A stretch of DNA of 42,417 bases from the IMG/VR virus record IMGVR_UViG_3300009320_000038, positions 1 to 42,417 of that record, one strand, 5' to 3'. The notes beneath the pieces were generated by a model that worked only from the letters and a program-made list of their open reading frames with translations, was not told where the DNA came from and searched no databases. The stretch is from a virus. How positions within the stretch are numbered: position 1 is the stretch's first letter; the number at the start of each line of letters is the position of its first letter. Below, one piece after another: positions 1 to 42,417 of this stretch. A program made the translations under genes and the position numbers.

Positions 1-119
1 GAATTACCCGACTTTGATTTCTTATGTGGAGGCTTCCCTTGCCAAGCGTTCTCTATTGCAGGAAAAAGACGAGGATTTGAAGACACTAGAGGAACTCTCT
101 TCTTTGATATCGCCAGAAT
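1..119. repeat. Terminal direct repeat, left copy (circularity overlap)
   Basis: These 119 bases recur exactly at 42299-42417, the very end of the window. Joining the two copies keeps the methyltransferase reading frame open across the seam. This is what an assembler leaves when it closes a circular or circularly permuted molecule. The unique genome is then 42,298 bp. Confidence 0.93.
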
Positions 120-717
120 TGTGCGTGAAAAACAACCCCGTTTACTATTACTTGAAAACGTCAAAGGGCTACTCTCTCACGAAAAGGGGAGAACGTTTGC
201 TACAATCATCTCCACGCTTGATGAATTGGGGTATGATGCGGAATGGCAAGTGCTTAACAGCAAAAATTTCGGAGTCCCCCAAAACAGAGAGCGAGTGTTC
301 ATTATCGGACATCTTAGAGGAACAAGTAGACCAAAAGTATTTCCTATCAGAGAAGGCAGTGAAAGCAATCTTAAATACTGTGGAGTAGTAGATAATATAA
401 AAAGATGGAATAAAGAATGTAAAGGACAAAGTAGAGATTTCTCTCAAGGACAACGAATATATAGTACAAAAGGAATAAGTCAGACTCTTGCTGGTAATGC
501 TGGAGGACAAGGCGGTAAAACAGGATTATATCAACAAAAAGATTTAAAAATAAGACGGCTAACCCCTAAAGAATGTGAAAGATTACAAGGATTTCCTGAT
601 GGCTGGACAGCCGAAGGAACAGAAGGGAAAATATCAGACACTCAAAGATATAAAACACTAGGCAATGCAGTAACTGTGAATGTAATAAGAGAAATTATGT
701 TAAGATTAAATAACTAA
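1..717 (+). CDS. C5-cytosine DNA methyltransferase, C-terminal part (start lies at 42014 across the circular junction)
   Basis: Residues 96-333 of a 333-residue SAM-dependent cytosine-C5 methyltransferase. Numbered from the ATG at 42014, the visible motifs are GGFPCQAF with catalytic Cys109 (motif IV), ENV at 147-149 (motif VI), QNRERVFIIG at about 189-198 (motif VIII), then a target-recognition segment around 205-270. RRLTPKECERLQGFP (motif IX) and RYKTLGNAVTVNV (motif X) follow. All core motifs are present, so an active enzyme is expected. In phages this family usually protects DNA from host restriction. The gene ends LNN-stop inside a 20-bp repeat that also precedes the gene, and a 47-codon gene follows 9 bp later. 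No restriction endonuclease partner is recognisable nearby. Confidence 0.95.
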   Translation, partial: ELPDFDFLCGGFPCQAFSIAGKRRGFEDTRGTLFFDIARIVREKQPRLLLLENVKGLLSHEKGRTFATIISTLDELGYDAEWQVLNSKNFGVPQNRERVFIIGHLRGTSRPKVFPIREGSESNLKYCGVVDNIKRWNKECKGQSRDFSQGQRIYSTKGISQTLAGNAGGQGGKTGLYQQKDLKIRRLTPKECERLQGFPDGWTAEGTEGKISDTQRYKTLGNAVTVNVIREIMLRLNN

Positions 718-725
718 TATAATAT
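706..725 (+). repeat. 20-bp direct repeat at the methyltransferase 3' end
   Basis: TTAAATAACTAATATAATAT, identical to 41985-42004 just before the methyltransferase gene. Here it encodes the last codons (LNN-stop) and supplies the AT-rich start region of the next gene. A third copy with one mismatch is at 859-878. Confidence 0.85.
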
Positions 726-726
726 A

Positions 727-870
727 ATGGAAGTAGAATTAGATAATGAAATATACGAATTAATAGATAACTACCAAAATTGGGGTGGCGATGAAAGTGC
801 TGTATTTCATTTAGCTAATTATTTTATAGAATTATTAGAAGAGCAACATCCAGAATTATTTAATAACTAA
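727..870 (+). CDS. Small acidic protein of unknown function, 47 aa
   Basis: ORF from ATG 727 (MEVELDNEIYELIDNYQNWG...) to TAA 870. It starts 9 bp after the methyltransferase stop and ends, like it, in Asn-Asn-stop within the repeated 20-mer. The product is very acidic and probably mostly helical, with an Asp/Glu-rich surface. No family is recognised. Its position right behind a DNA methyltransferase allows guesses such as a DNA mimic or antirestriction accessory, but nothing in the sequence proves that. There is no SD, and the start lies in the TATAATATAATGG context typical of this locus. Confidence 0.55.
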   Translation: MEVELDNEIYELIDNYQNWGGDESAVFHLANYFIELLEEQHPELFNN

Positions 871-878
871 TATAATAT
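859..878 (+). repeat. 20-bp direct repeat, third copy (one mismatch)
   Basis: TTTAATAACTAATATAATAT. It again encodes a C-terminal Asn-Asn-stop, here of the 47-codon gene. Identity with the copy at 41985 continues through TATGAAAGA, giving 29 bases with one mismatch. It is followed by an 8-codon leader ORF at 880-906. Confidence 0.8.
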
Positions 879-888
879 TATGAAAGAT

Positions 889-952
889 AAATCATTGAAA
901 AGGTAGAGAGAATTTGGTAGCAGCCCCCTTCTCTTTATCCTTTCAGTGATTT
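889..952 (+). promoter_or_regulatory. Long RNA hairpin in the leader of the SD-led gene cluster
   Basis: Arms 889-912 and 929-952 pair over 24 positions: 20 Watson-Crick pairs, 3 G-U wobbles that fit plus-strand RNA, and 1 mismatch. The 16-base loop ends in CCCCC (924-928), which could pair with GGGG of the SD at 961-964. An 8-codon ORF (880-906, MKDKSLKR-stop) overlaps the 5' arm, so a translating ribosome would open the stem. The layout resembles translational-attenuation leaders. The regulatory role is inference; the stem is seen directly. Confidence 0.7.
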
Positions 953-956
953 AGTT

Positions 957-964
957 AGGAGGGG
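957..964 (+). promoter_or_regulatory. Strong Shine-Dalgarno sequence AGGAGGGG
   Basis: AGGAGGGG lies 3 bases before the ATG at 968. Almost no other gene in this genome has a recognisable SD, so the site is unusual here and decides the start of the 68-codon gene. Confidence 0.75.
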
Positions 965-967
965 AAC

Positions 968-1174
968 ATGAATCATTGTGGTCAACCAATGATACACGAA
1001 TGCTGGTTCTCATGGTACGCAGGTGATATCGTAATTCATGGAGAGGTCTTGATCTGTGAAACCTGTGGCGAGAAAGAGCATATCGTTACGGAAAGGAAGC
1101 GAATAAATGAAACCTACAACAAGGAGCGTGCAGAAGCAGAATATCATGGACCAGTTGATGGCAGAAAATCCTGA
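968..1174 (+). CDS. Small putative zinc-binding protein, 68 aa
   Basis: Starts at ATG 968 behind a strong SD and a long hairpin. The N-terminal half carries Cys/His (His3, Cys4, His10, Cys12), and Cys-Glu-Thr-Cys at 30-33 completes a possible CxnC zinc ribbon. The C-terminal half is charged and helical. It is the first of three overlapping small genes whose base composition is clearly GC-richer than the surrounding phage genes. That, together with the SD, suggests recent acquisition from another lineage. The specific function is unknown. Confidence 0.6.
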   Translation: MNHCGQPMIHECWFSWYAGDIVIHGEVLICETCGEKEHIVTERKRINETYNKERAEAEYHGPVDGRKS

Positions 1175-1271
1175 CCTTCAACCCACCTTCGGCCTCATCG
1201 TGGCTGTGCTGATCGTAGCACTGGGCGAATGGCTGTTCGGAGAAGCTGATGCAGTTCAACGCAGTAGATGA
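1146..1271 (+). CDS. Small single-pass membrane protein, 41 aa
   Basis: ATG 1146 to TGA 1271, overlapping the 3' end of the preceding gene by 29 bases. Residues about 13-31 (TFGLIVAVLIVALGEWLF) form one hydrophobic segment, followed by a short polar tail. GC-rich codon use matches its two neighbours. Small membrane proteins next to a methyltransferase are often morons acting in superinfection exclusion or membrane stress, but no family is recognised. The overlap with both neighbours is the main support for translation. Confidence 0.45.
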   Translation: MDQLMAENPDLQPTFGLIVAVLIVALGEWLFGEADAVQRSR

Positions 1272-1401
1272 GTGGTTGATTTCGTTCTTTCAAATGTACC
1301 CTTGGGTACGACCCACTGTCGCTGGTGTCGTAGGAATACTGGGCATCGCATATGTCCTGTACCTATGGTCCAAGGACAGGCAAGACACCCCACATTTCTA
1401 G
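1249..1401 (+). CDS. Small single-pass membrane protein, 50 aa
   Basis: ATG 1249 to TAG 1401, overlapping the preceding small membrane gene by 23 bases. GGAG lies about 7 bases upstream of its ATG. An amphipathic N-terminus (FNAVDEWLISFFQMYPW) precedes a transmembrane segment at about 24-42 (VAGVVGILGIAYVLYLW) and a short charged tail. With the 41-aa protein it looks like a two-component membrane pair (holin-like or exclusion-like), which is inference only. Composition is GC-rich like the rest of the cluster. Confidence 0.5.
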   Translation: MQFNAVDEWLISFFQMYPWVRPTVAGVVGILGIAYVLYLWSKDRQDTPHF

Positions 1402-1479
1402 TCCTACCCTGGGCAGAAAACAAGTTTTCACTGGGGTTCTTGTATAAAAAAACACCCAGACCATTCTTAAAATAAATAT

Positions 1480-1665
1480 ATGCTAACAAGAAAAGCAAAG
1501 CTTATGGCTTGGCTACGCAAGAACTTTAATTATAAGTGGCCATATTGTAGATTCAGTGGGACCATAGACTATATGCCTCAATGTTTACATTGTAAAGGTA
1601 AAGAATCTGATGTAGCTGATTATTGTGGAACATGGAAGCAAAAGATGTATGGTAAAAAAGAATAA
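1480..1665 (+). CDS. Small Cys-rich protein of unknown function, 61 aa
   Basis: ATG 1480 (MLTRKAKLMAWLRKNFNYKW...) follows the AT-rich string AAATAT without an SD. The N-terminus is basic and amphipathic. Four cysteines (PYCRF, PQCLHCKG, DYCGTW) could bind one zinc ion. It is separated from the GC-rich cluster by an AT-rich spacer (1402-1479) and returns to the usual phage composition. No family is recognised. Confidence 0.5.
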   Translation: MLTRKAKLMAWLRKNFNYKWPYCRFSGTIDYMPQCLHCKGKESDVADYCGTWKQKMYGKKE

Positions 1666-1717
1666 AGAAAAACCCCCGAAGGGATCGGGGGCTAAAACTA
1701 TGAAAAAAAGCTTTCAC
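1665..1717 (-). ncRNA. Candidate short minus-strand RNA (about 50 nt)
   Basis: A well-formed promoter (1724-1752) fires leftward and a rho-independent terminator (1673-1691 with a U-rich tail) stops about 50 nt later, with no ORF between them. The transcript would carry a weak GAAA/UUUC stem and then the terminator hairpin with loop UCCCU. It starts inside the 5' region of the winged-helix gene on the other strand, so it could regulate that gene or the plus-strand read-through from 1665. Neither role is proven. Confidence 0.5.
1673..1691 (-). terminator. Rho-independent terminator, minus strand
   Basis: CCCCCGA (1673-1679) pairs perfectly with TCGGGGG (1685-1691). Read on the minus strand the stem is followed by TTTTTCTTT. 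The plus strand has no T-run after the stem, so the terminator faces left. Confidence 0.75.
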
Positions 1718-1723
1718 CTTTTT

Positions 1724-1752
1724 ATTTTAAATAGCTAATAAATAATTGTCAA
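1724..1752 (-). promoter_or_regulatory. Sigma70-like promoter facing left
   Basis: On the minus strand TTGACA (1747-1752), a 17-base spacer and TAAAAT (1724-1729). The -35 box abuts the start region of the plus-strand gene beginning at 1758, so the two initiation events may interfere. Confidence 0.65.
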
Positions 1753-1757
1753 GAACC

Positions 1758-2255
1758 ATGAACAATAACAACAAAAAGCTCTATTTTAAAGAGCATAAAA
1801 AATCAAAAACATCCTTGCTCTTAAGAAGAGTTATGGATGGGGAGGAGAAAACTGTTAAAGAGTGGGTAGAGGAATTAAATTTTAACAGTAAGTCTGGGCT
1901 CTATGGAGCTTTAAGAAATTTAAAAATGAGGGGCTATGTTTTAAGACCCGTTGGTTATAGACATAGCTTTAGTAACAAAAACAAAAGAGAAGGAATATTA
2001 AAATTAATTACATTAGATAAGGTTGATAGTAGAATTGCAACAAGACAAAAATATAATAACTGTACTTTACCTCATTTAAAAAATCTTATTGATGAAATCA
2101 GTATTATACTTGAACATCACCCTGAAATGAGTAATGAGTTAGAAAAATACATAAATGATTTAGCTATTTTATGTATGGAAAAAAAGAATGAGCATTTAAA
2201 ATCAATAGCTATTAAAAACAAAGGACCTTTTATGAGTTTTAAAAATGAATTTTAA
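1758..2255 (+). CDS. Putative winged-helix DNA-binding protein, 165 aa
   Basis: ATG 1758 is preferred over an upstream in-frame TTG at 1746. Residues about 25-65 (TVKEWVEELNF..SKSGLYGALRNLKMRGYV) have the helix-turn-helix plus wing pattern of a wHTH domain. The rest is Lys-rich and helical. It is the first gene of the early plus-strand operon, directly before the ParB-like gene, and is a plausible transcription or replication regulator. A minus-strand promoter overlaps its start region. The family cannot be named from the sequence. Confidence 0.6.
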   Translation: MNNNNKKLYFKEHKKSKTSLLLRRVMDGEEKTVKEWVEELNFNSKSGLYGALRNLKMRGYVLRPVGYRHSFSNKNKREGILKLITLDKVDSRIATRQKYNNCTLPHLKNLIDEISIILEHHPEMSNELEKYINDLAILCMEKKNEHLKSIAIKNKGPFMSFKNEF

Positions 2256-2266
2256 AGAATAATTAT

Positions 2267-3169
2267 ATGAAAACAACAACCAAGAAAATCAACAATCTAA
2301 AACCAGACCCAAACCAACCAAGAAAGATCTTTAATCAAGAAGCCCTTAACTCCCTTGCCCAAACCTATAAGGTTGAAGGCGTAATCAATCCTATTGAGAT
2401 TGATGAGAACAATATGATAATTACTGGTGAGCGTAGATGGAGAGCTGCTAACCTAGCAGGATTAAAAGAAGTTCCTTGTATTATCAAGGAGAATCTAAAG
2501 CCATACGATAGATTTAGACGACAGATAACAGAGAATGAAAACAGAGAAGACATGAATGCTTGGGAGAAAGCTACTGCGTATAAGAGATTACTTAAGATGA
2601 AGGGGTATAAATGTCCGTCCGACGGACAATTTAATAAAGGTAGAATTGGTAATGGAATTAGAGAACTAGCAAGAGAACTTGGTAAAAGTAAAAGTCATGT
2701 TGCTGAAATGTTAATGCTTCTTCGTGAACCAGACGATATTCAAAAAGCCTTAAAGAAAGGCACTGTAAAACCTACTGCTATTCATGTAGCAAATACAGTT
2801 AAAGACAAGGTGCTTCAAAATAAACTAAAGAAGAAGATTGTTAGTGGTGAGATTAGAACTAAAGATGGAGCAAGGTTTATTGCTAGTGGTATTGATAGGT
2901 CAGATAAAGAGACAGGTAAAAGATTATTGAATAAAGATTATACTGGTAAAGATGCTTACCAAGTAGCTGAAGAGGTAGCCGCTGAAGCTCCTGCTTTACA
3001 TCATAAAATACATGAGCATGATAATGCTGTGTCTCGTCTTAATACAGCTATTAATACTATTAAGAAACATCTTGATGAGGATAAGGTGCCTAACAAAGTA
3101 CGACCAAAGTTAATGAGCTTGATGGTAGAATTAAATAAGAGATATAAAGATAAGTTAATAAATGTCTAA
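2267..3169 (+). CDS. ParB-like DNA-binding protein, 300 aa
   Basis: N-terminal ParB/Spo0J-type domain: PDPNQPRKIF at about 13-22, GVINPIEI at 38-45 and the signature GERRWRAA at 54-61. The central helix-turn-helix region is at about 130-155 (ELARELGKSKSHVAEML), and the charged C-terminal half may dimerise. In plasmids and chromosomes this family binds parS and, in modern ParBs, hydrolyses CTP. Phage versions may instead regulate replication or transcription. No ParA is encoded in the window. A 17-bp palindrome lies inside this gene at 2612-2628 and could be its own binding site. The next gene overlaps by 8 bases. Confidence 0.88.
   Translation: MKTTTKKINNLKPDPNQPRKIFNQEALNSLAQTYKVEGVINPIEIDENNMIITGERRWRAANLAGLKEVPCIIKENLKPYDRFRRQITENENREDMNAWEKATAYKRLLKMKGYKCPSDGQFNKGRIGNGIRELARELGKSKSHVAEMLMLLREPDDIQKALKKGTVKPTAIHVANTVKDKVLQNKLKKKIVSGEIRTKDGARFIASGIDRSDKETGKRLLNKDYTGKDAYQVAEEVAAEAPALHHKIHEHDNAVSRLNTAINTIKKHLDEDKVPNKVRPKLMSLMVELNKRYKDKLINV
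2612..2628. other. 17-bp palindrome inside the ParB-like gene (candidate binding site)
   Basis: TGTCCGTC-C-GACGGACA: eight-base perfect arms around a central C, unusually GC-rich for this genome. It encodes a Cys-Pro-Ser-Asp-Gly loop between the N-terminal and helix-turn-helix regions. Some bacterial parS sites lie within or beside parB, which makes this an attractive candidate; binding is not shown. Confidence 0.5.
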
Positions 3170-3710
3170 TACAATTAACTATGCTAGAGATACGAGATCA
3201 GAAGCTAAGATGTTAGAGGACTTTAAGGTTGGTAAAGAGAATGAAACATTAGCAATAGAGCTATTAAAAAAGGAACTGATATGGAAAGGAGAGAATATAC
3301 AAGGAGTTGATTGTCAACTAAATGAGGTTGACAGTCCAGGTGAGTTCAGAACATACAGCCCAGATGCAGAGTTGACGCTACACATGTATGATAGTAGGTC
3401 ATTGCGGTTAAACGTAGAGGTTAAAGCAACGGGCTTCAAGCTATTAGACCCGATCTTTATAAAAGCAGGACAAGTATACTATTTAAAGCAGCACCCTAAT
3501 CCTTACTTCCTAATAGCAGACGTTGAGAAGTTTATCTTTAAACCAGTAGATGAACTGTTAGCAGGCATAGAGCCTGAACCTGTTGAAAGGATGGGAGGTA
3601 AAGAGTTCTATTTAATACCACATAATAAATTATTTTTTAACACATGGACCTATGGAGCAACATTCAAAAGACCAGAAAAAAACATTCATGGAAATCTATC
3701 ACGAATGTAA
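3162..3710 (+). CDS. Putative PD-(D/E)XK-fold nuclease, 182 aa
   Basis: ATG 3162 overlaps the ParB-like gene by 8 bases. Residues about 66-91 show a spaced active-site pattern, SPDAELTLH followed by LNVEVKATGF, which fits the D...ExK core of the PD-(D/E)XK superfamily. The N-terminus is helical and charged and the C-terminal third is beta-rich. The early operon context suggests a role in replication, recombination or host DNA degradation. The family call rests on a short motif, so a divergent non-nuclease is possible. Confidence 0.6.
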   Translation: MSNTINYARDTRSEAKMLEDFKVGKENETLAIELLKKELIWKGENIQGVDCQLNEVDSPGEFRTYSPDAELTLHMYDSRSLRLNVEVKATGFKLLDPIFIKAGQVYYLKQHPNPYFLIADVEKFIFKPVDELLAGIEPEPVERMGGKEFYLIPHNKLFFNTWTYGATFKRPEKNIHGNLSRM

Positions 3711-4065
3711 AAAAACAAAAGACTATGCTCGTCTTAAGCTAGAGGCAGAGCAATGGTTTCACGATCATGATTATGTACACACTAAACATTTTGGGTGGGT
3801 ACCTAAGGATGACACTAAAGAACATCTGTTTTTAGCAGGAGATCAAGGCATACCAACACAGAATGTTAATAACAAGGATGGTAGATTAATAAATATAGTT
3901 GCTAACGCATACTGGAGATGGAAGACAACAGTTAAAGGTAGGTCATATCAAAAAAGTATTAAAGAAGAACACAGTCAAGGTGAATACTTAGATGCTTGGG
4001 ACTTGGCAAAAGAATTTGAATCGCCTGTTAAGAACATAAAGAAAGAGGAAGAGATTCCTTTCTAA
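3688..4065 (+). CDS. Early protein with SSB-like C-terminal tip, 125 aa
   Basis: The ATG at 3688 gives a 23-base overlap with the preceding gene; an in-frame ATG at 3652 would add 12 residues. The protein is charged, with Trp/His-rich motifs (EQWFHDHDYVH, FGWVP). It ends KKEEEIPF, which closely copies the acidic ..DDDIPF tip by which bacterial SSB recruits replication and repair proteins. No clear OB-fold is evident, so it may be a divergent SSB or a mimic that recruits host replication factors. A sigma70-like promoter begins 9 bases after its stop. Confidence 0.6.
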   Translation: MEIYHECKKTKDYARLKLEAEQWFHDHDYVHTKHFGWVPKDDTKEHLFLAGDQGIPTQNVNNKDGRLINIVANAYWRWKTTVKGRSYQKSIKEEHSQGEYLDAWDLAKEFESPVKNIKKEEEIPF

Positions 4066-4073
4066 GTTATCCC

Positions 4074-4102
4074 TTGACAAAGGTATAACAATAAGATACA
4101 AT
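4074..4102 (+). promoter_or_regulatory. Sigma70-like promoter for the 4129 gene
   Basis: TTGACA (4074-4079), a 17-base spacer and TACAAT (4097-4102): one of the best promoters in the window. The expected start near 4109 leaves a leader of about 20 bases before ATG 4129. Confidence 0.8.
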
Positions 4103-4128
4103 CTAATTAAGAATTAACTAATACAAAC

Positions 4129-4521
4129 ATGAGCGAAGTAAACTGGGACGAAATGGCAGAACAAACTAAGATGCCTGCGTCCGACAAAGTAGACTACAAA
4201 CTACATTTCTATGCAGAGGATGGAAGTGAAGCTGACCATGAGAATGGTAAGACAGGAGTAACAAATGAATTGGAGTATGTCGCAGCGGAACAGGAAGCAT
4301 CACCTAAATTTCCTGATCCAAAAGGCAGACCAATAATTAAGTTTCAATTCATTGATACTAAAGAAGGACAAGAGAAAACAATGTGGAAGCCAGCAGGCTC
4401 AAGATTCTTTGAAGCATTTGCCAAGGTTAAACCTAAGCCAGGTGATAGACTAAAGATCAAGAGAGCAGGTAAAAGTTTTGAAACTATGTATGGTATAGAA
4501 GCTATATCAAAAAAAGAATAG
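4129..4521 (+). CDS. Early protein of unknown function, 130 aa
   Basis: It has its own strong promoter at 4074-4102. The N-terminal third is acidic. The C-terminal part (KPAGSRFFEAFAKVKPKPGDRLKIKRAGK) alternates beta-like strands with basic residues and ends in a GIEAIS strand, which would suit a small OB-fold nucleic-acid binder, for example a phage ssDNA-binding protein. This is a guess from pattern and promoter strength; no family is recognised. A structured non-coding stretch follows. Confidence 0.6.
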   Translation: MSEVNWDEMAEQTKMPASDKVDYKLHFYAEDGSEADHENGKTGVTNELEYVAAEQEASPKFPDPKGRPIIKFQFIDTKEGQEKTMWKPAGSRFFEAFAKVKPKPGDRLKIKRAGKSFETMYGIEAISKKE

Positions 4522-4671
4522 GTCCTCTTGATAGTTTCGTGGATGTTTTCATAGAGGACGATGGAATATTAACTCTTGATTCTAGGAGATTGTACTACTG
4601 GAACAGGAAAAGGTCCACATCTAACTAATAAATGCGTGAGAACGCAAATTTAAGCCTAATAAACACACTAT
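4522..4671 (+). other. Structured spacer in the early operon
   Basis: 150 bases without a convincing gene. GTCCTCT (4522-4528) pairs with AGAGGAC (4553-4559) directly after the stop codon. TGCGT-GAGA-ACGCA (4633-4646) forms a hairpin with a GNRA tetraloop. Neither has a T-run, so they are more likely mRNA-processing, stability or translation-control elements than terminators. Confidence 0.5.
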
Positions 4672-4881
4672 ATGAATGAATTAAAGGGTATCCCAATACG
4701 TCATTTAGCCACTGTTGAGTTAAGGGAAGACAGCGGTGGTGATGTACCAGCTAAAATAACTGCTTGGATTTCTACTAACAAAAGAGAACCTTTTGAAATT
4801 GTAGATATAATTACATTTCAACAGGACATTAGTAAAAAATACAACACTGCATTAATTGTTTATATAAATAAAGGGAAATAA
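4672..4881 (+). CDS. Small protein of unknown function, 69 aa
   Basis: Starts at ATG 4672 after CACACTAT, with no SD. The composition suggests a small alpha/beta protein with several strands (HLATVELRED, AKITAWIST, ALIVYINKGK). It lies within the plus-strand early operon behind a structured spacer. No recognisable family or motif. Confidence 0.55.
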   Translation: MNELKGIPIRHLATVELREDSGGDVPAKITAWISTNKREPFEIVDIITFQQDISKKYNTALIVYINKGK

Positions 4882-4898
4882 TAAACTAAATTAAAACT

Positions 4899-5165
4899 AT
4901 GAAAGAAGACAGTAATGTATGGGAAGCAAAAGATCTAAGGATCTCTAAACAAAATGTTGGGAACAGGGCTACAGAAATAGCTTTAGCTGTTTTCAATAAG
5001 GCAGGTAAATGGGATAAAGCAGAAGAGAAATTAGCAAATGATATTTTTAATTACATTGTAACTACTGAAAAGAAAGATGAATTACTTGCTTGGATATATA
5101 AAACCAAAGGAGACAAAGTAAATAAAATGATAGAAGAACATGAATCAAAACAACAACCATTCTAA
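4899..5165 (+). CDS. Small early protein of unknown function, 88 aa
   Basis: ATG 4899 follows AAAACT, the commonest start context here. It is predicted largely helical, with repeated Lys/Glu stretches. It ends ESKQQPF, so its last two residues (Pro-Phe) match those of SSB-type tips, though without their acidity. The 3' end overlaps the next gene by 26 bases. No family recognised. Confidence 0.55.
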   Translation: MKEDSNVWEAKDLRISKQNVGNRATEIALAVFNKAGKWDKAEEKLANDIFNYIVTTEKKDELLAWIYKTKGDKVNKMIEEHESKQQPF

Positions 5166-5466
5166 ATGGAGTGTACAATATGACCAATGCCAACGATGTG
5201 GCAAAGTAGATAAGCAACATCATGCTGGTGGGTTGTGTCATACTTGTTATTTCAAAGAATATAGATCAAAGAATCCTGAACTAATTGCAGAAGTTAAAAA
5301 AAGATATGAGAAAAAAAACAAAGGTGCAATCTCCGAGTACCAAAAAAAATATCGGGCCAAAAAAAAGGAAGAAGAAGCCATGCAACCGTACAAAAATAGG
5401 CAACCAGCGGGAGATGTTAGTGAAACAACTGATGGAATCAAGGGGCTTCTTGGTAGAGAGGCCTAA
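5140..5466 (+). CDS. Zinc-finger protein, 108 aa
   Basis: An N-terminal Cys4 motif (CQRCG at about 17-21, GLCHTCYF at about 31-38) is followed by a strongly basic helical region (KNPELIAEVKKRYEKK). This layout is common in small phage and bacterial proteins with a treble-clef or HNH-like zinc site, here without visible catalytic His-Asn-His. It probably binds nucleic acid. Its last 160 bases overlap the nuclease gene in another frame, so the annotated C-terminus may be overprinted sequence. Confidence 0.6.
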   Translation: MNQNNNHSKWSVQYDQCQRCGKVDKQHHAGGLCHTCYFKEYRSKNPELIAEVKKRYEKKNKGAISEYQKKYRAKKKEEEAMQPYKNRQPAGDVSETTDGIKGLLGREA

Positions 5467-5686
5467 CAAAAGTAGGTTTCAAAAACTAGACTTCTTTAAT
5501 CTATTTGATCTATGGTGTATCAATGATAAACAAAACATCTTGATACAAGTTAAGTCTAACTACTGTCCGAAACAGGTAGTGATAGACATCAAGGCATTCC
5601 CTGTACCTCCCGATACTACTAAGGAAATATGGGTATATCAAACAACTAAAAAAAATTATGGAATATGGAAGATAATACCGTGCTAA
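5306..5686 (+). CDS. Putative PD-(D/E)XK / VRR-NUC-like nuclease, 126 aa
   Basis: The core lies in the last 90 residues: RGFLVERPNKSRFQKLDFF, FDLWCIN (Asp) and ILIQVKSN (Gln-x-Lys). This is the D...(E/Q)xK pattern of small phage resolvase-like nucleases, which act on branched or damaged DNA. Start choice is uncertain. ATG 5306 gives a basic N-terminus overprinting the zinc-finger gene by 161 bases. ATG 5414 keeps the whole catalytic domain and shortens the overlap to 53 bases. The next gene overlaps its end by 22 bases. Confidence 0.72.
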   Translation: MRKKTKVQSPSTKKNIGPKKRKKKPCNRTKIGNQREMLVKQLMESRGFLVERPNKSRFQKLDFFNLFDLWCINDKQNILIQVKSNYCPKQVVIDIKAFPVPPDTTKEIWVYQTTKKNYGIWKIIPC

Positions 5687-5901
5687 CAAAAGAAGTCAAA
5701 GAACTTCTATATCAATTATATGACAAGGAACTAGAACTAAAGATTGAATCCGATAAGATTAAAATGGAAAAAATTAATTTACCAGCCCATAAACAAAACT
5801 TGCATGCTGATACAGGAACTGTACCATTACAGATAGAGATTAAAAACATTAAAAAAGAATTAATTAAAAACAATTATGGCGAAAGGAAACTTACAAATTA
5901 G
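5665..5901 (+). CDS. Small coiled-coil-like protein, 78 aa
   Basis: ATG 5665 overlaps the nuclease gene by 22 bases, which implies coupled translation. The sequence is helical and rich in Leu, Lys and Glu with heptad-like spacing (VKELLYQLYDKELELKIESDKIKMEKI). A short break in the middle is followed by a second helix. No family recognised. A bridging or scaffolding role would suit the composition. Confidence 0.5.
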   Translation: MEDNTVLTKEVKELLYQLYDKELELKIESDKIKMEKINLPAHKQNLHADTGTVPLQIEIKNIKKELIKNNYGERKLTN

Positions 5902-6106
5902 AAGCGTACCTTCTGTTGGTGAAGTAAGAAGGGAGTTTTCTAGTGATGCAGATCCAGACACTAAATTGATTTGCATTAAAAACAAACACACTGGTGGTAA
6001 CTGGTTAGTTAAAGATCCCAGTCAAACATTAGTTAAGCGTAAGAGAGTTTTTAGAAAAGACAATCAATGCTTATCTTTTATTAAAACTAAATTAAACGTA
6101 AAGTAA
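5876..6106 (+). CDS. Small basic protein of unknown function, 76 aa
   Basis: Starts at ATG 5876 within the 3' end of the preceding gene (26-base overlap). Basic and beta-rich in the middle (DTKLICIKNKHTGGNWLVKD), with Lys/Arg clusters near the C-terminus (VKRKRVFRK). It could bind nucleic acid. No family recognised. Confidence 0.5.
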   Translation: MAKGNLQIRSVPSVGEVRREFSSDADPDTKLICIKNKHTGGNWLVKDPSQTLVKRKRVFRKDNQCLSFIKTKLNVK

Positions 6107-6107
6107 T

Positions 6108-6419
6108 ATGACAAAAACATTTATACCAAAAGAAGATCAAAGACTACCAGACAGTTTCAAAGTGGTAGTTAGTTTTGTAACAGGAGAGAGTGAAGAAATA
6201 GAAGTAGCATCTACCTTCGCACCTCGTAATGGAATCATAGAGGTATGGACTAAGGAAGACACATGTAAGTATCTAGTAGTAGAGAATGTTACTAAGCTAG
6301 AGTTTGATAAGAATTTTTCTAAGATCGTAGCAATTAGAAAAGAACAAGAGGCAAAGGCATTAGAAGAAGAAGAAAAGAAACTAAATAAAAAGAATGAAAA
6401 AAAAGATAAAGCAAAATAA
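6108..6419 (+). CDS. Small beta-domain protein, 103 aa; has a truncated paralogue at 39663
   Basis: The N-terminal two thirds alternate strands (FKVVVSFVTGESEEIEVAS, NGIIEVWTKED, YLVVENVTKLEF), followed by a charged Glu/Lys helix. The segment around residues 35-65 resembles the fragment encoded at 39663-39761 in both protein and DNA, which indicates a duplication between the two plus-strand operons. Function unknown; a small Sm-like or OB-like fold would fit the strand pattern. Confidence 0.55.
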   Translation: MTKTFIPKEDQRLPDSFKVVVSFVTGESEEIEVASTFAPRNGIIEVWTKEDTCKYLVVENVTKLEFDKNFSKIVAIRKEQEAKALEEEEKKLNKKNEKKDKAK

Positions 6420-6687
6420 AGAAGACAAGTTCAATGTATTCAACATGTTTACTCGTAAGAAGTTTACTGTTGATGATCTTGTTATGTTTATTAAAGGTCA
6501 GTTTGTTTTATGGAATGAGAAGATGGATCATATTGTTAAACAGAACGAAGAACTATTACTTGAGATCAGAAAGAACAGAGACGTATGGCCTAGTAAGACA
6601 AGTGATATAAATAAACCAAAGAACCTTTATCAAGATAAAGAAGAAGAGATACCAGAAAGAGTTAAGCGATACCCTAAACAAAAATAA
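6394..6687 (+). CDS. Small charged protein of unknown function, 97 aa
   Basis: ATG 6394 overlaps the preceding gene by 26 bases. A basic N-terminus is followed by FTVDDLVMFIKGQFVLWNEK and a coiled-coil-like stretch (MDHIVKQNEELLLEIRKNR), then a Lys/Glu/Pro tail. It looks like a small oligomeric helical protein. No family recognised. Confidence 0.5.
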   Translation: MKKKIKQNKEDKFNVFNMFTRKKFTVDDLVMFIKGQFVLWNEKMDHIVKQNEELLLEIRKNRDVWPSKTSDINKPKNLYQDKEEEIPERVKRYPKQK

Positions 6688-6688
6688 T

Positions 6689-6961
6689 ATGGCTAATGTA
6701 TTAGGAGAAAGAGTTTGGATTAAGGACGGAGAGAAGGATGGACACTGGGAATATAGAAATTCATCCGACAGAGTCAGACTAGATCAAGAAGCAAAGGTAA
6801 GAAACTATAAGATTAAACGAAGCATTAAAGAAGCTAATCAAAAGAAAAGGCAACAACAAGCAACAGAAACAGCAACGCTTACACAACAATATAAAGCAGG
6901 ACAGATAGCAGCAGCCGATGCCAATGCAAAACTAGACGAGATTAAAAAGAAATACAGATAA
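6689..6961 (+). CDS. Small protein, last gene of the early operon, 90 aa
   Basis: ATG 6689 directly follows the preceding stop. A conserved-looking N-terminus (GERVWIKDGEKDGHWEYRN) is followed by a Gln/Ala/Lys-rich helix (KKRQQQATETATLTQQYKAGQ). A bidirectional terminator lies just after its stop codon. No family recognised. Confidence 0.55.
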   Translation: MANVLGERVWIKDGEKDGHWEYRNSSDRVRLDQEAKVRNYKIKRSIKEANQKKRQQQATETATLTQQYKAGQIAAADANAKLDEIKKKYR

Positions 6962-6963
6962 AT

Positions 6964-6991
6964 AAAGAAGCCCCTACTCAGGGGCCTCTTT
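6964..6991. terminator. Bidirectional terminator between convergent operons
   Basis: AAAGA-A-GCCCCT (6964-6975), loop ACTC, AGGGGC-C-TCTTT (6980-6991): a stem of 6 plus 5 pairs with one mismatch. Flanking A and T runs serve both strands. It separates the plus-strand early operon from the end of the minus-strand late operon. Confidence 0.85.
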
Positions 6992-7011
6992 TAAATTGTA
7001 GAAAGAACGTA

Positions 7012-7203
7012 CTACTTTACAGTAGTATTCTTTGTTAGCTGTCTTGAACCGAAGTAGTAGCCTAGTACCAGCCCTGCAATAGTTGTTAGTTCGCCAATGA
7101 ACTGTTTATATATTAGAACATAAACGAGAGTAGCGACGACTACAAATAATGCTAGTATAGCTCGTACACTGCCTTCGGGAAGACCCAATGGATACTTTGT
7201 CAT
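7012..7203 (-). CDS. Small two-segment membrane protein, holin candidate, 63 aa
   Basis: ATG at 7203 is chosen. The longer ORF upstream overlaps the neighbouring gene and has unlikely sequence. After LGLPEGSVRAI there is a first hydrophobic segment (LALFVVVATLVYVLIY), then a second (TIAGLVLGYYFG) and a short basic tail. Small two-segment proteins starting this way are common in phages and are usually treated as holin-like. It is the last gene of the late operon and sits close to the M23 peptidase gene, which supports a lysis role. Confidence 0.6.
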   Translation of the reverse strand: MTKYPLGLPEGSVRAILALFVVVATLVYVLIYKQFIGELTTIAGLVLGYYFGSRQLTKNTTVK

Positions 7204-7213
7204 AGTTGTTTGA

Positions 7214-7441
7214 TTAAACTTTCTTAGATCTACTATGCTCATGGTTGCCCTTATAACTAAGAGCACCAGTTTGATCCGTCTTGTTGCTACCAGCAGGAGT
7301 AGATTTAAAGTTGCGTGAAGTGAACGCATTAACCTTTAAGTTCTTAAGTCCTACACTATCAGTAGCTTTCTCAGAATTTTTTAAACCATATCCTTCGGAG
7401 TTGGTTTTCTTCTGAGAGTTTTTCATGTCGTAACCTTTCAT
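7214..7441 (-). CDS. Low-complexity repeat protein, 75 aa
   Basis: ATG at 7441 follows AAAAACAAT. The product is Lys/Asn/Ser-rich and hydrophilic, with an imperfect internal repeat (GYDMKNSQKKTNSE, GYGLKNSEKATDS, VGLKNLK). It has no membrane segment or known motif and is probably disordered. It fits between the lysin and the holin candidate without overlap, so it is likely expressed. Confidence 0.45.
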   Translation of the reverse strand: MKGYDMKNSQKKTNSEGYGLKNSEKATDSVGLKNLKVNAFTSRNFKSTPAGSNKTDQTGALSYKGNHEHSRSKKV

Positions 7442-7448
7442 ATTGTTT

Positions 7449-7532
7449 TTAATTAATTATTATCAACGTACTTTTTAAAACATTCTTTAGAACAAAATTC
7501 TTTCTACATCCATCGCATTGTACTATTCTCAT
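7449..7532 (-). CDS. Very short CxxC protein, 27 aa
   Basis: ATG at 7532 to TAA at 7449. The N-terminus MRIVQCDGCRKNFVLKN looks like the first half of a zinc ribbon, but only one CxxC pair is present before a hydrophobic end. It fills the gap between the peptidase gene and the 75-aa gene with correct spacing. It could be a shortened zinc-ribbon gene. Support is modest. Confidence 0.35.
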   Translation of the reverse strand: MRIVQCDGCRKNFVLKNVLKSTLIIIN

Positions 7533-7533
7533 A

Positions 7534-8169
7534 TTATTTTTTAGTTAGTTTATCTTTTAAATTTTTTACTGCTCTCTTTACTTTTGTTCTTCCCCATTTT
7601 CTATTCTTTAATCTTTCAAGTTTCTTGTTTTGATTCTTATCTATCTTGGCTTTCTTTTGTGTTACCCCAGTTAATAACCTTACTTGCTCTTCCAATTCAT
7701 TTAACCTTCCGTCTGTTTGTTTGATATAATTATCATACTTTTCCATAGACTCTTTTGTTAATTGATTAAGACTTGTTAATGGGTCTACTCTCTTACCATT
7801 AAGATGAGACTCCCAATGAGTATGCCATGTTGATTCTGGTTTACGATAACCTGTTCTGCCTGTATGTGCAAACTCCTGACCTGCTTCAAGTTGTTGTCCA
7901 ACTTTCACAAGGATTCCTTTAGCACAATGACAGTATCTATCTTCTACGCCTGTTTCATATTTGATCCAGACTTCGTTACCATAGCCAGTCTTCTTATTTT
8001 CGTCATATTTATCTATGACTTTTGTTGGCGTACCTGCATGTAAAGTTTTCAAAGGACGTGGTCCATACGTTACTATATCTACTGCTTCATGTTTATTTCT
8101 ACCTTTAATATAACTTACTTTTGTATGAAACTTTTGAGTGATCTTTCCTTCTGTTGGTAGTAATAGCAT
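7534..8169 (-). CDS. M23-family peptidase, probable endolysin, 211 aa
   Basis: A LytM/M23 metallopeptidase domain occupies residues 1-130. The zinc motif HxxxD is His27-Asp31 (KHEAVD), His81 lies in YCHC, and HxH is His116/His118 (WHTHWE). These are the expected ligands and catalytic residues, so it should cleave peptide cross-links in peptidoglycan. The last 75 residues are helical then very basic (coiled coil, then Lys/Arg-rich), perhaps for wall or membrane binding. No signal peptide is visible. It lies next to two small membrane proteins, forming a lysis module. Confidence 0.85.
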   Translation of the reverse strand: MLLLPTEGKITQKFHTKVSYIKGRNKHEAVDIVTYGPRPLKTLHAGTPTKVIDKYDENKKTGYGNEVWIKYETGVEDRYCHCAKGILVKVGQQLEAGQEFAHTGRTGYRKPESTWHTHWESHLNGKRVDPLTSLNQLTKESMEKYDNYIKQTDGRLNELEEQVRLLTGVTQKKAKIDKNQNKKLERLKNRKWGRTKVKRAVKNLKDKLTKK

Positions 8170-8170
8170 A

Positions 8171-8413
8171 CTATTTATTAAATGTTAAAGGTGTGTCATG
8201 TATTTTTAATTGTTCTTCTATTCTAACAACTGCTTTACCTATTTCTACTTGTTCTGTTCTTATTTCTTTTATTTCTATTTTCATATCAGCTAACTGTACA
8301 TTTACAAACCAAGCATAGAATGCCATGACAGCAAAAAGAATAGGAGTTGTAATACTTATTACTGTTAGAAAGGTTGATCGTTTTAAGTTTCCATTCTTAT
8401 CTGTCATAAACAT
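8171..8413 (-). CDS. Small membrane protein with coiled coil, lysis module, 80 aa
   Basis: A short basic N-terminus, one transmembrane segment at about 15-38 (FLTVISITTPILFAVMAFYAWF) and a C-terminal coiled coil (MKIEIKEIRTEQVEIGKAVVRIEEQL). This topology fits a spanin-like or haemolysin XhlA-like lysis accessory. The first ATG overlaps the stop of the collar gene by one base; a second in-frame ATG lies two codons later. Adjacent to the M23 peptidase. The exact role is inferred from context. Confidence 0.65.
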   Translation of the reverse strand: MFMTDKNGNLKRSTFLTVISITTPILFAVMAFYAWFVNVQLADMKIEIKEIRTEQVEIGKAVVRIEEQLKIHDTPLTFNK

Positions 8414-9753
8414 TATTTTATTCTCATTATAAATCTTACACGAATACTTCTTGGTTGTATGTCTTGGGTAGTTGAACCAGCAGAGCTAGTAGCTCCTGTA
8501 CCAGAAGCAGTAGTAGTATTATTTGAAGGAGCACCTGTTGCACCCGTACCTCCATAACTTGTATTACCAGTACCACTATTACCTGTATTTGCTGTTCCAG
8601 AGTAACCACTATTTGCATTAGAAGAAGCACCAGTAGAAGGAGCAGTAGATCCTGTACTACCAAAACAATCTGTACAATAAGTTTGTGGAGTTGTATAAGC
8701 AGACGATGTAATACCAGTTATTCTCCCTTCTGGTGTCCAACTAGTTCTTTCAATATGTTTATAAATCAAACTTGTTCCACTTTTTAAAAGTTTAGTAGCT
8801 ATTGTTCCAGAAGTATGACTATGACTATTTACTGTATGCGTATGAGCTATTGTATGTCTATGATTTGGTCCTGAATGACTATGATTAGGCCCAGTATGTC
8901 TATGATTCGGCCCTGTGTGAGTATGATTTTGCATATCGTGAGTATGACTTGGTCCTGTGTGAGTATGTTGTAAATCTATTTGATGACTAGCATTACCAAC
9001 TGGAGTTATATCCCATGCAGCAGTACCAAGGTCTTGTCCAGCTTCAGTACCAAAACCTACTAAGTATCTATTAGATAAATCAGGAACTGTCTGAGCACCA
9101 ATACCAGTTAAGGTATAAACCTTACCATCACAATAAGCCCAGTAGTTAATATCAAATGTTAAACCTGCATTAAAATCATAAAAAGGAATTATTGTACCAA
9201 CAGGACACATTGCTTTTTCAACGTCAATAGCATCAGCACCTAATGTAATACCACCAGTAACTGTAACATCAGTAAATGCTTGAACAGCAGGCATGGTAAG
9301 ACTTACATTAGTAAGGTCTAATGTACCACCAGTAGGGGCACCACTCAAATCACCATTAAGAGTTAATTCTCCAGTCATAGTAAGATCATTTGCCATTGTA
9401 CCAGTAGCAAAATTAGCAGGATCTAATCCTGTAATTGTTGATCCATCTAACGAATCAAAATGAGTAGCAGTAAGACCTGTTAACCTTTTTGAATCTGTAC
9501 CATCATGGTCATGTCCACCAGTAGTGTCCTTTAAAAGATAATCTAAGGTTGTTGCAACTGCTGAATTATCAATACCAACCTTAGCTTGAATGTTCATTAC
9601 AGCATCATAAACAATGTTCATATCCTGTGATGTAACATAGTTTAAGCTTGTGTTTACTGGAAAAGTATCCAGTGCTCCTGTTCCATCTAAAGCATTGGCA
9701 GGAAAACTACTACCATAATTCAATGATGGATAATTTAAACTTATTGCTTCCAT
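8413..9753 (-). CDS. Tail collar-type fibre protein with His-rich repeats, 446 aa
   Basis: The N-terminal part is Thr/Gly/Asp-rich and repetitive, as in fibre shafts. From about residue 183 there is a phage tail-collar type domain (VGTIIPFYDF, YWAYCDGKVY, QTVPDLSNRYLVGFG). A run of HTHTGP/HRHTGP-type HxH repeats (about 263-312) and a Gly/Ser/Thr-rich stretch follow, with a conserved-looking end (PRSIRVRFIMRIK). HxH clusters in phage fibres such as T4 gp37 bind metal ions along the trimer axis. It is probably a receptor-binding or distal fibre protein. A possible promoter with little or no leader lies just upstream. Confidence 0.78.
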   Translation of the reverse strand: MEAISLNYPSLNYGSSFPANALDGTGALDTFPVNTSLNYVTSQDMNIVYDAVMNIQAKVGIDNSAVATTLDYLLKDTTGGHDHDGTDSKRLTGLTATHFDSLDGSTITGLDPANFATGTMANDLTMTGELTLNGDLSGAPTGGTLDLTNVSLTMPAVQAFTDVTVTGGITLGADAIDVEKAMCPVGTIIPFYDFNAGLTFDINYWAYCDGKVYTLTGIGAQTVPDLSNRYLVGFGTEAGQDLGTAAWDITPVGNASHQIDLQHTHTGPSHTHDMQNHTHTGPNHRHTGPNHSHSGPNHRHTIAHTHTVNSHSHTSGTIATKLLKSGTSLIYKHIERTSWTPEGRITGITSSAYTTPQTYCTDCFGSTGSTAPSTGASSNANSGYSGTANTGNSGTGNTSYGGTGATGAPSNNTTTASGTGATSSAGSTTQDIQPRSIRVRFIMRIK

Positions 9754-9761
9754 ATATTTTT

Positions 9762-9790
9762 ATTGTTAGTTTATTGTTTAAATCTGTCAA
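9762..9790 (-). promoter_or_regulatory. Possible late promoter before the collar gene
   Basis: On the minus strand TTGACA (9785-9790), a 17-base spacer and AACAAT (9762-9767). The -10 box ends 8 bases before the ATG at 9753, so an mRNA from here would have almost no leader. The -10 match is weak. Confidence 0.45.
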
Positions 9791-9793
9791 CTT

Positions 9794-11902
9794 TTATAAC
9801 GACTTATAAAGTATGACCTGAGCCAGACCCTCAAGACCATCTGTCTGATTAATGTTGTGATCCTTTACAGTCATATCTTTAAATAAGACCCTATAAGAGT
9901 TATCAACGGCAGTTCCATTAATATGTTCTATAGCTACAGTACCATTCCATCCCCTAGTACAGTTTCTAAATGTAGTATCTGATTTACCTATGTACTTTAT
10001 TCGTTCAGTTTCTATTTGTATCTCTCCTTGTTGAGGGAATCCATCAGTAGAAACCACTGGAATAATAGAAGCATCCTCTAGTAAATTACCACTTAATGTA
10101 GTTTCTACATAATCTATATCTTTAAACACCTTAATAGTTTTAGTATTCTTAGCATTCCATAATCCACTAATAAGGTTGGCTGCTGTTTTAGTTTCTGGTG
10201 TACCGTCATGTAATTGAAGACCATCAATACATAGTAATGTTAATTGCCATCTCTTTAATGTGTCAGGGAATGGATAATATTTAGTTAGGATGTCAGTAAT
10301 CTTTGGGGTAGTAGTAGGATCTATAGTTGTTAATGTAACCTTGATTCTAAACTTTCTAGCTACCACATTAGCACCACCAGTTGAAATAGGTATTCTAATA
10401 CTTGTATCTCCACCTAAAAGAGTAGGTAATACTAATGAAGTCCAACTACCTGATTCTTCTAAATCATATTCTACTTCTATATCACATCCAGAATCTAATG
10501 GTTGTAATACTATCTCTACTTCTTTAATTAATTTATCTACATTAATTAAGTTAGCATCATAAATAGATGACACTAAGTATCCTTCTTCAGAATAGATACG
10601 AGGATTAATAGTTCTGATCTCACCAATATCATTACCAATGTAAAGTTCTTTATTGAATACACCTAAACAATATGTAGCTTGAGGAGCTAGATCAAATAAA
10701 TTTACTCTAGCCCAACTGTCTGCTGTTCCATCATATTCATATAGATAGTTAGCTGCTGATGTAGATCGTACAGTACAGAATAATTTACCATCATGCTCTG
10801 ACCAGTACACTGGATCAGACAATACTTCTAATCCACTATCATAATAAGTTTCAGATCCTGTTGGTCCACCCGTAGGATTACCAGTCGGATCAGTATAAGT
10901 AAATGAATCATACAATGAACCACCAGCCTCACCTTCAAGCTTCAAGCTAACAGTAAAGTTAGTGCCATCATAATTGTACCAATAACTAAAGTTCCTACCC
11001 ATCATAAAGAAGAATAGTTTATTATTGTAAACCTTCATTCTTACTCCTGCTGTACTATCAAATCCATAAACTTCTGCTGTATCACTACCGTCATGGATAT
11101 ATAGCATTGAAGGACCAGCTACATCACTACCTCTCTTAGTCCAGAAGAATAAATTACTCTGATATATAACAGGCTTAGTAAGATACATGTTCACGTCTTC
11201 ATCAAACTCTTTTACATCCGTCCATTCAATTGCTCCTGCTCCAATGTTCCACTCTCCTCTTCTAAGTACATTATCATACACACCATAAATATAAGTCGTA
11301 CTAGCTGGTGTCCATGTGATTGCATAATTAATCTTTTCATTATATCCAGCAGGTGCCTGACTACCATCTGATTCTTGAGTCCATGAACCACCACCGCTAG
11401 GATCATATCTATAATAACCATTGGTACCTTGCATTGCATACAAATAATTATTAAAAATAACTAAATCTAATATTGCTGTTCCGCAATCATTAGCCAAAAC
11501 AAATGATCCTTCAGTTCCATCATTACTTTCAAATACTTTAGTACCAGATGCTATATATATTTTTCCATTAAAAGGATGAATCACCCTAATGATGTCAGAC
11601 ATTACTGGAGTGGTATCAAGATTATCAGATAAGTTTCTAGATAATCTAAACTGTCCTGTCTTATAATGAATATCAATATCATGTGAATGATAATATACAT
11701 TTGAGAAATCTCTCTTCTCATAATTAAAACCACCAGACCAATCAGTTTGATCTAGGCTTTTCCATATAGAAAAATCAGACAACGTCAACTCATCATCAGC
11801 TATCTGATTTACAAATGATTGAGCAACTTGGGTATTGTAACTATCTTTCTTTACAATGTAGCCAATGTCATCTATTTTTACGTCGTATTTATTTTCTATC
11901 AT
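9794..11902 (-). CDS. Tail nozzle-like beta-propeller structural protein, 702 aa
   Basis: Large beta-rich protein. Recurrent strands with Trp/Tyr/Gly patterns (KIYIASGTKVFESNDG, YLYAMQGTNGYYRYD, LFCTVRSTSAANYLYEYDG, ELYIGNDIGEI) look like propeller blades. Near the C-terminus is a small domain (GNLLEDASIIPVVSTDGFP..GEIQIETERIKYIG) seen in many virion proteins. It follows the adaptor gene, as the T7 gp12 and P22 gp10 nozzle proteins follow their adaptors, which suggests the distal tail tube of a short-tailed phage. The identification is by fold pattern and gene order. Confidence 0.65.
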   Translation of the reverse strand: MIENKYDVKIDDIGYIVKKDSYNTQVAQSFVNQIADDELTLSDFSIWKSLDQTDWSGGFNYEKRDFSNVYYHSHDIDIHYKTGQFRLSRNLSDNLDTTPVMSDIIRVIHPFNGKIYIASGTKVFESNDGTEGSFVLANDCGTAILDLVIFNNYLYAMQGTNGYYRYDPSGGGSWTQESDGSQAPAGYNEKINYAITWTPASTTYIYGVYDNVLRRGEWNIGAGAIEWTDVKEFDEDVNMYLTKPVIYQSNLFFWTKRGSDVAGPSMLYIHDGSDTAEVYGFDSTAGVRMKVYNNKLFFFMMGRNFSYWYNYDGTNFTVSLKLEGEAGGSLYDSFTYTDPTGNPTGGPTGSETYYDSGLEVLSDPVYWSEHDGKLFCTVRSTSAANYLYEYDGTADSWARVNLFDLAPQATYCLGVFNKELYIGNDIGEIRTINPRIYSEEGYLVSSIYDANLINVDKLIKEVEIVLQPLDSGCDIEVEYDLEESGSWTSLVLPTLLGGDTSIRIPISTGGANVVARKFRIKVTLTTIDPTTTPKITDILTKYYPFPDTLKRWQLTLLCIDGLQLHDGTPETKTAANLISGLWNAKNTKTIKVFKDIDYVETTLSGNLLEDASIIPVVSTDGFPQQGEIQIETERIKYIGKSDTTFRNCTRGWNGTVAIEHINGTAVDNSYRVLFKDMTVKDHNINQTDGLEGLAQVILYKSL

Positions 11903-11904
11903 AA

Positions 11905-12513
11905 TTAATATTCACCCATTCCCATATGTTTAGGTTTGAGCGGTTGAGCGTTAGCCATTAATTCTTCTTTAGCAACATTATAATAATACTGTGCTAATAA
12001 TCTCACATCATTTCTTGAGATATTTTGTAGTTTAGCAGAGTAAGTATTAAATTTAGTTAGTTCATTTACTATAGCCATCATTGCTTTATGTGCTGCATAA
12101 TTAAGAATTATGTCTTCAAACTCATCAGGTACATCTGTAATATTAGAATACTTTGTAGCTCCTTTAATTCTAAATATCAATCCAGTAGTTGAAGGTATAT
12201 GTTTGGGAGCTAATCTAAATTGATTAGTAAATATTCTAAACTCCCTAATCAAACTATAATTAGTAGATCCTGTACTATTTTGTATCCATATTTCAAAAGG
12301 ATAAAGAGTTATAGTATAAGTATCTTGATCTGCGACACTTGTTACTGATGTGTCTTCAACCTCAGTCCAAAGCTTAGGACGTTCTCCTCTACTACACCAG
12401 TTCACTGCTTGTTGTATATAAGTAGCTAACTCAGCTTCAGACCAAGTAAGATTACTTGTATCTTTAAGCTGTGTTTCTAAATTATCTCTTACTGTATTTA
12501 ATGTTAAGGCCAT
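11905..12513 (-). CDS. Head-tail adaptor-like protein, 202 aa
   Basis: The N-terminus (LNTVRDNLETQLKDTSNLTWSEAELATYIQQAVNWCS) matches the helical pattern of phage adaptor or tail-tubular-A proteins, which ring the portal. The middle is beta-rich, and a C-terminal helical bundle follows (DEFEDIILNYAAHKAMMAIVNELTKF). Size and position directly before the nozzle-like gene agree with T7 gp11 or P22 gp4-type adaptors. Confidence comes from pattern plus synteny. Confidence 0.65.
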   Translation of the reverse strand: MALTLNTVRDNLETQLKDTSNLTWSEAELATYIQQAVNWCSRGERPKLWTEVEDTSVTSVADQDTYTITLYPFEIWIQNSTGSTNYSLIREFRIFTNQFRLAPKHIPSTTGLIFRIKGATKYSNITDVPDEFEDIILNYAAHKAMMAIVNELTKFNTYSAKLQNISRNDVRLLAQYYYNVAKEELMANAQPLKPKHMGMGEY

Positions 12514-12529
12514 ATATTTATTTTATTAT

Positions 12530-15346
12530 TTAGGTTGTTTTGATATATTTTACAATCGCTTTCCAATTAATTGTAGTTGCGGCTACACCTGTTACTCTAA
12601 CGTCAATAGTTTGATTTCCTGCATCAGCGTTTAAAGTACAGTTCCATGCAACATTTGATTCTAGAGAAGTAATTACAGTAGTTGCTCCTTGCTGTGTTAC
12701 ATTACCCGCAGCATTACGATAAAAACATCCTTCTAAATGATATATAGCTCTATCAGTTCCATCAGATTTTCTGCCTAATACATAAGCCTCTACTTGAAAT
12801 ACATCACCTTCAGCAACATCAATAGTAGCTATATCAGTAATTGTTGCATCTGAAGTTTGTAAATAAGTATCTCTTTCTCCCTTTACTTCAATACCTACAA
12901 TTTCATTACCATTTTCTAAATCAAGATAACCTTCATTAGTATTATCCCAAGAACAAATATTAGTTCCTAAGTTAGTTGTTACTGTTCCACCATCTAAATT
13001 GCCTTTATAATTAGTACCTTGATTATCAATTAAGAAATCATCTGTAATAGTACCAGTTATATAAGGAAGGTTTACTTGCCCACCTGCTGCACCAGCATTA
13101 ACCGTAAATCCAGCCGCTTCATTATAAAATCTTAATGTATTACCTGTAGCACTATATTCATCTGATGTTATGCGGGAATCTGTATTCATTGTAATACCAC
13201 CAGTTGGGATCCTAGTAAATACAGTTTCATTCTGTAAGGCTATACTACCCGCAGATAATATTTCTATTTTCCCAGAGCTAGCACCATCTACTACACATCC
13301 ACGATTTAGTCTAATTGTAGCGTCTCTTCCTACTTCAGCAACTATACTTCCTGCACTACAAGTAAAATATGTAGCAAGACCACGATGCACACTATCAGGA
13401 CCAGCAGTAAGCTTAGTCCAGTTACAAGTACAATACCAATATGTTAATGCTGACATTGCTCCCTGAAACCATCCACCAGTAAAATTAATATTATAGAATC
13501 TCATTACACGAATACTATTTCTTCTGCCACCATCTATATCAATAGTTGAATCATTGCTTATAAGATCTACAGTGTCTGTTGCTATTGGATTAACCCAAGC
13601 ACCACTTGAATCTTCAGACGTACACCATATATCAGTAGCATCATTGTCATATATAACTCCATATTTACCATTCAAATTACCTGATGTAAACAAAACAGTT
13701 TTACCTATATGTTCACCAGGCGTCATTCCAGCGTCAACTGTCAACTGTAAACCATTATCTCTTGAAGAAGTATTAATACTAGAGATAGTCCAATTATTAT
13801 CTACTGATGTAGTTCCATAAAAATTAATACGAGCTTGTTTAAATCCTAAAGTATAATGATTATTCCAATTAAAAGTACCAGCACTTAAATAAATATTTCT
13901 TTGTTGTTCCATGTTAATAGGAACATCTCTAAAAGCTCTATCAATAGTTAAATAAGGATAAGCAGCCGTACCATTACCAGTCGTATCATTTCCTGCTGCA
14001 TCTACATAAAGATCTACTGCTGCCGTAGCTACATCGTTCCTTTCAATGTATCCCACTTCAGTATTATCATAGATAGTTACATTTCTAGAATCTTCAACAT
14101 AACTTTCTGATGTACCATTTACTGTACAAGCATTATCATTACCACCAGTAGATACAGTACCACCATCAAATGTCATCTCAATATTTTTACCCAAGAAATA
14201 TCCTAACCAACTGCCTGTAATATTTCCAGCTAAGTAAGGCAATTGAATAGTAATATCAGAAGTATCTGCTGGTGCTACAAAACCTGAAGAACAACTGTGA
14301 AAACGTAATGTTAAATTATCTGATGCAGAATTTTTATATACTCCATTAAATCCTTGTAATTGAATACCGTTAGCATCTAAATTTGAAAAGACTACATCAT
14401 GTCCAAGAGTTAAATAAGCTCCTGCGAACAATAATCCTTTTGTTCTTGCTTGTCCATCTACTACAGAGCCATAATCTAATTCAAATCTACATTGATCTCC
14501 AACTGTCATTACATTAGACAATGTATTATTTTCTGCAAGATAACAAGTCCAAAAAACTCCTCTAGTATAAGCACCTATGGCATTTTGTTCTATATTAAAA
14601 TTACAACGAACAGATCCAAAAGTAGAATAACCTACTCCAAAATAACCACCAGTAAAATTAAGATCTTGCATTATTAAATAATCAAACTGAACACCAATAC
14701 GATCAGGAGAAGTTACATTATTATCAATTGTTGAATCTAATGTATGAAAAGCAAACGTATCTGCTGGTGCTGGATTAACCCATGCGCCTGACTTAGCATT
14801 ACTAACATAAATAGTATCTGATGTATTTTCATAAATCACACCGTAAGTATTATTCAATGAACCAGAAGTAAATTTAATATGCTGACCAACCAAAGAATTT
14901 AAAGCCCATCCTGGATCTGGAGCAACGCTAAGTATTAATCCATTATCTCTTGAAGAGGTGTTAATACTAGAAATAGTATGTGCACTTCCTACAGATGTAG
15001 TTCCTTTTATATAATGACCATTACCTACAAAAGCATTCGTCCAATTACTTGGAAATGTAAAAGAACCAGCACCTAATTGAATTGTCCTTTGATATTCTGA
15101 TCTAATTGGTACATCTTTAAAAGCACGAGCAATGGTTGCATAAGGACTACCAACTGTTCCATCTCCAGTAACATCATTGCCAGCAAGATCCACATAAACA
15201 GTTACATTAGCAGCCTCCTTGTCCCAAACATCTTCAGTAATTTCATCCATTAAAGACTGCCCATCCTCACCATTAAGATACGAGTATATATCAGATGTAC
15301 CGTTTAAGTGTTTTAATCTTGATGGTGGGATATTAACATTGTCCAT
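12530..15346 (-). CDS. Tail spike with two tandem beta-helix modules, 938 aa
   Basis: A short N-terminal region is followed by two related modules at about 49-435 and 446-825. They start YVDLAGNDVTGDGTVGSPY and YVDAAGNDTTGNGTAAYPY and share TIARAFKDVP/TIDRAFRDVP and ISSINTSSRDNGL. These DUF1565/pectate-lyase-like parallel beta-helix features are typical of phage spikes. The last ~110 residues form a separate beta-sandwich-like domain (YLQTSDATITDIATIDVAEG..). The internal duplication is clear. The protein probably recognises or cuts a surface polysaccharide; catalytic residues cannot be assigned by eye. Confidence 0.78.
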   Translation of the reverse strand: MDNVNIPPSRLKHLNGTSDIYSYLNGEDGQSLMDEITEDVWDKEAANVTVYVDLAGNDVTGDGTVGSPYATIARAFKDVPIRSEYQRTIQLGAGSFTFPSNWTNAFVGNGHYIKGTTSVGSAHTISSINTSSRDNGLILSVAPDPGWALNSLVGQHIKFTSGSLNNTYGVIYENTSDTIYVSNAKSGAWVNPAPADTFAFHTLDSTIDNNVTSPDRIGVQFDYLIMQDLNFTGGYFGVGYSTFGSVRCNFNIEQNAIGAYTRGVFWTCYLAENNTLSNVMTVGDQCRFELDYGSVVDGQARTKGLLFAGAYLTLGHDVVFSNLDANGIQLQGFNGVYKNSASDNLTLRFHSCSSGFVAPADTSDITIQLPYLAGNITGSWLGYFLGKNIEMTFDGGTVSTGGNDNACTVNGTSESYVEDSRNVTIYDNTEVGYIERNDVATAAVDLYVDAAGNDTTGNGTAAYPYLTIDRAFRDVPINMEQQRNIYLSAGTFNWNNHYTLGFKQARINFYGTTSVDNNWTISSINTSSRDNGLQLTVDAGMTPGEHIGKTVLFTSGNLNGKYGVIYDNDATDIWCTSEDSSGAWVNPIATDTVDLISNDSTIDIDGGRRNSIRVMRFYNINFTGGWFQGAMSALTYWYCTCNWTKLTAGPDSVHRGLATYFTCSAGSIVAEVGRDATIRLNRGCVVDGASSGKIEILSAGSIALQNETVFTRIPTGGITMNTDSRITSDEYSATGNTLRFYNEAAGFTVNAGAAGGQVNLPYITGTITDDFLIDNQGTNYKGNLDGGTVTTNLGTNICSWDNTNEGYLDLENGNEIVGIEVKGERDTYLQTSDATITDIATIDVAEGDVFQVEAYVLGRKSDGTDRAIYHLEGCFYRNAAGNVTQQGATTVITSLESNVAWNCTLNADAGNQTIDVRVTGVAATTINWKAIVKYIKTT

Positions 15347-15347
15347 A

Positions 15348-15812
15348 TTAAGATGCTGTTACAAAATAAGCTGTATCATCACCAGTATGAGTCAATCTAA
15401 TCTTAGCCATTCTAATTGAAGTCTGAGTAATAGTACCTCTAGCTGGTAATCTAATTGCTGTTTTATAAGCTACTCCATCAAAAGAATATTCTACATCAAT
15501 GGCTTCATCACCAGTATTAGCAATCATAAATCTTTTTGCTCTACTACCTAAATCAGTTGCTAAATCTAAAACTATAGGACTATCTCCTGCTTGAAAGGTA
15601 TTATCATTATAAGTTACACCATCAGTAGCAACGCTTGTATCTGTTGTATTAACTGAAATAACTCCATCAGCATCTACTTCAATAGCATAATATTCACCAT
15701 CATCAGGATTTAAACCATAAGCAACAACATCCTTGGCTCTTCCACCAACGTTGTGTTCTTCATTAGAACGCTTACTTGTTGTTTTAAAATCTTTTGGGTC
15801 TGCTTTACTCAT
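15348..15812 (-). CDS. Small beta-rich virion protein, 154 aa
   Basis: A charged N-terminal 30 residues precede repeated strands (EYYAIEVDADGVISVNTT, KRFMIANTGDEAIDVEYSFDG, RMAKIRLTHTGDDTAYFV). It lies between the spike gene and small late genes, and its start overlaps the previous stop (ATGA). It is likely a decoration, neck or spike-attachment protein. No family is recognised. Confidence 0.55.
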   Translation of the reverse strand: MSKADPKDFKTTSKRSNEEHNVGGRAKDVVAYGLNPDDGEYYAIEVDADGVISVNTTDTSVATDGVTYNDNTFQAGDSPIVLDLATDLGSRAKRFMIANTGDEAIDVEYSFDGVAYKTAIRLPARGTITQTSIRMAKIRLTHTGDDTAYFVTAS

Positions 15813-15967
15813 AATTTTCTAAGTGATTTTTTTAAATCTTTTAAAGCCGTATCAAATGGCTTCTCTAATTTAGGATCATACTTAATAAAAATTTCTCTTA
15901 ATACTTCTTCAGGCATTGAAGCCATCTCTTTGTCCTCATCATTTTTAATTACAATTTCTATTTTCAT
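15809..15967 (-). CDS. Small late protein, 52 aa
   Basis: ATG at 15967 overlaps the stop of the 143-aa gene (ATGA), and its own TGA overlaps the ATG of the 154-aa gene in the same way. This double coupling is good evidence of translation. The protein is charged and helical (MKIEIVIKNDEDKEMASMPEEVLREIFIKYD...). Function unknown; possibly a small assembly chaperone. Confidence 0.6.
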   Translation of the reverse strand: MKIEIVIKNDEDKEMASMPEEVLREIFIKYDPKLEKPFDTALKDLKKSLRKL

Positions 15968-16395
15968 TTCTTTAGAAACTTCTTGAAGAATGTTACTTCT
16001 TCTTTAGCTTGGCTTAATCTTATTAAAGCATATATCCTATCTAATCTTTGTAAGCTAGTCATACTATTACTTGTATTAGCTTCTTTCTCTAAATCTTTTA
16101 CTGTTGTTTTATAATCATTGTCATGCTCTTTAGCTTTCATTTCAATCCATTTGTCTATCTCAATTAATCTATCTCTGGCTTCTACTACTTGTGATCTATC
16201 TCCTGCTTGACCAAAGTCTTGATCGGAAAATAAAACTCCTAACTTCAAATGATTAGCAATCTCTGGTTCACCAAACTCATTATCAGATAAAGCATTAAAG
16301 CTTTCAGCAGGTGCACTAGGAGCTTTAGATGGAGTAGCTAATCTAATAGATCCACTATATCCCCCTAATACTTGGCTAGCAATTGATTCACTCAT
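15964..16395 (-). CDS. Late protein with helical C-terminus, 143 aa
   Basis: The N-terminal part is Ser/Ala/Pro-rich (GGYSGSIRLATPSKAPSAPAE). The C-terminal half is a predicted helical hairpin (VVEARDRLIEIDKWIEMKAKEHDND, RLDRIYALIRLSQAKEEV). It is coupled to the next gene by an ATGA overlap. Position between the glycan cassette and spike suggests a virion or assembly role. No family recognised. Confidence 0.5.
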   Translation of the reverse strand: MSESIASQVLGGYSGSIRLATPSKAPSAPAESFNALSDNEFGEPEIANHLKLGVLFSDQDFGQAGDRSQVVEARDRLIEIDKWIEMKAKEHDNDYKTTVKDLEKEANTSNSMTSLQRLDRIYALIRLSQAKEEVTFFKKFLKK

Positions 16396-16399
16396 ATTA

Positions 16400-16531
16400 T
16401 TAATCGTAATAAATTACATATCTTCCTTTATCAGTTGAACAATCTACTTCTATACCTTCACTAAAATCAATATGTTCACCAGCAGGAAACATAACAACAT
16501 AATCTGATCTACCAGTTTGTTCTGTATACAT
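16400..16531 (-). CDS. Small late protein, 43 aa
   Basis: ATG at 16531 begins 2 bases after the stop of the glycosyltransferase gene; TAA at 16402-16400. The sequence (MYTEQTGRSDYVVMFPAGEHIDFSEGIEVD..) reads as a compact beta-rich domain. It occupies an otherwise empty 138-base gap in an operon with almost no gaps. No family recognised. Confidence 0.5.
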   Translation of the reverse strand: MYTEQTGRSDYVVMFPAGEHIDFSEGIEVDCSTDKGRYVIYYD

Positions 16532-16533
16532 AG

Positions 16534-17574
16534 TTATTTATTTAATTTATTAAAACTATCAAGAAAAAGCTTTTCCCAGGTAACAGCATTGTCTTCTGCA
16601 TTATATCTTTTCTTAACCCAGTTACAAGCTTGTTTTCCTATTCTACTTCTTAGCTTATTATCGTTAATTAATAGCGTCAAGTTTTCTTCCCAGTCTTTTG
16701 TATCATTACAAATGTATCCTGTGGTACCATGTTTAACCTCAAAATACGGACGCTTATTAGACACAATAGAAACTATACCTAAGGCAGAATACTCTTCCCA
16801 TTTAATAGAACTTTTATAATCATTAAACACTTCATCATTTAATGGAGCTATAGCTATATCAATACCTAACTTCTTGAGCTTATAAGGGTAGCGATTAAAC
16901 CTACAAAACTTAACAGTCTCACACTGAAAATCAAATGGAGAGGGGATACCAAACAATACAACTTCTATCTGTCCTTTATCTATAAACTTCTTTAAAACTG
17001 GTTCTATCATTTTAAGATCATGGTAATGAGATCCACCACCAGCAAACCCAACACATAGCTTATCTCTCTTTACTCCCTTAATCTTTTTAGCATCATCCCA
17101 TAATTCATAATCAATACTATTGGGAACATAATCAATCTTATGTTTGTTAGCTAAATTCAAAGAAGCAGCAGTCTTTACATCTGCTTGTTGTAAAAAATAT
17201 TTAATTAAACTTTGTGTACTAGGCAAAACAATTTGAGGAAATACAGGATTATGAGTTGGTATTACTTCAGCATCAAGAATGTCATCCATATCATAAGCAA
17301 GAACTTTCTTATGCTTCTTAGCAAATTCAACAATAGAAACATATATCCCTGGGTGATCCATATAATATCTTTGAAACCAAATCACATCAGCCCAAGCTAA
17401 ATCTTTAGGATGTATTTTTTTAGTTCCCTTAATTACTGGGATCTTTTGTGTAATTCTAATATTATGCCCTAGTTTTTTTAAATACTTACAAGGTATATGA
17501 GTCCTATACCAATAACACCCAGAGCTTATATCATTGGGAAAGACTAATATATTTAATTTCTTTTTTCCTGGCAT
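16534..17574 (-). CDS. Glycosyltransferase, GT-B fold (GT1/GT4-like), 346 aa
   Basis: The N-terminal Rossmann-like half begins LNILVFPNDISSGCYWYR, with a DMDDILDAE acidic segment near residue 96. The C-terminal half has CVGFAGGGSHYHDLK (about 175), IDIAIAPLNDEVFNDYKSSIKWEEYSALG (about 239-267) and VSNKRPYF, the usual donor-binding face of GT-B enzymes with the acidic residue in KWEEY. It is the last enzyme of the nine-gene cassette and overlaps the GT2 gene by 22 bases. The sugar donor cannot be read from the sequence. Confidence 0.82.
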   Translation of the reverse strand: MPGKKKLNILVFPNDISSGCYWYRTHIPCKYLKKLGHNIRITQKIPVIKGTKKIHPKDLAWADVIWFQRYYMDHPGIYVSIVEFAKKHKKVLAYDMDDILDAEVIPTHNPVFPQIVLPSTQSLIKYFLQQADVKTAASLNLANKHKIDYVPNSIDYELWDDAKKIKGVKRDKLCVGFAGGGSHYHDLKMIEPVLKKFIDKGQIEVVLFGIPSPFDFQCETVKFCRFNRYPYKLKKLGIDIAIAPLNDEVFNDYKSSIKWEEYSALGIVSIVSNKRPYFEVKHGTTGYICNDTKDWEENLTLLINDNKLRSRIGKQACNWVKKRYNAEDNAVTWEKLFLDSFNKLNK

Positions 17575-18317
17575 AATTTTTGTATTATATTTTTAAATTT
17601 ATCTAATACCAGTCCCTCGTTCTTATAGTATCTTTTTGTTTCCTTTCCTCCATAAGACCTAGAACCATAATGGTAGAACCAAGCATCTGATTGACATACA
17701 ACTTTATATCCAGCCTCCCATGTCCTTAAACACCAATCCACATCATCCCAACCAAATGGTTGATACACACTAAACCAACCCAAATCCTCCCATAAAGACT
17801 TTAATGTGGTCATTCCACATCCACTAACAGCATCACATGTATTAACTTTCCTTGAAGAATACCTCATGTTCTTACCTCTTTCTTTATGCTGAAGAAAGGG
17901 ATCTTTATCTGTATCTATATATTTCATTGAATGGTTGATAGTATTATCAACAAACAATGTCTTACATCCTACAGTCCCAACCTTGTGCTTTTTAAAAGCA
18001 TCTACAATTAGCTTCAGCCAACCATCTTGTTTAAAGAATACATCAGAATTCTGATATTGAACATACTTTCCCTTCGCTGCCTTTACTCCAGCATTCATTG
18101 ATACAGTTGAATTACCAGAGTGAGGAAGCTTAATTAGTTTTGTATATAAATGTTTTTTATCAAAAATTTTACTCATATCATCAGTAGATTCATCATCAAC
18201 TAATATAACTTCATATTCCACACCAGCATCAACAGCCCTCAAAGTTTCTAAAGCTTCTGTTAACATATCAGCATCATTGTATACTGGGAAGATTAAACTA
18301 ACAATTGGTTTTTTCAT
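17553..18317 (-). CDS. Family 2 glycosyltransferase (GT-A fold), 254 aa
   Basis: Typical GT2 start (PIVSLIFPVYNDADMLTEALETL), VILVDDESTD at about 38-47, AAKGKYVQYQNSDVFF as the nucleotide-sugar and metal-binding region (NSD in place of a classic DxD), and GWDDVDWCLRTWEAGYKV as the acceptor-side motif. The last resembles bacterial rhamnosyl-type transferases that extend O-antigen-like chains. It overlaps both neighbours (4 and 22 bases). It is one of four glycosyltransferases in the late cassette. Confidence 0.88.
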   Translation of the reverse strand: MKKPIVSLIFPVYNDADMLTEALETLRAVDAGVEYEVILVDDESTDDMSKIFDKKHLYTKLIKLPHSGNSTVSMNAGVKAAKGKYVQYQNSDVFFKQDGWLKLIVDAFKKHKVGTVGCKTLFVDNTINHSMKYIDTDKDPFLQHKERGKNMRYSSRKVNTCDAVSGCGMTTLKSLWEDLGWFSVYQPFGWDDVDWCLRTWEAGYKVVCQSDAWFYHYGSRSYGGKETKRYYKNEGLVLDKFKNIIQKLCQEKRN

Positions 18318-19402
18318 TGAGATTTTATTTTATTTATAATTGCATAATCATCTTTCTCACAAGTATCTACTAATAAATCTTTTAAGTAACCTAACTTTTT
18401 TAATTCCCCAGCTACACCATGATAATTAGAATTGATAGGAACTAAAGTAACTCCTCCTGTAGTTCCTAGATTTTCATTATGTATCCTATCTAAACCATGA
18501 CCATTGCTATAAAACAAATAATATTTAGTTTTACCATTATGATATCTAAGAGCTTGTCTTAAATTAAAACCTTCATTCTCATCTAGATATTTATCAGCAG
18601 TTTCTTGCCATCTGTCATCTCTATGTTTAAGTCTTAGTTCTTGAGTTACAAATGTTTGAGCATTAAAAGATAATACTGAATCAGCACCAACTAAATGACC
18701 AAACAAAATAGCAGCACAACCTCCAGCAGAGTCTCCTATAAAAACAGTATGCTTAGGTTTCTTTTCTTCAATAATCTTTTTTAATTCATTAGCAACCTTA
18801 CTAACTGTATTAACTTCTTTACTGATTCCTTTCTGATACCAAGCATGATATTGATCTTTAAGAAAAACTTTTTTAGCATTAAGATCCTTTAATATATTCC
18901 AGAAGTTAAATCTATTACCAAGGCCACCAAAGGACACCATCATATTGTCATGTTTTGAATCAATAGTAACTATTCCTATCCCTCTCTTTTCCATCTCAAC
19001 ATTAATATATAAACTCTTATAAGTTTCATATACTTTCTCATGGTGATAATGATCTACTGGACATCTTGGAATTAATTGATGATTAAATGTTTTATGATCT
19101 AAATGAACCTTAATAGCCACGTTTTTTTCTAAAGCTATTACTCTAATACATTTGTTAGCTAGCTTAGGATCAAACTTCTCATAATTTTCTATTGTCATAA
19201 TATCACCAGACTCTTGCCATTCATACATTAAATCTTCACGCAGGAAATGAACTAAATCATAATCATCTTTTATCTGGAAATATTCAGCTCTACTAGATTC
19301 AAAAACTACATCAATATCATATTCATGTAACTTTTCTTTTAAAGCTTTATGAATCCTATGATGTCTATCATTATAGTTTTTAACTACATGGAGAATTTTC
19401 AT
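18314..19402 (-). CDS. Unusual fusion: glycosyltransferase-like N-terminus plus alpha/beta-hydrolase, 362 aa
   Basis: Residues 1-130 resemble the first Rossmann domain of the neighbouring glycosyltransferase (MKILHVVKNYND.., DDYDLVHFLRED versus MKILHVVDKRDW.., DQYDLIHFIAWP), but no donor-binding half follows. Residues about 155-340 instead look like an alpha/beta hydrolase, with nucleophile elbow FIGDSAGGCAAILFG (Ser in GDSAG, about residue 225) and a candidate catalytic His in NSNYHGVAGE near 332. It might be an O-acyl esterase or transferase acting on the glycan. The combination is unfamiliar to me. Confidence 0.6.
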   Translation of the reverse strand: MKILHVVKNYNDRHHRIHKALKEKLHEYDIDVVFESSRAEYFQIKDDYDLVHFLREDLMYEWQESGDIMTIENYEKFDPKLANKCIRVIALEKNVAIKVHLDHKTFNHQLIPRCPVDHYHHEKVYETYKSLYINVEMEKRGIGIVTIDSKHDNMMVSFGGLGNRFNFWNILKDLNAKKVFLKDQYHAWYQKGISKEVNTVSKVANELKKIIEEKKPKHTVFIGDSAGGCAAILFGHLVGADSVLSFNAQTFVTQELRLKHRDDRWQETADKYLDENEGFNLRQALRYHNGKTKYYLFYSNGHGLDRIHNENLGTTGGVTLVPINSNYHGVAGELKKLGYLKDLLVDTCEKDDYAIINKIKSQ

Positions 19403-20022
19403 TTCTTTTTGAATACATGATAACCAAGAGCATAGTCAACTGTTTGCAATACTTCAAAGTTAGGAAGCTCTTTAGTAACTTCTTCTAACGTCCAGTTAGC
19501 AACAGAGTTAAACTCATCTGGTTCCTTGTGTTGTTTAGTTATTGGTAATTGAAAAATAAAAAGTCCTTCAGACTTTAATAGTCTGTCAGCTTCTTTAAAA
19601 TATTTCTTTATTGTATCTTCTTTACAATGTTGTAAAACAATAAAAGTAAAAAAGAAATCTATTGTTCCATCTTTAACAGTGATAGAATCATCTACAGTTA
19701 AACTCCATTCTATATTCTTAGCTTTAACTTTTTCTTTTCCTTTCTCAAGCATCGTCTTAGAACAATCTACTGCTATAACTTTATCAAAGCTTTCAGCTAA
19801 ATACTTAGTCATTCTTCCATTACCACAACCAAGTTCTAATAATGTTTTATTCTCTAATTCTTTTCTTTCAGTATGACTAATTAAAACCCTAAGAAATTCT
19901 CCTACTGTTAGGATACCAGATGTCTCATATAACTTATCACTATAATGCCAACCACTGGCAATGTATCTATCCTCATTTACATTAGCAGCTTCTTCCCATT
20001 GTTCTTGATGTGTCTTATTCAT
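19399..20022 (-). CDS. Class I SAM-dependent methyltransferase, 207 aa
   Basis: Motif I TLLELGCGNGRMTKYL at about 67-82, VIAVDCSKTML (motif II acidic region), DGTIDFFFTFIVLQH (motif IV) and LLKSEGLFIFQLP (motif VI) define a Rossmann methyltransferase of the type 11/25 kind. Four-base overlaps join it to both neighbours. With the glycosyltransferases around it, an O-methyltransferase acting on a sugar or capping a glycan chain is the most likely role. Confidence 0.85.
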   Translation of the reverse strand: MNKTHQEQWEEAANVNEDRYIASGWHYSDKLYETSGILTVGEFLRVLISHTERKELENKTLLELGCGNGRMTKYLAESFDKVIAVDCSKTMLEKGKEKVKAKNIEWSLTVDDSITVKDGTIDFFFTFIVLQHCKEDTIKKYFKEADRLLKSEGLFIFQLPITKQHKEPDEFNSVANWTLEEVTKELPNFEVLQTVDYALGYHVFKKK

Positions 20023-20522
20023 TTTTTTATTGCTATTAAATTATAATGTGATGGATTATTTTGTTTTTCTCCATCTACAACAAAATCATATTTACCCCAT
20101 AAAATAGGTTTTAAATGTGTTATTTCAAAACCAGCATCCTCCAATAATATCCTTATTCCTTGATCTGAAAATCTCCAATAATCAGCAGTATGATTATCCA
20201 TATGCCTAGCTTGACCCCAACAAGCATTAACAAATAACTTACCACCTGGTTTAAGAATACGATAAAACTCTTTCACTGCTAGCCAAGGATGATGTACATG
20301 TTCCAACAAAGCTATAGCAAGAACAACATCATACTCTCCACTATCACTAGGCATAGTACAGCAATCAGCAACTAAATCTACACCATCTCTATCAACTAAA
20401 TCACAAGTAGTGTAATCAAACTTTTCTCTATACTCTTCATGGAATCTATTACCAGTACCAATATTAATAACCTTAGCTTCCTTAGGTATGCTTTCTATAA
20501 ATTCAGTATAGTCTTCATTCAT
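20019..20522 (-). CDS. Class I SAM-dependent methyltransferase, 167 aa
   Basis: ATG at 20522 gives a short overlap with the preceding gene; an upstream ATG at 20576 would overlap by 62 bases. VINIGTGNRFHEEY is the SAM loop, TCDLVDRDGVDLVADC the acidic motif, and YDVVLAIALLEHVHHPWLAVKEFYRILKPGG a type 11 signature. The WGQARHMDNHTADYWRFS segment resembles enzymes found in bacterial polysaccharide clusters. It is slightly short for the family but has all the core motifs. Confidence 0.8.
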   Translation of the reverse strand: MNEDYTEFIESIPKEAKVINIGTGNRFHEEYREKFDYTTCDLVDRDGVDLVADCCTMPSDSGEYDVVLAIALLEHVHHPWLAVKEFYRILKPGGKLFVNACWGQARHMDNHTADYWRFSDQGIRILLEDAGFEITHLKPILWGKYDFVVDGEKQNNPSHYNLIAIKK

Positions 20523-21081
20523 TTTTAAACCCTCTCCCTTCCATCTTTTTAAATGCTGCGTAAGAACATTTCTCATCCTTAATTATTATCTTAATATCTG
20601 AGATGCCAAAATGTGTACGAGCCTTTACAATTTTTTGTACCATCTCAACTAACCCAGCATACTTAGGATATTCTTCCCAGAATCCAGCAACCCAATCTTC
20701 TATTACATACCAACCACCTGGGTTCACATACTTCCATAGATTCATAAAGGTATTGAATGTTTCTTTTCTTTCATGGCATCCATCATCAACAATAATATCA
20801 AGACTACCACCACATTTAAGAGCTACATCATTTAACCTTTCATTATTGTTTTGATTACCAACGAACAAACATATACCATCACCTAGCTTTTCTTTTGGTA
20901 AAACTATATCCATCCCATATATTTTTCCTTTAGTAAAGAAATCTTTAGCCCATAATAAAGAACCACCTTTATAAACTCCTACTTCTAAATAACTTAATGG
21001 TTCACTCTTAACGTCTTTAAATAATTCCTCATACTCTTCTAACAAACCATTCTCTAATTTATCTGTATCATAATCTTTCAT
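20515..21081 (-). CDS. SAM-dependent methyltransferase, CmcI/TylF-like, 188 aa
   Basis: YLEVGVYKGGSLLWAKDFF at about 31-49, IYGMDIVLP, LDIIVDDGCHERKETFNTF and NPGGWYVIEDW are characteristic of the cephalosporin-hydroxylase/TylF-type methyltransferases. Several members methylate sugar hydroxyls of natural products and surface glycans with divalent metal. The DDGCH motif carries likely metal ligands. It overlaps neighbours by 14 and 8 bases. Confidence 0.82.
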   Translation of the reverse strand: MKDYDTDKLENGLLEEYEELFKDVKSEPLSYLEVGVYKGGSLLWAKDFFTKGKIYGMDIVLPKEKLGDGICLFVGNQNNNERLNDVALKCGGSLDIIVDDGCHERKETFNTFMNLWKYVNPGGWYVIEDWVAGFWEEYPKYAGLVEMVQKIVKARTHFGISDIKIIIKDEKCSYAAFKKMEGRGFKNE

Positions 21082-21841
21082 ATAATTTTTTCCATTTATT
21101 AATTATAAAATCCCAAGACCTATCTTCTATTTGTGATCTTGTATTAAAAGTTTTAATCGCTTCAGCTATAGACTCTACATCACGATCAACTTTAATTATA
21201 CTCTTATCAAAGAAATCTCCCTCAGCAGTAGTAATGATTGGTTTGTTCATAGCCAAGCACTCAGCTATGACAGCAGAGTATCCTTCTTTTACAGAAGCTA
21301 AAATAACTACATCAACTTCCTTATAGAAATAAGGCATTTCATCTTTTACAAAATCAGTAGCAACTTTTAAATCTGACTTCGTATTCTTACAAGCATCCCT
21401 TACTAAATGAAAGCCTTTGTATTCATCTATAACTCCTACAAAACCTACAGTAAAATTTCTTGGTTTAAACAAACTAATATCAATCCCATCTGGAATATAA
21501 CTACACTTTAACTCTTGAGCAATCTTTCTACCAACAGCTATAGTTTCTATACATCTTTTCATGGCTTCTTGAATATCAAACCAGGGTTCTTTAATATCCC
21601 AGTTACGCCATGAACATACACTCATAATAGCTTTCTTTGGCTTCACATCCCACATAGTGATAAAAGGCCAAGCAATGAAATGAATCAGATCATATTGATC
21701 TTCCATGACTTCAAAGGCTTCTTTAGAAGACTCATGCCCATACAAAATTTCAAACTGATGTTCAGGTAAATGCTTAGCTATTTGTTTAGCTATGTCTTCT
21801 AAGATCCAATCCCTTTTATCTACTACATGGAGTATCTTCAT
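21068..21841 (-). CDS. Glycosyltransferase, GT4-like, compact, 257 aa
   Basis: MKILHVVDKRDWILEDIAKQ starts a reduced N-terminal domain. The C-terminal half has FTVGFVGVIDEYKGFHLV (about 130), DVVILASVKEGYSAVIAECLAMNKPII with the GT4 E-x7-E motif (about 185-210), and EGDFFDKSIIKVD. At 257 residues it is about 100 shorter than usual GT4 enzymes, mostly in the N-terminal acceptor domain. It lies between methyltransferase genes, overlapping them by 4 and 14 bases. Confidence 0.83.
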   Translation of the reverse strand: MKILHVVDKRDWILEDIAKQIAKHLPEHQFEILYGHESSKEAFEVMEDQYDLIHFIAWPFITMWDVKPKKAIMSVCSWRNWDIKEPWFDIQEAMKRCIETIAVGRKIAQELKCSYIPDGIDISLFKPRNFTVGFVGVIDEYKGFHLVRDACKNTKSDLKVATDFVKDEMPYFYKEVDVVILASVKEGYSAVIAECLAMNKPIITTAEGDFFDKSIIKVDRDVESIAEAIKTFNTRSQIEDRSWDFIINKWKKLYERL

Positions 21842-22452
21842 ACATTTCTTGCTATACCAATAAAGAATTTAGCATCCTTCTCATTAGATAATGATTGAAA
21901 GTCTAATCCATTTAATGACTGACCAGCCCAAGAAATATTATTATAATACTTACCAACCATTTCCATTGCTTCTTCTAAAGTAAAAGAATGTAAATGATAT
22001 TCATTATCTACTTTGTCATACCTAACATTAGGCACAGAAAATATAAACATATCAGTCTTATCAACTGTATCTTTAATAAAGTTTTCTGGATTTTCCAAAT
22101 GTTCTAGTGTCTCAAAAGAAACTATAACATCAAACTTCTTCTTACTTTTAGGAAGCGGCTTATTAAGATCAGTCTTCTTAAACTTGTTAGGACAATAATA
22201 AGCTAACTGTTTACAATACTCTATTGCTTCCTCATCAATCTCCCAACCTGTAAGATCTTCAGCAACATAGCTCATAAGACTCATACCATAGCCCGTACCA
22301 CAAGCTGCATCACATACCTTTTTCTTCTCTACATACTTCAAGATAAAATTATATCTTGCAATGTGTTCTCTCAACAATCCTATCTGGCCATTAACCTGAG
22401 TAGGAATAAGACGTTCATAAGTGTCTTTGACTTTCTTTACTCGTTTAAACAT
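21838..22452 (-). CDS. Class I SAM-dependent methyltransferase, 204 aa
   Basis: VCDAACGTGYGMSLM at about 46-60 is the SAM loop, TGWEIDEEAIEYC the acidic region, and FDVIVSFETLEHLENPENFI a type 11 motif IV. FIFSVPN and YHLHSFTLEEA follow, a combination frequent in polysaccharide-cluster methyltransferases. It overlaps the upstream glycosyltransferase by 16 bases. It probably methylates a sugar of the same glycan as its neighbours. Confidence 0.85.
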   Translation of the reverse strand: MFKRVKKVKDTYERLIPTQVNGQIGLLREHIARYNFILKYVEKKKVCDAACGTGYGMSLMSYVAEDLTGWEIDEEAIEYCKQLAYYCPNKFKKTDLNKPLPKSKKKFDVIVSFETLEHLENPENFIKDTVDKTDMFIFSVPNVRYDKVDNEYHLHSFTLEEAMEMVGKYYNNISWAGQSLNGLDFQSLSNEKDAKFFIGIARNV

Positions 22453-23363
22453 AATTTTTTATATAGTTTAATTTTCTTTCTAGCTGCTATGTCCCAGCTA
22501 TATTTATTATTTAAAAATTCCCTTAGCTCTGGAGTTGGATCAGTCATCAAAGCATCTGATATTGCTTTCGTTACACTATCCTTAGTGTTAGGATCACAAT
22601 AAAAAATATTTGGAACATTGTCTGGAGTATAAGTATTTTTGGTGCAAACAATATTACATCCAGCCATTCCACCTTCTAACAAAGTATTTGGGAAAGGATC
22701 TATTAACGATGGTTGTACTACTACCTTTGTTCTTTCATAAAGTTGTATTAAATCGTTCTGTTCCATTCTACCATGATATTCAAACTTATATTTTGTACAT
22801 CTCTGATAATATTGTTGGTCATGTTGTGTTCCAACAAAATGAGGAACGACTCCAATGTCTTCACATATCTCACAAACTAACTTCTGTTGTTTCCTTGGAT
22901 GAAAAGAACCAACACATAATACATCTATATCTCTTTTCTTATTCTCAGAATAAAATACTTTATCTACTCCATTGAAAATATTAAAAAACTTACTATCGTA
23001 ACTATCAGGTAAGCCCATTGCTTTTTTCATTCTGTCTCTTTCTTTATCTGAGAAAACAATAATAGCAGAAGCATAATCTACTATTTGTTTCACTTGATCC
23101 ATGTCTCCTACATCTTCAAAGAAGATAGAAGAAACAACTAGCTTCTTACTATGGATGCTAGCCTGTACATAGGTTTGATAAGCCCAAGGAAAGTTGATAC
23201 CAAATGTATGAATGATATCAAACTGTGAGAAATCTTCATTAAGCAAATAAGAAAAAACTACCTCATGTCCTAAAGCTTCTATATGCTTTTTGAAATTCAA
23301 CATTTTCAGCACATCTCCGCCTAGCCAAGCATCAGGATTCCTGTTCGTAAATAATATTTGCAT
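22437..23363 (-). CDS. Glycosyltransferase, GT4-like, first gene of the glycan cassette, 308 aa
   Basis: GT-B pattern. The N-terminal half has GGDVLKMLNFKKHIEALGHEV and DIIHTFGINFPW. At the domain join there is FFNIFNGVDKVFYSENK and VLCVGSFHPRKQQKLV, and the donor site is VVVQPSLIDPFPNTLLEGGMAGCNIV (about 215-240, PNTLLE being the E-x7-E equivalent). It begins 55 bases after the capsid stop codon, with a large hairpin in between. Late-strand position implies expression together with virion proteins. Confidence 0.85.
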   Translation of the reverse strand: MQILFTNRNPDAWLGGDVLKMLNFKKHIEALGHEVVFSYLLNEDFSQFDIIHTFGINFPWAYQTYVQASIHSKKLVVSSIFFEDVGDMDQVKQIVDYASAIIVFSDKERDRMKKAMGLPDSYDSKFFNIFNGVDKVFYSENKKRDIDVLCVGSFHPRKQQKLVCEICEDIGVVPHFVGTQHDQQYYQRCTKYKFEYHGRMEQNDLIQLYERTKVVVQPSLIDPFPNTLLEGGMAGCNIVCTKNTYTPDNVPNIFYCDPNTKDSVTKAISDALMTDPTPELREFLNNKYSWDIAARKKIKLYKKLCLNE

Positions 23364-23367
23364 AATA

Positions 23368-23420
23368 TAATAGTCTAATTGCTTCGCCCCAAGAATGAGG
23401 CGAAACGTAACAGACTATTA
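23368..23420 (-). promoter_or_regulatory. Two-part hairpin between the capsid gene and the glycan cassette
   Basis: An outer 9-bp perfect stem (23368-23376 with 23412-23420) encloses an inner stem TTCGCC/GGCGAA (23383-23388 with 23399-23404). On the minus strand the inner stem extends by one G-U and one G-C pair. The capsid stop codon lies in the outer stem. No T-run follows, so a pure terminator is unlikely. A partial terminator, processing site or mRNA stabiliser that lowers cassette expression relative to capsid is plausible. Confidence 0.65.
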
Positions 23421-24380
23421 ATCTGTAACTGCTGTAGCGAAACAATCAAGTTCAACAACGTTTGCTTGCACTGCGTTAGAAGTACCGTAAGATACGCTAG
23501 TTGCAACACCCCATTGCTGTCCATAATCATATTCCTCTTCTGACCAGTCAGGCAGTTGAGAATAACCAGAAGCAAATGCTTCTCCACCAAATGCAATACT
23601 TCGTGTTTTGCTAGCGGCATAGTTAATGTTATGGGACTCTTTAACGATTACACCATTTAATACACCTAGAGCTCCAGTGAATAGAGGATTCATTTCACCG
23701 TCAGCACCAGCATATTTGTGTACATCAGACCAGTTTAAGTCAGCAGTATTTGTTTGTAAGTAATGAGCATCGTAAGGATGGATTACTATACAATACAATT
23801 GATAACCGTTACCTACTCTGATAGGTAATGCACGATTGAATGTTAATTGAGTATGAACTTTAGCTAATTCACTAGCATCTAGTTCATCACCAAGATTCAA
23901 TGTAGCATAGTTAGTTGCATCACCAGCAAATTGAGCCCATGTTCTTGCTGTAATGGCTTGAGCAAACATTAAGTTATCAAGTCTGTCAGCTAACCAATAA
24001 GCCAATCGGCCTTTGGCAGCATTACGGATATCAAAGTTTACTTTTTGTCTAGCATCTTTGTCTTCCGCTACACCATGTCTGTAACGACTAGGTGTGATTG
24101 TTAGTTGAGAAATTCTTAGTTTCTCTTCGTTACCCACTAAGGTATTAGATCCAATTTGACCAGCACCTGTTAGGTTAGAAAGCGTTTGAACGTGAATCTG
24201 ATCTCCAGGTTCTTTTGTCAAATCATCTTTACGGATGATAGGGGCACCAGACCCTTGAGGTCCTTCAAAATTGTGCCAGAACATCTGTTTCTCAGCTTCA
24301 ACGATAAGCTCTTTAGCCCAAATCTCTGGAATCGCTGAATCTAAATCAGTAGTGTTCGTAACGTTTAATGGATACGCCAT
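23418..24380 (-). CDS. Major capsid protein, N4-gp56-like family, 320 aa
   Basis: The start (TTDLDSAIPEIWAKELIVEAEKQMFW), the DDLTKEPGDQIHVQTLSNLTGAG segment, LVGNEEKLRISQLTITPSRYRHGVAEDKD and DIRNAAKGRLAYWLADRLDNLMF are the conserved blocks of the N4 gp56 HK97-fold capsid family. The length is normal. It follows the scaffold gene and shares its promoter at 25060-25089. The glycan cassette starts immediately downstream, making the capsid a candidate glycosylation target. Confidence 0.9.
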   Translation of the reverse strand: MAYPLNVTNTTDLDSAIPEIWAKELIVEAEKQMFWHNFEGPQGSGAPIIRKDDLTKEPGDQIHVQTLSNLTGAGQIGSNTLVGNEEKLRISQLTITPSRYRHGVAEDKDARQKVNFDIRNAAKGRLAYWLADRLDNLMFAQAITARTWAQFAGDATNYATLNLGDELDASELAKVHTQLTFNRALPIRVGNGYQLYCIVIHPYDAHYLQTNTADLNWSDVHKYAGADGEMNPLFTGALGVLNGVIVKESHNINYAASKTRSIAFGGEAFASGYSQLPDWSEEEYDYGQQWGVATSVSYGTSNAVQANVVELDCFATAVTD

Positions 24381-24420
24381 ACTAATTTAGCATTAATTTT
24401 TAAGATCGTATGGCTAGTTC

Positions 24421-24978
24421 CTATTTTTTATTTGCTTGTTCTGTAACTGCTCTTAGAAATTCTGTTCTTTCTTTTTCAGGAAGTTTGCCATACTCCGAAT
24501 AGTGCATATTAGTAACGTCTTGATTAGCTTCGGAAGAAGCCTCTTTTGATGGAGGATTAGGAGCAACAAAGCCTTTCTTCTCTTCAGGCTTTTCTTCGCC
24601 TTCAGCTTCAGGCTCTTTCTTTTCAGAAGGTTCTTCACCTTCCTTAGGCTTATCGCCTTGTCCTAACTTCTCATCCAGAGCTTTCATCTTTTCAATATAT
24701 TCTTCCTTGCTTTCAGCTACTAGCCCTAATTCGGGGTTATCCTCAAGGTATTTATTGGCCTTGGGATACTTAGAAACTAACTCAGATTGAGTAGCCTTTA
24801 GTTCAAGACGCTGAATTTCAGCATCCTTCTCTGCTAGCTTACCCTCAACATTTCGTCGTTTCTCTTCTTCATTTTTAGACTTTGCCCATACTTGGTCAAA
24901 GCGTTCCTTAGGTACTGAAGAAACCTTTTTGTCGGAGCTTTCCTCTTGCGGTGAGGACTTTGTTTCGTCGTTAGACAT
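24421..24978 (-). CDS. Scaffold protein, 185 aa
   Basis: Very acidic and Glu/Lys-rich, with a central coiled-coil region (NEEEKRRNVEGKLAEKDAEIQRLELKATQ), a Pro/Glu-rich flexible stretch and a helical C-terminus. Composition, size and position directly before the capsid gene are those of phage scaffolding proteins. It has no catalytic motif. It is the first gene after a strong promoter with a leader of about 75 bases. Confidence 0.75.
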   Translation of the reverse strand: MSNDETKSSPQEESSDKKVSSVPKERFDQVWAKSKNEEEKRRNVEGKLAEKDAEIQRLELKATQSELVSKYPKANKYLEDNPELGLVAESKEEYIEKMKALDEKLGQGDKPKEGEEPSEKKEPEAEGEEKPEEKKGFVAPNPPSKEASSEANQDVTNMHYSEYGKLPEKERTEFLRAVTEQANKK

Positions 24979-25059
24979 AATTTTTTTCGCTTACATTTTT
25001 TAAATGAGGAATGGCCTCAGGCTTCCTTTTGCGGTAGGAAGAACACCATCCTTATGTAT

Positions 25060-25089
25060 ATAATAAAACATTATATATTTTCGTGTCAA
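25060..25089 (-). promoter_or_regulatory. Strong late promoter for scaffold and capsid genes
   Basis: On the minus strand TTGACA (25084-25089), an 18-base spacer and TATTAT (25060-25065). It abuts the end of the 884-aa gene and would boost transcription of scaffold and capsid, the most abundant virion components. Confidence 0.75.
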
Positions 25090-27744
25090 CTACTGATCTA
25101 ATAATTCTTCTAATTGCCGTATCTTTTTCTTTAGTTTCTTGTCTTGAGTTTTGCCTCTTTCACCTTTATCACGTTCATTAATTTTCTTTATTTCTCTTTC
25201 TAAAGCTTTTATTTCTTCTTCATGTTCATAAGCTCTCCAATCTCTTTCTTCTTCTAAGCTAAACTCTTCAGTTCTAATACCAAGTATTTTCTCTAATAAA
25301 ACATCAGGCAAGCTATATCTTCGTCCATTATAATCACGATCTATTTCAACTTCACCAAGTATAGATTCTTGTAATCTTTCACCTAAATTAGTCTGCCCAG
25401 CAGCTTTTAATATCTTCGCACCAGACTGTCCTAGTAATGGTGGAGCTACTAAATCCTCAAAATATATAGCAAACTTCTTAATCTTTTCATCAACAGTATC
25501 TGTTTCTGCCCATATTTCTCTACCAGTAAACATATTTTTATTACCAAAACCAGCTACTAAAGCACTAAATACAGGGGTATTTGGTCTTAACATATCATCT
25601 TCAACTGATCCCCAAGGGAAAATATAACCTAAATCAAGGTATCTTGATCTTCCAGTCTCATCATTAAACACTTCAGGAAGCCTTAAATAAGCACCTGATT
25701 CTTGCATATAAGGTTTAAATACCTCTTTTTCTTCTTCCACTTTATCTTCTGGCGACATCTCTTCTACAAACTTCATGCCTTTACCAAACTTACTAATTTT
25801 TGTAGGAGCTTGCATAACAGTTTCCGCTACTCTAGGAATAGCTTTATATGTAAATGTTAGGAAAGGAGAACCAACAACTGGATACTTTCTTAATTTATCT
25901 ACAACATCAGGTACACGACTATAATCAAATAAAGATTTCTGTGCTGATTTATAAGCTTGTAATGGATCTAATCCTTTAGCTCTCTTAGACATATAATGGG
26001 TAAGCTTAAAAAATTCTTCTTCAGCTTGATAAACATTACCAGCTTTATTAGTTACACCTTTATATCCATCCCATAATTTTGTAAATACATTTCCTCCTTT
26101 ACCTTTCTGAATATTAGCTAATAGCTCTGCCATTTCAGATCCAAAGTATGTATCAGCACCAAGCCCAACCTTCTTTGCCTCTTGATACATTGGACCTTTA
26201 TTAATATATTCTTTAGCAGCTTTAATATAATTATCAACTCTATGAATAGGAACTCCACCCATATCATTAAGAATTGCATTACTCATCATATTTCTAAAAT
26301 GAGTAGCAGGATTAAGAACTGTCTTGTTGGCTTTCCAAGCAGCATGAAACTTCTGAATAGCATTTGAATCAGCGCCTTTATTAATCACTCTATTCAAATC
26401 CCACCATTGAGCATTAGGCACAAACTTACCAGACAAGGATCCCCATCTATCTCCTTCAGGCATTAATCTATATCCACTAGCTTCATCTCCAAGTTTAACA
26501 ATATCATCTGCAGTCTTAGCCCACTTCTCACTAACAGTATTAAATAACTTAGTAAATTCTTTTATCTTAGTTTGTTCTGTTACAGTCTTTAATAAAGCAT
26601 AAGCAGGATCTTTAATCTCAGTTAATCCTTCTTCAACAGCATTTAATGGTTTAACTTTATTATTAATTGTATATCCTTTGTTACCTAGATCAGAAACAAT
26701 ATCATCTAACTGAGCTTTGTCAGCAGCTTCAACAAATTGAGATGGGGTACCTGGACTCTTCTGATACCATACGCCCCATTTATCCTGTCTCATCTTCAAA
26801 GGATTAATTGGAATACCAGTTGGCTTTAATCCTTTCTCTACAAACTGACCAACCTTCTGACCTGTATCATATTCCAAATAAGACTTTCTAAGATATTTAC
26901 CAAAGTATTTATCAAATGTTTCATCAGCTAAATAACCAAGTCTCTTTCCTTCTTCAGAAAAACCTTTAATGAAATCAACAGTTTCATGTGCAAGCTTAGT
27001 AGCAGCTTCGTCAGAAGTCTTACCACTGCCTGTAGTAATCACATCATATATTTCTTCTTTAACTTTAGTACCATACTTATTCATTTGTGTAGCCAAGTTC
27101 TTTCCTGCTGTCATATCAACTCCCATTACTCTCTCAGCAGTTTCAAGTTGATCTACAAAATCTTTAGATCTTCCAGCTTTTAAAGAGAACATAGTTAATA
27201 ATTCAGAACCTTTTTGTCCAGTAGCAACTTTACTTACAAGCTTATCTACTCCCATCACTGTACTTAATTTTTTACCTTTGGTTAAAAGATTAACTCCTTT
27301 ACCAACTACACCAGCAGCTTTAGCTGGAGGTATAGCCCACAATGGATCAAGAGCTACATCCATTCCTAATCCAACAGCAGTTAAAGGACTAAACCCTTCT
27401 ACTCCTGCTTTCTCTGGTAATACATCCATCCATGATTCTCTACCTTTAACACCAGACACAAAGCTTTCACCAATAGTTGTTCCTGGCTTTTCCATTCCAA
27501 GAATGTTTCTACCTACACCAGCAACTCCATATTGTCCTGTTTGTAATATATCAAAGAAATCCATTACTCTACCACCAGATAAATATTCTTGTTTACCTTG
27601 TGATAATGTTGTTGGTATATCAGCTAAATCTCTTACAGCTCCTGTAGACTGAAGAGGTTGAGAAGTCTGCAAAGACGGGGAAGTTTTCTTCCACTCTTCT
27701 TCAGCTTGTTTTTGTTGTTGTAATGATCCCCAATTAATTGCCAT
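25090..27744 (-). CDS. Large internal virion / ejection protein with LPD-like region, 884 aa
   Basis: Starts MAINWGSLQQQKQAEEEW. The central segment (KANKTVLNPATHFRNMMSN, AEEEFFKLTHYMSKRAKGLDPLQAYKSAQKSLFDYS, RKYPVVGSPFLTFTYKAIPR) resembles conserved parts of 'large polyvalent protein' type regions in phage internal proteins. The C-terminus is highly charged. The hydrophobic PFLTFTYK region may contact membrane. In podoviruses several large proteins between portal and capsid are ejected with the DNA. It is the last of four such genes here. Confidence 0.6.
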   Translation of the reverse strand: MAINWGSLQQQKQAEEEWKKTSPSLQTSQPLQSTGAVRDLADIPTTLSQGKQEYLSGGRVMDFFDILQTGQYGVAGVGRNILGMEKPGTTIGESFVSGVKGRESWMDVLPEKAGVEGFSPLTAVGLGMDVALDPLWAIPPAKAAGVVGKGVNLLTKGKKLSTVMGVDKLVSKVATGQKGSELLTMFSLKAGRSKDFVDQLETAERVMGVDMTAGKNLATQMNKYGTKVKEEIYDVITTGSGKTSDEAATKLAHETVDFIKGFSEEGKRLGYLADETFDKYFGKYLRKSYLEYDTGQKVGQFVEKGLKPTGIPINPLKMRQDKWGVWYQKSPGTPSQFVEAADKAQLDDIVSDLGNKGYTINNKVKPLNAVEEGLTEIKDPAYALLKTVTEQTKIKEFTKLFNTVSEKWAKTADDIVKLGDEASGYRLMPEGDRWGSLSGKFVPNAQWWDLNRVINKGADSNAIQKFHAAWKANKTVLNPATHFRNMMSNAILNDMGGVPIHRVDNYIKAAKEYINKGPMYQEAKKVGLGADTYFGSEMAELLANIQKGKGGNVFTKLWDGYKGVTNKAGNVYQAEEEFFKLTHYMSKRAKGLDPLQAYKSAQKSLFDYSRVPDVVDKLRKYPVVGSPFLTFTYKAIPRVAETVMQAPTKISKFGKGMKFVEEMSPEDKVEEEKEVFKPYMQESGAYLRLPEVFNDETGRSRYLDLGYIFPWGSVEDDMLRPNTPVFSALVAGFGNKNMFTGREIWAETDTVDEKIKKFAIYFEDLVAPPLLGQSGAKILKAAGQTNLGERLQESILGEVEIDRDYNGRRYSLPDVLLEKILGIRTEEFSLEEERDWRAYEHEEEIKALEREIKKINERDKGERGKTQDKKLKKKIRQLEELLDQ

Positions 27745-27748
27745 ATAT

Positions 27749-29185
27749 TTATTTTATGAATGGTTTAACTAAAGCCTCAATAGTTTCCTTAACTACTTTT
27801 TCTGGTACACTACCAATTTGATCCAAAACTTTTGAAACCTTTTTAAATAAAGCATCATCTTCCATAAATAACTTTTCTAATACTGGAGCAGTAACTCCCT
27901 CTAAAGTTTTACCAATAATATTAAATGTTTTATCAGCAGCTTGAAAAACATTACTTTCAACAATCTTTTCTTTGGTGTCTCTTGTTTCTTGAGTTTTCTT
28001 TTCTCCTCTTAATGTTTCTACAGCCTTTTTAACTCCACCTGGTTTATATTTTTCACCAGTTTCTTGTTCATATAGTTTAGCCTTCTCTTCTAAAATAGTT
28101 CCTGCTTGTGCTTCTTTACCAATTACTCCAGAAGTTACAACCTTTGTACCTTGTTTCAATAATTCTTTAGCAACACTTATAGTTTTAGTTGCAGCAGGAA
28201 TCTTTGCTGATCTAAGTAAATCAGTAGCAGCTTTATGTAGCTTACTAGGATCTTGTAATATATCTGGAGCTCCACCTTGTTTTCTAAGTTCTAATATCAA
28301 AGACTTTTCTTGTCCTGTTAATTTGTCCCATCTTTGTACTAATGTTTTATCACTTGAAATTTGTGAAGCAATATCATGTCTAGGAATTTCACCAATAGTT
28401 TTACCAGACTTATCTAAAACTGGTTCTTTATATTTTGCATACTCAGTAAGCTGAGGCATCTTTGCTTTATTTCCTAATTGACTTACACCATAAGCAGTAG
28501 CATTTAATCCAGCTCCTAATACTGCACCAACAGCAGCTCCAGTAGCAATTTCTTTTGCTCCTTTATCTTCAACAGCAGCACCAGCCCCACCTAATACTCC
28601 ACCGCCAGCAGCACCTTTCAATGCAGCACCAGCCAAGCTAGCACTCTTACCAGCAGGAGCAGCAACCATAGCAGCAGTGCCAACAGCCTCACCAATAACT
28701 TGCTTTGGACTTTTTGCTGTACCAGGAGAAATCTCTTTTAAATTTTCTGGTGTTAATAATTCTTCATCAACTAACATTTGAAACTCAGGAGTAAAAGTAA
28801 AAGCAGCACCACCTAATGTTTCACCAAACTTTCTAGGAAAATAAGTTCCAGCTTTAGCAATACCAGTAGCAACATTAGGAATTTGTTGTGTAAATATATC
28901 TTTATAAATATGACTAAAATCTTTAGCAACTCCACTCATGTTATCAATGAGTTCACCAGTAGCTTTGTTCTGTGAGTCTGCACCCTTCTCTACTCCTTCA
29001 CCTACAAAACTTGCTAAGTCTCTTACACCAGTAACTAAGTCTTGAGCTTTCTCTTTATAAAAATTAGGAATTTCTTTAGTGTATACTTCCTTTAATTTTT
29101 GACGGTTCTCAAGAGCTTCCTCTTTTGTAGTAGTAGGATTAAATGCTTCATTAATAAATTTTTTAAAAAAATCTTTCACTCCCAT
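27749..29185 (-). CDS. Ejection-type protein with glycine-zipper membrane segments, 478 aa
   Basis: The ATG at 29185 is chosen because the longer ORF upstream only overlaps the neighbouring gene. The N-terminus MGVKDFFKKFINEAF forms an amphipathic helix. Residues about 175-240 are Ala/Gly-rich (GAALKGAAGGGVLGGAGAA, IATGAAVGAVLGAGLNA), a pattern typical of proteins that insert into membranes as helical pores. The C-terminal VVKETIEALVKPFIK is again amphipathic. It is likely part of a trans-envelope DNA-ejection channel. Confidence 0.6.
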   Translation of the reverse strand: MGVKDFFKKFINEAFNPTTTKEEALENRQKLKEVYTKEIPNFYKEKAQDLVTGVRDLASFVGEGVEKGADSQNKATGELIDNMSGVAKDFSHIYKDIFTQQIPNVATGIAKAGTYFPRKFGETLGGAAFTFTPEFQMLVDEELLTPENLKEISPGTAKSPKQVIGEAVGTAAMVAAPAGKSASLAGAALKGAAGGGVLGGAGAAVEDKGAKEIATGAAVGAVLGAGLNATAYGVSQLGNKAKMPQLTEYAKYKEPVLDKSGKTIGEIPRHDIASQISSDKTLVQRWDKLTGQEKSLILELRKQGGAPDILQDPSKLHKAATDLLRSAKIPAATKTISVAKELLKQGTKVVTSGVIGKEAQAGTILEEKAKLYEQETGEKYKPGGVKKAVETLRGEKKTQETRDTKEKIVESNVFQAADKTFNIIGKTLEGVTAPVLEKLFMEDDALFKKVSKVLDQIGSVPEKVVKETIEALVKPFIK

Positions 29186-29189
29186 ATAT

Positions 29190-30794
29190 TTAAAATAATT
29201 TCTTAAGTAAGTTATTAAACCAACCTTGGCTTTCTTCTTCTTCTGGTTCTTGTGGTGGTTCTGGTTGAGTTGGTTGTGGAGTTGTACCACCAAACGATTC
29301 AGTAATATCTGTTAATGATGGTTGCAATCCTGGTGCTCCTGTTTCTTTTAATATGTCAGTAAAATCTTGTTGTGGTTGTTCTTCAGGTGCTAACGGAATC
29401 TCTGGTCCTTGATCCATTACTAACTCTTCTTCTTCTTCAAGATCTTTTAATTCTAAAGGTAATCCAGTTTGAGTAACATTAGATGCTGGCACTTGAAAAT
29501 ATGCTCCAGGTAATTCTTTTACTTTAGTAAATCCTTCTGCATATCCCCATGACTCTGCTATTTCTTTCCATCCTTCAACTTGTGGAAGAGGTCTCATTGC
29601 ATCACCATCAAGATAATATAATTTATCTTCATTATCTTTAAACCAACTACCAGCAACAGGAAGTCCACTTACATCAGCAGCTTTATCTATATACATTTGA
29701 TCGTATACAGCTTTTTGTTCAATGGTACTAGCCTTGTAAACTGATGGATGTTTATGTGCCATTAAAGCTTTAAACTCTTCTTCATTTGGTTTAACATTTA
29801 AATCAATTACAACTGGTTGTACAGTTCCATCTGGATATTCAACTGGTCCATATAAAATATTTCCCTCTTCATCAAACTCCCCCTTGAAAGACATATTATT
29901 AGGACCCTTTAAATGAATTGTTCTTTGAGTTTTTTCTTGTTGTAAATATTGAGCAGCTTCTGGATTTACAATTTCTTTTGATTCTTCAACTAAATAAAAA
30001 GTATTGTTTCCAGTATAAGGATCAGCACCATAATAATAATCATAATCATCCATAGCTTCTATCTCAGCTACAGTAACTTGTTCATATCCATTCTCTGTCC
30101 AAATATCAATAGCAGTATTTTCTTTATCAATATTTTCTACAATCTTTCCATTCTCATCTACATTAATAGAATCAATATAAGACATAAACTCAACTCCATC
30201 TTTTGTAGTATGACTTACTAAATTACTTTTTCTATCCCATAAAGCTCTAGCATTATCTTCTAATACATAACTACTTTTACTATCATCTTTAAAAACACTA
30301 TCAGTTGTCTCATCATATTCTGGATTATATCCATACATAGCAAGACCATCTGATAAAGTTTTCTCTTGTTTCTCAATCCAATTCTGAACTTCCTTTGGAG
30401 CATCTTCAGCTCTAGCTTGAAGAACAGGATTGTTTTCCATATTAACAACCTCACCAATAAAAGCTTTATACTCTTCAAGTTTTTTAATTACTTCTGTATC
30501 TCTTTGAGCACCAGACACATATCCCAATCTATAAGCAGTATTAAGATCAGCAAGATCTTTTGTGATCTCATTCATCTGTGCTACATAATTTTTTTCAAAT
30601 TCACTAAAGGCAGCAGCCCTTGCTTTAGAACCTCCGCCACCACCACCGCCACCACGACTAGGTGGAAATATTACAGTTTCATATTGCATTATACGACGAA
30701 GTCTAGCTAACTCAGCATTAGCATCTGATACTCCAACTCTTTTAGTATTATCATAGGGAGCTCCTGGTTTTGTAAAATATCTTCGTACAGCCAT
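29190..30794 (-). CDS. Large virion protein with octaglycine linker, 534 aa
   Basis: A basic N-terminus (VRRYFTKPGAPYDN) precedes an uninterrupted run of eight glycines near residue 50. Helical and beta-rich parts follow, then an acidic Pro/Gln/Glu-rich stretch and a terminal amphipathic helix (GWFNNLLKKLF). The terminal helix suggests membrane contact during DNA delivery. It sits in the block of four large genes between portal and scaffold. No family recognised. Confidence 0.55.
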   Translation of the reverse strand: MAVRRYFTKPGAPYDNTKRVGVSDANAELARLRRIMQYETVIFPPSRGGGGGGGGSKARAAAFSEFEKNYVAQMNEITKDLADLNTAYRLGYVSGAQRDTEVIKKLEEYKAFIGEVVNMENNPVLQARAEDAPKEVQNWIEKQEKTLSDGLAMYGYNPEYDETTDSVFKDDSKSSYVLEDNARALWDRKSNLVSHTTKDGVEFMSYIDSINVDENGKIVENIDKENTAIDIWTENGYEQVTVAEIEAMDDYDYYYGADPYTGNNTFYLVEESKEIVNPEAAQYLQQEKTQRTIHLKGPNNMSFKGEFDEEGNILYGPVEYPDGTVQPVVIDLNVKPNEEEFKALMAHKHPSVYKASTIEQKAVYDQMYIDKAADVSGLPVAGSWFKDNEDKLYYLDGDAMRPLPQVEGWKEIAESWGYAEGFTKVKELPGAYFQVPASNVTQTGLPLELKDLEEEEELVMDQGPEIPLAPEEQPQQDFTDILKETGAPGLQPSLTDITESFGGTTPQPTQPEPPQEPEEEESQGWFNNLLKKLF

Positions 30795-30797
30795 ATA

Positions 30798-33740
30798 TTA
30801 TAATTTTAATTGTTGTAACTCTAACTGAGAAAGACCAGCCGTACCAGGTTTCCATTCTTCAAACTTAAATTCTGGAAGTTCAACCTTCTTCAATCCAGAT
30901 AACCAATCTTCATACTTGGTAGTATAGTCAGCCATCTTTTTACGAGATGCTTCATATTCTTCAAAGCTAGCTCTATCAGCTTGGTATTTACTTTTAACAT
31001 CTTGAAATTCTTTTTCTTTACTAGAATAAGACCGAGCTCCACCTTCTTGAACAGATTGGATTCTTTTCTCCTGCTCTTTAGTAAATTCTTTAAATCTTTT
31101 TTCTCCCATTTCTGTTTCAATATCTGTAAGTCTTTCACCAAGTTGTTTTGTAATAAAATCTCCAGTACCCCAGCTACCACGAGATTGCCATTTAAGAATT
31201 TTCTCTCTAACAACATTAGCCTTAACTTCACCACGTTGATATTGATTAGTAAGATCACTAATTTTTCTATTAAACGCATCATTCAAATAACTATTGCTTT
31301 CACCCTGTACTTCTCTAGTTACATAATCTTTATACTCTTCACCAATTTTAACTGTTGCTTTATCACCAAAGTATTTATCTCTAATCTCTTTCATCTTTTC
31401 TACATAATCTTTTGGATGTATTTTTCCATTTAATAATTGTTTCTTCCATTTACCTAATTGGTTTTTAAATGTAGCTACACCTTTATCACCTTGAAGCTCA
31501 GCAACATATCCATCAATCTTATCAATCAAATCACCACGCTTAGAGAAAGCAGTTTTTTCTTTCATACCATTCAAGCCTTTAATAAACTTCTTCATGCCTT
31601 TAGCAGTTTGATTCTTTTGATAAGCATCTCTCAATTTATTATATTGATTATCAAATTGAAATCCAACTTTAACTTCAACCATTCTTGAAACTTCATCACT
31701 AATCTTTTTATATTCATCACTCTTTGGATCAGAATATTTTTCATTTTTTAATAATTCTTTTAAATCAGCAATATATCCTTTAGCATTTCTAACAGGACCA
31801 GAATCATACTCATGGTTATTATATTTTCTAAGCATGTCAGCCATGTCATTGTTAATTCCTTTGGTAATCTCATCACCTTTAGCATCAGCAATCATAGCTT
31901 CTAATGCTGGTTTGAAATAACTGTCATATAATCCAGGATTATCTTCTGCTAATTTATCTCGTACTGCTACAAGCTCATCAACATATTCTTCATAGTTAAT
32001 ATCTTTAGAAGCATATCTATTTTTAATATCATCAATCTGAGCCTGCATTTCTTTTTTAATATTAGTCCCAGTAACTTTAGCAACCATGTCATCCATTTTA
32101 TTTGAATAAGTTGGAATATTCATCAACGATCCATATCCATAAGCCTCAGCATTATTCTGCATATCTTCCAACGCAGCTTGATACTGAGCATCAGTATATG
32201 CACCAGTAGCATATTTGTTTTGTATCTCTGCCATCTTAGAATTAAATAAATCTTCCATCTCATCTCGTCCACTACTAGCAAGTACAGAATCTTTCTTATC
32301 TTGAAACTCAATTGCATCTAAGAAATCATATTCACCTTTATCATAAATTCCTTCAACTGCTTCCTGGTACTCAGCTTGAGTAATCTCACCAAGAGTCAAT
32401 TGATTATTTAAGTCAGCCATCTCAGAATTGTACTGAGCTTCTTCAAGATTACCTTCTTGTTCAGCAATAATACTATTAAGTTCAAAAGAGAAAATAGAAT
32501 CTTCCCCATATTCTTCTTTCAAAGTATTCAAAGCACTTAGATATGTTTCTTTATTTTTATGTTTTGCAAAATCATTCTTCACATCTTGTAAGGCAGTTTC
32601 AAATTCCTTGCTCAAAGTCTTTCTACGTTGAGGAGAAATTAATGAATCAAGTTGAAAAGAAAATTCTGAGTCAGCACCAAACTCTTCTTTCATTGCTTCT
32701 AGTTGATCTAAGTAAGCCTGATCGTCTTGGCTTTCTGCATAACTATTTTTAGCTGACTGTAATGTTTCAGTAAATACTCTCTCTTGAATTTGTCTATAAT
32801 ACTTTCCAGCCTCTAATTCATATTCAAGTTTCTTATCTGGATTTGGTTCACCTTCCATCAAAGTAACTAGGTTAGCATGAAACTCTTCATCAGTAATCTC
32901 ATGGCGAGCAAAAGAAATTCTATACTCAGCTTCACTTCTGTCTCTTCCAATCTGACGATTCATTTCTTGTTGAGCTGTAATCTGTCCTTGTATTCTAATC
33001 TGTTCAATCGGATCTCGCTCACTGTCTAATCTAGTTTCCAATTCTGTTAAATAAGTTTGTCCTGCTTCTAATTGATCCACTCCATTTTTAAATGCAATAT
33101 CTTGAGTAAGACTTTCCATATCACTGTTAAGATTTTCAATCTCATATTCTTGTCCAGTAATATTAAGTTCCATTTCTGATCTCTCTTCATCAGTATAGAA
33201 AGCAGCACCTTCACCATTCATGTAGTCCATTCTGGAATTTAAATAATCCAAATATTCTTGAGCAGTCAAATAATTATTTTTGTAATCCAACATTGCTCTT
33301 TGCATTTCATCACGATCATCTTGTTCATTCATTCTCTTTTCAATTCCAAATATTTCCTCAGCCATATTATAATATTTGGTTGAGCCTTCAGTGTATCCTT
33401 CTATTTGTTCTTGACGAATACCAAGAAGTTCCTCGTCATTCATTTGACCAGTCTTATATCTAAACTGAATATCAATTTCTTCTTTCTCTTGTTCTACTTC
33501 CTGTGACTTATTTAAAATCTCCTGATGCTTTGCAGATCCTTTAAAGTACCATTTATTTTTTTCTTCTAAATATTCAAGTTGGTCATCATAAGTAGCAGTG
33601 CCTTCTTCAATTCTAAACTCCATCTCCAGGTCTTTCTTTCTTTCTTCTTCAGCTCTCCGTCGTGCCATAAGAGCCAAGAAACCAGAGAGGTTCCCTGTTG
33701 ATACACTATCTCCTACTGTTTTTTCTTTTAGTCTTGCCAT
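30798..33740 (-). CDS. Very large helical repeat protein, presumed internal virion protein, 980 aa
   Basis: Almost entirely helical and charged. It contains many divergent copies of a unit of about 40-60 residues with a ...Y..GxxT..EY...L..M pattern (for example NQLTLGEITQAEYQEAVEGI, KYATGAYTDAQYQAALEDM, RYASKDINYEEYVDELVAV). Such arrays form long rods or a coat around internal DNA. It is the largest gene of the window and the first after portal. Ejection protein or internal core protein are the most likely roles. No enzyme motif is visible. Confidence 0.55.
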   Translation of the reverse strand: MARLKEKTVGDSVSTGNLSGFLALMARRRAEEERKKDLEMEFRIEEGTATYDDQLEYLEEKNKWYFKGSAKHQEILNKSQEVEQEKEEIDIQFRYKTGQMNDEELLGIRQEQIEGYTEGSTKYYNMAEEIFGIEKRMNEQDDRDEMQRAMLDYKNNYLTAQEYLDYLNSRMDYMNGEGAAFYTDEERSEMELNITGQEYEIENLNSDMESLTQDIAFKNGVDQLEAGQTYLTELETRLDSERDPIEQIRIQGQITAQQEMNRQIGRDRSEAEYRISFARHEITDEEFHANLVTLMEGEPNPDKKLEYELEAGKYYRQIQERVFTETLQSAKNSYAESQDDQAYLDQLEAMKEEFGADSEFSFQLDSLISPQRRKTLSKEFETALQDVKNDFAKHKNKETYLSALNTLKEEYGEDSIFSFELNSIIAEQEGNLEEAQYNSEMADLNNQLTLGEITQAEYQEAVEGIYDKGEYDFLDAIEFQDKKDSVLASSGRDEMEDLFNSKMAEIQNKYATGAYTDAQYQAALEDMQNNAEAYGYGSLMNIPTYSNKMDDMVAKVTGTNIKKEMQAQIDDIKNRYASKDINYEEYVDELVAVRDKLAEDNPGLYDSYFKPALEAMIADAKGDEITKGINNDMADMLRKYNNHEYDSGPVRNAKGYIADLKELLKNEKYSDPKSDEYKKISDEVSRMVEVKVGFQFDNQYNKLRDAYQKNQTAKGMKKFIKGLNGMKEKTAFSKRGDLIDKIDGYVAELQGDKGVATFKNQLGKWKKQLLNGKIHPKDYVEKMKEIRDKYFGDKATVKIGEEYKDYVTREVQGESNSYLNDAFNRKISDLTNQYQRGEVKANVVREKILKWQSRGSWGTGDFITKQLGERLTDIETEMGEKRFKEFTKEQEKRIQSVQEGGARSYSSKEKEFQDVKSKYQADRASFEEYEASRKKMADYTTKYEDWLSGLKKVELPEFKFEEWKPGTAGLSQLELQQLKL

Positions 33741-33742
33741 AT

Positions 33743-35611
33743 TTATTCTTCTTTAGGACCTGGCACTGGTTGTTGATAAGAACCACCTGCTGCTCCTGGT
33801 TGAGCCATTGGCTGTGGTACATTTTGCATATTAGGCGGAAGATTTGGAGCTTCACTTCCAGCGGCAGTTGGTTGTCCAGGAAGTGGTGCTGCACCTTCTT
33901 GCACTGGAGCTTTCATCTGTGCCAACTGTTGTTGAGTTTGACTGAATTGCATGTACGCTTGAAGTTTCTGCATAGCAATCTCAGGATTGTAGTAAGGATT
34001 ATTTTTCTCTCTAGCAATTTCAATTCTCTCATCTTGAGGAGAAGTAATGCCAAGTTTTTCCATTGCAGAATAATCACTCATCAAGCCAGCATTCTTTTGA
34101 TTAATTATATTTGTCATAAAGATTGATTCATCTCGTGGTGCTCTTTCACCCCACTCAAGTTTAACTTCGTAATGTCCTTGAACAATATCTTTTCCTCCGT
34201 CTTGGTGATTCTCAATCAAGACCATCATGTCTTTCCATTGCTTCCTGAATTGTGTTCCAAGATTATAACTCCAGCTCTGAATCTTTTTAATCGTAGATTG
34301 AAATGAAGTTGTAAGTGCTACACCAGTTGCAAGACTTGCATCAATCACTCCATACGCAATTGCTGGCATACCCATCACATCATCAAATGCTTTGTTCAAT
34401 AATCTGATATGTTCTGATACAGGATAAATTCTTCCAGACCATTCTAAAAATTTCATATCGCCACCTTCTTGGATCGGAATAATTTTTGGTCCTTGAGGAG
34501 ATCCTATAATATCATTTGGATCTTGTCCTGAGTTCATATCTAAAATCCAAGGTGAAGCATACATGTGAATTATATCTGCCTCATCTGAAAGTCGTTCATT
34601 AATTTCTTTTTGAATAGTTACTGCTGGTGCCATGAAAGAAGTTCCATATGGTTCGTTTGGCACTTCAATTGTCTTCGCATGATAAACAGGAAACGGATCT
34701 TTAATCTCTTCGTCTTTCACAACTATCTCACCAACCATTACAATGTTTCTACATTTTGGTTTTGTCATTCCCTTCTTATCAACTGAAGAAAGATCTTGCC
34801 AATAATCATAGACATTCACCATGTCTTGATCTGTTACAGGAACATGCTCACCATATTTTGGTTGCTCTGCTATTAAGTCATCCAACATTCCATCAACATT
34901 TAATCCGCCATCTTCAATCGGACGTTTTGCTGTTTCAAGATCAACTTGACTACAATTTATTACTCCAGCTAATTCTGAATATGAATCATCTTTAAACCAA
35001 GCTCGGACCTTATAAGGATCTAGTCTTCGGATTTTAATTCTATTAATTTGTGGATCCCAATACTGTTGCCAGAACGCATCACCAAAAATTGCTCCGTCTA
35101 ATGTGAAGTGTCTAGTTACAGTTTTAAAATCATTCTCCTCATACAAAACAATTCTCCCCATCTTTTCAATAATGTCTACTCGTTCAGCTTCGGGAGAATC
35201 TTTAATAGGATTTTGTGCCTGCTCTTCGTAGCTCTCAAGAGTATCACCCATTGTCTTTGGTTTGGGCACATGAAATTCTAATTGTTCAATAGATAAAAAT
35301 TGATGGAACTTCTCTGTGGCTGGTCCACATTTGTTATAAGTAATCTGAGCCATACCGTCTGGTCTTTCCCCAGCATATAACAAACCATAATCAGACCTGC
35401 TCCTAACGTAGGTATCAGATTGATCGTAAATTTGATTGCCCCATTGTTTCCCTTTGAAATAATTTTGGAGCATGCGGTAACGAACTAATCTGGACGCTGA
35501 ATCCGCATCATATTTTTTGAAGGTCTCTTGTACAAGTTCTCTGGCCTCTTTATTCTCTGGCGATTCACCTTTAACAAAAGACTTGAGTGATGAAAGCATT
35601 TCACTAGCCAT
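33743..35611 (-). CDS. Portal protein, 622 aa
   Basis: The N-terminus shows portal-type helices (RLVRYRMLQNYFKGKQW..IYDQSD, GMAQITYNKCGPATEKFHQFL), followed by a mixed wing region (RHFTLDGAIFGDAFWQQYWDPQINRIKIRRLDPYKV). The typical stem/crown segment is EVPNEPYGTSFMAPAVTIQKEINERLSDEADI. The C-terminus is Gln/Pro/Ala-rich and flexible. Its place directly after TerL and its length fit P22-type portals of short-tailed phages. It has a candidate promoter of its own. Confidence 0.82.
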   Translation of the reverse strand: MASEMLSSLKSFVKGESPENKEARELVQETFKKYDADSASRLVRYRMLQNYFKGKQWGNQIYDQSDTYVRSRSDYGLLYAGERPDGMAQITYNKCGPATEKFHQFLSIEQLEFHVPKPKTMGDTLESYEEQAQNPIKDSPEAERVDIIEKMGRIVLYEENDFKTVTRHFTLDGAIFGDAFWQQYWDPQINRIKIRRLDPYKVRAWFKDDSYSELAGVINCSQVDLETAKRPIEDGGLNVDGMLDDLIAEQPKYGEHVPVTDQDMVNVYDYWQDLSSVDKKGMTKPKCRNIVMVGEIVVKDEEIKDPFPVYHAKTIEVPNEPYGTSFMAPAVTIQKEINERLSDEADIIHMYASPWILDMNSGQDPNDIIGSPQGPKIIPIQEGGDMKFLEWSGRIYPVSEHIRLLNKAFDDVMGMPAIAYGVIDASLATGVALTTSFQSTIKKIQSWSYNLGTQFRKQWKDMMVLIENHQDGGKDIVQGHYEVKLEWGERAPRDESIFMTNIINQKNAGLMSDYSAMEKLGITSPQDERIEIAREKNNPYYNPEIAMQKLQAYMQFSQTQQQLAQMKAPVQEGAAPLPGQPTAAGSEAPNLPPNMQNVPQPMAQPGAAGGSYQQPVPGPKEE

Positions 35612-35645
35612 ATAGTATTATTAATATAATTATATATATACCTTT

Positions 35646-35674
35646 ATTTAAAGATTTAATTAAATAGTTGTCAA
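35646..35674 (-). promoter_or_regulatory. Possible late promoter before the portal gene
   Basis: On the minus strand TTGACA (35669-35674) with TTAAAT at a 17-base spacing (35646-35651) or TAAATA one base further. It lies in the only sizeable gap (35612-35683) of this part of the operon. The -35 box is perfect and the -10 box is mediocre. Confidence 0.5.
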
Positions 35675-35683
35675 CTTCTGTTA

Positions 35684-37279
35684 CTAGGTTTCATAGGGAG
35701 ATACCGTTGGTCTGACGCCATATAGCGAAACCACCCTAGGTTTTGCCAGTGGAGGATGCCTGTCAATATGATAAATAGCCATTGCCAAAGACATGACATG
35801 GTCTTGTTCTATCTTCGCATCATCTAATTTATACCAACCCAATTGCTCCTCTAATTCGGGGATATAATAGCTCCTTAACTTTCCAAACTCTGGATTATTA
35901 TCTACAGCTTTTCCCTGTTCATCAAATTCATAATCCCTTTTGTAAGTCAGTGCTTGCTTCAACAAGTATAGCGCATCTTCTTTTGTCTTACCATGAAAAT
36001 CAAAATGAATAGGTTTAAGATCCCTTAACAGTTTTGCAATTATATTTCCTCCCATAGCATTTGTATCCATTATGATCGGACATCTAAAATGTTCTTTTAT
36101 TTCTCGGACGTAGGCAAAGATCTTCCAAGGATCAGCATTACGTTCCTGGAAATGAAATAACATCTTGTAAGGAATTTGAGAGTAATCAATTACATATCCA
36201 ACGGATGGATCTCCTTCTTCTGCAAAGCCCCAATCAATTGAGAAGATTCTTTTGTTAGCCTCCATTGCATTGAACTTTGGTAGCCCTTGATCTGGCAACA
36301 TAATTGTTCTATCCCAGATCCTTTCTACTTCCGCACTTGTAAACATCTTTCCACCCGTTGCTACAAAGTCCCCATAAAAAACCTGTCTAAAAAGGTGAGG
36401 GTATTTTATTTTATATTCTTGTTTCTCTGCTTCTACATTTTCTTTGTTCAAATAAATATTATCTTCCATTACACCTTTGATTGTAAAATATCCATCTTCG
36501 TATTTATCTCCCAGTCTTGCTATATGAAAATGAAATTGAAATGATTTGGATTCTGAACTGGGAGTACCAAGTAGATCTAATGGGCCATGTAAATCAATTA
36601 AACGAGAACTCATTCTCGGTATCTCTAACTTCAATCTATCTGCTTCGGAACACTCATCAAAACTTCCGTAGCCATAGTTTGATCCCTGAATAGCAGTAGC
36701 ACCCTTGGTATCATTACCCAATGTTGCACATCTAAATCTTCTGTTATCTGCCATGTTAATTGTTCGGGTGTTCTTGTTGTGGGATTTGTAGAGAAATCCT
36801 ATGCGACAAGTATTCTGCTTTCCGTGTTGTAAGAACTTTGATTGCAGAATGTCCATGATGAACTCGTAGCACGCCATAGCCTGTTCTGAAACAGGGGATA
36901 TATTAAACGTTTGGTATCTAGTCTTTGAGAAGTATTGTGCATCTACGTCTAAACCTATTTTATAAAACAGCATGTAAATATGCTTTACTGCTGCTGTCAT
37001 TGTCTTACCCCATCTATTGGATGGTACTAATATCCACGAGTTACACTTGTCAGAATAAATATATTCTAAAACTTGTTCCCAGTTATCTGGATACTTTTTC
37101 TTTACAATCGGTGTTGCTTGTTCCTTTTGGGTCTTAGTTGATCCCCAGAGGAATAGCTTTTGTCCGTCATGTAATTCTAGTCCTAGAAAATACTTAGAAA
37201 AAAAGACAGGATCATTCCTGCCCTTTATCAAGTTCTTTAGGACTTCCTTCTGTTGTAACTCTCTCTTGCCCAAGCTCAT
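35684..37279 (-). CDS. terL: Terminase large subunit, 531 aa
   Basis: The ATPase domain has Walker A VPSNRWGKTMTA (about 85-96), Walker B YGSFDEC (about 204-210) and coupling motif LLGTPSS. The nuclease domain has the acidic triad candidates Asp349 (FSIDWGF), Asp405 (IIMDTNAMGG) and Asp493 (EQDHVMSLAMA). All elements of a DNA-packaging motor are present at normal length. The start overlaps the small-terminase candidate by 68 bases. The packaging strategy (cos, pac or other) cannot be inferred by eye. Confidence 0.92.
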   Translation of the reverse strand: MSLGKRELQQKEVLKNLIKGRNDPVFFSKYFLGLELHDGQKLFLWGSTKTQKEQATPIVKKKYPDNWEQVLEYIYSDKCNSWILVPSNRWGKTMTAAVKHIYMLFYKIGLDVDAQYFSKTRYQTFNISPVSEQAMACYEFIMDILQSKFLQHGKQNTCRIGFLYKSHNKNTRTINMADNRRFRCATLGNDTKGATAIQGSNYGYGSFDECSEADRLKLEIPRMSSRLIDLHGPLDLLGTPSSESKSFQFHFHIARLGDKYEDGYFTIKGVMEDNIYLNKENVEAEKQEYKIKYPHLFRQVFYGDFVATGGKMFTSAEVERIWDRTIMLPDQGLPKFNAMEANKRIFSIDWGFAEEGDPSVGYVIDYSQIPYKMLFHFQERNADPWKIFAYVREIKEHFRCPIIMDTNAMGGNIIAKLLRDLKPIHFDFHGKTKEDALYLLKQALTYKRDYEFDEQGKAVDNNPEFGKLRSYYIPELEEQLGWYKLDDAKIEQDHVMSLAMAIYHIDRHPPLAKPRVVSLYGVRPTVSPYET

Positions 37280-37769
37280 TGTCTATATTTGTTTCTTTTA
37301 ATTTTCCAGCTAATGCTCCTGAGACTAATAATTCAAATTTGCTCTCTGCTCGCTCGTCTTCATTACTTTTGAGATCTAGTTCACGATCCTTCTGTTTTAA
37401 TCGCTCAGTGTCCATTTTGAGCCCTACAGCGTCCTTCAGGTTTATACCCTTCCTCGCTTCTGGGTCTTGTAGCTTCTCACCTGCTAATTTGTCTACTTGG
37501 TTGTAGAGGGCTTGTCTAGTCATCTCATCTTCTACGCCTTGCTGGAGTGCACCTTGTACAACTGTTTGTACTGCTTCTCTTTTTTGTTTGTTCCAGGCTC
37601 TTTTCCAGGATTTGTAGGAATTGATGTTTATATCTGGATCTAGAGGAATCACGAACCTACGCCAGATCTCCTCTGAGTTTAACGTGTTGTGTTCTTCTGT
37701 TGCTTGGAGGATCTTCTCAAACTTCGGGGACTTACAAACTTTGAACCTTCCGTTGTAGATATTCTCCAT
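37212..37769 (-). CDS. Putative terminase small subunit, 185 aa
   Basis: It lies directly before and overlaps terL. An N-terminal region about 20-60 (FEKILQATEEHNTLNSEEIWRRF..YKSWKRAWNKQKR) could form a helix-turn-helix. A long helical oligomerisation region follows, then an acidic C-terminus. This order is that of small terminase subunits, which bind phage DNA and load the large subunit. No family motif is decisive; the call rests on gene order and architecture. Confidence 0.58.
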   Translation of the reverse strand: MENIYNGRFKVCKSPKFEKILQATEEHNTLNSEEIWRRFVIPLDPDININSYKSWKRAWNKQKREAVQTVVQGALQQGVEDEMTRQALYNQVDKLAGEKLQDPEARKGINLKDAVGLKMDTERLKQKDRELDLKSNEDERAESKFELLVSGALAGKLKETNIDNELGQERVTTEGSPKELDKGQE

Positions 37770-38073
37770 ATATTTTGTAATAACTATGTAAAAATGAATA
37801 AAACAATTTTATTTTAACACCTGAGGTCTTATGCTGTTTAATTATTGTATGACATGCCTCCCTAAAACTAAAGGCCTTTAATGACATGGTGCTTTCCATA
37901 TCACTATCACTATTAATAAGCCCATAAGTTATATAATATCTATATCTCCTTTTGCATTTACAAAGCTTGTAGTAATGCTCCGGGTTTTTATTTTTATCAA
38001 AAGTATAAAAGCCTAGCTCTTTCTGCTTCTTGTCGCATACATCACAATATTCTTGGTTTGATACTTCTGTCAT
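37732..38073 (-). CDS. Zn-ribbon protein, first gene of the late strand, 113 aa
   Basis: The N-terminus has CDVC (about 10-13) and CKCKRRYRY (about 38-46), enough for a small zinc ribbon; a basic helical C-terminus follows. The ATG lies only 7 bases after a promoter -10 box, so translation may start at the 5' end of the mRNA. It overlaps the next gene by 38 bases. As promoter-proximal gene of a 31-kb region it could be a late transcription regulator or antiterminator-like factor, but this is inference. Confidence 0.55.
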   Translation of the reverse strand: MTEVSNQEYCDVCDKKQKELGFYTFDKNKNPEHYYKLCKCKRRYRYYITYGLINSDSDMESTMSLKAFSFREACHTIIKQHKTSGVKIKLFYSFLHSYYKIYGEYLQRKVQSL

Positions 38074-38079
38074 AATTAC

Positions 38080-38109
38080 AGTTTACTTGCTAACTAGTTA
38101 CAGTGTCAA
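38080..38109 (-). promoter_or_regulatory. Late-operon promoter, probably leaderless
   Basis: On the minus strand TTGACA (38104-38109), an 18-base spacer and TAAACT (38080-38085). The ATG at 38073-38071 is where the transcript itself should begin, so the mRNA would have no leader. It drives the Zn-ribbon, terminase and downstream genes. Confidence 0.6.
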
Positions 38110-38136
38110 TAGGTTTCCAGTATTTTTTCATTATAG

Positions 38137-38495
38137 TGGGGTAGATTACTTACACTATCCAAGTTTCGCTTTAACACTATGCCCTCTTAAAACTGAAAAT
38201 TAGATATCACCTATGTGTCGTAGAGTGTATATTGTACGACACTACTGGGATACTGGGCTAAGGCTAGAGGATTTTGGGAGAAAATGTTTTTATTTGTACC
38301 AGTATTGTAGTTTTTTGGAGGCATGTCCTGTGGTTTATGTGCGATACGGGGGGTTCACTTGTGTAAATGGGTAGAAAAGGGAATGAAAAGACGAAAGGGG
38401 AGAGTTGGGTATTCTACCCCATAACACAATACATGCGCCGTCTCCACACCTGCGACGGCTCTACCCCATAACATCTAACACCCGTGATCTACCCA
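38137..38495. repeat. Array of TCTACCC(C)A motifs in the gene-free region (candidate iterons)
   Basis: Five copies: TGGGGTAGA at 38137-38145 and TGGGTAGA at 38368-38375 (inverted), then TCTACCCCA at 38413-38421 and 38460-38468 and TCTACCCA at 38488-38495. The middle two belong to an exact 14-base direct repeat (38413-38426, 38460-38473). These flank an inverted repeat GCCGTC/GACGGC (38437-38442, 38454-38459). The block is GC-richer than its surroundings. Such arrays are typical of binding sites for replication initiators or packaging proteins. Confidence 0.55.
38215..38242. other. Perfect inverted repeat, possible operator
   Basis: GTGTCGTA (38215-38222) and TACGACAC (38235-38242) with a 12-base AT-rich spacer. 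The geometry suits a dimeric DNA-binding protein rather than a terminator, and no T-run follows. It lies about 105 bases upstream of the late promoter. Confidence 0.5.
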
Positions 38496-38539
38496 CGTTC
38501 AAATCGCGTGGCTTGCATATCACCAATCAATCCTCCTTT

Positions 38540-38870
38540 AAGAGTAACATAGGTATAATTAATAAGTATTAGTTACCTAGGTAATAGTAACTAAATAAAT
38601 ATACTACTAATACATAATAACAGGTAACAGTATACTATAACTAGTAATCTAGTTACTTAGTAATTAGTTACCTAGTTACCTAGTAACTGTATTAGGTAGT
38701 ATTTAATTAATGACGCCAGAGTACAAGGTACAATAGTAACAGGTAACATAGGTACAATGTAACAGTGGCAATGAGTATAGGTACCAGTACATATATACCT
38801 ATGTACTTGAGTACCAATAGTAGCTTTTGTAACATATATACATAGTACCTATATATGGGGGGAGACGTCA
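38540..38870. repeat. AT-rich GTAAC/GGTAC repeat tract (possible DNA-unwinding region)
   Basis: More than a dozen copies of GTAAC or GTTAC and several GGTACC-like words occur in about 330 bases, often as TAGTTACCTAG or AGGTAACATAGG, in both orientations. No ORF of note is present. Together with the adjacent motif array and the DnaA box at 39090 it has the look of a replication origin or other cis-acting locus. Confidence 0.5.
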
Positions 38871-38911
38871 AGTAGAGGATTTATGCAATTGTCAACCATA
38901 ACTGTCAGCCA

Positions 38912-39035
38912 AACAAAAAACCCCTAGAGGAGGAGTAAGGGGTTTCTTGGTTTGTGTGTGTAGATTCCCGAAATAGGCGGGAGGCTGGACTGTTCCAGTC
39001 CTTAATATAATAATATTAATTATTATAAGGCTACA
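38912..39035 (-). ncRNA. Candidate structured small RNA (about 120 nt) with anti-SD-like terminator loop
   Basis: A minus-strand promoter (39042-39070) predicts a start near 39035. The transcript contains an AT-rich hairpin, GGACTG-GAA-CAGTCC (38987-39001), TCCCG/CGGGA (38966-38982) and finally AAACCCCT/AGGGGTTT (38918-38945) followed by TTTTTTG as terminator. The terminator loop reads UACUCCUCCUCU, complementary to Shine-Dalgarno sequences. No ORF of any length fits. The promoter-hairpins-terminator order on one strand, in a gene-free zone, is strong evidence for an RNA gene; its targets are inference. Confidence 0.65.
38918..38945 (-). terminator. Rho-independent terminator of the small RNA
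   Basis: AAACCCCT (38918-38925) pairs perfectly with AGGGGTTT (38938-38945) around a 12-base loop. On the minus strand the stem runs straight into TTTTTTGTTT. On the plus strand only an interrupted T-run follows, so minus is the better direction. Confidence 0.7.
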
Positions 39036-39041
39036 ACAACA

Positions 39042-39070
39042 ATCATACATCAGCCATTTTTATTAGTCAA
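39042..39070 (-). promoter_or_regulatory. Promoter of the small RNA
   Basis: On the minus strand TTGACT (39065-39070), a 17-base spacer and TATGAT (39042-39047), each one mismatch from consensus. It faces away from the plus-strand promoter at 39107, so this is a divergent control region with the DnaA box between them. Confidence 0.68.
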
Positions 39071-39079
39071 TACACAAAG

Positions 39080-39098
39080 GGATAACAACTTATCCACA
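39080..39098. other. Consensus DnaA box within an inverted pair
   Basis: TTATCCACA at 39090-39098 is the exact consensus DnaA box. GGATAA (39080-39085) pairs with its first six bases, giving a small inverted repeat. A near match on the opposite strand, TTATCCACC, is at 39591-39599. It sits in the gene-free region with other repeats, in a genome without recognisable replication enzymes, consistent with host DnaA acting at a phage origin. Confidence 0.55.
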
Positions 39099-39106
39099 TG
39101 CACTGT

Positions 39107-39135
39107 TTGACAAAAGGATAACAAAGGTATAACAT
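39107..39135 (+). promoter_or_regulatory. Promoter of the second plus-strand operon
   Basis: TTGACA (39107-39112) followed by TATAAC at 15 bases or TAACAT at 17 bases. It precedes the small-gene operon starting at 39171 and lies directly next to the DnaA box. Confidence 0.62.
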
Positions 39136-39170
39136 AAAGAGTAGAGAATAAACAACTAAAATAAAAACAA

Positions 39171-39248
39171 ATGAAAGAAGAAACAAAAAATCACATCGGA
39201 GCAGTAATAGTATTAATATGCTTGTTGCTCTCCGGGCTAGGGAATTAA
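39171..39248 (+). CDS. Tiny membrane peptide, 25 aa
   Basis: ATG 39171 (MKEETKNHIGAVIVLICLLL..) to TAA 39248. Eight polar residues are followed by one hydrophobic segment and a short Gly-rich end. It starts right after the AAAACAA context downstream of a promoter and is the first ORF of the operon. It may be a membrane toxin-like or regulatory peptide, or simply a leader ORF. Function unknown. Confidence 0.45.
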   Translation: MKEETKNHIGAVIVLICLLLSGLGN

Positions 39249-39267
39249 TAAACTAATAAAAAAAACT

Positions 39268-39435
39268 ATGAAAAATTATAATGTAATTGTAAATGTAAAC
39301 CTTGAATATAAGGTTGGTGCTGAAGATGAAGATGAGGCTAGAGAAATTGTTAACAGTGTGGAGCTTCCTAAAGAATATGTAGAGGACAGCTTTGAGTTTG
39401 TAAAAGCAATAGAAGAAGAAAAACCAGCAGTTTAA
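39268..39435 (+). CDS. Small acidic protein, 55 aa
   Basis: ATG 39268 follows AAAAACT. Beta-like N-terminus (YNVIVNVNLEYKV) then an acidic helical end (EDEDEAREIVNSVELPKEY..). The pattern is common in small phage proteins of about 50-60 residues with a strand-helix fold. No known function. Confidence 0.55.
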   Translation: MKNYNVIVNVNLEYKVGAEDEDEAREIVNSVELPKEYVEDSFEFVKAIEEEKPAV

Positions 39436-39454
39436 TAAAATAAAAACAAAAACT

Positions 39455-39568
39455 ATGAGCAACGAAGACATTACAAACGGATGTCCTAATTGTGGAAGCA
39501 TAAACACTTGGCATAATTCTAGTGATGAGTTGCAATGTGATAATTGTGGATATAGTGAGACAGAATAA
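39455..39568 (+). CDS. Minimal zinc ribbon protein, 37 aa
   Basis: ATG 39455 follows AAAAACT. Two CxxC pairs (CPNC at about 10-13, CDNC at about 28-31) with SINTWHNSSDELQ between them form a textbook zinc ribbon and little else. Such mini-ribbons usually mediate protein or nucleic-acid contacts. The target is unknown. Confidence 0.65.
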   Translation: MSNEDITNGCPNCGSINTWHNSSDELQCDNCGYSETE

Positions 39569-39594
39569 TCAATAATTCTCTACACATTTGGGTG

Positions 39595-39632
39595 GATAAC
39601 CCTTGCGTATCTAGGATACTCCCGTGGTTATC
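39595..39632 (+). promoter_or_regulatory. Nested hairpin in the operon leader region
   Basis: An outer stem GATAACC/GGTTATC (39595-39601, 39626-39632) surrounds an inner hairpin GTATC-TAG-GATAC (39607-39619). The outer left arm overlaps a near-DnaA box (39591-39599). It lies in a 190-base stretch (39569-39757) that is otherwise non-coding apart from the gene fragment at 39663. It could be RNA structure or a cruciform protein site. Confidence 0.5.
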
Positions 39633-39662
39633 TGCCTAGATGTAATTAAAACAACTAATTAA

Positions 39663-39761
39663 TCGTCTGCTCTGGCTCGTAATGGAGGAATGATAGAGGT
39701 GAATACAAAGCCAACAGCGTCCTTTATCACGGTCGGAGTGGACATTAAGATAAAACCATGA
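39663..39761 (+). pseudogene. Truncated paralogue of the 6108-6419 gene
   Basis: In frame after a stop at 39660 the DNA encodes SSALARNGGMIEVNTKPTASF..., matching STFAPRNG-IIEVWTKEDTC of the 103-aa early protein. The DNA also matches closely around CTCGTAATGGA..ATAGAGGT. The N-terminal strands are missing. An ATG at 39690 could still give a 23-residue peptide whose stop overlaps the next start (ATGA). It is most simply a decayed duplicate, though translation of the short form is possible. Confidence 0.5.
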
Positions 39762-39952
39762 ACAATAAAATAATAATCACAATACTCGTAGTCATTATAG
39801 TTATACTAAGCTATTTATTGTCTTTCTTTAAAGCAAATCCAAGTGAAGAGTCATGTATAGAATATATAAATACTGTTCAAGCAATAGACCTAGACGAGGA
39901 CGAGATAAAGGAAATAGAGTATCAACAATATTTAAAAGCTAATACTAAATAA
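39758..39952 (+). CDS. Small membrane-anchored acidic protein, 64 aa
   Basis: ATG 39758. Residues 4-24 (KIIITILVVIIVILSYLLSFF) form one transmembrane segment, followed by an acidic tail (EESCIEYINTVQAIDLDEDEIKEIEY) likely on the other membrane side. No signal-peptidase or lipobox motif is evident. Small anchored proteins of this type can act in superinfection exclusion or host take-over. Function unknown. Confidence 0.55.
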   Translation: MNNKIIITILVVIIVILSYLLSFFKANPSEESCIEYINTVQAIDLDEDEIKEIEYQQYLKANTK

Positions 39953-39956
39953 AACT

Positions 39957-40190
39957 ATGAACATTAATCAAATAGCCGATATGTTCTTTGAAGGGAACAA
40001 GATACTTGGCAAACAACTAAGACTAGATCAAGAAGATGAACACACAAGGTCTAAGCGTAAAGATTTAGCAGACTTTCTTGGTTGTGATAGCTTCATGGAC
40101 CCAGACATTTACACTAAGAAGCAGATAGAAATGAAGTGGTACCTAGAGTTTCAACATGACTATGAAGATGAATATCCATTACCTTTTTAA
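39957..40190 (+). CDS. Small protein with acidic SSB-like C-terminal tip, 77 aa
   Basis: ATG 39957 follows AAAACT. The helical body (NQIADMFFEGNKILGKQL.., DLADFLGCDSFMDPDIYTKKQIEMK) ends in HDYEDEYPLPF. An acidic stretch terminating in Pro-Phe is the signature by which SSB tails bind host proteins. It may recruit host replication or repair factors to phage DNA. The next gene overlaps its end. Confidence 0.55.
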   Translation: MNINQIADMFFEGNKILGKQLRLDQEDEHTRSKRKDLADFLGCDSFMDPDIYTKKQIEMKWYLEFQHDYEDEYPLPF

Positions 40191-40554
40191 TAAAGATTTT
40201 GAAGATAATGCTGATAATTATTGTTATGAGTGTGGTTGTCCAATAAAAAATAATAAACATTTTTGTAATAGAAAATGTGCAAGACAATATTTTAGAAATT
40301 ATTATACTGAAAAAGAAGCATTAACAGCTTTAGCAAATCAGACAAAAGCAAGAAAAAAAAGAAAAGAAAAATGTTTTATAAAAGAAGAAGTAGAAGAAGA
40401 TAAAAATTTACCTGAGATGACAATGGTAGAATTAGCTAATAAAGTAATAAAAGACAAAAAAGAACTAAATAAATTTATAAACAAAACATTAGAAATATAT
40501 GGTGTGAAACCAAAAACAACAAAGAAAAAGTTTAATAAAAAACTAAACAGTTAA
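40168..40554 (+). CDS. FCS-like zinc finger protein, 128 aa
   Basis: The start at ATG 40168 keeps a 23-base overlap with the preceding gene; in-frame ATGs at 40156 and 40162 are alternatives. Residues about 18-42 (NYCYECGCPIKNNKHFCNRKCARQYF) form a Cys4 to Cys5 finger of the kind in which FCNRKC resembles the FCS/MYM motif. A long basic helical region follows. It probably binds nucleic acid or a protein partner. Very A-rich codon use. Confidence 0.62.
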   Translation: MNIHYLFNKDFEDNADNYCYECGCPIKNNKHFCNRKCARQYFRNYYTEKEALTALANQTKARKKRKEKCFIKEEVEEDKNLPEMTMVELANKVIKDKKELNKFINKTLEIYGVKPKTTKKKFNKKLNS

Positions 40555-40559
40555 TAACT

Positions 40560-40739
40560 ATGAACAATAAACAAGAAGACTTAAAAGAATTTACCATTAG
40601 TCTTTTGATACACTGTATTCACCGAGACCTAAAAGAGTTAGAACAATGGGTCGGAGACGACCCAACCGATACCGAAACTAAACATAAGCTCTTAAAAATA
40701 GAGGAGCAATTAGATAACGTATTTAAAAAAGTAAACTAA
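40560..40739 (+). CDS. Small helical protein, 59 aa
   Basis: ATG 40560 to TAA 40739. Helical (EDLKEFTISLLIHCIHRDLKELEQ), then a Gly-Asp-Asp-Pro turn and a second helix (KHKLLKIEEQLDNVFKKV). Leucine spacing suggests a two-helix hairpin that may dimerise. It fits exactly between its neighbours. No family recognised. Confidence 0.55.
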   Translation: MNNKQEDLKEFTISLLIHCIHRDLKELEQWVGDDPTDTETKHKLLKIEEQLDNVFKKVN

Positions 40740-40743
40740 ACAC

Positions 40744-41019
40744 ATGACTAAACTATCAAACCAGAGACGTAACAATCTCATGGACGCAGACAAGAACCAG
40801 AAGAACAGAAAGGACTTTAAGATTGAGGACTTGCATGACCCAATCAAATGCTATAACTGTGGAGATGAGATTCAAATAGATAAAAAGTATTGGCAAGTAC
40901 CAGTAGTTGAGAGTCCGAAGGACACACCACATACAGTTCAGTTTTGTGAGGAATGTATTGGTACAGTAGACAAAGATATAATTGAGGACGTGGTTGATGA
41001 CTATTTTTTAGTGCATTGA
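40744..41019 (+). CDS. Zinc-ribbon-like protein, 91 aa
   Basis: The N-terminus is Asn/Lys/Arg-rich. Residues about 36-75 contain KCYNCGDEIQI and QFCEECIGTV, two CxxC knuckles typical of a small zinc ribbon, with strands between them. The acidic C-terminus is VDKDIIEDVVDDYF. Probably structural or nucleic-acid related. Function unknown. Confidence 0.6.
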   Translation: MTKLSNQRRNNLMDADKNQKNRKDFKIEDLHDPIKCYNCGDEIQIDKKYWQVPVVESPKDTPHTVQFCEECIGTVDKDIIEDVVDDYFLVH

Positions 41020-41048
41020 AAAACAAAACTAAACAAATAATAAAAACT

Positions 41049-41702
41049 ATGAAACAAAAAACAAAAACAAAAAAAGGAAGAGAGGAAATTAGAATTTGGG
41101 TAGTAGCAATCGGTGCATTAATATTCTTCATGGTATTCATGGGGTTATGCGATTACTACATGACCAAGGATGCAACACAAGTAACACCAGAAACTAGACG
41201 ACAAGAAAAAGAAGAAGAACTACAAGACATGATTAAAGATTTAGAGTCAGATGCAGGTACAGATGACAAAATATGTAGTCTAAACACAGTATTTTGCGAC
41301 ACTAAGGAATTGGCTTCTAACGAGAGCAACCCTGAAACCAAACAATTGCCCACAGTAGGGCTAAAAACGCAGGAGAACGTAGATTTAGGTCAATTAGATA
41401 CCCTCCACAGCACAGTTAGAGAGACTAGTGCTTATACCAGCACAGTTGGACAGACAGACAGCACACCATGTATTTCTGCATCGGGAGATGACATCTGTAA
41501 GTTGTATGACCAAGGAGTAAAAGTTGTGGCTTCTAACGCTTTCCCGATTGGTACGAAGGTAATGGTGGAGGGATACGGGGAGGCCATAGTTCTGGACAGA
41601 ATGAATAGTAGATATCAGAATGCAGTTGATATATATTTTGGATACGATACACAGAGAGCATTGGAATGGGGTAGAAGGAATGTAAGAGTTTATATAATAT
41701 GA
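41049..41702 (+). CDS. Membrane-anchored 3D-domain protein, putative wall-active factor, 217 aa
   Basis: ATG 41049, after AAAAACT, is preferred over an upstream TTG at 41016. A basic N-terminus and one transmembrane segment (VVAIGALIFFMVFMGLC) are followed by a Glu/Lys-rich helix and a low-complexity linker. The C-terminal domain has TSAYTSTVGQTDSTP, ASNAFPIGTKVMVEGYG, VLDRMNSRYQNAVDIYFG and ALEWGRRNVRV. This is the pattern of 3D domains (MltA-like double-psi beta-barrel). Such domains occur in cell-wall-remodelling proteins. Its place outside the lysis module is unusual. Confidence 0.75.
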   Translation: MKQKTKTKKGREEIRIWVVAIGALIFFMVFMGLCDYYMTKDATQVTPETRRQEKEEELQDMIKDLESDAGTDDKICSLNTVFCDTKELASNESNPETKQLPTVGLKTQENVDLGQLDTLHSTVRETSAYTSTVGQTDSTPCISASGDDICKLYDQGVKVVASNAFPIGTKVMVEGYGEAIVLDRMNSRYQNAVDIYFGYDTQRALEWGRRNVRVYII

Positions 41703-41940
41703 CTGTTCGCCACCTAAGGTAGTGAACTGCCTGCCATCCTCGGATCAACCAAGAACAGCAGGCAGCTATCTGAAGAAGCCAGCTCATCACACAAATTCCC
41801 AGCGGAGTATATTGTCCTCACGAACTAGTTGCATGAGCCGCAGCTCATCCGTTCGCAAGTCTCGTACTCGTTGCCAGTATTTGCCCTGTGAATGCCAGAT
41901 CTTCAGAACCAACAGTCCTCTTAACATGGGACACCTCCTG
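41703..41940 (-). other. GC-rich, hairpin-rich block (candidate structured RNA)
   Basis: The base composition is clearly higher in GC than the flanks. Pairings visible: a near-palindrome 41705-41727; CTGCCTGC (41727-41734) with GCAGGCAG (41758-41765); CGAAC (41821-41825) with GTTCG (41851-41855) enclosing ATGAGC/GCTCAT (41833-41838, 41843-41848). On the minus strand the last is closed by a C(UGCG)G tetraloop of the stable UNCG class. GC-rich islands with such stems in AT-rich genomes often mark structured RNA. A minus-strand ORF with a strong SD lies in the same block. Confidence 0.5.
41787..41927 (-). CDS. SD-led small protein, minus strand, 46 aa
   Basis: AGGAGGTG (41932-41939) lies 4 bases before ATG 41927. 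The ORF (MLRGLLVLKIWHSQGKYWQRVRDLRTDELRLM..) ends TGA at 41789-41787. The peptide is basic and amphipathic. A weak promoter (TTGACT at 41971-41976 and TATTTA about 15 bases on) precedes it. It runs against the neighbouring genes and is GC-rich, like the SD-led cluster at 968. The alternative is that the block is structured RNA and the ORF is incidental. Confidence 0.45.
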   Translation of the reverse strand: MLRGLLVLKIWHSQGKYWQRVRDLRTDELRLMQLVREDNILRWEFV

Positions 41941-41984
41941 TAAACTAACTAAATAATATATAATATAAATAGTCAACTAATATG

Positions 41985-42004
41985 TTAAATAACTAATATA
42001 ATAT
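41985..42004 (+). repeat. 20-bp direct repeat upstream of the methyltransferase
   Basis: Exact copy of 706-725. Read in frame from an ATG at 41982 it gives Met-Leu-Asn-Asn-stop, which looks like the tail end of a gene that is no longer there. With the copies at 706 and 859 it marks the boundaries of exchangeable gene cassettes. Confidence 0.8.
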
Positions 42005-42013
42005 TATGAAAGA

Positions 42014-42417
42014 ATGAAATATTTAAGTTTATTTTCTGGTATCGGAGGATTTGAACTAGGAATAGAACAAGTTTATGAAGATAATAAAATTAGGGAACAT
42101 TTATCCAAGCAAAGGACAGGCAGGAGTAGTAGTTCATCCGTTGGGGATAAGCCCAACGATAGCCTTCGGAAAAAGGGGGGGGCTAGCAAACATGCCGATT
42201 GTATTGGTTACTCCGAAATTGACAAGTACGCAGTCCAAGTCTACGAAAAACATTTTAACCACAAAAATTATGGAGACATCACAAAAATTAATGCAGAGGA
42301 ATTACCCGACTTTGATTTCTTATGTGGAGGCTTCCCTTGCCAAGCGTTCTCTATTGCAGGAAAAAGACGAGGATTTGAAGACACTAGAGGAACTCTCTTC
42401 TTTGATATCGCCAGAAT
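42014..42417 (+). CDS. C5-cytosine DNA methyltransferase, N-terminal part (continues at position 1)
   Basis: First 95 unique codons of the junction-spanning methyltransferase; the last 119 bases duplicate the window start. Motif I (SLFSGIGGFELG) is at residues 5-16 and the motif II/III region (CIGYSEIDKYAVQVYEKHF) at 62-80. Between them residues 22-60 form an extra, Ser/Lys-rich stretch encoded by visibly GC-richer DNA with an A5G8 run at about 42172-42182. The ATG at 42014 overlaps the stop of a three-codon ORF (42006-42017, ATGA overlap), suggesting coupled initiation. TATAAT at 41997-42002 lies only a few bases upstream. No SD is seen. Confidence 0.93.
   Translation, partial: MKYLSLFSGIGGFELGIEQVYEDNKIREHLSKQRTGRSSSSSVGDKPNDSLRKKGGASKHADCIGYSEIDKYAVQVYEKHFNHKNYGDITKINAEELPDFDFLCGGFPCQAFSIAGKRRGFEDTRGTLFFDIAR
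42299..42417. repeat. Terminal direct repeat, right copy
   Basis: Exact copy of positions 1-119, lying inside the methyltransferase gene and including its PCQ catalytic motif. A repeat of this kind inside an essential motif is much more likely an assembly overlap than a biological terminal redundancy. A short exact terminal repeat of the virion DNA cannot be fully excluded without read-end data. Confidence 0.9.

Follow-up and report, generated by a model that had tools for sequence, protein, structure and literature searches.

Why does a phage genome of about 42 kb carry a run of nine genes of the glycan type between its capsid gene and its tail genes, and on which molecule would the encoded enzymes act? 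Phage particles are usually regarded as bare protein, and the position of these genes raises the question of whether the particle itself is the substrate. The window that we have analysed is the whole of a record from an uncultured virus, 42,417 bp in length; because its first 119 bases are repeated exactly at its end, and because a DNA cytosine methyltransferase gene (dcm) is continuous across the joint of this terminal repeat, the record is a complete, closed genome of approximately 42.3 kb. A search of the window for tRNA genes has returned none. The late genes are located on the minus strand in the order terminase, portal, several large virion proteins, capsid, the nine-gene block (the cassette) and two small genes, followed by a 938-aa tail protein, a head-tail adaptor, and further tail and lysis genes. 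The features on which our analysis is based are the following, in the order of the late strand:

35684-37279, minus strand: terminase
33743-35611, minus strand: portal
23418-24380, minus strand: major capsid protein (MCP), preceding the cassette by 54 bp; PHROG 334 (major head protein), 1.7e-43
22437-23363, minus strand: ORF9, GT-B (group 1) glycosyltransferase, 308 aa, directly following the capsid gene; Pfam PF00534, 1.2e-12
21838-22452, minus strand: ORF8, class I SAM methyltransferase, 204 aa; Pfam Methyltransf_31, 2.6e-12
21068-21841, minus strand: ORF7, GT-B (group 1) glycosyltransferase, 257 aa; Pfam PF13692, 5e-10; EGYSAVIAE, i.e. E-x7-E
20515-21081, minus strand: ORF6, Methyltransf_24, 188 aa; likeness to PDB 3SSM and 8IA9
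20019-20576, minus strand: ORF5, class I SAM methyltransferase, 185 aa, start possibly at the internal Met19; Pfam Methyltransf_23, 1.3e-11
19399-20022, minus strand: ORF4, class I SAM methyltransferase, 207 aa; Pfam Methyltransf_11, 6e-19; LLELGCGNG motif
18314-19402, minus strand: ORF3, a part like the N-terminal half of a GT-B enzyme plus a hydrolase-like domain, 362 aa, weak assignment; likeness to ORF7, GDSAG elbow
17553-18317, minus strand: ORF2, GT-A family 2 glycosyltransferase, 254 aa; Pfam PF00535 (Glycos_transf_2), 5.6e-20
16534-17574, minus strand: ORF1, GT-B (GT4-type) glycosyltransferase, 346 aa; PHROG 7162, AlphaFold (AF2) model, Foldseek
15348-16395, minus strand: a pair of small late genes, of 143 and 154 aa, located between the cassette and the tailspike and without a match in family searches
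12530-15346, minus strand: 938-aa tail protein, tailspike-like; PHROG 4577, tail protein, 5.7e-16
11905-12513, minus strand: head-tail adaptor, where the variable capsid-adaptor gap ends on its downstream side; Pfam SU10_adaptor, 5.3e-6

The nine ORFs are tightly packed between positions 16534 and 23363, all of them on the late strand; the cassette starts 54 bp after the stop of the capsid gene (23418), right after it as an earlier note on this DNA had described, and is followed, after 138 bp, by another late gene (16395). Its 6.83 kb correspond to 16% of the 42.3 kb, in agreement with the proportion of one sixth (about 6.8 kb) that had been given. Consecutive ORFs overlap by 22, 4, 4, 4, 62, 14, 4 and 16 bp, so that the range of 4-22 bases previously reported holds for seven of the eight overlaps; the remaining one, that of 62 bp at ORF5, depends on the choice of start and shrinks to 8 bp if ORF5 begins at Met19. 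Nine functionally related, overlapping genes in one run are not a product of chance. Since promoter-like matches in the cassette region are fewer than in shuffled sequences, and terminator-like matches are located away from the cassette edges, we have not assigned the cassette to a transcription unit of its own.

The comparison of the nine proteins with Pfam and PHROG families, supplemented for ORF1 by an AlphaFold model, agrees with the four glycosyltransferases (three GT-B, one GT2) and the four class I methyltransferases that had been recognised before. The Pfam match of ORF1 to glycosyltransferase group 1 is only 1.2e-3, while that to PHROG 7162 (glycosyltransferase) is 1.2e-29; its model, built from 29 related phage proteins, has a pLDDT of 92.8, and its top solved matches in a Foldseek search of the PDB are the GT4 enzymes BshA, PglA and MshA (E 2e-13, TM about 0.7), with the T4 alpha-glucosyltransferase also present, far down the list. 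According to this predicted structure, ORF1 has the GT-B fold of the GT4 type, the group in which ORF7 and ORF9 are placed by their Pfam matches. The best PDB match of ORF2 is the GT2 domain of a chondroitin synthase (1.4e-11), and the motifs NSD and DDVD are present; the protein is without a membrane segment, and its match to GtrB-like PHROGs is limited to residues 6-92, i.e. to the N-terminal catalytic part.

The solved structures nearest to ORF6 are those of MycE (PDB ID:3SSM, 1.4e-17) and TylE (PDB ID:8IA9, 1.3e-8), enzymes that methylate the hydroxyls of macrolide sugars. ORF6 is homologous to them over the catalytic domain, where the DDGxH and IED (VIED) motifs are aligned and kept, although it is 188 aa long and they are about 400 aa long; ORF6 is a probable sugar O-methyltransferase.

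The description of ORF3 as an alpha/beta-hydrolase fusion is weakly supported. Over its first 96 residues the protein is similar to the N-terminus of ORF7 (BLASTP 9e-9), and its C-terminal part contains a GDSAG elbow and resembles a protein of Synechococcus phage S-H9-2 (6e-7); on the other hand, no Pfam or PHROG family is matched above the cut-off, the Lipase_3 and UPF0227 matches of the C-terminal part are weak (E 0.009 or worse), and the AlphaFold model, built without an alignment, has a pLDDT of 32. A hydrolase function for the C-terminal part is plausible.

No membrane segments have been found in any of the nine proteins, where the highest 19-residue hydropathy is 1.55, compared with 2.01 for a small membrane protein that is encoded at positions 8171-8413, and no genes for sugar-nucleotide synthesis occur within the cassette.

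In order to place the cassette in an evolutionary context, we have compared the capsid-adaptor junction across relatives of the MCP: 80 viral contigs of the same capsid family, gathered through an alignment of five capsid proteins (27-38% identity), together with five annotated phage records. Counting the window, 61 loci have both the capsid gene and either the adaptor or the following tail gene on a single contig. The two genes are separated by as little as 18 bp and as much as 5.6 kb in the 60 relatives, against 10.9 kb in the window; in many relatives the flanking genes are only 18-700 bp apart, which bears out the term "inserted" in its evolutionary sense. The presence of cargo is variable, and the relatives that carry glycan-type genes in the gap (19 of 60, with two to five genes each) have sets different from that of the window. 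The families found there include a TPR protein, Methyltransf_23, Methyltransf_24, GT8-like, GT29-like and radical SAM/SPASM proteins; a search of the C-terminal half of the TPR proteins did not demonstrate a glycosyltransferase identity. In one relative (L053), the gap contains two sulfotransferases and an APS kinase alongside a methyltransferase and a putative GT-A-like protein that is without a Pfam match. Genes of the glycan-type families number 66 in the gaps (132 kb) and 2 in the other 690 kb, a count that describes the location of those families, seeded from gap ORFs, and not that of all glycosyltransferases. Other cargo also occurs: HNH endonucleases (L004), structural paralogues and, in the nearest MCP relatives (L011 and L016), secreted-looking small proteins that are signal-peptide-like and a multi-span membrane protein that weakly matches O-antigen ligase.

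A second, independent set comprises 80 genome contigs, the majority of them from Bartonella and other Alphaproteobacteria; it has 72 closed gaps, most of them empty, with 4 glycan-type genes inside and 0 outside. The MCP tree requires no fewer than ten changes of cargo state, of which at least five are imposed by branches with good support. A common origin for the gene sets of the window and of the relatives was considered and rejected: a phmmer search with the nine cassette proteins against the MCP relatives found almost no homologues. Because the nine genes are not homologous to the relatives' sets at the sensitivity used, the junction appears to have been filled separately in the window and in its relatives. 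Close relatives were also absent from single-protein scans of viral contigs (with MCP, TerL and ORF1) and of bacterial genome contigs (with ORF3), so that the phage appears to be without near kin in the contig sets scanned. The relatives of the MCP in genomes are mostly from Alphaproteobacteria, with some from Selenomonadaceae; at 26-33% identity, they are too distant for the assignment of one host.

Similar arrangements occur in other phages. The Manatee Spring podovirus MW202801 (ctQWt234; 40 kb) has six glycan-type genes between capsid and tail, an ORF1 homologue among them, in the order MCP, FeS oxidoreductase, GT, PhyH, MTase, NodB, GT and then tail; its MCP belongs to another family (19% identity), and most of its enzymes (FeS oxidoreductase, PhyH, NodB) differ from those of the cassette. 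Relatives of ORF1 in viral contigs add further cases: the order in two unrelated podoviruses (L177, L178) is MCP, GT2, MTase, GT and a tail gene, and in L194 and L195 it is MCP, GT and adaptor; in L201, the MCP of which belongs to the family of the window, an ORF1-type glycosyltransferase is located 67 bp after the capsid gene, while in L176 a five-gene set of glycosyltransferases and methyltransferases is situated ahead of portal and capsid. ORF1-type glycosyltransferases adjoin replication genes in L187, L214 and L221, and 30 of the 46 ORF1-type loci are without a virion marker from the small marker set used. The nine genes of the window are the largest set that we have met; the view that such a cassette is unusual for a 42-kb phage is correct to this extent, but has to be set against the six genes of MW202801 and the two to five of many relatives.

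We consider it fairly probable that the enzymes of the cassette build a methylated oligosaccharide on the virion, within the cytoplasm. The nine genes would form a segment of the late operon, and their soluble products would act in the host cytoplasm during virion assembly, using the nucleotide sugars of the host: one glycosyltransferase would place the first sugar on a virion protein (the capsid protein, a small late protein or the tailspike), the remaining ones would lengthen it into a short oligosaccharide, and the methyltransferases, of which ORF6 is the most securely assigned, would O-methylate and cap the sugars, while ORF3 may trim or acyl-modify the chain. We infer a joint action of the enzymes, the virion as their target and this order of the steps; the benefit may be shielding, adhesion or altered adsorption. 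The glycan genes of distant relatives at the same junction likewise suggest that these viruses sugar-coat their own particles.

In favour of assembly on the virion we have counted the late-strand place directly after the capsid gene, the nine proteins without a membrane segment, the likeness of ORF6 to MycE and TylE, the recurrence of distinct glycan sets at the junction and the parallels in unrelated podoviruses. Against it we have counted the ORF1-type glycosyltransferases beside replication genes, the loci without a virion marker, the membrane protein and the signal-peptide-like proteins of L011 and L016, which point to the envelope, and a junction that may just tolerate any cargo.

The main alternative is that the same enzymes act on the host surface, altering a lipid-linked oligosaccharide, the LPS or the capsule shortly before lysis, in order to block superinfection or to keep released virions off debris. 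Sets of glycosyltransferases and O-methyltransferases resemble bacterial polysaccharide loci, lipid-linked intermediates can be acted on by soluble glycosyltransferases, and soluble cytoplasmic ones can also supply host lipid-linked glycans; the best evidence, however, is the weakly O-antigen-ligase-like protein in the gap of L011 and L016. We regard this explanation as unlikely: because the cassette is without membrane segments, flippase, polymerase and ligase, and contains no membrane glycosyltransferase, it is not a self-sufficient pathway of the O-antigen type, the GtrB-like matches of ORF2 cover the N-terminal catalytic part only, late expression leaves little time for a change of the surface, and the sets repeatedly adjoin capsid genes and almost nowhere else. 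The non-glycan cargo of some gaps (L004, L011, L016 and the structural paralogues) would fit a site that offers tolerance and strong late expression to genes acting on varied, unrelated targets; coherent sets of glycan-type genes nevertheless prevail in the long gaps (19 of 24 relatives whose gap is >2 kb), and nine overlapping genes with compatible chemistry make such a miscellany decidedly improbable.

Two further explanations have even less in their favour. Glycosylation and methylation of the bases of the phage DNA would be in line with the replication-linked loci, with the T4 alpha-glucosyltransferase in the Foldseek list of ORF1 and with the DNA-modifying phage glycosyltransferases cited in PMC12619734, but it is highly improbable given the late, capsid-adjacent position and the kinship of ORF6 with sugar O-methyltransferases; among the window ORFs scanned, no base-hydroxylating or nucleotide-modifying gene has been recognised, nor any early or middle gene for making nucleotides beside the glycosyltransferases. 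A host polysaccharide locus mis-assembled onto a phage contig, which had been named as a possible refutation, would account for a GC content slightly below that of the other late genes (31.6 vs 35.6%); it is scarcely credible because the genome is closed by the terminal repeat and the gene across its joint, codon usage is in the range shown by the other late genes (GC3 0.217 in the cassette, 0.206 in the other late genes), and independent phages have the same arrangement.

Beyond the assembly of a glycan on this one virion, we tentatively put forward, as a possibility that falls short of an even chance, that in a broad group of podoviruses the capsid-adaptor junction is a dedicated, exchangeable locus for the chemistry of the virion coat, where unrelated enzyme sets are swapped and related phages come to differ in the glycans on their surface, which would be methylated in this case and sulfated in others. 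The sets concerned are glycosyltransferase plus methyltransferase, GT8-like, sialyltransferase-like, radical SAM, and sulfotransferase plus APS kinase. If a group of short-tailed phages does swap sugar-coating chemistries at one site, the surface chemistry of the virion would be a fast-evolving trait like the tail fibres, with consequences for adsorption, for persistence in the environment and for the way in which cells or antibodies recognise the particle; relatives that reside in named bacterial strains and have a cassette in the MCP gap (L107 in Vineibacter terrae CC-CFT640, L116 in Reyranella sp. CPCC 100927) make the idea testable. A glycan cargo site between capsid and adaptor in podoviruses has no description in the open-access literature that we have searched.

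Among the known systems, the GtrABC modules for O-antigen conversion in temperate phages also change a glycan with phage glycosyltransferases, but they need membrane proteins: the nine cassette proteins offer no counterpart of the flippase GtrA or the membrane glycosyltransferase GtrC, and ORF2 does not have the C-terminal membrane helices of GtrB. Virion glycosylation was reportedly described by Freeman et al. (2023) for the mycobacteriophages Che8, Corndog and Myrna. According to PMC12363180 and PMC11256854, mycobacteriophages use glycosyltransferases of their own to glycosylate capsid and tail-tube proteins, and in these three phages of Mycobacterium one or two such enzymes have capsid and tail proteins as their actual or expected substrates. 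The cassette likewise encodes glycosyltransferases; unlike those cases, it combines four of them with four methyltransferases and one fusion in a single capsid-tail block of a podovirus-like genome, and the virion is its putative target. There is also a chemical likeness to chlorovirus PBCV-1, which makes and O-methylates its own capsid glycan: virus-encoded glycosyltransferases and sugar O-methyltransferases (A064R, A061L; PMC9614988) build and methyl-cap the glycan of the major capsid protein. PBCV-1 is a eukaryotic algal virus with an N-linked glycan and a proven chemistry, whereas the chemistry of the cassette is deduced. Virion glycosylation by phage enzymes was already known; the gene set and the recurrent site would be a novel form of it.

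The interval between the major capsid gene and the head-tail adaptor gene, which in the window includes the nine-gene cassette, carries the following genes in four viral contigs of the same capsid family:

L053, 8197-11282: a methyltransferase, two sulfotransferases (PF13469) and an APS kinase (PF01583)
L050, 6734-7414: a GT29 (sialyltransferase)-like gene (PF00777, 2.3e-5)
L016, 9508-10566, and L011, 5285-6340 (nearest capsid relatives): a multi-span membrane protein

The L053 set may be a cassette for virion sulfation. The multi-span protein of L016 and L011 has a weak likeness to O-antigen ligases (Wzy_C, 5e-4, below the cut-off), and the same intervals also encode small proteins with signal-peptide-like N-termini. 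Cassettes at this site are also seen in two bacterial contigs, L107 (Vineibacter terrae) and L116 (Reyranella sp.), where TPR, methyltransferase and GT8-like genes lie downstream of the capsid gene.

Glycan-type genes also occur at other genome positions, as in a Mycobacteroides prophage, directly upstream of the terminase:

L091, 4490-7298: a glycosyltransferase, a Methyltransf_24 protein (a relative of ORF6 of the window cassette) and a hypothetical gene

In the viral contigs L187, L214 and L221, glycosyltransferases of the type of ORF1, the GT-B enzyme of the window cassette, adjoin DNA replication genes, as judged from the neighbouring ORF sequences; these glycosyltransferases perhaps have a role in DNA modification.

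The window itself has an exact terminal repeat of 119 bp (1-119 = 42299-42417), and a DNA C5-methyltransferase gene is split across the record ends. Elsewhere, it holds two lysis or peptidase gene candidates on opposite strands:

7534-8169 and 41016-41702: the late-strand gene codes for an M23 peptidase, the one on the opposite strand for an L-alanyl-D-glutamate-peptidase-like protein
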